Below, piece by piece: positions 1 to 38,645 of a stretch of DNA of 38,645 nt. The position numbers were made by a program, and so were the translations under genes. Numbering within the stretch: the first letter of the stretch is position 1; each line of letters begins with the position of its first letter. The stretch comes from Sedimentisphaerales bacterium (GTDB taxonomy: Bacteria > Planctomycetota > Phycisphaerae > Sedimentisphaerales > UBA12454), in contig JAFGGI010000053.1 in assembly GCA_016930635.1 (NCBI GenBank), forward strand, positions 1 to 38,645, read 5' to 3'. The notes beneath the pieces were generated by a model, which saw only the letters and a program-made list of their open reading frames with translations, was not told where the DNA came from and made no database searches.

Positions 1-3000
1 CAGAAGCGGTATCCACACCAGCCGCTGTAAGCTTTGCCGTATAAGTACCATCACTTGAAATATTAAAGTCATTCCCAGCAGCACCACTTAGAGATACATC
101 AGGACCACTTAAAGTTGGACTGGTGTATATTGGGGTACTATCGCCGGTGCCATATATTTTTATATCATAATTAGAATAATCACTCAGCAGACCGGAAAAT
201 ATAATTTCGGCATCAAAATTGTTTACTTCTTCCGGACTTACAGAGAAGCTCTGTACCTTATAACTACCATTAAATGATATTTCTGCAGTCGCAGAAGGAT
301 TTCCTGCTATATCATATGCAGTTGCTTGTATAACACCAGGACCATCAATATAGGTATCTAAAATATGCGTAAGTTTCAGCCCCTTTGGATGTTCCGCAGT
401 ACCGCCTACTACTTCGTAGTTGCCAGAATGGGCAATATGTCCCGGACCTGTAACATTTAGCTCGATACGGTCGACATTATCATCCGTCGCTATAACGGTT
501 ATTAATATATCTCCATTTACAGGTTCTGGAATCCAAGCTTCACCTTGTTTCGCTGTAAAGGAAATAATCTCAGGCGGTGTAGTATCTGCAGCATATACAG
601 GCTGTACCGCTATCTCTACCGTATCGCTATTGGGATAAGGATCTTCACCATCATTAACCGTAAGGGTCAATTCATAAGTCTCTTCCTCTGTAGCAGAAGT
701 AAAGAAGGTTACAGTTGGGTTCAGCACCTCATCACCCGGCAGAGTTGGATGAATAGTGGTAAATACTACATCACCTGAGCCTGTGCCGCCTGTTACCGTC
801 CACTTATAAGTCATATCATCCATGATGACACTGACAAACGCATCATCAAGCTTGACAGGAGTATAAGGTGCTGTCCGCTTAAATCCGCCTGCATATACCT
901 CAGCTGTATCTACTACAGTTATAGTTACACAGCTGGCCTCGCTTTGTACTCCATAGTTATCATCAGCAGTTACAGTTAATATATAACTACCTTCATCAGA
1001 AAAGGTTACCTCCGGATGTAATACCGAATCGATGGTATAACCCAGCGGAGGATAGCATTCCCATGTATAAGTCTTGTTCGTTGCACCATACATGTGCCAT
1101 GCCGTAGTTTTGTTCAAATTAAACGGCTTGCCTGCAATCACCAATGGATAACCCTGCCCAGCACTGACTATAGGCTCACCATCAAGAATTATAACCTTTA
1201 CCGAACCATCAAAACCGATTTGCGTATCGCCATAAGAAGCAGTAAGAGAAAGCTGTACTACTCCACACCCTGTTGTGCCAGGAGTTAAAACAAGTTCTGC
1301 ACCATCACGATCAGCTGGATTTGCTAAAGTAGCACCCGCTGCAGTAGTCTTGTCAGGAATAATTTCCCATAAATAAGTTAGCCCGGATAATGAAGGTATA
1401 ATTGTCCCGGACAGGTCTAATGACGGATTGTCTCCGATGCTGCCTAAGAGTTTAACATACTCATCCCTGCCTTCTACAAGTCCATCAACAACAGCATCCG
1501 GCTCGGTAACTGTAATCTGTTTCGTCGCCCAGCCGACTACAACACCATTACATCTGGCATAGAGTCTTATTGTAAATGTACCATACCTGGAGAATGTAAC
1601 TAATTTATTTAATTTATTATACGGATCTTCGGGATCGATACTAAAGTGTACAGCATCGGCAACTTCTTCACCTACCGACCATTCGATCTCATCGCAGCAA
1701 GGCAATTCCACTGTGCCTGTCAGTTTAACATGACCTTCAGTCAGATTTAATGACTCAGGTTCAGCACTTATAGTGACTGAATCAACTGCCGAATAAACCT
1801 TCACCGTAACAGTGTCGGCCCCGAGAACATCAGATGCGGCATCCATCGCCATCAAAGAGAACTCGTATATTCCCGGATTACTGAATATAACATCCTGGTC
1901 ATCTAAACTGTTAGCTGCAGGCGGGTCAAATGTTACTGGGCCTGAACCGGAATCTTCGCTCCACAAGACCGTATTATATAAACCCTCTACAGTACCAATT
2001 AGAGTATAGCTGCATGGGGCGCCACCTGTCGGCATAAATACTTCACTATCTGCGCCGGCATCAACAGTAATATTTCCGCCGTCTGCCGGAAGCACTGTAA
2101 CCCATAAAGAATCAGAACCTATTTCTTCCAAATATTCATCCCACGCAGAAAATTTAAATTTATACGGCCCCGGATGACTAACACTAAAGACAGCTTTGAC
2201 AGCCAGCTTTTTATGGTCATTATCCGTACCGTTGGCAGGATTGTCATCCGTAAATGTAACTGTCGCACCATCAGGCGCTTCGATAAGCTCCCATTCAACC
2301 GAACCATAATCACCGGTAACTTCTCCTACGAGGTAGGCAATATTGATCGGCAATGTAATTTCCTGATTTTTACCCGCCTCGACCATCTGCGATTGTTCAT
2401 GAAGAGAAGAATATAGCTCGACATGTACGATGGCTGCACCAATTTGATAGCCATAATCATCCATGGCAAGAAAGACAACATCCGTGCCGAACTTATTGCC
2501 TGTCGGCTCCTCAAGGAACTGCATCTGTGTTTCATAACTCGAAGAATTGCTGAAGCTGACAAGATGCTCAGCCGCTTCAGGGACCTCCCATCTTACCGAT
2601 GCAGGCACAATTCCGTTAACACTGCCGGACAGAGAAACCGTTCTCGCCGGCCAATAGACATCTTCCGGCTCTGCCGAAACTTCTACTCCAACACCTTCAT
2701 AATTTACAGGTATTTTGGTCGATTTACGGCCAAGACGATTACCAACTTGATCCCAGGCTATGGTTATTAACTCATACCACAGGGCCGGACCCCGTTTGAA
2801 AGTAACTTCGGTCTCAAATTCAAATGGCCGTTCCGTCAATGCGGATAAACGATCAGGCACACATTCTATGACACCAGGAACTTCTCCCCACGCAACCTGA
2901 TCTGGTGAAGGTATATCGAGGTTGGAGTTAAAGTTAATTACTCTGACAGTAGTCTTGTGATCACCAGAGTCTGTTATAACTATCGGGTCATAGACAACAT

Positions 3001-6000
3001 CAAAGTCCATTCCTATCCAGACCCAGACTGTATCCCTGCTCATTTCAACATTATCATTATAAACAACAACTTCAAACACACGCCAGCCTGGCGTGTCAAA
3101 GGTAAAGATCGGATTCAATACTCTTTTCATCTCTTCGAAATTGACCGGATTCGAACCGGTTAATACAGTCCATTCAACACTTAAGTCTGCAATTGTCAGC
3201 GAGGTATCAACAATCGTGATCGATGTATCTGTAAAGTGTACATCGACAGTACCGCTGCCGGTCGGCAAAGCTGCTTCCTTATCCTCACCGGCATAAACCT
3301 GGATCGATTGAATTTCATCAGCACCTATATCAACTAATGTATTAACGATTCGCAGTTCACCATCAACATCTCTTTCTCCCTCAACAAACGTATTTTCGCC
3401 CTCATCTCTGCAAACAGAATCTGACGCCAGATGGTAATCTCCCATTGCAATATCCTTGAACGGATCAGTACCCCCGAAATTACCTTGAGGATCTTTATCA
3501 GGATATGTCTCAGAATGACCCTCGATATAACAATTCCTGAGATCAGGGCTGCCTGTATATTCGCCATAATGCCCCCAAAAGATAGTATTGGATATGGCCG
3601 CACTCCCTGCACAGTCATCACAGTTATATCCATAACCAGTATTGGAGGCAATTGTACAATTGGTGATGGATATAGCAGCATCACTTTCATTCTTAATACC
3701 ATCTCCGTTATTATTACAGATCATACTGTTTAATATTCGCGGAGCGGAAGAATTTATACAACTTATTCCTGCAATACCAAGATTATTGACAATCTTGCAT
3801 TTGCTGATAGTTGGCGAAGCCGTGCTACACAATATTCCTGCAATTCCACCATAGCTTATTGTAAAACCGTCAAGTATGGGATCTTGACAATTGGCTGTAA
3901 CAACATAATCATTACCTGCTCCAAATAATATTGTTTCATTTTCAGGATTACGCTGGTCCATCGATGTTTCAGTGCCGCCGAAACCGCCATACACATTAAC
4001 ATAACTTCTTAGATTAAACGTGTCGTTGCTGTCAAATCCTGGAATTTGACAATCTCCTGCTACCCAAATTTCTATTCTTTCTTCTGTCATTTCAGGTCCT
4101 TCAGGGTGGAGATAGCAAACAATTTGCCCTGCAAGGGCCAGTGCATCCTGCAGCGAGCGTAAAGCTGTTTCCCATGTACTTCCACTTCCCCCTGCTGCAT
4201 ACTCATTAACATATATCCTGTCAATATCTGGAGTCCAAGTATGCGTCGTTATTTCACATTCTGCTTCCTCTCTTTTATCATAGCCGTCAATAACACATTT
4301 ATTAGTAATTGTAGTATACGGCACTGCCCAATCATTTAATTTTACTACTACTTCAAAACTTCCTGTATTTCCATTGGCCAGGTCTCCCAAATACCACTCA
4401 ACTGTGTGTGTGTCCGAATCGTAAATTCCATTGCCAGAGGCCGAGACAAAGGTAAAAGGCAGCGACAGCTCGTCAGTGAGATAGGTCTCCTGAAGAAGCT
4501 CCCCGCCGGTAATAATTTCATAGAAAATCATAAATTTAATCTCTATTCCCGGCACTATATCTTCACTGCTTACTTTGGTTTTAGTCAATACACCTGCCGA
4601 CGGCTTGTAAGCAGTCTTTGAATAAATAATATCCGCCGGAGCCCCTATATTTGCATCTGGCGGATCCCCTATTGGGCTTGCCTGTGATAAATAATCTAAA
4701 TCCTTATCAACGACTACAACACGCTGCTGGAAGGGAACACTGTTATCTGGATGCCCTACTGTGAAATACACATAATGCGTATCTTCATCAACAGTTAAGC
4801 CCATAGCTTTATCATTAGCAAATCCTTGAAATACATTGGCGTCACTTATATCACACGAATTAATAGTGCCCGTTTCTATATCAAAGCTGCATAAAAGATC
4901 AGGTGTATTATCATCAAGTGTACCGGTATATATACGACCGTCTTCACCAAGTTTTGTATCGACACACATACCAACAGGAGCATGCGGAAGAGTACCAGTT
5001 TTCGGAATCTGGCCCATTTTTTCCCAAAGGGCATAATTAGGATTTATCTTAGGGTTGGAGTTGTAATATCTAATTATCTTATCTTCAGGTCTGGGGTGAG
5101 CAGCAGTAGATGAGGTATAACCTCCACACACATATAATCTTCCCCTGGATTCATCCAACGCCAGTCCATATGCAACATTGTCTATTCCTTCCAGCGATAT
5201 AGATGCTCCTGTATCTAATACCAAACGCCCACCTGCCGGGTACCATGAATAAGAATAAAAATCTCCATCTCGGTCAACGACATATAGATTATGTCTTGAA
5301 TGATCGTATACAAGCCCTCCCAACGAACCTGCTCCCGGAACATCTATAGTACCCATGTCACTCACAGTTGACGCGTCAATAAGAAATAATTTTCCGATCT
5401 CATCAAAGCTTACAAATATGGTCTTTGAATCCCTGTCAATGGCCAGGCTCGTAGGATACAAATGTGGCGCAACAGATGTCGACGTTTCAAAATCAAGATT
5501 GTTACCGTCTATTTCATAGGTGGCTACTTGTGCAAGATCAATATCTGATATATATAAATTTTTCTTATATGTTACCGGATTTTCTGAATTTCTGTAGACG
5601 CTGACATAGACTTCGTCTTCGCCCGGGTCTGATACATTCGGGTCTGTCGCAGTTAATTTTAATTTATATACTCCAACTATGGCATTAGGGTCATCGCCCC
5701 TTACTGTCACAGATGGGTTAACCTGATTACTATCACTGAAAAATATTTCACAGTCTGGACAATAAAATGGGCTGTCAATATTATCCCATTCATCAGAATG
5801 AGACTCTTCTGTAATAACAGTCCAGTCAGTTGATGATATATTGTCCGGCATAAACCGGTCAATCACCTCAGCATCGATAAGATCGACAGTCGCAGAATAT
5901 GCAGGACTTGCTCCTGTTGCATAAAGCTGGACCATCTTATTTTCCCCTGCCTGTACAAAAGGTACAGGCTGCAGAGTTATCACAACCGTATCGGTAACCC

Positions 6001-9000
6001 TATCCCTGCCGTCATAAGCACTAAGTTCGAGGGTATAGACGCCCGGCCGAGCAAAAGTTACTTTGACTTCGCCGGAAGCCGGCGGCATTGTCTCCGGCGC
6101 CGGGTGCTGAAATTCTACAGCAGTCATATCACCCGAAGCAACTCTCCACCGAATCTGCAAAGTCTCAGGCCCGCCATCCGAATCGATAACTGATGGAGTT
6201 GTTCTGCCTGACACACCAAAAACAGCATCCGCCGCCAAATCTATAGTCAGCGGGAATGTAAGGCCTAATGTTGCTGTACAATCATCGCCGGCTTCGACCT
6301 CTGGCGCAACATTCGTCGAAATAACATTTATCAAAGCGATATCTGAAGATGTCTGTTCGCTGTCCGGACTGTCTTTTACTGTAAGTTTAAGCGCGTAAGC
6401 CGGCCCATCACTTCCATTCGGGTCGGGCACGGTAAATTTAACTTTAGCATTTTTAGTCGTCTGATTTAGTTCCGAATCAAATATGACGCCGCCGACCGGA
6501 TCCATTGGAAATCCCACGAGTGTCCATTCAAAACCGAGGTATCCGCCATGAGGCTTGCCGTCATCAGTTACCGTAGGATCAAGCGTCAGCCATTCGCCGA
6601 CTTCAACCGTATAAGGTCCGCCTGCCTCGACTTCCGGTTTCAGATTAGTATCTATCCCGGGATAAACCCTTATAACAACTTTGTCAGAAAGAATCCTGTA
6701 GCCGTCATTAATCTCTAACATTAGAACAAAACACAAGAACTCATGAGTTTGGAAAAGCTCTTCATTAACAGTAAGCTCTGCCGTAGTAGGATCGTTACCA
6801 TCAAAAACAAATGAAGGATTGAAACTTATATCGCAGCCTGGCGGAACGCTGACAGGTATCCACTTTTTCGTTGTCAGCTCCGGATTACCTCCGCCGGCAA
6901 CAGCATCATCAAGCAGAACTGTAACGACAGGCAGAACGATTTTCTTGTCAGCACCGGCATCTACATATATAGGATCAAAATATGTATCAGGCCTGTATTC
7001 ATAGGCCCCCATATCAGTCGCTGCATTTGTATTACCAATATCCGCAATATCAACACGTGTAAAGCCTGTTATATCTTTTTCAGGAACCAGCGGATTAACC
7101 GCAGGGTCAACACCAGTATCTACACATGGGCTGTACTTGTTTATATTCAACCCGTCATCCGCCGTCATAAATATTTCATCAGGCCCGGCCGGTTTGTCGA
7201 GAGATAAAAATAACGGAGGACTATCAATATTGCCGTCGCCGGCAGGCCATCCGCCCTGAATATTACTGTAAGTAACCAGGCTGGAAGCAGCAGAATCAGA
7301 AATTTGATCAGGTAAATTTCCATACAGAATGCAGTTGGCCACGATCACATATCCCCCTGTGTTATGTATTCCGCCGCCGGGAGAGTCCGTTGTATTCCCG
7401 ACAAATGTGCAGTTTGTAATTGTCGGGCCGGTGATTCCTCCGTCCAACAAATTGCGCATTCCAGCACCAAGACCTGACGCATAGTTGTTACTAAATACAC
7501 AGTTTGTAATAGTCGGGCTGCCGGCACTGTCTGCCGTGTTATTAGTGCACATCCCGCCGCCATTGCCTCCCGCATTGTTTTCATTAAATATGCATTTGGT
7601 AATCGTCAGTTTCAGGCTTCCGTCAAACACATAGTTGTACATTCCAGCGCCTTCGCCGCCTAACGCATAGTTTCCATTAAATATACAATTAGTAATTGTT
7701 GAGCCGCCGGCATAGTTGTACATTCCACCGCCGTCATTGACAGCTCTATTACCGCTGAATGTGCAGTTTCTAATCGTTAAGCTGCAATCAGTGTTATACA
7801 TTCCAGCACCATTCGCATAGGCTCCGCTGCCGCCGGCAAAGCCATCAGTAATAGTGAAGCCGTCCAGTATCGCATTATCCACACCGGTGACAACGTGATA
7901 ACTGTTGTCTGAATAATTTCCTGGTGCTCCAATGTCTCCGCTAAGGATGGTTTCATTCAGCCGCCAGTTACGTCGATCTCTGTCTATCTCATTGCCGGCA
8001 AAACCGCCGTAAACAGTTACATCCTCACGAAGCGTAAAAGTCCTCACAGGATCATTAGTGCCCGAGTCAGGTGTATAAGTGCCCACAGCTACCCATATCT
8101 GGTCACTTGGCAAGGCCGCAGCAAGAGCATCCTGAAGATCGTTAAAGGCAGTAGCCCATGTTCTGCCGTTTCCGCCTGTAACACTTCTATTGACATACCA
8201 GATGCGAGGATATTCGTATGCTCCAAGATCAATTATAGGAGCACCGCCGCTGCCTGTATCATCTGTATCGGGATCGTCCATCTTGCGAGGACTGCCGTCA
8301 ATAGCTGATCTAATATCAAAATCATATTTCCCATCAGGATCCTCATACGGCACAAAATCATAAGGCTCGTATGTCCCGAACACCGCATTATTGCCGGCAT
8401 CAATATAAGGTGAACCAACACCCAAATGATAATCACCGGCTGTAAGCTTTGGAATAAGTTTCAAGGTCGTAGTGAACTCAAAGTGTGACCACGTGGTATG
8501 CCGCTCAGCAAAGAAGATATGGAAGCTATATTTTACATTGCCAACTAAACCAAGCGGAACAGTATCTTCGTAGTTAGAAAAACAAGGATCGGCATATACT
8601 TCGGCATCTCCGTTTTCATTAATTTTTATATACTTAGCTTTAGGTTCATGAACACCCCCTAAATCTACCACGAGTATGTTGTTTATATAGATGAATAAAT
8701 CGTCATCAGCTTTTTGTATTTTTAAATTTTGTTCTATACTATCATCATAATAAAAATCTGTCTTTAGTTCCGTTGTAAAATGATAGTTGTGATAGGTATA
8801 TGGATAACCACTCTCGCCCTGTGTAGGTTTCCCTTCATCATGATATGATGGTTCTACTTCCTCATCTCCAACAACATTGAAAAGCTGCCCATCAATGGGA
8901 TAAAATGTAATATCTTCGAATTTGTATTCGTTATCAACCCCTGTAGGTCGAAGAATCAGGCTGGTTTTAAGAGACTTATTTATTTGTCCTTCCGGATCAT

Positions 9001-12000
9001 CATTGAACCACCAGTAGAACCAATCCACACCGTGTGTACTGTCACAATCACAATCACAATCACTACATTTTTGCTTACAATTAATATGGTTACAATCACT
9101 AACTGGATTATTACCATCCGCAGCTATTAGAGCAGAATATATAGGCTTTCCATCGGATCCCAGAGGCGAACCTAACGGGCCTACTATACCTACCTCACGG
9201 CCAAAATCATCGTCAGGCATATTCTGGAAATCAGGGTGCCCATCTGGATTTGTAGTAGAATAGTCCTGTAAATAATAACCTTTGAAATCACGTATTGTAG
9301 CTTCGACTACCAGGCTGTTTTCAGGAATATCGCCCCAATCTTCCCAATGGCCTGGATTTACAAACTCAGGATAAAGGTCCTTATTTGTACCTCCATATGG
9401 AATATTATCATCATTTTGAGTATCATCCTGTATGCAGCTGTAGCTTGCCGCAGAAGCAGCTCCTGGTGCATCTGTAATTTGCTGATTTTGGCTCGGAGTA
9501 GCATTATACCCATCCCGATTGTCCCATAAGATACAATTTGTTAAACTTGAACTGCTTGAGCCATCGTTATAGATACCTCCTGTATCATAGGCGATGTTAT
9601 TACTAATCGTACAGTTTATAAGCACAGGTGCGCTCGCATTATTATATATAGACCCGCCTCTATGATCGCCAGCTGCAGTAGTACTATCAACAGCATTGCC
9701 GCTGAACAAACAGTTTATCAATGTTGGCGAACTGCCGTTTACATTATACATACCACCGCCGCTGCTTTGGGCATAATTAGCGAAGAAATGACAATTCACT
9801 ACCATTGGTGATGTCCCGGCATTATACATACCTCCGCCCTTACTATCGTTACCAGTACCGTCAGCGTATCCGCCGCGAATCACAAAACCATTGATCACCG
9901 CATCATCCGTACCCGTGACGACATGATAGCTGTTGCCGCTGGCTGGAAGACCTTTATCATCCTGGTCAATATCACCGCTGAGAACGCTCTGGTATGTGCT
10001 AATATGTCTTTCAGCAATACTTACCTCATCTCGCCCCGGGTCTATAGTATCAGAGCTGCCGCTAAAACCGCCATAAAGTATAACTCCGCCAGGCAGTGTG
10101 AAAGTATGTATCGGATTATCATTACCATCCGGAGCGTTGTTATTGCTTACATCAGGATAATATGTTCCATTTGCAACCCATATCTCATCCCCGCTACTGA
10201 CAGCAGCAATTGCATCCTGAAGGTATTTATACGCAGTTCCCCAAGTCAGGCCATCTCCGCCAATATCTCTCGAAGCATCTACATAAACAGGAGGGCCTTT
10301 CGACAGAATCAGGTCTACCTCTATATCAGCTCCGCACTCTACCAGACCTATGACAGACTGGCTTATTACAAGGTTTGCTGCAATAGTACCGTGACATTGA
10401 TAGGTAATCGGACCGAAAGTTACAGTTATACCGTCAACAGCACTGATTGTATTTTTAGCATCTGTTTCTGTCATGCCCGTTACATCAGGCATAAATATCT
10501 CAGGCCTTGATACAGTCAGGTCAACTACCGTACCGCATGGGCTAACGCCAATATTAGATTGACTTATCACAGTACCCTTTGCGACAAGTGTACTGCAGAC
10601 ATAAGTAGTTGAGCCATAACTTATATTTTCAACCGCATCAATTACCGCGATCGCATCGGCTTCTGCTATACCGCCTACACCCGGCACATCAGGCTGGCCG
10701 GTAGATACGACAAGATCGACTACCGTGCCGCAGGGAACAAAACCCGCTGGAGGATTTTGACTTATTACCTCACCTGCCGGGATTGTATCACTGCAGGCCG
10801 TAGTGCTTGAGCCATAGCTTACGTCCTCCATTTCATTAAGCGCAGTTATTGCGGCAGCCTCGCTTGTCCCGCCACCACTGAAATCAGGTACATCAGGCTG
10901 ACCTGTAGATACGACAAGGTCGACTACCGTGCCGCAAGGTACAGTACCTGTATAAGACTGGCTTATTACCCTGCCGGCTGGAACTGTATCGCTGCAGGCT
11001 GTAGTACTCGAGCCATAGCGTACATCATCCATTTCATTCAGCGCAGTTATTGCAAGAGCTTCAGGCAGACCAATACCACCACTGAAATCAGGCACATCAG
11101 GCTGACCAGTAGATATCACAAGGTCCACTGCCGTATCGCAGTCGACCGAACCTGCTGCAGGATATTGACTTATAACATTGCCGGAAGAAACTGAATCGCT
11201 GCATTCTCCGGTGATTGTGCCGCAACTTAAACCATCTATAGCATTTATTATATTACAGGCTGATGTCTCGTCCATTCCTGTTACATCAGGTAAATCAGCC
11301 TGGCCGCTGGAGACTACAAGGTCAACTACTGTCCCACAGGAAACTGTACCTGTTGCGGACTGACTTATTACATCACCTGAAGATACAGAATTATCACACT
11401 TATAAGTGCTCGAGCCATAACTTATATCAGCTACCGCATTGATCGCAGCTATCGCATCGGCCTCTGTCATACCTGTCACACCCGGCACAGAAGGCTGACC
11501 ACTTGATACGACAAGATCGACTACAGTGCCGCAGGGAACGAAACCTGCTGGAGGATTTTGACTTATTACCTCACCTGCCGGTATAGTATCATGGCAGGCT
11601 GTAGTACTTGAGCCATAGCTTACGTCATTCACTTCATTCAGCACCGTTATTGCATCAGCCTCGGTCATACCACAGTTACTTACATTAGGCACAACAGCCG
11701 GACCACTGGAGCATTTAAAGTCTATATAAGTATCACATGGGACATCACCAATAGCAGACTGCCATACTACCAGACCTACTGCCATATCATCGCTGCAGCT
11801 GCACCCAGAGGTATCACCGGGTTTTACACCGTTAAGATCCCATAGTATAGCCCCTGCATCTGCTTTCGTCATACCCTTTAAATCCGGCACCTCGTTAGCC
11901 TCACCGTTTGAAACCACAAGGTCAACTATACCATTGCAGGAAACTGTACTCGGGTGACTTATCACGTAACCTGCCGGTACTGTATCACTGCAGGCTGTAG

Positions 12001-15000
12001 TACTCGAACCATAGGTTATATTAGCTGTCGCACCAATAACCGCAATTGCATCATTTTCATTCATACCTGTTACATACGGCACGTCAGTTGCCTGGCTGCT
12101 GCCAACTACAAGGTCAACTACAGTGCCGCAAGGGACTATATCAGCAGGTAACACATCTATTACCTTTCCATAATCGGCCGCATCGCTGCAGACATAAATA
12201 CTTTCACCATAACTTACATCTGCAAATTGTGAACCAGGGAAATTATTATTTAGCGAATTCCTCGCGTTATGTTCAGTTACTCCTGCTCCTGCCAGTACTA
12301 CTACATTAGTACCTTTGCTGATTACCAGGTTAACATTGCCTTGCCAAATAACTGTCCCTGGAGCCGGGTCAGAACTTATCACACAGCCAATCGCTACAGT
12401 ATTATCGCACTGTTCAGTTACTGTACCTTTATTCAGCAATGAAGAATTAAGTATAGTTTCAGCTTCAGCTTCAGTCTTATTTCTAAGGTAAGGTACGACT
12501 GGCAAATCAGGGTTGTAAAGTTTCCTGACTTCGCCTTCTGTCAAGGCCTCTTTATAGATTCTAACATCATCGATAAGACCATTAAAGGGGTAGTTCGTTG
12601 AAGCTAAATTTGAATTGCAACCTCCAGTCCAATAATCTTTACCGATAAGAAGGGACAAATCACCTTGACCTATAGGTCCTGAATAGGCTGGACTGCTGTT
12701 AGGTTCTCCATCAACATATAATTGTACTTTCGTACCATCATAGACCGCTGCAACATGATACCATTCATCATGATCAAGTTCTTTGTCGCCGGCATATTCA
12801 ATTGGAGTGCCATTTATAACAGCCTGGAATTGTAATTTGTTATTCCCATCGTGCCATAAAGCATATGCACAATCTCTACCCTTTGAAATAATTGTCATAG
12901 TGGTATTGAATGCGTTCGGTTTTATCCAGGCACATAAAGTCAATTTTTCAGAAATGTCAAGCTCAGAATGGTCTTGTACTTCTATATAACTGTTAGAGAA
13001 ATTATATGCCCCGCCTATTTTGCCCTGCGGTTCCCAATCTGGGGCACTACTATGCAATGTACCATCAAGCTCATTATCTGTGCTATCTTCGGCTGTACCA
13101 TCAAGTTCCCAGTGAGCAACTAATAAATGCTTCAAAATATCATCTGTTTTTACAACCAGATCAACTACAGTTCCATAGGGGACGATACCTTTTTCAGATT
13201 GATCTATTACCGTACCCGGCTCTGCGTCGCTGTAATAATAAACACTTAAGCCGTAGGTTATACCATCAATTTCACCAATTAAGGCTATCGCCTCAGACTC
13301 GGTCATACCAGTCAAGTCAGGTATTTCAGGTAAGGAGCTGTATTCATCTGCTCCTATGTCAGCAATGAACTGTTCACGTACCTCGAAATCAATGTCTTTT
13401 TGGCCCGAATAATCTCCGTTTGAATCTCCGGCATTTAAACAGGATGTTGATGTGGAGCCCAGACAATATTTATAATTGCTGGTTCGATAAAGCTGCCTGA
13501 CTTCATTGCCAGTCAAGGCCCTGTTGTAAATACGGGCATCATCAATAGTTCCGGCAAAGTCTTTGCCCATAACATAATCAACGCCGATAAACACATCACC
13601 GCTTGAATCGACAGCGCCGGATATGTTATTGATTTCCGTCTGAAGAGCCCCGTTAACGTAAAGTTTCAAATCGCCGTTATCTTCCCGGACACCGACAACA
13701 TGTGCCCATTGGCCGGCAACAGAATGGGTTTCCTCACTTTCTGCATGAACCCCGTTACCGTTTACAATCGCTACAACCCCATAGCAGCCGCCATATGTCT
13801 GGCTCTGACTTATAAAATAACCACTTTTTGAAAATGGGTCATACCGGTAAATAATCCTTCCATCTAAACAATCAAGATCAGGTTTTACCCATGCACACAG
13901 GGTAAAGCCTGCTGGAAAATCAAAGTCGCTATGATTCGATATCTGTATATAATCATTGTCTCCATCAAAGACGAATCCGTTATCAAGTTTGCCTGATGCC
14001 GTTAATGTTGCATTGTAAATCGTGCCGTAATGGTTATTTGCAGTAGAATCCCCGGCGATGCCGCCTGTGTCATCATCAAGTTCCCAGTGAGCAACCAAAT
14101 TCCCATGTGCAGAATCCTGTGCTATCACAAAGTTCGGATCATCTTCTGTATTGCCGCCGTCATTTATACCTAAGCTGGAAACCCAACTGCCACCGGCAAA
14201 ACAATCTCGTATACAGCAATAACCGAAACGTGGAAATGATGAGTTTTCATTGAATATCTCAGAGGACGCGGAACTATTCCAGAAAATAGTATTAGTTATA
14301 ATCGGATGACATGAAGCACCGTCATTATACACACCTCCGCCATTTGTAGCGGTATTGTCAGTAATTGTACAGTTAGTGATAGCCGGTGAGCAAAGGTAAT
14401 TATATATACCCCCGCCCTTGTCAGAAGATGCTTCATTTTTGCTTATTATACAATTACGAATAACAGCACTTGCCTCAAAAATATAGATACCTCCACCAGA
14501 GCCAACAGTTGTATTACCTACAATGAAACAATTTTCTATCGTCAGATTTTCAGTATAATTGCAAAAAACACCGCCGCCATTGTCTGTATTATAATTATCT
14601 GTGATAATACAATTTCGGATTTGGGTGTTTACAGTAGAAATATTATTCGCATCGCCTGTATCATAGTTGATCCCACAAGAGCCACCAGTAATCTTAAGGC
14701 CCTCAATAGAATAACTTACCGTGTCATAATCAAGAGTAGCAAGTCTTATAACAGGAGCGGCAGGATCACTTGCGGCAATTATCGTTGAACTAACAATATC
14801 CCAGTTATCGGGATCGGTGCTTCTCAACGTAACAACTTTTCCATTTACACCAGCTGCGGTAAAATCCAGATTTTCTTTATAAATATCCTTGCCGAGCTCT
14901 ATCGTATCGCCGTTATAAGTATCCCAGTCATTTATAGCTTCTGTTATCGTTGTATATAGTTTTTCCGAACGTGTATTGAAAATTCTGACTACTTTAATTG

Positions 15001-15397
15001 TACAGGTCGCCATTGATGTCTTGCCGCCATTATCTGTAACCCGCAGTGCTGCCACATATGTCCCGGCTTCAGAATAGGGATTATCTGTTATCTGCTTAGT
15101 TGTGGGCGGATCTTGTTCTGCATCCATAGTAAATGTGGTACCATCATAATCAAAATCCCATTCCATTTTGACAAGAGTTCCGCCAATATCTCCTGAAAGA
15201 AAACCGTCAAATAATATCTCCTCATCCTCATCCACAGTCTCATCCTCATTCACTATTGCAAGGTTGGGGCTAACAGTAAAAACAGCAACAGGTGGATAAT
15301 TATAAGGCGGGCCTCCACATGCAAATAATTTCGCCGGCATACATATAAAAACAAATAAGATTAATACGAAAGTCAGGATTGCTCTATAACCGTTCAT
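1..15397 (-). CDS. Giant secreted multidomain surface protein (3' end beyond the left edge)
   Basis: The frame is open from ATG 15397 to base 2, so at least 5,132 codons; the C-terminus is outside the window. An AGAGGA ribosome site lies 8 bases before the ATG. A signal peptide (about residues 1-27, ending in KLFAC) leads the protein. In order I read: a PKD-like domain (40-130), beta-helix (133-425), LamG (430-640), PASTA (687-754), LamG (760-958), eleven tandem PASTA repeats (965-1702), a second beta-helix opening with VYVDAS (1703-2030), a fibro-slime domain (2120-2312), a third beta-helix (2320-2795), PKD/cadherin-like repeats (2800-3270), a beta-propeller (3276-3593), a DUF11-like segment (3593-3713), a fourth beta-helix (3713-4030), and many PKD/Ig-like repeats to the edge. 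Boundaries are by eye. Repeated VEAG and VDAG openings mark the PKD-like units. The role is probably adhesion or a cell-surface layer; no catalytic motif was seen. It follows the TPR gene by 21 bases. Confidence 0.9.
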   Translation of the reverse strand, partial: MNGYRAILTFVLILFVFICMPAKLFACGGPPYNYPPVAVFTVSPNLAIVNEDETVDEDEEILFDGFLSGDIGGTLVKMEWDFDYDGTTFTMDAEQDPPTTKQITDNPYSEAGTYVAALRVTDNGGKTSMATCTIKVVRIFNTRSEKLYTTITEAINDWDTYNGDTIELGKDIYKENLDFTAAGVNGKVVTLRSTDPDNWDIVSSTIIAASDPAAPVIRLATLDYDTVSYSIEGLKITGGSCGINYDTGDANNISTVNTQIRNCIITDNYNTDNGGGVFCNYTENLTIENCFIVGNTTVGSGGGIYIFEASAVIRNCIISKNEASSDKGGGIYNYLCSPAITNCTITDNTATNGGGVYNDGASCHPIITNTIFWNSSASSEIFNENSSFPRFGYCCIRDCFAGGSWVSSLGINDGGNTEDDPNFVIAQDSAHGNLVAHWELDDDTGGIAGDSTANNHYGTIYNATLTASGKLDNGFVFDGDNDYIQISNHSDFDFPAGFTLCAWVKPDLDCLDGRIIYRYDPFSKSGYFISQSQTYGGCYGVVAIVNGNGVHAESEETHSVAGQWAHVVGVREDNGDLKLYVNGALQTEINNISGAVDSSGDVFIGVDYVMGKDFAGTIDDARIYNRALTGNEVRQLYRTSNYKYCLGSTSTSCLNAGDSNGDYSGQKDIDFEVREQFIADIGADEYSSLPEIPDLTGMTESEAIALIGEIDGITYGLSVYYYSDAEPGTVIDQSEKGIVPYGTVVDLVVKTDDILKHLLVAHWELDGTAEDSTDNELDGTLHSSAPDWEPQGKIGGAYNFSNSYIEVQDHSELDISEKLTLCAWIKPNAFNTTMTIISKGRDCAYALWHDGNNKLQFQAVINGTPIEYAGDKELDHDEWYHVAAVYDGTKVQLYVDGEPNSSPAYSGPIGQGDLSLLIGKDYWTGGCNSNLASTNYPFNGLIDDVRIYKEALTEGEVRKLYNPDLPVVPYLRNKTEAEAETILNSSLLNKGTVTEQCDNTVAIGCVISSDPAPGTVIWQGNVNLVISKGTNVVVLAGAGVTEHNARNSLNNNFPGSQFADVSYGESIYVCSDAADYGKVIDVLPADIVPCGTVVDLVVGSSQATDVPYVTGMNENDAIAVIGATANITYGSSTTACSDTVPAGYVISHPSTVSCNGIVDLVVSNGEANEVPDLKGMTKADAGAILWDLNGVKPGDTSGCSCSDDMAVGLVVWQSAIGDVPCDTYIDFKCSSGPAVVPNVSNCGMTEADAITVLNEVNDVSYGSSTTACHDTIPAGEVISQNPPAGFVPCGTVVDLVVSSGQPSVPGVTGMTEADAIAAINAVADISYGSSTYKCDNSVSSGDVISQSATGTVSCGTVVDLVVSSGQADLPDVTGMDETSACNIINAIDGLSCGTITGECSDSVSSGNVISQYPAAGSVDCDTAVDLVISTGQPDVPDFSGGIGLPEALAITALNEMDDVRYGSSTTACSDTVPAGRVISQSYTGTVPCGTVVDLVVSTGQPDVPDFSGGGTSEAAAITALNEMEDVSYGSSTTACSDTIPAGEVISQNPPAGFVPCGTVVDLVVSTGQPDVPGVGGIAEADAIAVIDAVENISYGSTTYVCSTLVAKGTVISQSNIGVSPCGTVVDLTVSRPEIFMPDVTGMTETDAKNTISAVDGITVTFGPITYQCHGTIAANLVISQSVIGLVECGADIEVDLILSKGPPVYVDASRDIGGDGLTWGTAYKYLQDAIAAVSSGDEIWVANGTYYPDVSNNNAPDGNDNPIHTFTLPGGVILYGGFSGSSDTIDPGRDEVSIAERHISTYQSVLSGDIDQDDKGLPASGNSYHVVTGTDDAVINGFVIRGGYADGTGNDSKGGGMYNAGTSPMVVNCHFFANYAQSSGGGMYNVNGSSPTLINCLFSGNAVDSTTAAGDHRGGSIYNNASAPVLINCTISNNIAYDTGGIYNDGSSSSSLTNCILWDNRDGYNATPSQNQQITDAPGAASAASYSCIQDDTQNDDNIPYGGTNKDLYPEFVNPGHWEDWGDIPENSLVVEATIRDFKGYYLQDYSTTNPDGHPDFQNMPDDDFGREVGIVGPLGSPLGSDGKPIYSALIAADGNNPVSDCNHINCKQKCSDCDCDCDSTHGVDWFYWWFNDDPEGQINKSLKTSLILRPTGVDNEYKFEDITFYPIDGQLFNVVGDEEVEPSYHDEGKPTQGESGYPYTYHNYHFTTELKTDFYYDDSIEQNLKIQKADDDLFIYINNILVVDLGGVHEPKAKYIKINENGDAEVYADPCFSNYEDTVPLGLVGNVKYSFHIFFAERHTTWSHFEFTTTLKLIPKLTAGDYHLGVGSPYIDAGNNAVFGTYEPYDFVPYEDPDGKYDFDIRSAIDGSPRKMDDPDTDDTGSGGAPIIDLGAYEYPRIWYVNRSVTGGNGRTWATAFNDLQDALAAALPSDQIWVAVGTYTPDSGTNDPVRTFTLREDVTVYGGFAGNEIDRDRRNWRLNETILSGDIGAPGNYSDNSYHVVTGVDNAILDGFTITDGFAGGSGAYANGAGMYNTDCSLTIRNCTFSGNRAVNDGGGMYNYAGGSTITNCIFNGNYALGGEGAGMYNYVFDGSLKLTITKCIFNENNAGGNGGGMCTNNTADSAGSPTITNCVFSNNYASGLGAGMRNLLDGGITGPTITNCTFVGNTTDSPGGGIHNTGGYVIVANCILYGNLPDQISDSAASSLVTYSNIQGGWPAGDGNIDSPPLFLSLDKPAGPDEIFMTADDGLNINKYSPCVDTGVDPAVNPLVPEKDITGFTRVDIADIGNTNAATDMGAYEYRPDTYFDPIYVDAGADKKIVLPVVTVLLDDAVAGGGNPELTTKKWIPVSVPPGCDISFNPSFVFDGNDPTTAELTVNEELFQTHEFLCFVLMLEINDGYRILSDKVVIRVYPGIDTNLKPEVEAGGPYTVEVGEWLTLDPTVTDDGKPHGGYLGFEWTLVGFPMDPVGGVIFDSELNQTTKNAKVKFTVPDPNGSDGPAYALKLTVKDSPDSEQTSSDIALINVISTNVAPEVEAGDDCTATLGLTFPLTIDLAADAVFGVSGRTTPSVIDSDGGPETLQIRWRVASGDMTAVEFQHPAPETMPPASGEVKVTFARPGVYTLELSAYDGRDRVTDTVVITLQPVPFVQAGENKMVQLYATGASPAYSATVDLIDAEVIDRFMPDNISSTDWTVITEESHSDEWDNIDSPFYCPDCEIFFSDSNQVNPSVTVRGDDPNAIVGVYKLKLTATDPNVSDPGEDEVYVSVYRNSENPVTYKKNLYISDIDLAQVATYEIDGNNLDFETSTSVAPHLYPTSLAIDRDSKTIFVSFDEIGKLFLIDASTVSDMGTIDVPGAGSLGGLVYDHSRHNLYVVDRDGDFYSYSWYPAGGRLVLDTGASISLEGIDNVAYGLALDESRGRLYVCGGYTSSTAAHPRPEDKIIRYYNSNPKINPNYALWEKMGQIPKTGTLPHAPVGMCVDTKLGEDGRIYTGTLDDNTPDLLCSFDIETGTINSCDISDANVFQGFANDKAMGLTVDEDTHYVYFTVGHPDNSVPFQQRVVVVDKDLDYLSQASPIGDPPDANIGAPADIIYSKTAYKPSAGVLTKTKVSSEDIVPGIEIKFMIFYEIITGGELLQETYLTDELSLPFTFVSASGNGIYDSDTHTVEWYLGDLANGNTGSFEVVVKLNDWAVPYTTITNKCVIDGYDKREEAECEITTHTWTPDIDRIYVNEYAAGGSGSTWETALRSLQDALALAGQIVCYLHPEGPEMTEERIEIWVAGDCQIPGFDSNDTFNLRSYVNVYGGFGGTETSMDQRNPENETILFGAGNDYVVTANCQDPILDGFTISYGGIAGILCSTASPTISKCKIVNNLGIAGISCINSSAPRILNSMICNNNGDGIKNESDAAISITNCTIASNTGYGYNCDDCAGSAAISNTIFWGHYGEYTGSPDLRNCYIEGHSETYPDKDPQGNFGGTDPFKDIAMGDYHLASDSVCRDEGENTFVEGERDVDGELRIVNTLVDIGADEIQSIQVYAGEDKEAALPTGSGTVDVHFTDTSITIVDTSLTIADLSVEWTVLTGSNPVNFEEMKRVLNPIFTFDTPGWRVFEVVVYNDNVEMSRDTVWVWIGMDFDVVYDPIVITDSGDHKTTVRVINFNSNLDIPSPDQVAWGEVPGVIECVPDRLSALTERPFEFETEVTFKRGPALWYELITIAWDQVGNRLGRKSTKIPVNYEGVGVEVSAEPEDVYWPARTVSLSGSVNGIVPASVRWEVPEAAEHLVSFSNSSSYETQMQFLEEPTGNKFGTDVVFLAMDDYGYQIGAAIVHVELYSSLHEQSQMVEAGKNQEITLPINIAYLVGEVTGDYGSVEWELIEAPDGATVTFTDDNPANGTDNDHKKLAVKAVFSVSHPGPYKFKFSAWDEYLEEIGSDSLWVTVLPADGGNITVDAGADSEVFMPTGGAPCSYTLIGTVEGLYNTVLWSEDSGSGPVTFDPPAANSLDDQDVIFSNPGIYEFSLMAMDAASDVLGADTVTVKVYSAVDSVTISAEPESLNLTEGHVKLTGTVELPCCDEIEWSVGEEVADAVHFSIDPEDPYNKLNKLVTFSRYGTFTIRLYARCNGVVVGWATKQITVTEPDAVVDGLVEGRDEYVKLLGSIGDNPSLDLSGTIIPSLSGLTYLWEIIPDKTTAAGATLANPADRDGAELVLTPGTTGCGVVQLSLTASYGDTQIGFDGSVKVIILDGEPIVSAGQGYPLVIAGKPFNLNKTTAWHMYGATNKTYTWECYPPLGYTIDSVLHPEVTFSDEGSYILTVTADDNYGVQSEASCVTITVVDTAEVYAGGFKRTAPYTPVKLDDAFVSVIMDDMTYKWTVTGGTGSGDVVFTTIHPTLPGDEVLNPTVTFFTSATEEETYELTLTVNDGEDPYPNSDTVEIAVQPVYAADTTPPEIISFTAKQGEAWIPEPVNGDILITVIATDDNVDRIELNVTGPGHIAHSGNYEVVGGTAEHPKGLKLTHILDTYIDGPGVIQATAYDIAGNPSATAEISFNGSYKVQSFSVSPEEVNNFDAEIIFSGLLSDYSNYDIKIYGTGDSTPIYTSPTLSGPDVSLSGAAGNDFNISSDGTYTAKLTAAGVDTAS
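4260..5570 (-). other. Beta-propeller followed by a DUF11-like segment in the giant protein
   Basis: Blade-like repeats of the type LYVVDRDGDFYSYSW, LYVCGG and VYFTVG run over about 4620-5570. They are followed at about 4260-4620 by a segment with YLTDELSLPFTFVSASG and GSFEVVVKL, which resembles DUF11 surface domains. The same propeller style recurs as a separate gene at 33049-34392, where GIIYDRGRKELYLLG corresponds to GLVYDHSRHNLYVVD here. Confidence 0.6.
8462..9035 (-). other. Fibro-slime-like domain in the giant protein
   Basis: The segment contains YHFTTELKTDFYYD, DDDLFIYINN, VVDLGGVH and IFFAERHTTWSHFEFTTTL. These match what I know of the fibro-slime/PA14-like family (TIGR02148), where a DDD.W.FI.. 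strand, a DLGGVH motif and an H.AER motif are typical. It directly follows a cysteine- and aspartate-rich linker encoded by a short hexanucleotide repeat near 9043-9064. The family is linked to bacterial surface fibres and to sugar binding in PA14 relatives; the ligand here is unknown. Confidence 0.75.
10293..12504 (-). repeat. Eleven tandem PASTA repeats inside the giant protein
   Basis: Eleven consecutive units of about 64-72 residues follow the pattern VPDVTGMTEADAIA, then YGSST, then a VISQ strand, then GTVVDLVVS. This is the PASTA pattern known from the outer parts of Ser/Thr kinases and PBPs, where some copies bind peptidoglycan fragments. Ten of the eleven carry two cysteines about 20 residues apart, one before SDTVPAG and one in VPCGT, which would suit one disulfide per domain. 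The first tandem unit (about 12315-12504) lacks the second cysteine. Unit sequences vary, but some pairs are close at DNA level. The family call is by motif, not by profile search. Confidence 0.85.
13136..13338 (-). repeat. Isolated PASTA unit between the two LamG domains
   Basis: This single unit begins IPDLTGMTESEAIAL and ends GTVVDLVVK. It lies between the LamG domains at about 13475-14110 and 12525-13115. Both positions that hold cysteine in the tandem units are tyrosine here (YYYSD and VPYGT). Confidence 0.8.
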
Positions 15398-15418
15398 CTT
15401 GGTATTCCTCTGTCTGTA

Positions 15419-17443
15419 TTAATTATGATTTTTTAACCACGTACCCGCTAATTCAGCAACTGCGCAGTCCGGATACTTTTCAAGCAGCTTCTGGTAAGCT
15501 GCTTTAATTTTAGTATTAGCCTGCTGTTCTGATATGCCTCCTGCATTGAGCATATCTTCATAGGCCCGGCCTGCCATAAACTGTGCAGACCAGACAAGAC
15601 AGGAATCAGGATACGTATCTGCAATTTTCTGGTAGCAGGATGCTGATTCGGCAAAATTGCCTAATCTATACTGACTCTGGGCAAGCACTGAAAGGAAACG
15701 AATCTTAAAATTGGCATCTACCGGTTCATATTCCCGGCATATTGCTACTGCTTCTTCCAGATACGTATTAGAATTACTATCCTCATTACGACAGCCCATA
15801 TCACAGAACTCTCCAGCCAAATCAAGAATGGCTTCTTCCAGATAAAGTGAATCTGCATACTTAGATTTAAACTCATCTAATATCTGTTTTGCACCGGTCA
15901 AGTCATTTGCCTGAAGATGCGAACGGATATCCAGGTGATATTTGAACATCTCACTGTGCACAGCATACTTGCCCTGGCCCATATTTATTACTTCATCACA
16001 CAGCGCTCTGGACATATCCTGATGACCATAATACAAATATGCCCTGGCTATAAAATAAAGCTGGCCCGGCATATAATAATAGCCGGCATAATCCCGCTTC
16101 AGTTGTGCTATGTCCGCTTGTGCATCTGCCAAATTACCATTACTGATTTTCTGGCATATTTTTGCAGTATCATAGCCTAACTTTGCTCGACCGTAATAAT
16201 AGCTGTACTCAGGAAATTGCTGCCTGACTACTTGAAAGACTGAAATTGCTGCTTCATAATTATAGTTATATAAACAATACTCACCGAGCTCGTAACATCT
16301 GCGCGATAGTAAATAGTCGTTCTGACGTGTGCTTTTAAGCTGTTCAATTTCACCGGCGGCAGGATCAAATGTACCCATAGCCATTTTCGCCCTGATATCA
16401 AGTAATGCAGTCTCTATCTGCCCACGGGCTGAAAACCTGTCGTTCGGAAAAAGCCCTATCAGACGTGAATATACCTGCCTGGCACGTTCATGGTTGCGGC
16501 ACTTTCTATAGTAATCCGCGATATTGTATAATACCTCCGGCAGATAATAATGTGTTTGATGCCCTGCTATGAGCTGCTCGGTTAAATTATGTGCAGAAGT
16601 AAAATCGCCACTGCTTATTTTTTCATAAATATCGATCTTTTTAAGCTCAAGTATTGACTTTTGGCCGTAAGAACTGTTCGGGTCTGTTGCTATGGTCTGA
16701 TTATAAAGGGCTTTGGCCTTGTCATACCTGTAATTTTCTTCATATTTATCCGCTGAAAAATAAAGTACCCCTGGCAAGTGCTCATGATTAGGATATTGTG
16801 CTGCCGTATCACTTAATATACTCTCGATGGGTTCACCCTTTTTGAATTTTGAAAAGAGGGTATTTTTTATCCGTTCAAACTTCGCTTTTTCCGCACAGGA
16901 TTCTGACGGATAATTTTCAATCAATCGTTGGTATAAAGTATCAGCCTGTTCAAAATAATATCTCTTGGTATATCGAACAGCAATATCATAAAGAGTTTCC
17001 GGAAGGTACGGATTGTTTGGATCATTAGTTATCATTTGCTCTATGTCAACGGAGGCTGATCCCAACTTGCCAGTCTCTATCTTAGAAAATATATCGATCT
17101 CAGGAATCTTAAGACTGGCACGTTTTGCATAATTATCATCAGGATGCTGCTGAATCAGACGATTATACAACGCCTTGGCCCTGCCATAATCATGACAAGG
17201 CAGTTTTGCCCGGCTATCAGCCATATCAGAAATAATCTTGGGCCGATCTGAAGGATTTGAATGGTTAATGATAAATTCATCCTCTACAACCGCTGCCTGA
17301 GAAGCTTTGCCTGAATCCACCAGTTTATCTATTCTCTTTTTTGCTGTGCCCAAGCCGGGTATATCTTCAGCTGCATATACAAAGGTCTGCAAAAATAGCA
17401 AAGACACAAGAGGCAAAAGTTTGAAAAAATACCGTTTATACAT
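15419..17443 (-). CDS. Exported TPR-repeat protein, operon partner of the giant surface protein
   Basis: The 674-residue product has a signal peptide (about residues 1-24, LPLVSLLFLQTFVYA) and no lipobox cysteine, so it should be soluble in the periplasm or loosely envelope-bound. The rest is helical TPR sequence. A long module of about 78 residues recurs: an LPEVLYDIA helix, an AKALYNRLI helix, a YPN/HPD turn, then an IDIYEKI..G helix. At least five or six copies are visible between residues 80 and 480; the C-terminal 150 residues are more conventional TPRs. The start ATG has AGGAG 9 bases upstream. The gene ends 21 bases before the giant gene, so both are probably one transcript. TPR proteins of this kind (for example BamD or YbgF types) serve as assembly scaffolds; a role in exporting or anchoring the giant protein is inference. 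Confidence 0.85.
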   Translation of the reverse strand: MYKRYFFKLLPLVSLLFLQTFVYAAEDIPGLGTAKKRIDKLVDSGKASQAAVVEDEFIINHSNPSDRPKIISDMADSRAKLPCHDYGRAKALYNRLIQQHPDDNYAKRASLKIPEIDIFSKIETGKLGSASVDIEQMITNDPNNPYLPETLYDIAVRYTKRYYFEQADTLYQRLIENYPSESCAEKAKFERIKNTLFSKFKKGEPIESILSDTAAQYPNHEHLPGVLYFSADKYEENYRYDKAKALYNQTIATDPNSSYGQKSILELKKIDIYEKISSGDFTSAHNLTEQLIAGHQTHYYLPEVLYNIADYYRKCRNHERARQVYSRLIGLFPNDRFSARGQIETALLDIRAKMAMGTFDPAAGEIEQLKSTRQNDYLLSRRCYELGEYCLYNYNYEAAISVFQVVRQQFPEYSYYYGRAKLGYDTAKICQKISNGNLADAQADIAQLKRDYAGYYYMPGQLYFIARAYLYYGHQDMSRALCDEVINMGQGKYAVHSEMFKYHLDIRSHLQANDLTGAKQILDEFKSKYADSLYLEEAILDLAGEFCDMGCRNEDSNSNTYLEEAVAICREYEPVDANFKIRFLSVLAQSQYRLGNFAESASCYQKIADTYPDSCLVWSAQFMAGRAYEDMLNAGGISEQQANTKIKAAYQKLLEKYPDCAVAELAGTWLKNHN

Positions 17444-17587
17444 CGTAAAAATCTCCTATTCTATAAAATAAGTACACTGCTTAAGTGCCCGATGTGAATA
17501 AAGTTCGATAAAAATATTTTGCATGATATCGTTAGAATTGACCTTTCTGCTCCCCTCTGGCAAGATGATATAATAATCCCTGTCGAT

Positions 17588-17668
17588 ACATACATCCTCT
17601 CCGGTTTAATTTCTCGCGCCCTTTAACATGCGCTGCCCTGATAGGCCCAACATACCATCCTATCCGGT
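17588..17668 (-). repeat. Direct repeat and hairpin in the leader of the TPR operon
   Basis: On the minus strand ACCGGATAGGATGGTATGT (17650-17668) is repeated almost exactly as ACCGGAGAGGATGTATGT (17588-17605). The first copy also opens a hairpin, GATAGG with CCTATC (17640-17664), and a GCGC/GCGC pair follows. I recognise no known riboswitch. The rest of 17444-17904 holds an AT-rich stretch (about 17735-17820) and no gene that I can support. Confidence 0.45.
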
Positions 17669-17681
17669 AACCTCAAAAATC

Positions 17682-17709
17682 ACTATGCACTTTTTCCGCT
17701 GATTGTCAA
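17682..17709 (-). promoter_or_regulatory. Candidate sigma-70 promoter for the TPR-giant protein operon
   Basis: On the minus strand a perfect TTGACA (17704-17709) is followed after 16 bases by CATAGT (17682-17687), which matches four of six bases of TATAAT. Transcription would start near 17675 and leave a leader of about 230 bases before ATG 17443. Confidence 0.5.
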
Positions 17710-17904
17710 GAAGATTCCCGTATATTTCTCATAATTGATAGACCAGTTTTATAAAAGTATAAATTTTCATATAAAATTTTTATTTTCTTATAAACATCTA
17801 TCATATAGAAAACGACTTCTTTTCAGAGAGATAGAACGGATGGAGATGGTGTGTCTATACAATATTGAGCATGCCAAAAATACAGGAGACCATGTAAGCA
17901 TAAG

Positions 17905-18039
17905 TCAGGATGGTTGTGATATCTGCTTAACAGTCGTCTTGGCGGTTTCGGTCTGGGTTTTTTCAGAATTACAGGAAACGAGCAGGCAGAGAAATAAAAC
18001 AGACGTGAATATAACAACTCTCGGCCAATGTTTTCTCAT
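17905..18039 (-). CDS. Small lipoprotein, 44 residues
   Basis: The short frame starts at ATG 18039 with AAGGGAG 8 bases upstream and stops at TGA 17905. It has a basic N-terminus (MRKHWPR), a hydrophobic stretch (VVIFTSVLFLCLLV) and a lipobox LVSC with Cys23. The mature part is only about 22 residues and rich in Thr, Lys, Gln and Glu (CNSEKTQTETAKTTVK). This is the layout of small entericidin-like or 'hypothetical lipoprotein' genes common beside envelope operons. No function can be assigned. It lies downstream of the tRNA-Arg on the same strand. The ribosome site plus lipobox argue that it is real despite its length. Confidence 0.65.
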   Translation of the reverse strand: MRKHWPRVVIFTSVLFLCLLVSCNSEKTQTETAKTTVKQISQPS

Positions 18040-18060
18040 AAATATCGCTCCCTTTCAACA

Positions 18061-18219
18061 TACGCCAAACAGGATTCCGGCCTTCGGCCTAGAACCTAAA
18101 TTTGCTTTGCAAATTTCCATAGGGGCTCTGCCCCTCTGGCGTTCGCTTCGCTCACTGTCACCCCTAAAGCGTGGGGAAATACTTTCCCCACACCTCTTGA
18201 GGTTCAAATCCTGTCGCAA
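18061..18219. repeat. Stacked-hairpin element bounded by copies of the tRNA-Arg 3' end
   Basis: Short perfect hairpins follow one another: GGCC-TTC-GGCC (18079-18089), AAATTTGC-TTT-GCAAATTT (18098-18116), AGGGGC-TCT-GCCCCT (18121-18135) and GTGGGGAAA-TAC-TTTCCCCAC (18171-18191). The left end, TACGCCAAACAGGATTC (18061-18077), repeats the 3' end of the tRNA gene, TACGCCCGACAGGATTC (18220-18236), with 15 of 17 bases equal. An inverted copy of the T-arm lies at 18201-18216. The layout resembles a small non-coding repeat inserted at a tRNA 3' end. Confidence 0.65.
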
Positions 18220-18241
18220 TACGCCCGACAGGATTCGAACC
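18201..18241. repeat. Inverted repeat formed by the tRNA T-arm and its trailer
   Basis: GGTTCAAATCCTGTCG (18201-18216) is the reverse complement, with one mismatch, of CGACAGGATTCGAACC (18226-18241), which is the T-arm of the tRNA gene. The 9-base loop contains the mature 3' end of the tRNA. In the precursor RNA this could compete with normal T-arm folding. Confidence 0.7.
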
Positions 18242-18293
18242 TGTGACCTTCGGTTTAGGAAACCGACGCTCTATCCTACTGAGCTACGAGCGC
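18220..18293 (-). tRNA. tRNA-Arg (anticodon CCT)
   Basis: The 74-base minus-strand sequence folds as a full cloverleaf: acceptor GCGCTCG with CGGGCGT (one G-U at the end and one inside), D-stem GCTC/GAGC, anticodon stem TCGGT/ACCGA around the loop TTCCTAA, T-stem ACAGG/CCTGT around TTCGAAT, and discriminator A. The anticodon CCT reads Arg AGG. CCA is not encoded. Confidence 0.95.
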
Positions 18294-18339
18294 AAAAACA
18301 CATATGAATAAGCATACTTTACCGCCAAAAAAGCAAGAC

Positions 18340-18367
18340 TTCAAGAAGATTCAAAAGGTCTTATAAT
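18340..18367 (+). promoter_or_regulatory. Weak candidate promoter for the sigma-factor operon
   Basis: A perfect TATAAT at 18362-18367 is preceded, after 16 bases, by TTCAAG, a poor match to TTGACA. It lies 111 bases before the sigma-factor ATG. The poor -35 would also fit control by an alternative sigma factor, possibly the neighbouring one. Confidence 0.3.
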
Positions 18368-18478
18368 CCAGTCATTTAAAACTCAAAACCAGCCGGCCGA
18401 ATACACCCTGCAACGAAAATTGTCCAAAAATTCCCTGTTACCTTCCATTTTCAGCCTCCACTAACCTATTGAAGACGC

Positions 18479-19090
18479 ATGGCAGGGTCAGTTTACAAAT
18501 ACAGGACGGCAACTTATAATAGCTCTGTGGAAAATACAGATCGGGACGATATTCAGGCCGTGTTAAACGGTGATACAGCAGCTTTTGAAAGGCTGGTTCT
18601 CCGGTATCAGCGGCAGATAACCAGACTGATGTGGCGGTTCAGCCGGGACAGTTTCGTCTGCCAAAGACTTGTACAGGACACCTTCGTCGAGGCCTTTATC
18701 AGTTTAAAAACTTACAAGGCCAAGGCACCTTTTCTTCACTGGCTTAAAAAAATCGGCACGCGGACCGGATATCGATACTGGAAGGAGCGGGACAAGCAAA
18801 AACAGTTCCTGTCTTTAGAGGATTTCGACTTTGCTCAAAAAGATAAGGACCGGGACATCGCACCAGAGAAAGCCGCTAATATCTTACACACCCTGCTGGA
18901 CAGGTTGCCTATCACAGACAAGCTTGTATTGACTTTGATGTACTTTGAAGATTGTTCCGTTAAAGAAATAGCACAAAGAATGGGCTGGACAGCCGCTGCT
19001 GTAAAAATGAGAGCCTTGAGAGCCCGAAAAAAGATAAAAAAAATAGCGGAAAAGGAAAACCTTTTGGAGAAATTGGAATGGATACGCTAA
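18479..19090 (+). CDS. ECF-type RNA polymerase sigma factor
   Basis: This 203-residue protein has sigma region 2 at about residues 24-95 (DDIQAVLNGDTAAFERLV, then QDTFVEAFISL, then FLHWLKKIGTRTGYRYW) and region 4 at about 130-185 (LLDRLPITDKLVLTLMYFE, then a helix-turn-helix VKEIAQRMGWTAAAVKMRAL). Length and order are those of ECF sigma factors. The start has no strong ribosome site; the ATG at 18479 leaves a 20-residue tail before region 2. The next gene overlaps its end by 13 bases. Context suggests that it controls itself and the efflux genes downstream, and is held inactive by one of the two membrane proteins that follow. That link is inference. Confidence 0.9.
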   Translation: MAGSVYKYRTATYNSSVENTDRDDIQAVLNGDTAAFERLVLRYQRQITRLMWRFSRDSFVCQRLVQDTFVEAFISLKTYKAKAPFLHWLKKIGTRTGYRYWKERDKQKQFLSLEDFDFAQKDKDRDIAPEKAANILHTLLDRLPITDKLVLTLMYFEDCSVKEIAQRMGWTAAAVKMRALRARKKIKKIAEKENLLEKLEWIR

Positions 19091-19341
19091 AGATTATAGA
19101 AAAACTCGCTAAAACGGCCCAAAAAGAGGAAATACCGCAAATGGACGTTTCCCGGGCTGTAATGGCTCGAATAGACACTGCGCAGCAGGATTCGGCAGTT
19201 ATTCTGTCGTTTGAATGGTTTGCAGGTATATCCGCTGCCGCCGCCTCGATCGTAATACTCATTTCGATACCGGCCTGGCGATATCTGTTCGACCCATTAG
19301 CCCAAATACTCGCACCTTTACAGGAGGTGATGTTATGGTAA
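19078..19341 (+). CDS. Small single-TM protein, candidate anti-sigma factor
   Basis: This is an 87-residue protein with an acidic/basic N-terminal part of about 48 residues, one membrane segment (about 49-66, ISAAAASIVILISI) and a short C-terminal tail. It overlaps the sigma gene by 13 bases and the next gene by 7, so translation is probably coupled. No zinc-binding HxxxCxxC anti-sigma motif is present. In size and topology it matches CnrY-like anti-sigma factors, which also have a short cytoplasmic sigma-binding part and one TM. I see no sequence match strong enough to prove this; position and topology are the evidence. Confidence 0.7.
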   Translation: MDTLKIIEKLAKTAQKEEIPQMDVSRAVMARIDTAQQDSAVILSFEWFAGISAAAASIVILISIPAWRYLFDPLAQILAPLQEVMLW

Positions 19342-19763
19342 CCGAAGAAACTCCTGCAAAAAGCTATCGTGATAAAAAAACTGCCGTCTGGATCATCTGT
19401 GCAGCGGTAATCCTGTTCTCAGGTATGGCTATCGGCGCAGGTGCAACTGTTTTAATGGTCAAACACAGGATAATACATATAAGCCGGCACAAACACACAG
19501 ATGCCGCTATGATAGCAGAAAAAATAAGCGTAAAATACGGCCTGAACCAGCAGCAAAAAACTGCTGTAGAAGGTATCTTTGAAGCAGCTCTCGAAAGAAA
19601 AGAACGAAGACGCGAATTAAGACGCATACAACGCGACCAGGAAGCTCAAATAATAAATAATGCAATGAAAGATGTTCTCACTGAACAGCAATTTGCACAA
19701 TGGGATAAAGATTTTCAGGAAAAAAGGAACAAATATAAGGACGGCTCCAAAGACCAAAAATAA
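19335..19763 (+). CDS. Membrane-anchored CnrX/Spy-like envelope sensor
   Basis: The 142-residue product starts at ATG 19335, with AGGAGG 7 bases upstream inside the previous gene; a GTG-type start at 19215 in the same frame is possible but lacks this site. A TM helix (about 18-41) is followed by a histidine cluster (H44, H48, H52, H54) and then charged helices with two LTxxQ-like motifs (LNQQQK 70-75, LTEQQF 115-120). This is the layout of the CnrX/ZraP/Spy/CpxP group of periplasmic helical sensors and chaperones. H44 and H48 form an HxxxH just after the TM, the spacing of two metal ligands in CnrX as I recall; the other CnrX ligands (His and Met near the C-terminus) are not evident. It may sense metal or misfolded protein and control the sigma factor through the one-TM protein. 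Confidence 0.7.
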   Translation: MVTEETPAKSYRDKKTAVWIICAAVILFSGMAIGAGATVLMVKHRIIHISRHKHTDAAMIAEKISVKYGLNQQQKTAVEGIFEAALERKERRRELRRIQRDQEAQIINNAMKDVLTEQQFAQWDKDFQEKRNKYKDGSKDQK

Positions 19764-19876
19764 TACCGCTAAAAAGGCAAAATAAACACATTTTTTGCGT
19801 TACTTTACCTATCTTGCCCACACTAACAAAGCAGTATTAAATAGCCGATATCAGTACGTCCAGACTCTATAGAAAA

Positions 19877-21769
19877 ATGAAAAAAAGATTGTATAACTCG
19901 TTTGAGAGCAAGAAGTTAAAGCGAATACAGGCGGTTTTAATCACTATTTTATCGTCCGTTTTTGTTTTACTGGCTGGGTGCAACGAAGCCAAATATCGCA
20001 GGGATACTGATAAAATCGCTGATAATATCATCCGCCAAAAGCAGCTCCAGACCCTCGGAAAAAAGACCCCTTTCGGCATTGAAAGGCCCAGCGATATCCT
20101 GCGAAGAAGACTGCTTATAGGCCAGAACCTGCCGATTTACAGCCATGCTTCGTTAGGCACCGATAAACTCGATCCGATAGAACACTGGCCTGAGGAAAAC
20201 TATCCGGCAGCAGTTTCAGGTGAAAAAGTCATCGAAACGACAGATGCAAATAAGCCGATAGTCATTTCGCTTGTCCAGGCATTACAGATCGGAGCTTATA
20301 ACAGCTTCGCATATCAGGAAAAAAAAGAAGCAATATTCCAAAAAGCACTCGATCTTGAACTGGAGCGTGATGCATTTAGAGGAACATTTACCGGGCAGGT
20401 TGAAAACCTCATCAGCACCGATACAACAAGTGAAGACACCGAAACAGGAGTAAGAAACAGCGGTGATTTCGGCGTCAGTCAAAAACTCAAATCAGGTGCA
20501 GAACTCGGTGCCAGCTTTGCCATCGATTTGGTAAATCTCCTTACTTTAGGTCACGCCTCATCTATGGGCCTGTTCAGCGATGCAACCGTGTCCATTCCGT
20601 TAATGAGAGGCTCGGGAAAACATATTGTTACAGAAGACTTAACACAGGCAGACAGAGATGTTATTTATGCACTGTGGGAGTTCGAACAATACAAAAAAGA
20701 ATTTGCTGTGGAAGTTGCAAACAAATATCTGTCCGTTCTCCAGCAGTTAGACACCATAAAAAACAGGGAAGCCGATTATCGCAGCAGAACAGCCTCGGCT
20801 AAAAGAAGCAGAAGACTGGCCGATGCAGGCAGAATACAGGAAATCGAAGTTGACCAGGCAGTCCAAAATGAGCTGCGTTCCCGTCAGGGGTGGATTACCG
20901 CAACACAATCATATAAAAGACAGCTCGATTCTTTTAAGATTTTCCTCGGCCTGCCTCCCGATGCCAATATCGAGCTGGACCCGAAAGAGCTTGAACTATT
21001 GGCGGCACCAACAAAAAAACTTATCAGCCAGGTAGAAGAAGAAACAGAGACTAATGTTGAAATTACTTCTAATGACCAACTCGTAGAACTTCTTGAGCCG
21101 GATTATACAAATGCTGGTCCTTATGAGCTGGAAGAATCACTGGCAATAAAACTTGCATTCGACAACCGTCTCGACCTGAAAGCTACAGCCGAAAAAGTCT
21201 ATGATGCCCAACGGGCCGTGGTAGTTGCGGCAGATGATTTAAGGGCAGAAGTTACCCTGTTCGGCTCAGTTGAGTCAGGAGCACGCAGAACTATCAGTTC
21301 TGCCGGCAGTGACGATTCACATATAAGAAAGGACAAGGGTGTTTCTTCCGCTCTATTAACAATCGATTTGCCTTTCCACAGAACTCAAGAGGCTATCAAT
21401 TACCGAAACAGCTACATCGATCTCGAACAAAGTGTTCGAGATGTCCAGGAACTCGAAGATAATATAAAATCAGAGATACGAAACAGATTGAGAGACCTGC
21501 TTGAGGCCAGAGAAAAAATGCACATACAGGCAAAATCGGTATATGTAGCTCAAAAGCGTGTCACAAGTGTTAATATGTTCCTCGACGCGGGAAGAGCACA
21601 GACACGTGACCTGCTCGAGGCACAGGATGACCTTCTGGATGCACAAAATTCACTGACAGCTTCAGTAATCGATTATCGCATAGCAGAATTGAACGTCCAG
21701 CGGGATATGGGCGTCTTACAGGTTGACGAAAAAGGCTTATGGAAAGAATATTCGCCGGGAGATATATAA
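19877..21769 (+). CDS. TolC-like outer membrane efflux lipoprotein
   Basis: The 630-residue protein has a long N-terminus, a hydrophobic stretch and lipobox LAGC with Cys35, so it is probably a lipoprotein anchored in the outer membrane. Two coiled outer-membrane-factor repeats are visible: the first around residues 130-360 (with VANKYLSVLQQLDTIKN and a glycine-rich strand GASFAIDLV), the second around 390-620 (LAIKLAFDNRLDLKA, then SEIRNRLRDLLEAREKM and LLEAQDDLLDAQNSLTAS). At 630 residues it is longer than E. coli TolC, mainly from the N-terminal 120 residues and the acidic linker near 365-400. It would form the exit duct of the pump encoded by the next three genes, which follow with gaps of one or two bases. 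Confidence 0.9.
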   Translation: MKKRLYNSFESKKLKRIQAVLITILSSVFVLLAGCNEAKYRRDTDKIADNIIRQKQLQTLGKKTPFGIERPSDILRRRLLIGQNLPIYSHASLGTDKLDPIEHWPEENYPAAVSGEKVIETTDANKPIVISLVQALQIGAYNSFAYQEKKEAIFQKALDLELERDAFRGTFTGQVENLISTDTTSEDTETGVRNSGDFGVSQKLKSGAELGASFAIDLVNLLTLGHASSMGLFSDATVSIPLMRGSGKHIVTEDLTQADRDVIYALWEFEQYKKEFAVEVANKYLSVLQQLDTIKNREADYRSRTASAKRSRRLADAGRIQEIEVDQAVQNELRSRQGWITATQSYKRQLDSFKIFLGLPPDANIELDPKELELLAAPTKKLISQVEEETETNVEITSNDQLVELLEPDYTNAGPYELEESLAIKLAFDNRLDLKATAEKVYDAQRAVVVAADDLRAEVTLFGSVESGARRTISSAGSDDSHIRKDKGVSSALLTIDLPFHRTQEAINYRNSYIDLEQSVRDVQELEDNIKSEIRNRLRDLLEAREKMHIQAKSVYVAQKRVTSVNMFLDAGRAQTRDLLEAQDDLLDAQNSLTASVIDYRIAELNVQRDMGVLQVDEKGLWKEYSPGDI

Positions 21770-21770
21770 A

Positions 21771-23534
21771 ATGGCAAAGAATAAATTATACACAATAATC
21801 GCAATTGTTGTTGCCGTGGCAATAGTTATTATCATTTCCACTGGTATGCTCAAAAGCAAAGACAGCTCAAAAACCGATGGCCCAACATACAAGGTCAAAC
21901 GCGGGCCGTTAACTATCAGCTTTGTCGAGTCGGGAACCATAAAGGCAAGAGAGCAGATCGTCATAAAAAACGAGGTAGAAGGCAGAACCTCGATTATATC
22001 TATCATCCCCGAAGGAACACGCGTCAAGAAAGGCGATTTACTTATCGAACTCGACGCCAGCTCGCTGGAAGACGACAAGATCGACCAGGAGATACGGGTC
22101 CAAAACGCCGAGGCTTCATACATCGGAGCTAACGAAGATTTGGCAGTAACCAAAAACCAGGCGGAAAGTGACATTGCCCTGGCAAAGCTTACTCTCGAAT
22201 TTGCCAAACAGGACCTCGAAAAATATATCAAGGGTGAATATCCATACGAACTCGACAAGTCGGATGCCGAAATCGGTCTTGCTGAAGAAGAGCTGACCCG
22301 CGCACAGGAAACCTTAAAGTGGTCAAAACAACTTTACGAGGAAAAATATATTTCTCAAACCGAGCTGCAGGCAGATGAACTGTCAAAAAAGAAAAAGACT
22401 CTGGACCTCGAACTGGCAAAAAAAAGCAAGGATCTCCTTGAGGACTATACTTATCAGCGCAAACTGGCTCAGCTAAAAAGCGATGTCTCACAGGCCGAGA
22501 TGGCAATGGAGCGAATCGAACGTAAGGCCAAGGCAAATATCATACAATCTGAAGCCAGTTTGAAGGCAAAAGAGGCTGAGTTTAAACGTCAAAAGGACAA
22601 ACTGGAAAAAAACAAACGTCAGATTGAAAAAACCAAAATTTACGCCCCTGCTGATGGTTTGGCTATTTATGCAACAAGTGCTAAGTCCCGCGGCTGGAGA
22701 GGTGTCGAGCCTTTGGAGGAAGGAAAGGAAGTCAGAGAAAGGGAAGAACTGATACATCTTCCCACAAGCAACGCGGCAAAGGCGGAAATTTCGGTCCACG
22801 AATCAAATCTGAAAAAAACACGATTAGGTATGCCCGCTGTTATCACAGTAGATGCCCTGGCCGGCAAAACCTTCTACGGAACGGTAAAAAAAATCGCTCC
22901 TTTGCCGGACGCCCAGAGCATGTGGATGAATCCCGATCTGAAACTTTATGATTCAGAAATATACATTGACGCAAATGATCCGACACTGAGAACCGGTATG
23001 AGCTGCCAGGCCGAGGTGATAGTCCAGAAATACAAAGATGTTCTTTACATTCCTCTACAGGCTGTTCTTCGCATCGGCTCAGAACCGACTGTTTATATCA
23101 AAAAAGGAAATGACTTCGAACCAAGGCAGGTAACACTTGGTCTCGATAACAATAAAATGATTCATATCCTTGAAGGCCTTGAGGAAGGTGATGTTGTTCT
23201 GCTCAGCCCGCCTTTGAAATCCGCTGCAGTAGATACAGAAAGTAAAGGTCTGCGTTCGTCAATTCCGGACAACCTCGGAGAGAAAGTCTCCCAAACCCTT
23301 GAAAAAGTAAATACCGAATCCACCGATACGCAAAAACCAGACCAGCAGAATGAAACCGAAGACCAGCAAAAACAGGAAGACGGGCGAAAACGCTTCGACG
23401 AAATGTCTCCCGAAGAAAAAGAGCAGATGAGAAAACGTTTCGAGCAAATGTCTCCTGAAGAAAAAGAGCAGATACGCCAAAGACGAGGCAGCGACGGTTC
23501 AAGAAGACACAAAAGAAACGAAGAGAGCCAATAA
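21771..23534 (+). CDS. MacA/HlyD-type periplasmic adaptor of the efflux pump
   Basis: I place the start at ATG 21771 (MAKNKLYTII), one base after the TolC stop and 9 bases after GGGAG; an earlier in-frame start at 21723 would lie inside the TolC gene. The 587-residue product has an N-terminal TM (about 6-25), a lipoyl/barrel half (IVIKNEVEGRTSIISII, then VKKGDLLIELD), a long coiled-coil hairpin (about 100-280), the second lipoyl half (KIYAPADGLAIY), a beta-barrel and a membrane-proximal domain. The last 75 residues are a Gln/Glu/Arg-rich tail in which KRFEQMSPEEKEQ occurs twice with small changes. Adaptors of this family join the ABC transporter to TolC. Confidence 0.9.
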   Translation: MAKNKLYTIIAIVVAVAIVIIISTGMLKSKDSSKTDGPTYKVKRGPLTISFVESGTIKAREQIVIKNEVEGRTSIISIIPEGTRVKKGDLLIELDASSLEDDKIDQEIRVQNAEASYIGANEDLAVTKNQAESDIALAKLTLEFAKQDLEKYIKGEYPYELDKSDAEIGLAEEELTRAQETLKWSKQLYEEKYISQTELQADELSKKKKTLDLELAKKSKDLLEDYTYQRKLAQLKSDVSQAEMAMERIERKAKANIIQSEASLKAKEAEFKRQKDKLEKNKRQIEKTKIYAPADGLAIYATSAKSRGWRGVEPLEEGKEVREREELIHLPTSNAAKAEISVHESNLKKTRLGMPAVITVDALAGKTFYGTVKKIAPLPDAQSMWMNPDLKLYDSEIYIDANDPTLRTGMSCQAEVIVQKYKDVLYIPLQAVLRIGSEPTVYIKKGNDFEPRQVTLGLDNNKMIHILEGLEEGDVVLLSPPLKSAAVDTESKGLRSSIPDNLGEKVSQTLEKVNTESTDTQKPDQQNETEDQQKQEDGRKRFDEMSPEEKEQMRKRFEQMSPEEKEQIRQRRGSDGSRRHKRNEESQ

Positions 23535-23536
23535 AA

Positions 23537-24217
23537 ATGAGCATCGTAAGGTTTGAAGATATTTACAAAATCTATGAGATGGGCGCCGAACACGTAAAAG
23601 CCCTCAACGGTGTAAGCCTGTCTATTAAAAAAGGAAGCTTCTGGGCAATTATGGGGCCAAGCGGCTCAGGCAAAAGCACTATGATGAATATCCTCGGCTG
23701 TCTCGACCGCCCGACCGCAGGCCAATATTACCTCGAAGATAAAGATGTAAGCAAACTGGATGACGATGCCCTTAGTGATATTCGATTAAGATACATTGGA
23801 TTTATCTTTCAAAGCTTCAACCTGATCCCGCAATTAACCGTTCAGAAAAATATCGAGCTGCCTCTCTATTATCTCGGCTGGGAATCACACAAAAGCATTG
23901 AACAAGCTAAGGAACTGGCAGCAAAGGTCGGACTTGAAGAAAGACTGAACCATAAACCTTCGGAGCTTTCAGGCGGACAAATGCAAAGGGTTGCTGTTGC
24001 CCGCTCTTTAGCTGCAAATCCCCATATAATCCTTGCAGATGAACCGACAGGAAACCTGGACAGCACCACCGGCAATCAAATTATGGAGCTTTTAGCTGAG
24101 CTTAATAATGAAGGCACAACAATTATTATGGTAACACATGAACCCTATATCGCCTCTTTCGCACGAAACAGACTTCATATGAAAGACGGAAAAATCGAAA
24201 GCATTGAGGAAAGCTGA
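23537..24217 (+). CDS. MacB/LolD-type ABC transporter ATPase
   Basis: The 226-residue ATPase has Walker [10 protein letters not shown] (40-48), Q-loop FQSFNLIP (91-98), signature [15 protein letters not shown] (144-158), Walker B IILADEP (164-170), D-loop and H-loop (VTHEP, about 198-202). All catalytic residues are present. It is the stand-alone ATPase type that pairs with a separate FtsX-like permease, unlike E. coli MacB, which is fused. Gaps to both neighbours are two bases. Confidence 0.95.
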
Positions 24218-24219
24218 TT

Positions 24220-25488
24220 ATGCACAGGTCAAGATTTGTAAGAAATATATGGCTCGGCATTGAAAATCTTCTGATGCACAAGCTCCGTTCTTTCCTTACA
24301 ATGCTTGGAGTAGTTTTCGGTGTAGGCAGTGTTGTCGCGATGCTCGCAGTCGGCGAAGGCGCCAGCCAGGACGCTCTAAAACAGATCGAAAAGCTCGGCA
24401 GCAATAACATTATTATCAATTCAATGAAATCTGTCGAAGAAGAAACTGCCAGTGCACAGAGAACCCGTATGAGCATCTACGGCCTGACTTATCTTGACTA
24501 CGAGCGAATGGGTGAAAGTTTCCCGAATATCAAAAAGGTGGCACCTGCCAAACTGATACGTAAAGAATCGCGCATCGGTTCCAATATGCTCGAACTTAGA
24601 ATAGTCGGCACCACAGACGAGTGGTTCGAGCTTGTACCCAGAGAGATTATTGCCGGCAGGGTTTTTAATAAAGAACAGCTCCGCCAATGCTCCGCAGTAG
24701 CAGTACTGACAGAATTCGGAGCAAGAAAACTGCTTGCAACAAAAAATACTATCGGCCAGACTGTGCGTATAGGCGGCAATGCTTTCGAGGTTATCGGGAT
24801 TATAAAAAGTGAAAAAAGCCAGGCTGGAAATATCCAGATACCTGACCAGCAAATTGACGCGTATATACCGCTCAGCACAGTCCGCCAGTATTTCGGAGAT
24901 ATATTTATGAAAATAAGCTCCGGCAACTTTATGCGGGAGATGGTCGAACTGCATCAGATTATCGCGCAAATCGACAGCATAGATAAAGTCGAAGCAACCG
25001 CTGCAGGAATCGAACGGATGCTGCAGGACTTTCACAAGAAAAAAGACTATAACGTCAGCGTACCTTTGGCCTTGCTCAAACAGGCAGAAGCTACAAAGCG
25101 AAGGTTTAATATCGTGCTCGGCTCTATCGCAAGTATCAGTCTTTTAGTCGGCGGCATCGGCATTATGAACATTATGCTTGCCTCGGTTACCGAAAGAACC
25201 CGTGAAATCGGTATCCGCCGGGCCATAGGTGCAAAACGCAGCCAGATAATACTCCAGTTCCTTATAGAAACAGTTGTGTTGTCAACTATTGGCGGAATCG
25301 TAGGCCTTGTTATGGGAATCGTAATACCTGTAATCATCACTTTCTTTGCAAAAATGCCGACCGTAATAACGTTAGGCAGCATACTCCTGCCATTATTCAT
25401 CAGTGTCGGAATCGGCATAATCTTCGGCATTTACCCCGCCGCAAGTGCTGCCAAAGTAGACCCCATAATTGCGTTAAGACACGAATAG
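24220..25488 (+). CDS. MacB/FtsX-family ABC transporter permease
   Basis: The 422-residue permease has a first TM (about 20-45, FLTMLGVVFGVGSVVAMLAV), a periplasmic MacB-type domain (about 50-280) and a C-terminal FtsX domain with three TMs (about 290-415). The conserved GIMNIMLASVTERTREIGIR stretch and AIGAKR are typical of the MacB/LolC group. It completes the ATPase, adaptor and outer membrane factor set. Substrates of such pumps include macrolides, lipopeptides, siderophores and haem; none can be chosen here. Confidence 0.95.
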   Translation: MHRSRFVRNIWLGIENLLMHKLRSFLTMLGVVFGVGSVVAMLAVGEGASQDALKQIEKLGSNNIIINSMKSVEEETASAQRTRMSIYGLTYLDYERMGESFPNIKKVAPAKLIRKESRIGSNMLELRIVGTTDEWFELVPREIIAGRVFNKEQLRQCSAVAVLTEFGARKLLATKNTIGQTVRIGGNAFEVIGIIKSEKSQAGNIQIPDQQIDAYIPLSTVRQYFGDIFMKISSGNFMREMVELHQIIAQIDSIDKVEATAAGIERMLQDFHKKKDYNVSVPLALLKQAEATKRRFNIVLGSIASISLLVGGIGIMNIMLASVTERTREIGIRRAIGAKRSQIILQFLIETVVLSTIGGIVGLVMGIVIPVIITFFAKMPTVITLGSILLPLFISVGIGIIFGIYPAASAAKVDPIIALRHE

Positions 25489-25538
25489 AAAGAAAAATCT
25501 TTCAAATAAGTGCCAAATATGTATAAAATACCCGGCAA

Positions 25539-27131
25539 ATGACTGAAAAAATCAAAAATCCTATTTTGCCGGGCTTCAATCCGGACCCATCTATCGTCAG
25601 AGTAAAAGACGACTACTACATCGCAACTTCGACCTTTGAATGGTTCCCGGGCGTAGCTATCCATCACTCAAAAGACCTTATAAACTGGGAACTTATCGGT
25701 TACGCACTTACATCAAAAAAACACATCAATATGACAGGAAATCCCAACTCAGGCGGAGTATGGGCTCCATGCCTTACCTACTGTGACGAGCTTTTCTATC
25801 TTATTTTCTCCGATGCTAAAACCATCAAGGGCCCTTATAAAGATGTCCATAATTACCTGACAACAGCAACCAATATCAAAGGCCCCTGGTCTGAACCAAT
25901 CTATCTTAACAGCTCCGGCTTCGACCCATCGTTGTTCCACGATGATGACGGCAGAAAATGGCTGCTGAATATGAGATGGAACCATCGATTCGGCGACGCC
26001 CGGCGTTTCGGCGGGATTATAATTCAGGAATATGACCCCAAGGCAAAAAAACTCATCGGGCCCATCGAGACTATCTTTACAGGCTCAAAAGAAATAGGCA
26101 AAACCGAAGGGGCGCACATATATAAACACAATGGCTATTATTATCTTATGACCGCAGAAGGCGGAACAGGCTACAGCCACGCTGTAACACTTGCCAGGTC
26201 GAAAAACCTCAAAGGCCCTTATGAAATCCATCCTGATAATCCGATTCTGACATCCAAAGATAAACCCAATCTTGAATTACAAAGGGCCGGCCATGCCAGC
26301 TTGGTCGAGACACAAAACGGTCAATGGTATATCGTACATTTGTGCTCCAGACCCGTTATGCCGCAAAAAAGATGTGTGCTCGGCAGAGAAACCGCTATCC
26401 AGAAGGCCAAATGGAACTCGGACGGCTGGCTGAGATTAGAAACAGGCGGCAACGACCCGCTAATTTCTGTCCCATCGCCTGGATTGCCTTCCTGCCCATT
26501 TAAACCTGAACCTGCCAGAGATGATTTCGACAGCACCAAGCTAAGCCTGCACTTTAATACTTTAAGAATCCCGGCAGATGAAAGCTGGCTATCGCTGAAA
26601 GAAAGACCGGGCTGGCTTCGACTGTACGGTAGAGAATCGCTCGGCTCAAAACACGCCCAAAGCCTTATCGCAAGGAAATTAACCTCGCTCAATTGCACCG
26701 CCCAGACCTGTGTGGAATTCGAGCCTGAAATTTTCCAGCAGGCCGCAGGACTGGTTCTTTTATATGACACACAAAATTACTACTATCTCAAAATCACTCA
26801 CGACGAAAACATCGGCCGATGTATTAATGTATGCTTTAGCCAGAATGACAATTATGCTGAACTTGAGCCTATACCGTTCGGCCTTGAACATAAACTCTGT
26901 CATCTAAAAGCAGAAGTTGATTATGATAAGTTGTATTTCTCATATTCACTTGATGAAACCCAGTGGCACAAATTCGACAAAACCTTTGACATTACAACGC
27001 TTAGTGATGAATTTTGTAATGAAGGCTCTTTTACCGGTGCTTTTGCCGGCTTGTGCGTCCAGGACCTCACCGGCCAGAAAACAAAAGCAGATTTCGACTA
27101 TTTCGAATACAAAGAAAAATCCCGCACCTAA
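25539..27131 (+). CDS. GH43 beta-xylosidase
   Basis: The 530-residue enzyme without signal peptide is a glycoside hydrolase family 43 xylosidase of the type with a five-bladed propeller plus C-terminal beta-sandwich. Residues expected for catalysis are visible: Asp16 (NPDPSIV, base), Asp129 (GFDPSLF, pKa modulator) and Glu190 (KTEGAHIYK, acid); their spacing is close to that of the Selenomonas xylosidase (14, 127, 186 as I recall). The sandwich domain spans about 325-525 (RDDFDSTKLSLHFNTLRIP onwards). It would release xylose or arabinose from imported oligosaccharides in the cytoplasm. It lies 50 bases after the permease; TATAAA at 25522-25527 is only 11 bases before the ATG and no ribosome site is evident, so the mRNA may be leaderless. 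Confidence 0.95.
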   Translation: MTEKIKNPILPGFNPDPSIVRVKDDYYIATSTFEWFPGVAIHHSKDLINWELIGYALTSKKHINMTGNPNSGGVWAPCLTYCDELFYLIFSDAKTIKGPYKDVHNYLTTATNIKGPWSEPIYLNSSGFDPSLFHDDDGRKWLLNMRWNHRFGDARRFGGIIIQEYDPKAKKLIGPIETIFTGSKEIGKTEGAHIYKHNGYYYLMTAEGGTGYSHAVTLARSKNLKGPYEIHPDNPILTSKDKPNLELQRAGHASLVETQNGQWYIVHLCSRPVMPQKRCVLGRETAIQKAKWNSDGWLRLETGGNDPLISVPSPGLPSCPFKPEPARDDFDSTKLSLHFNTLRIPADESWLSLKERPGWLRLYGRESLGSKHAQSLIARKLTSLNCTAQTCVEFEPEIFQQAAGLVLLYDTQNYYYLKITHDENIGRCINVCFSQNDNYAELEPIPFGLEHKLCHLKAEVDYDKLYFSYSLDETQWHKFDKTFDITTLSDEFCNEGSFTGAFAGLCVQDLTGQKTKADFDYFEYKEKSRT

Positions 27132-27155
27132 AATCATTTAAGCGCGGGATTTTTT
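27117..27155 (+). terminator. Intrinsic terminator overlapping the GH43 stop codon
   Basis: The stem AATCCCGC with GCGGGATT is followed by a T-run (27149-27155). The left arm is inside the last codons of the GH43 gene. The A-rich left flank could let it also serve the convergent oxidoreductase gene. Confidence 0.8.
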
Positions 27156-27179
27156 AATCCAATAAGATACAAATCGACT

Positions 27180-28187
27180 TTATTTCAAATCGATGAACTT
27201 ACCCTTTTCTGCGGATTCGCGGGCCAGCAGGCAGACCTTTGTAAGCATAAAGGAAAGTCTCTGCATTTCCCTGTTTTCTTCCTCTTCGCCGTTCATGATA
27301 TTCAGCAGGAACCTGCGGAACATCTTATCTTTACCCTCAGGCAGCGGCTCTTCGAAAAGGCCCTTCTCATTGCTAATTACAACACAGTTTTTCTTATACA
27401 AGCTGGCCTCGAGAACACCCTTTGTACCAACAACCCTGATCCAGTCGTCGCCGTGTGTCGGAGCCTTTTCAGGCCGACAGTAATCAACACTCATCGATGC
27501 ATGTCCGCCATTGCTCATCTCTGCGATAAGAACACAGTTGTCTTCGCAGGCGGGCTTTTGGGTATGAGCGATATTACTCTTCATCGCTGCAACTTTTGTA
27601 AAATCCAGACCTGTAACATAATTGATGAAATCAAACGCATGAATACCGACCCAGCCGATGGTTCCACCGTACTTGTCTTTCTCGCCGAACCAGTCAGGAC
27701 GTGTGCCCCATCTGTAGCTCTTTCGGCCGTTAGATATAATCGCATCACCGATAGCGCCGCTGTCATATACACGCTTGGCAGCTACGAACTGCGGATCGCT
27801 TCTCATTGTCAGCATCGCTGTAAGCTGAACACCGCTTTTTTCTACTGACTTTTGAACCTTCTCGAGAGTAGGCATATCAAGAGCCAACGGCTTTTCCGCA
27901 ATAATGTGACAGCCGGTATCTTCAATATCAAGTATCACCTTGGGAATCATATCAAGTCTTGTGCTGACCAGTACTACATCGGGCTTGGTCGCATCAATCA
28001 TTTCTCTGTAGTTGCCGTAAACCTTCTTTCCAACACCCGGTTCGAGTTTTTCAAACTTGGAAATATCCTCACCTTCAAAAGCCGGTGCCAGACCAAGAAG
28101 CTCGGCTTCTTCCATACCAACCAGATCACGGAACACAGCATCGGTGTGACCAAAACCTCCTACACTAACTATCTTTATTTTATCCAT
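27180..28187 (-). CDS. Gfo/Idh/MocA-family NAD(P)-dependent oxidoreductase
   Basis: The 335-residue protein has a Rossmann fold (VGGFGHT, 9-15), the EKP motif (98-100, AEKPLALDM) that contacts nicotinamide and substrate, and a GIHAFDFI motif (181-188) carrying the catalytic-region histidine (His183). These features define the family, whose members oxidise or reduce sugars, inositols and their derivatives. GAGGTG lies 5 bases before the ATG. It is divergent from the sodium:solute symporter gene, with 229 bases between, and convergent with the xylosidase; a role in sugar or uronate catabolism is inferred from this setting. The exact substrate is unknown. Confidence 0.92.
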   Translation of the reverse strand: MDKIKIVSVGGFGHTDAVFRDLVGMEEAELLGLAPAFEGEDISKFEKLEPGVGKKVYGNYREMIDATKPDVVLVSTRLDMIPKVILDIEDTGCHIIAEKPLALDMPTLEKVQKSVEKSGVQLTAMLTMRSDPQFVAAKRVYDSGAIGDAIISNGRKSYRWGTRPDWFGEKDKYGGTIGWVGIHAFDFINYVTGLDFTKVAAMKSNIAHTQKPACEDNCVLIAEMSNGGHASMSVDYCRPEKAPTHGDDWIRVVGTKGVLEASLYKKNCVVISNEKGLFEEPLPEGKDKMFRRFLLNIMNGEEEENREMQRLSFMLTKVCLLARESAEKGKFIDLK

Positions 28188-28321
28188 TAAAACACCTCAC
28201 ATTAAACTTAAGAAAATCACTAATTATTTACAGCCCGTGCCCTTTTATCCGCAAACAGGCCTTATGTCAAGGTTTTTTGGAGATTTTACGCTATAACACG
28301 TCGTTTTTTTGCGATTTTCCA

Positions 28322-28351
28322 TTGGACTTATCACACCATTGGTGATATATT
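28322..28351 (+). promoter_or_regulatory. Promoter with an operator-like palindrome for the symporter gene
   Basis: TTGGAC (28322-28327) and TATATT (28346-28351) are 18 bases apart. Almost the whole spacer is occupied by an imperfect palindrome, TATCACACCATTGGTGATA (28329-28347), whose arms TATC/GATA and ACC/GGT pair. A repressor of LacI or GntR type bound there would block polymerase. The start would be near 28358, leaving a leader of about 60 bases. Confidence 0.5.
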
Positions 28352-28416
28352 CTCCCGATTAATCAAAATCCGCCGAAACAGGCATTTTTACGACTCTAAA
28401 TGAAAGGGACGAAGAG

Positions 28417-30558
28417 ATGGATATTTTAGGCGCCGTGAGCTTTTTAGGCTTCCACTGGATAGACATACTGCTAATCTTAGGCTACCTTGCAGTTATTACC
28501 TACGTTGGTAAAAGAAGTGTAGCCAAAGTCAAAAACCAGGAAGACTTCTTCTTAGCCGGTCGAGGTGTAGGAAAGATATTCCAGTTTTTCCTGAACATGA
28601 GTACGATTACCGACTCCGGCCAGGCCGTAAACACTGCCGCTGCCGCTTTTAGTAAAGGTCTTGGCGGCGTCTGGCTGCTGCTCGCTCCGATTCTCAGCGG
28701 CCCCTACTATTGGTTTATGGCGGGCTGGTTCAGACGGGCACGATTGGTTACGATGGCTGAGCTTTTCGAAGAAAGATTCAAAAGCAAATTCATTGCCTGT
28801 ATCTATGCCTGCGTTGGAATCTGGCTCAGTATTATCAACATCGGCATTGCCAACAAAATTTCATTGCGTACCTTCCAGGCTATGACAATGAAAGGTCCCG
28901 AAGCACGTTCTGTGGAAGAACAGGCAAAAATAGATATGTATAAGGAATATCGCAATCTCGATGAACTGTATAAGTCCAAGCAGCTTCCCGTTGAAAAGCA
29001 GGAAAGATATGAAACCCTCAGCAACATGCACAAAAAGAATGAAATTGCTGCTTATGTATCTTATACCAAAACCTGGTGGTTCTATGCAATTTATATAGGT
29101 TTTATGGGTGCATACGTAATAATGGGAGGACTCCAGGCTGCAGTTGTAAACACTATGATACAGGGACTTTTAATCCTTGCATTTTCAGGAATGATGATAC
29201 CGATTGCAGTTAAGACCCTGGGAGGCTGGGGAGGCTTTGCCGACAAAATGCCGGATCATATGCTGTACTTCTTTGGTTCGGGTCTGGACGAGTGGTCAAT
29301 CTGGGCCGTCGCAGCATATATGGTCGCTAACTATATTATTGGTATTACCGGCCATCAGGGCAATATGGCCAACAATGGTTCTGCTAAGGACGAGATAACC
29401 GCAAGAACAGGCAACATCGGCGGTGCATATACAAAGCGTGTTCTGACAATGTTGTGGGCAATGTGCGGTTTGCTTGCCTATGCACTGTTTAAAGACCAGA
29501 TATCCGACCCCGATACCGCATGGGGAGTTATGAGTAATAACCTGCTATGTGTCGGCTTGCGGGGAATTATGATAGCCGGCATTCTTGCGGCAAATATGTC
29601 AACCGTGGCCGGCGTTTCAGTATATCTGTCAGCATTATTCGTTCGACACTTATATAAACCATTCGCACAAAACAAATCCGAAAGGCATTACGTTAATGTA
29701 TCGAGAATTTCAATCGCCGGTATTTTGCTGCTTTCAGTTTATATCGCAGTGGCCAGCGGCGGCATCCTCGATATCCTTAAAATGCTTCCTTCGCTTAATG
29801 TTATCTTTGGAGCACCGGTACTGCTTCTGTTGTTCTGGAAGCGTCTGACAATAAAGGCTGTATATGTGCAGGTAATTGCATGTGCGTTAATCTTCGGAAT
29901 CCTGCCAGGCGTTCTGCCGAAATTCGAAGCAGTAAGGCAGGCAGAGTGGCTAACACAGCAAACTGCTGAAAAGACTGTCGTAAGAAGAGCACCTGCTACT
30001 GAAATAGATGTCCAACTGGGACGCGCTGAAAAGGTCGGCCAAAAGATAGAGAAAGATATGGTCATTGCTCCAAGAAGTATATACTTTGATAAGGTTGCAA
30101 GAAGCGATCCGGACAATCCAAATTCACCGATGGCTGGTATCGGCAGGATAAAATCCGAGATGGTTATAGCCAAAACAGTCGGCTTGAATCTCCAGAACAT
30201 GAAGCCTTCCACACTGCTGACACTGCGATATCTTATCGATACGTTGCTGCCGTTCTTCATCCTTATCCCCATAAGTATGGTTACCAAAAATGTCGGACTG
30301 GATGAGAACATAGCCCGGTTCTATGTCAAAATGAAGACAAAGGTTATTGCCGACCATGATTTGGATAAAGCTGAACTACAAAAGAGTTATGCCGACCCGA
30401 CACGCTTCGATCACACGAAGCTGTTCCCGCATACAAGCTGGGAGTTCTGCAAATGGGACTGGGAAGATACCTGGGGCTTCCTCCTCGGTATTGGTTTAAC
30501 AACTGGTATATTGTTCACCTTCTGGCTGGTAATCCAAACGCTCTTGTGGCATAGCTGA
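28417..30558 (+). CDS. Sodium:solute symporter (SSS family), long form
   Basis: The 713-residue membrane protein has the SSS family layout: first TM IDILLILGYLAVITYVG, the loop KVKNQEDFFLAGRGVG typical of the family after TM1, then the MSTITDSGQAVNTAAAAF region that carries the sodium-site helix. It is longer than typical SSS members (about 500-550). Two charged soluble insertions explain this: about residues 155-215 (KGPEARSVEEQAKIDMYKEY onward) and about 505-600 (LTQQTAEKTVVRRAPATEID onward). The last TM is at about 690-710. It probably imports a sugar or uronate released by the neighbouring enzymes. The start ATG follows a weak AAAGGGA site. Confidence 0.9.
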   Translation: MDILGAVSFLGFHWIDILLILGYLAVITYVGKRSVAKVKNQEDFFLAGRGVGKIFQFFLNMSTITDSGQAVNTAAAAFSKGLGGVWLLLAPILSGPYYWFMAGWFRRARLVTMAELFEERFKSKFIACIYACVGIWLSIINIGIANKISLRTFQAMTMKGPEARSVEEQAKIDMYKEYRNLDELYKSKQLPVEKQERYETLSNMHKKNEIAAYVSYTKTWWFYAIYIGFMGAYVIMGGLQAAVVNTMIQGLLILAFSGMMIPIAVKTLGGWGGFADKMPDHMLYFFGSGLDEWSIWAVAAYMVANYIIGITGHQGNMANNGSAKDEITARTGNIGGAYTKRVLTMLWAMCGLLAYALFKDQISDPDTAWGVMSNNLLCVGLRGIMIAGILAANMSTVAGVSVYLSALFVRHLYKPFAQNKSERHYVNVSRISIAGILLLSVYIAVASGGILDILKMLPSLNVIFGAPVLLLLFWKRLTIKAVYVQVIACALIFGILPGVLPKFEAVRQAEWLTQQTAEKTVVRRAPATEIDVQLGRAEKVGQKIEKDMVIAPRSIYFDKVARSDPDNPNSPMAGIGRIKSEMVIAKTVGLNLQNMKPSTLLTLRYLIDTLLPFFILIPISMVTKNVGLDENIARFYVKMKTKVIADHDLDKAELQKSYADPTRFDHTKLFPHTSWEFCKWDWEDTWGFLLGIGLTTGILFTFWLVIQTLLWHS

Positions 30559-30578
30559 AAATAAAAGTTGTATAAATT

Positions 30579-30625
30579 AAAAGCCCCCGCGCTTTCTTGC
30601 AAAAGAAAGAGCGGGGGCTTTTTTT
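30579..30625. terminator. Strong bidirectional terminator
   Basis: A long stem, AAAGCCCCCGC then CTTTCTT, pairs with AAGAAAG then GCGGGGGCTTT, with T-runs on both strands. It lies between the convergent symporter and pectinesterase genes and can serve both. Confidence 0.9.
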
Positions 30626-30646
30626 GTTTCTTATTCATTCGCTCTA

Positions 30647-31795
30647 TTATTTTTTGCTGCTGTCAACACAACAGGTCTTGCGAAAATCAAGAATCTTTTT
30701 TAACCAGTCATCAACAGTTTTACCATCAAGCTTTAGAAACTTTTCCGGAACAAACAACTGAGCCTGCTCATCCGTAAGCTGACGGGACCATTTAACGCGC
30801 GCATCAGGATTGGCACCAGGACCATGACTTTTATATTCAGCAAAAAATGCTGTCTTTTCTCTGGCTGGGTCTCGCCAGTTGTTCCAACCAACAGGCCGTA
30901 TCCCTTCGCCCAGCCAGCAGTTATAAAACACCACTTTTGCGTAAGGTCTCCAGGGCCTGCCCAGATATGTCTCAACACCTTCATCGGTTGTCACAAGGCA
31001 GTTATAAAAAACGTAACCTGTCGGCAAGTTAGGTTCCAGTGCTGCATGTGCCGTAATATATTTGCTTTCATTTGAATGAATTCTGCAATTTTCAAAAACA
31101 ACCTGCCCGTAGCCGTATATAAAATCCGTCCCGCCTTCGATATAACAATTTATATAATACTGCCTGCCTTTATATGCCATCAGCGTATCCTGCCCGCCGA
31201 GAAAGCGGGTATTGACAGCAATAACACTGTTGCAATCAAACTTAGCAGCTAACGCCTGCGGATGAGGACCGTAAGTATTTTCAACAGTGAGATTTTCAAT
31301 GATAAACTCATCGCTTCTGACCCTAAGAGTCGCACATTCAGAACGGTATATTTCCGAATCTTCAGGATCTATCATATCATGATGAAGAGCATAACTTATA
31401 ACAGTTTTATATGGGTCCTCACCACGCAAAGTAACAAAAGGTTTATCTTTAGGTATCAACACACGCTTTCTGTAAAAGCCCGGCTTTATCAGAACAACTA
31501 CTCTTTCCTCGTTGTTATTTCCAATGGCATCGATAGCTCCCTGTATCGTATTGAAGTCAGCAGGACCGTTCTGGTCAACAATAATTTGCCGCACCTTTTC
31601 GGTCTCAAAACGCTTAACCAGACCGCTCAGGTCCTTAGGATTGCACAGCAGAGAATTAGTGTCCTGACAAATTAAATCATAATGGCCCTTCAGACACTGG
31701 ATATCTTCAGAAACCTCACAGGCCAGACCGGCAAAAACCCTGCTGAATACAAGTAAGGATAAAATTAACGACAGATGGAAAACTTTCTTTGCCAT
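30647..31795 (-). CDS. Secreted pectinesterase (CE8)
   Basis: The 382-residue protein has a signal peptide (about 1-22, LSLILSLLVFSRVFA) and a right-handed beta-helix of carbohydrate esterase family 8. The active-site set is complete: Gln180 (PHPQALA), Gln202-Asp203 (GGQDTLM), Asp224 (GGTDFIYG) and Arg280 (YLGRPWRPY). It removes methyl groups from homogalacturonan and so prepares pectin for the lyase at 34471-36984. An N-terminal extension of about 40 residues holds four cysteines (26, 34, 43, 51) and is unusual for the family. GGAGGTG lies 4 bases before the ATG. A pseudopilin-like gene ends 22 bases upstream on the same strand, so the two probably share a transcript. Confidence 0.95.
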   Translation of the reverse strand: MAKKVFHLSLILSLLVFSRVFAGLACEVSEDIQCLKGHYDLICQDTNSLLCNPKDLSGLVKRFETEKVRQIIVDQNGPADFNTIQGAIDAIGNNNEERVVVLIKPGFYRKRVLIPKDKPFVTLRGEDPYKTVISYALHHDMIDPEDSEIYRSECATLRVRSDEFIIENLTVENTYGPHPQALAAKFDCNSVIAVNTRFLGGQDTLMAYKGRQYYINCYIEGGTDFIYGYGQVVFENCRIHSNESKYITAHAALEPNLPTGYVFYNCLVTTDEGVETYLGRPWRPYAKVVFYNCWLGEGIRPVGWNNWRDPAREKTAFFAEYKSHGPGANPDARVKWSRQLTDEQAQLFVPEKFLKLDGKTVDDWLKKILDFRKTCCVDSSKK

Positions 31796-31817
31796 AAAAC
31801 ACCTCCATTGCCCTTAT

Positions 31818-32738
31818 CTATTTAATTCTGCCAATTCGGCGAAATGTCTCGTAGAAAAATGTAGTGTAGTATATTTGACCTGTTTCGTAAGGTTCCCATT
31901 TATCGTGGTTAAAAGCCTTCTGATCGTTGAAGTAGATCGTATGCCCATCTTTAAACAGGGCATTTACCGCATAAACACCACCCATTCTATGGGCAAATGG
32001 TTTCGGGTATTGTCTCAATATTTCAATAGGAGCATTTACAGGATCATTCCTGCCGGAAATACGATCCGTCAAATACGGCACGTTATTACTCATACCATCG
32101 AATTTTCTGGGCGTATACTGAGGTGCCTGTCTGAGAAAATTCATCGGGATATTGTCACCTATAGGAAAATAACTATAGCCTACACGCACCCATTGATTAC
32201 CAAAACCAGGAATATCGCTGGAAGAATCATTAACAAGCTGCGGTAATACACCCCATTTAGCAGGATCGGTCGGATTCAACGGCTTTATATAGTTCTTATA
32301 TCTATACAATGGTGCCGTCTCAGATGGACAATAGAATATCTGCGGCTCTCCTATAATACCGGCCTCATACAAACAGGCTAATCTCACAGGTTTGGGAGTA
32401 CCATCGGACCTCATCCAGGACGTAGGCGCCATCCGATACGCAACCCATGTATGTATTTCACCATCCCCGGGGCAGGTGCCTGAAGAATTTATCCGGCAGC
32501 GAAAAAAAGGGTCTTTGAAACCAGGATCATTGCCGCCCGCCCACGGAAGAAAACCATCCTGACTATCTGCATATACCGTTACTCCGACGCCTATCTGCTT
32601 TACCTGATTACCGCATACAATTCTTCTGGCCGTATCTCTTGCCTTCTGCATCGCAGGAATAAGCATCGCCAGCAAAAGAGCAATAACCGCAATTACTACC
32701 AGTAATTCTACTAATGTAAAACCGAAATTTCTTTTAAT
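31818..32738 (-). CDS. Pseudopilin-like protein with prepilin leader; no normal start codon
   Basis: The frame encodes [20 protein letters not shown], a perfect type IV prepilin leader and first helix, followed by a Planctomycetes-type secreted body with FYCPSETAP and the late motif KDGHTIYF related to the H-X9-DG family. The upstream frame from the in-frame stop to the leader has no ATG, GTG, TTG or CTG. Aligning it with its paralogue at 37159-38091 puts the start at an ATT at 32738, giving 306 residues. The first normal start (TTG 32675) would cut off the leader. Either ATT is used or the start has been lost by mutation. The body is otherwise intact. Members of this group are thought to form pseudopili or cell-surface fibres, often beside polysaccharide genes; the role here is unknown. 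Confidence 0.75.
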   Translation of the reverse strand: MKRNFGFTLVELLVVIAVIALLLAMLIPAMQKARDTARRIVCGNQVKQIGVGVTVYADSQDGFLPWAGGNDPGFKDPFFRCRINSSGTCPGDGEIHTWVAYRMAPTSWMRSDGTPKPVRLACLYEAGIIGEPQIFYCPSETAPLYRYKNYIKPLNPTDPAKWGVLPQLVNDSSSDIPGFGNQWVRVGYSYFPIGDNIPMNFLRQAPQYTPRKFDGMSNNVPYLTDRISGRNDPVNAPIEILRQYPKPFAHRMGGVYAVNALFKDGHTIYFNDQKAFNHDKWEPYETGQIYYTTFFYETFRRIGRIK

Positions 32739-32797
32739 AATACTATTCCGCTTATAAAAATATGAAGTACTGAAAATACTAATTTATATTCAATAAA

Positions 32798-32851
32798 TTA
32801 TATAAAATTGAGCTTTTCTGCAATAGTGAATTTCACGCCAAAATACTTCAA
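32798..32851 (-). CDS. Possible 17-residue leader peptide upstream of the pseudopilin gene
   Basis: A very strong ribosome site, GGGGAGGAGGTG, lies 9 bases before TTG 32851, which opens a frame of 17 codons (MKYFGVKFTIAEKLNFI) ending at TAA 32798. It is in another frame than the pseudopilin gene. The site may serve a leader peptide, or be left over from an earlier arrangement of the gene start. Confidence 0.25.
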   Translation of the reverse strand: MKYFGVKFTIAEKLNFI

Positions 32852-32896
32852 AATTGCGCACCTCCTCCCCAATTCTTGTTGAATTATTATATTTCT

Positions 32897-32925
32897 CTGG
32901 ACTTTTTTGTCTTTTTTGATATAAT
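32897..32925 (+). promoter_or_regulatory. Sigma-70 promoter for the propeller-dockerin gene
   Basis: CTGGAC (32897-32902) and a perfect TATAAT (32920-32925) are exactly 17 bases apart. The spacer is T-rich. The start of transcription would be near 32932, about 115 bases before ATG 33049. The remainder of 32739-33048 holds the leader-peptide candidate on the other strand and no other gene. Confidence 0.65.
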
Positions 32926-33048
32926 ACCTGTCAGTTAGGATATGAGGAAACTAACACAAGGCAATAGGAGGGGTTCATTGTGGTATTTTCCCGAAAAGTT
33001 AAGTACGACAGAGATATTTTATCAACATTTTTTGAAAGGAGCGGTGTT

Positions 33049-34392
33049 ATGAAAAGATGCACAGTGTTTACAGTAATTGTTCTATTTACCTTTATTTTGA
33101 TGGGAGCGTATGCCCAGACTGCCTATGGCGCAAAGGTCTGTGCCATGCTAAATACTTCTACCGAGCAGCTTATATCTTATGATACGGCCGGCTGTAATTT
33201 AGCGCAAGGTCCTTCCTGTCTTATGGGCGATGTACACTTGGATATGGATCCTGCTTCAGGAATAATTTTTGCATTACCAGTGGGGGGCGGAGATATAAAA
33301 CTTCTGGATGCTAATCTTGTGCTTCTGGATGAGATGGATCCAATTTGTGGCGGCGAGGGTATTATTTATGACAGAGGGCGGAAGGAGTTATATTTATTGG
33401 GCGGTAGCGTAGTCTATGTGTATTCCTGGGATATATCCGAAATAGACTGGGAACCAGGAGCACAAGATATTTATTTCAATGACCCCTATTATATACTCTC
33501 GAATATAGATGGTTTTACCGTTACGGATATGGATTTTGACATAGTTGAGGATATTCTATATGTCACAGATTCAACAAATACGGTTAAACGTTATAATGTT
33601 GGTGCTGGTTTCACTTATATAGATAGTATACCCGTTACCCGCCAGGCAAAGCTTATAGATGTTTATAATGATGGTAATGGCGTTAAATATCTTTATACGG
33701 GCAACCAGTATACTGGTTGCCCTTCGTACTTGGTACAAACGGTAATAATTGATGTCAATACAGTTGTTGGATCCTCTGAACAGGATCTTTGTGCTGGTGT
33801 AATGGGGTCACTGGGGTGTTTTGGAATTGCTACAAATAAGTCAACTGGTTATGTTTATGTAACACAAACCACCACTACAGGCGCTGGATTTTTTCGCAAG
33901 ATGGGAGTTTTTGCGCCTGGTTTTCCACTGGATCCAAATTGCTCTTCTGTGGAAGGGGAAGGAACGGACGATTATCCTTCAGGAGCAGTATGTATAGGCC
34001 CGGATATTGATAATCTTAATCCTGATGAGTGCCTGTTTGTCGGACGTACGTTTGTATACGATCATCCTACAGCACCTCTTGAGCTCACAGTTACTCCAGC
34101 AATGTTTGAGAAGTGGCTTTATTTGGGCAGGCCTGAAAGTTGGTGCTGTACAGCCCAAAAAGTCGGAAATTGTAATACTGCCGGTCCCAGTTGTGACCGT
34201 GTTGACACAATGGACCTTGCAACTTTAAAACACGCAGACACCTGGTTCAAAGAATATGACCAACCAGGCTATAATCCTGCTGCAGATCTTAATCTGTCAG
34301 GTAGAGTTGACACAACGGACTTAGCTATATTGAAATCTCACTGGTTCGCCGATACTGGTAAATGTGAACAGGATGATGGCGGCTGTGAGTAG
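33049..34392 (+). CDS. Secreted beta-propeller protein with dockerin-like tail
   Basis: I choose ATG 33049 (447 residues) because AAGGAG lies 8 bases before it and it starts a clean signal peptide (MKRCTVFTVIVLFTFILMG, cleavage near AYG-A). A GTG at 32980 with AGGAGGGG upstream would add 23 residues before the signal peptide. The body (about 30-340) has propeller-like blades such as IIYDRGRKELYLLG, DILYVTDSTNTVKRY and GYVYVTQ. The last 70 residues hold two dockerin-type calcium loops (CDRVDTMDLATLK and LNLSGRVDTTDLAILKSHW). The same propeller style occurs within the giant gene at about 4620-5570. The function is unknown; it could bind sugar or serve as scaffold at the cell surface. Confidence 0.85.
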   Translation: MKRCTVFTVIVLFTFILMGAYAQTAYGAKVCAMLNTSTEQLISYDTAGCNLAQGPSCLMGDVHLDMDPASGIIFALPVGGGDIKLLDANLVLLDEMDPICGGEGIIYDRGRKELYLLGGSVVYVYSWDISEIDWEPGAQDIYFNDPYYILSNIDGFTVTDMDFDIVEDILYVTDSTNTVKRYNVGAGFTYIDSIPVTRQAKLIDVYNDGNGVKYLYTGNQYTGCPSYLVQTVIIDVNTVVGSSEQDLCAGVMGSLGCFGIATNKSTGYVYVTQTTTTGAGFFRKMGVFAPGFPLDPNCSSVEGEGTDDYPSGAVCIGPDIDNLNPDECLFVGRTFVYDHPTAPLELTVTPAMFEKWLYLGRPESWCCTAQKVGNCNTAGPSCDRVDTMDLATLKHADTWFKEYDQPGYNPAADLNLSGRVDTTDLAILKSHWFADTGKCEQDDGGCE

Positions 34393-34416
34393 TAATTATT
34401 GTTTCGATGGTTAGTA

Positions 34417-34456
34417 CAAAGCCGGCTGGGTAAAATTGATCCCGGCCGGCTTTTCT
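34417..34456. terminator. Intrinsic terminator between convergent genes
   Basis: AAAGCCGGCTGGG pairs with CCCGGCCGGCTTT around a 10-base loop (34431-34440) and is followed by T residues. It lies between the propeller-dockerin gene and the pectate lyase stop; the A-rich left side lets it act in both directions. Confidence 0.8.
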
Positions 34457-34470
34457 TGTGGGTTAAACCT

Positions 34471-36984
34471 TCATTGCCAGCACTGGCCGACAGGGTCTCG
34501 ATTGCATTCCAGCCAGTCCATTGCAATGGCAGCTATATCATCAAAATTCAGCATACCACTCGGCCAATCCCCCGCAAGAATAGCATAATCGAAAAAATCG
34601 ACCTGGCAGTCATCATCAAGGTCAGAGACGATCGGCTCTACACAAATATAGTCAGACAGTTCAGCGCCGTTATATATCGCATTTATCTGTTCTTCATTGA
34701 GAACATAATCATAAATACGGACATCATCTATAGCACCGGCAAAAACTCCGTCAGCCAGATACAAAGGCTCACTCTGACTGATACTGCCGGTACTGTCCGT
34801 CAAAGGCAGCCCCTGCAAAACACCATCAGCATAAAGCCGTAATTCATCGGCCACGGTATCACGCACCGCAACTATATGTACCCAGCCGCCCGTGCAAAAA
34901 CTCGTCTCCGGCAGACTCAACTGAGATTTTGTAACATTATCATCAACAGCAAAACGGAATTCCGCATCTTTACGGTACAGCTCATACCGCTTGCCGCTTC
35001 CCGCAAATGGCTCGACGCCGATAGTACCCTTGATAAGAAGCTCATATTGGCCTATAAACGATACAGGCTGTATAGCCCACAGCGATACTGAGAAATCTTC
35101 ATCGCCGAAGTCTATCGCCCCGCTGCTGGGCACATAAACACGCTGGCCGTTCGCGTCAAATGTCAAGCAATTACCGAACCTGCCGGCCTCCCAGGCAGGC
35201 AAAGGCATCCCTTCCAGGCTGCCCCAAAGAGCCGGATCATTTACCTCATGAACAGTATTGCCGTCAGTCTCATTCAGGGGCCAGTAAGCCGCAGGCGGGT
35301 CAATAACTATCACCGAAGGCGCTGTAGCACTTGCCTGAGGCGACCAGCCGGTCTCATTAAAGCCCGGACTCATATCGCGGGCCTTTACCTGGTAGGTATA
35401 ATTAACATCCGGCGTTAGGCCCGTATCTATATATACTGCACTGTCCTGCCAGGGCGAATCGTGATTTGCATCAGTAATATTCGCAAAATAATACTGCACT
35501 CCGCCCGGATCCATCGCTGTCGTGGCTATCATTCTTATCTGCCCCACTCCGAATCCGTCCGGCTCTGCCTCCCAGGTCATAGGGTCAGGAGTTGGAGCAT
35601 TCGTATCTTCTGTATATGTTCCTGCAGGAATCAGGCCGTTCAAATACACCTCAAGATTCGTATATGCCGGATCGAGATCATATCCATTCCTGTCATTGGC
35701 GTCATTGATATTAAGCCCGTTAGCCGTCTCCCAGGCATCAGGCATTCCATCATGGTCAACATCATTTGGCGCCGGCAAAGAATTAAGCACATCCCAGCCG
35801 CCGACTTCATCCTCATCATCGATAATACTGCCTGTCCCGTTTATCACATCATTTATGATCCGCTTATCGACGGCATCACGAACCGGCAGCGATGCTCCCG
35901 CATGAGCCAAAATACGCGAATAAGCCGTCGAACCATCATCCGTAGTTACAGGCGCAACATCTATAGGCCCGGCCTGTTTATATATATTCTTCTCAGCCTC
36001 GCTCCAGGTGCCGCTGAATATTACCAAACTCCATGGATCGGACGGTTCGGCACCCTGCATCCAGTTGCCGTTAAAATACGCCCTGCTGGTCTTGGTCGTC
36101 TCGCTGAAAGCATAACTACCCGTCGAATTGGAACCCCTTTTATAATAGTTGCCTATAAAATTCATATTGGTAATGCTGTTCGTCCCATTACTTCCATCAG
36201 CATTGTAACCCGCATAAGTCCCGCCCCAGTTATAAACCAGGTTATTGCGGAAGTCACAAATCAAACCGCATGGGTCGACAGTAAGATTGTTATAATTACC
36301 CGGCCGGGGACTTCTGGCCCTGTGATGAGCATAAAGATTATGATGATAGGTAATTCCGCTGTTATCGCTTCCACCTATTATCGAACCGTAACCGTGACAT
36401 CCTTTAGAATGAACCGAGCAATCCAGACTCTCGGAAATAATGCACCATTGAACAGTAACATTGCCTGGACTGGCTGGCATAACAGTACTGTTTGTCGAAA
36501 GTGTCTCATCTACCGACCAACTCGCAGAACAATGGTCAAGGATGATATTAAAGCTATCTGATGAAATACCAATAGAGTCCCACTCATTTCCCTCGATATT
36601 GTCGCCAAGCCGGGACCGTATATAACGGATAATCACATTATCGGCCGAAATAGTTAAAGGATAATCCTTAATGCATATTCCGCCGCCCGGTGCCGTTTGG
36701 CCGGCTATAGTGATATAGGGATTGTTAATAGATAATGCCGACTGTAGCGCAATTGTGCCGGAGATACGAAATACCACAGTTCTTGGCCCGCTTGCCTCTA
36801 TAGCCTCTCTAAGGCTCCCAGGACCGCTGTCATTGACGTTTGTCACCTCATAGACCACACCACCCCTGCCGCCGAGACTTTCAGCTCCAAAGCCCTCGGC
36901 ACCGGGAAATGCAGGGCTCCCAAAAGCAAATTCACTGACCAAAGCAAAGGACAAACAAATAATATAGGCAAGGGTATTTCTCAT
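34471..36984 (-). CDS. Secreted pectate lyase (PL1-like) with FN3, LamG and dockerin-like parts
   Basis: The 837-residue protein starts with a signal peptide (about 1-22). The lyase beta-helix covers about 25-400: FPGAEGFGAESLGGRGG, SLREAIEASGPRTVVF, then LDHCSASWSVDE (150-160, calcium-site region) and YAHHRARSPRPGN (218-230), which carries the catalytic-type Arg of the PL1 family. A linker with DVDHDGMPDAWE, a thrombospondin-3-like calcium motif (about 410-430), leads to an FN3-like domain (about 465-555), a LamG/concanavalin-like domain (about 565-770, AAYWPLNETDG to DDVRIYDYVLNEEQINAIY), and a dockerin-like tail with DLDDDCQVDFFDYAIL. The enzyme would cleave polygalacturonate by beta-elimination outside the cell. 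The LamG part may bind sugars. Confidence 0.93.
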   Translation of the reverse strand: MRNTLAYIICLSFALVSEFAFGSPAFPGAEGFGAESLGGRGGVVYEVTNVNDSGPGSLREAIEASGPRTVVFRISGTIALQSALSINNPYITIAGQTAPGGGICIKDYPLTISADNVIIRYIRSRLGDNIEGNEWDSIGISSDSFNIILDHCSASWSVDETLSTNSTVMPASPGNVTVQWCIISESLDCSVHSKGCHGYGSIIGGSDNSGITYHHNLYAHHRARSPRPGNYNNLTVDPCGLICDFRNNLVYNWGGTYAGYNADGSNGTNSITNMNFIGNYYKRGSNSTGSYAFSETTKTSRAYFNGNWMQGAEPSDPWSLVIFSGTWSEAEKNIYKQAGPIDVAPVTTDDGSTAYSRILAHAGASLPVRDAVDKRIINDVINGTGSIIDDEDEVGGWDVLNSLPAPNDVDHDGMPDAWETANGLNINDANDRNGYDLDPAYTNLEVYLNGLIPAGTYTEDTNAPTPDPMTWEAEPDGFGVGQIRMIATTAMDPGGVQYYFANITDANHDSPWQDSAVYIDTGLTPDVNYTYQVKARDMSPGFNETGWSPQASATAPSVIVIDPPAAYWPLNETDGNTVHEVNDPALWGSLEGMPLPAWEAGRFGNCLTFDANGQRVYVPSSGAIDFGDEDFSVSLWAIQPVSFIGQYELLIKGTIGVEPFAGSGKRYELYRKDAEFRFAVDDNVTKSQLSLPETSFCTGGWVHIVAVRDTVADELRLYADGVLQGLPLTDSTGSISQSEPLYLADGVFAGAIDDVRIYDYVLNEEQINAIYNGAELSDYICVEPIVSDLDDDCQVDFFDYAILAGDWPSGMLNFDDIAAIAMDWLECNRDPVGQCWQ

Positions 36985-37083
36985 TACTTTCTTTCAAAAA
37001 ACCCATACACCCCAAAACACGCCCCCTCTGCCTCCTGTCAAACACTTGTCTCAACTTCGCAGAAAACAAAAACGCTCATAAAC

Positions 37084-37124
37084 AAAAATCAGCCGGCAAC
37101 CATCATTATAACAGTTGCCGGCTG
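37084..37124 (-). terminator. Intrinsic terminator after the second pseudopilin gene
   Basis: On the minus strand CAGCCGGCAAC pairs with GTTGCCGGCTG (11 base pairs), followed by ATTTTTGTTT. It separates the pseudopilin gene (37159-38091) from the pectate lyase gene (34471-36984). Confidence 0.8.
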
Positions 37125-37158
37125 CTCAAATCAAACCCGTTTTACATACCGTAAATTA

Positions 37159-38091
37159 CTATTTACTCATGCCTCCAATTATACGATATGTCGTATAGTA
37201 GAACGTCGGATATTCCACTTGACCTATCTCAAACGCTTCCCACTTATCATGGCTGAAAGCATCCTGGTCTCTACAGAAAACCGTATGACCATCCTTCCAC
37301 AAACAATTTGCCGAATAAATACCGCCCATTCTATGAGCAAACGGCTTCGGATATTGCCTCAATTCTTCAATAGGAGCGCCTGCAGGTTCATCTCTTTTCC
37401 AAAGACGGTCTGACAAATACGGTATCAAGTCGTCAACATTTTCAAACTTCCTGGCCGTATAAGCAGGCGCCTGCCAAATCAGATTCCTCGGAGTCTTTGG
37501 ATTAGTAGGATAATAGCTATATCCTAAACGCACATATTGATTACCATAATAGCTGCCACTCTCATTAATTTTCTGCGGTAATGTGCCCCATTCCTTGCTG
37601 GGATTACCCTCGCCTGGGTCGACATAACTCTTATATAAATACTGCGGATGTGTCTCGGATGGACAATAGAACAACTTCGGTTCATTGATAATACCAGCCC
37701 CATATAGACAAGCCAACCTGAACGGCCTGAGACTCCCATCCGGATTAACGCCGGGAGCCGTATCACGATATGCAAGCCATGGATGAATATCTCTGTCTCG
37801 GGGACAATCAGAATTTACTGGATCATAAGGAGGCGTAAATTTACACTGAAATTCACCTTTATACAGTGGATCCTCACCGCCATACCACGGCAGCAAACCA
37901 TTGTTATTCTCAGCATATACAGCTATTCCAGCACCAAGTTGTCGAACCTGGTTGCCGCATACAACTCTTCTGGCTGTCTCTTTGGCCTTTTGCATGGCAG
38001 GGATGAGTATCGCCAGCAAAAGGGCAATAACCGCAATTACCACCAACAATTCAACTAACGTAAAACCTAATTTTTCTCTTTTACTTTTCAC
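37159..38091 (-). CDS. Pseudopilin-like protein with prepilin leader
   Basis: I choose GTG 38091 (310 residues): GGGAG lies 7 bases upstream and the product begins [18 protein letters not shown], a normal prepilin leader cut after Gly. An ATG at 38121 in the same frame would add 10 residues and has no ribosome site. The leader helix is followed by [20 protein letters not shown], a body with [10 protein letters not shown] and a C-terminal KDGHTVF motif related to the H-X9-DG family. It is a clear paralogue of the protein at 31818-32738 along its full length. It lies upstream of the pectate lyase gene, as the other lies upstream of the pectinesterase gene. The function is unknown; type II secretion or surface fibres are possible. 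Confidence 0.88.
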
Positions 38092-38149
38092 GATACTACT
38101 CCCTTCGCAAAAAAACAACAAAATAGACCTTTTTTATTTTTATTATAAA

Positions 38150-38189
38150 AAACCATCATTGTGGCCCCGAATTTCTCGGGACCACAATG
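38150..38189 (-). terminator. Intrinsic terminator after the right-edge gene
   Basis: On the minus strand CATTGTGG and CCCGA pair with TCGGG and CCACAATG around a 5-base loop; a T6 run follows four bases later. It ends the gene coming from the right edge and insulates the pseudopilin gene. Confidence 0.75.
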
Positions 38190-38232
38190 TGGCATTATAC
38201 AAAAACTCTATACTATGTGCAACTAAAAATTA

Positions 38233-38645
38233 TTAGCCAGCTGTAGATGCGTCACCATCGAAGTTTCCAGTAATCGGCCAACCGTCATTTTCACAGCCAT
38301 AGTTAGTTCTGGCTCTACAGGTCATCCATTGTGACAGGAAGAACCATAACTGAGCGTCGTCGAGTACATATTCCTGGCCGCCTCTGTTTGTTCGCCAATC
38401 CTGAGCGAAGTACCAGAGATCGTCATTATTAACGATACAGTCATGATTCTGGTCCCATGCCGGCCAACCTGCATGCAGAGCGGTATCATCATCCGGTGGA
38501 GCTGTAGGTGGAATACCAGGATCCCAGGTATAACCTTCAAAATCCGGCTCAAGACATTCCCATGAAACTGTCGTAAATGACCATACAGGAGTTTCAACTG
38601 TAGTGAAAGACCCGGTAGTCTTAACCTGCATGTAATAAGTCGTAC
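38233..38645 (-). CDS. C-terminal part of a secreted dockerin-like protein (5' end beyond the right edge)
   Basis: The frame is open to the right edge and ends at TAA 38233; 137 codons are visible. It starts with an FN3-like end (TYYMQVKTTG, then VWSFTTVSWE), a pattern common in multidomain Planctomycetes proteins. It then has a proline/aspartate linker and a dockerin-like segment with two calcium-loop candidates (DQNHDCIVNNDDLWYFAQDW and VLDDAQLWFFLSQW). The C-terminus (NFDGDASTAG) is polar, with no sorting helix. By analogy with its neighbours it is likely a secreted enzyme or binding protein, but the catalytic part is not in the window. Confidence 0.8.
   Translation of the reverse strand, partial: TTYYMQVKTTGSFTTVETPVWSFTTVSWECLEPDFEGYTWDPGIPPTAPPDDDTALHAGWPAWDQNHDCIVNNDDLWYFAQDWRTNRGGQEYVLDDAQLWFFLSQWMTCRARTNYGCENDGWPITGNFDGDASTAG

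Follow-up and report, generated by a model that had tools for sequence, protein, structure and literature searches.

The CnrYXH system of Cupriavidus metallidurans confers cobalt and nickel resistance (PMC7689651). In Acinetobacter baumannii, SigAb-AabA-AabB is made up of overlapping genes for a sigma factor, a small transmembrane anti-sigma factor (107 aa) and a periplasmic helical partner; it is autoregulated, a CnrY-like embrace of the sigma factor is predicted, and it directly controls very few targets, namely itself, relA and a small RNA, but no pump (PMC12153292). The window studied here, the whole stretch of 38,645 nucleotides that was analysed from a Sedimentisphaerales bacterium (contig JAFGGI010000053.1), carries an overlapping triad of genes for an ECF sigma factor, a one-TM protein and an LTxxQ-type sensor, followed by a complete tripartite pump. 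Planctomycetota have numerous ECF sigma factors, for which, to our knowledge, hardly any targets have been identified.

The triad resembles CnrYXH in combining an ECF sigma factor, a small TM protein of the class II anti-sigma type (putative here) and a TM-anchored periplasmic sensor, and in the control of an export pump, which is judged here by promoter sequence only. It differs from CnrYXH in the gene order (sigma factor, anti-sigma factor, sensor), in having no conserved metal ligands and in the predicted target, a MacB-type ABC exporter. Moreover, the profile of the sensor reaches Spy and not CnrX, and the sigma factor is closer to other ECF sigma factors (E = 7e-18 for the best solved match) than to CnrH (E = 2e-7), which is also among its solved relatives. 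When set beside SigAb-AabA-AabB by description, the triad has the same gene order and likewise overlapping genes, whereas AabB is secreted and the sensor of the window is TM-anchored, and the phylum is a different one. With Spy, CpxP and ZraP the sensor shares a short helical periplasmic domain with two LTxxQ motifs in order, but it is membrane anchored, its motifs are closer together and it is part of a sigma switch. The exporter is like MacAB-TolC in having a permease with MacB_PCD and FtsX domains, a MacA-like adaptor and a TolC-like channel in one operon; in contrast to MacAB-TolC, its ATPase and permease are split, all components score below the MacA/MacB equivalog cutoffs, the adaptor has an LTxxQ-like tail and the operon has a predicted ECF-type promoter. 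We read the locus, with a probability of roughly three in four, as a CnrYXH-like autoregulated envelope-stress switch that would be dedicated to this MacAB-TolC-type exporter.

The triad and its conservation

The features of the locus, all on the forward strand, are as follows.

18436..18464, forward: predicted ECF-type autoregulatory promoter (-35 TGTTACC, 15-nt spacer, -10 CCACTAA)
18492..18520, forward: predicted housekeeping-type promoter (TTTACA-N17-TATAAT, 11/12 consensus match)
18527..19090, forward: ECF sigma factor, 187 aa, GTG start; sigma-70 by Pfam and NCBIfam
19078..19341, forward: putative class-II-like anti-sigma factor, 87 aa, conserved family; 13-nt overlap with the sigma gene
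19323..19327, forward: GGAGG ribosome-binding site of the sensor, inside the anti-sigma gene, read from the sequence
19335..19763, forward: TM-anchored LTxxQ/Spy-type sensor, 142 aa; its start codon and the anti-sigma stop codon overlap in ATGGTAA
19798..19826, forward: predicted pump promoter (CGTTACT-N15-ACACTAA), with the same spacer as the sigma promoter
19877..21769, forward: TolC-like outer membrane factor, 630 aa; PF02321 (OEP), 1.3e-20
21771..23534, forward: periplasmic adaptor (MacA/HlyD-like), 587 aa; TIGR01730, 2.9e-35, above cutoff
23537..24217, forward: MacB-type ABC ATPase, 226 aa; PF00005, 3.8e-32
24220..25488, forward: MacB-type permease, 422 aa; PF12704 (MacB_PCD), 8.5e-35, and PF02687 (FtsX), 1.2e-18

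All parts of the overlapping set and the following pump that the initial annotation had described are thus present, and the overlaps are conserved. In the sigma factor, Sigma70_r2 and Sigma70_r4_2 were both above cutoff in the profile search, and its named relatives at 52–70% identity come from metagenome assemblies of Phycisphaerae and other Planctomycetota. Comparison with the relatives placed the best start at the GTG at 18527 and not at the ATG at 18479 given in the list of open reading frames, since many relatives begin at the GTG and a TANAAT box lies 6 nt upstream of it (22 loci). An extended isoform beginning at the ATG at 18479, comparable to that of SigR, was also considered and was rejected, as it is not conserved, the frame being closed in many relatives. 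The 87-aa protein is laid out as two short cytoplasmic helices, one TM segment and a periplasmic tail of about 20 aa; the two cytoplasmic helical stretches are conserved in its family, and the size and the single TM segment fit a class II anti-sigma factor. The family gave a weak match to CnrY by hhalign (probability 3.7, E 0.012) and is present in 24 of 294 Planctomycetota genomes. A tRNA-Arg (CCT) gene on the minus strand (18219–18294) immediately precedes the triad. Farther to the left, an open reading frame (2–15397, minus strand) runs off the left edge of the window and encodes at least 5,132 aa of a giant surface-type protein with matches to six PASTA, laminin-G, PKD and beta-helix domains.

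At a threshold of E ≤ 1e-12, 99 of the 148 genomes of the window's order that were searched have sigma relatives, of which the weaker are general ECF sigma factors; sensor relatives were found in 39, nearly all of them adjoining a sigma relative. The triad is kept in about 40 loci sampled within the order, so that its gene order is far beyond chance. In the roughly 40 loci read in detail, the sigma and anti-sigma genes mostly overlap by 13 nt, the anti-sigma and sensor genes mostly overlap as ATGGTAA or ATGGTAG, and a G-rich ribosome-binding stretch for the sensor occurs at the same place inside the anti-sigma gene of relatives. In addition, the pairwise distances of the three triad proteins correlate with r = 0.80–0.85 (r = 0.85 for sigma versus anti-sigma), in part because of shared ancestry. 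Four loci (L086, L088, L096 and L098) have sigma factors with N-terminal extensions that form a group at 40–50% identity, possibly a separate subgroup, and an ECF-type site directly 5' of their sigma genes was not found.

The sensor and the question of metal binding

The profile of the sensor family reaches Spy of E. coli (E = 3.8e-4), and the match covers the two LTxxQ motifs in their order; these motifs in a helical periplasmic domain place the predicted sensor with the Spy/LTxxQ superfamily. In the family, 18 of 36 members weakly match PF13801 (Metal_resist, heavy-metal resistance) and 14 of 36 likewise weakly match PF07813 (LTXXQ); the sensor of the window taken alone had no family match above cutoff in the profile search and no match in a direct search against the PDB. 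Residues G30, G34, L70, Q74 and Q119 are invariant and W123 is nearly so. In the AlphaFold model the periplasmic domain forms three helices (pLDDT > 90), and Foldseek and VIA-align searches with the full-length and soluble models returned nothing significant and listed neither CnrX nor Spy. The likeness to CnrYXH that had been proposed at first is supported in the architecture; for the CnrX fold these searches gave no significant match. The sensors of L081, L087 and L075 have additional LTxxQ repeats and long Gly/Pro/Arg-rich tails.

The same three parts as in CnrYXH, together with the weak PF13801 matches in half of the sensor members, would be expected of a true CnrYXH-type metal sensor, in which an HxxxH motif just after the sensor TM segment binds a divalent metal and the pump exports metals or metal complexes. 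The sensor of the window does contain H44, H48, H52 and H54, one or two His are common in this region among close relatives, and M111 is kept in 13/13 of these. However, H44 occurs in 7/36 sensors and H48 in 1/36, so the HxxxH motif exists in the window but is private to its sequence, and a conserved His or Cys is lacking among the 36 sensors; metal sensing by HxxxH as a conserved feature was therefore rejected. CnrX requires Met123 (PMC7689651); in the window's sensor the last helix offers no obvious equivalent and contains neither Met nor His, and M111 lies outside it. The pump speaks in the same direction, being of the ABC MacB type and not RND, as had been recognised from the beginning, and in other families the promoter type found at this locus faces genes for type II secretion. 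We therefore consider a metal sensor unlikely and do not retain the metal variant suggested for this locus.

Promoter sites of the triad and of the exporter

What this analysis adds to the initial annotation is a conserved ECF-type promoter before the sigma gene and a second copy before the pump operon. Boxes like TGT(T/C)AC(C/T)-N15(16)-CCACTAA stand 5' of the sigma gene in 21 loci, while the sequence around them has diverged. Between this site and the sigma gene, TTTACA-N17-TATAAT would act as a basal housekeeping promoter and give a near-leaderless sigma transcript. The pattern TANAAT-N6-RTG recurs in 22 loci, with the box ending exactly 6 nt before the sigma start; within this set, positions -12, -11, -9, -8 and -7 do not vary (T, A, A, A, T), which comes partly from selection, as the loci were chosen for a good box and a 6-nt gap.

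The second ECF-type site falls within the 113-nt gap 5' of the TolC gene. The pattern GTTACYN{14,16}CACTWA has exactly two matches in the 2.45-Mb genome, one before the sigma gene and one before the pump, and its reversed control has none; by itself this count is not above chance, and its weight lies in the placement and the conservation of the sites. A relaxed motif search for further regulon members in the same genome gave noise (11 matches versus 46 in the control). For the comparison among relatives, a position weight matrix (PWM) was trained on the sigma-gene promoters only, and the best scores of random 270-bp stretches served as background (99th percentile 10.9, 99.9th percentile 20.2). 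In 11 genomes the matrix finds a site 61–81 nt 5' of the TolC start, with scores of 11.2–22.2; the window's own pump site is a weaker match (13.3 of 25.1). The boxes are far more conserved than their flanks. One genome (G032) looked at first like an exception; there the sigma promoter lies 205 bp from the end of the contig, where the sigma gene would follow, and this short distance accounts for the missing gene.

The components of the pump operon, which encodes TolC, adaptor, MacB-ATPase and MacB-permease in this order, agree with those expected of an intact MacAB-TolC-type exporter by their predicted domains; the nearest NCBIfam model of the ATPase is MacB, with a score below the equivalog cutoff. 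The pump stands beside the triad in the same direction in the window and in five other genomes (G023, G142, G028, G115 and G018), it is beside the triad but inverted in G047, and more divergent MacAB-type genes occur near two triads (L089 and L099) in G132. Most triads have no pump nearby, and the adaptor orthologue is widespread in the order and mostly unlinked to a triad. The conservation of gene order that had been proposed as a check is thus found for the triad in about 40 loci but not for triad and pump together, and co-inheritance by adjacency was rejected, the evidence from shared promoters taking its place. At the C-terminus of the adaptor (23400–23534), LTxxQ-like repeats (MSPEEKEQMRKRFEQMSPEEKEQIRQ) are found, which occur in most orthologues, triad present or not. 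Right after the pump operon lies a gene for a probable family-43-type glycoside hydrolase (25539–27131), which was judged by eye and is outside the system.

The wide distribution of triads without an adjacent pump, and of the pump orthologue without a triad, would also fit a chance neighbourhood with separate regulation of triad and pump; the motif 5' of TolC would then be accidental or a general promoter. Against this, the two matches in the genome both lie at this locus, and the boxes stand out from their flanks. Moreover, the PWM site is kept at the unlinked pumps of G001, G039, G043 and G050, which lie about 98 kb from the triad or on a different contig, and at the inverted pump of G047, and it was not found at the same-clade pumps of G134, G089 and G035, genomes in which no triad was detected. 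The adaptor tree places G134 and G089 as sisters beside G142, and G142 carries the triad as well as the site. The site accompanies 11/11 pumps in genomes with the triad and 0/3 in those without a detected triad (Fisher p = 0.003, the lineages not being independent); the evidence for the pump promoter comes from few independent lineages, and the label requires two changes on the tree. In several distant genomes the PWM search found no site at the pump, and a TGTAACC form stands 180–264 nt before the extrapolated TolC start in G003 and five genomes of another genus or its relatives. We consider chance neighbourhood very improbable. Independent inheritance of sigma and pump genes, which had been named as a finding against the proposed system, therefore holds for the gene order and not for the regulation, where the sites are shared. 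Since the pump has its own predicted promoter copy at 19798–19826, it need not form one operon with the triad, and the comparison supports a functional linkage of the two through shared promoter sites rather than through adjacency. By their matching predicted promoters, the triad very probably turns on itself and the neighbouring pump.

Possible outputs in other families and a proposed working of the switch

Promoters of this type also occur in other families, where they are oriented away from the sigma gene and lead towards a gene for a secreted Met/Arg/Gly-rich protein, which is followed by type II secretion genes. This arrangement is found upstream of the sigma gene in L066, L214, L064, L068 and L079. 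In several loci the operon has the form c8-gspE-F-G-I, and in L066 and L214 Pfam assigned the secretion genes to E, F, G, a pseudopilin and I. In L087 and L093 the same promoter type precedes secreted LTXXQ proteins. These outputs, together with the LTxxQ-like tail of the adaptor and the placement of the sensor in a Spy-like chaperone fold family, are consistent with a sensor of secretion load, by which the triad would monitor the transit of proteins or lipids through the periplasm and tune export machines, the pump being one interchangeable output. Such a reading is weakened because the window's family lacks the secreted protein that is the output in other families, and because a Spy-like sequence tells little of the ligand; we regard it as possible and on the doubtful side. 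As a wider proposal across Planctomycetota, a module of ECF sigma factor, anti-sigma factor and Spy-like sensor, free of metal ligands and carrying basal near-leaderless and autoregulatory promoters, may have been rewired through its promoter to a MacAB-TolC-type exporter or to type II secretion, depending on the family. We put forward this output-swappable envelope switch tentatively, at somewhat less than even odds. If the link to type II secretion holds, it would mean a constant sensing module with an exchanged output machine, and a role of the Spy-like domain as a signal receptor beyond metal sensing.

For the envelope-stress switch dedicated to the exporter, the reading that we prefer, the following working can be assumed. 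At rest, the basal housekeeping promoter would supply small amounts of sigma factor, anti-sigma factor and sensor, and the 87-aa anti-sigma factor would tether the sigma factor at the membrane by its two short helices in the manner of CnrY. The LTxxQ sensor may gate the anti-sigma factor through the membrane and periplasmic parts of both proteins, as in CnrYXH and SigAb-AabA-AabB. A periplasmic signal, which is less likely to be a metal than to be damage to the envelope, secretion load, or an amphiphile or peptide, would alter the sensor and release the sigma factor. The freed sigma factor would then transcribe its own operon and the pump operon from promoters of the TGTTACC-N15-CCACTAA type, and the pump would presumably expel the offending compound. 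The architecture, its conservation, the two predicted promoters and the retention of the pump site in relatives are what can be seen in the sequence itself. Because the promoter, the probable regulon (the triad itself and one exporter), the putative inhibitor and the sensor are all readable from the sequence, the whole circuit is testable in a heterologous host.
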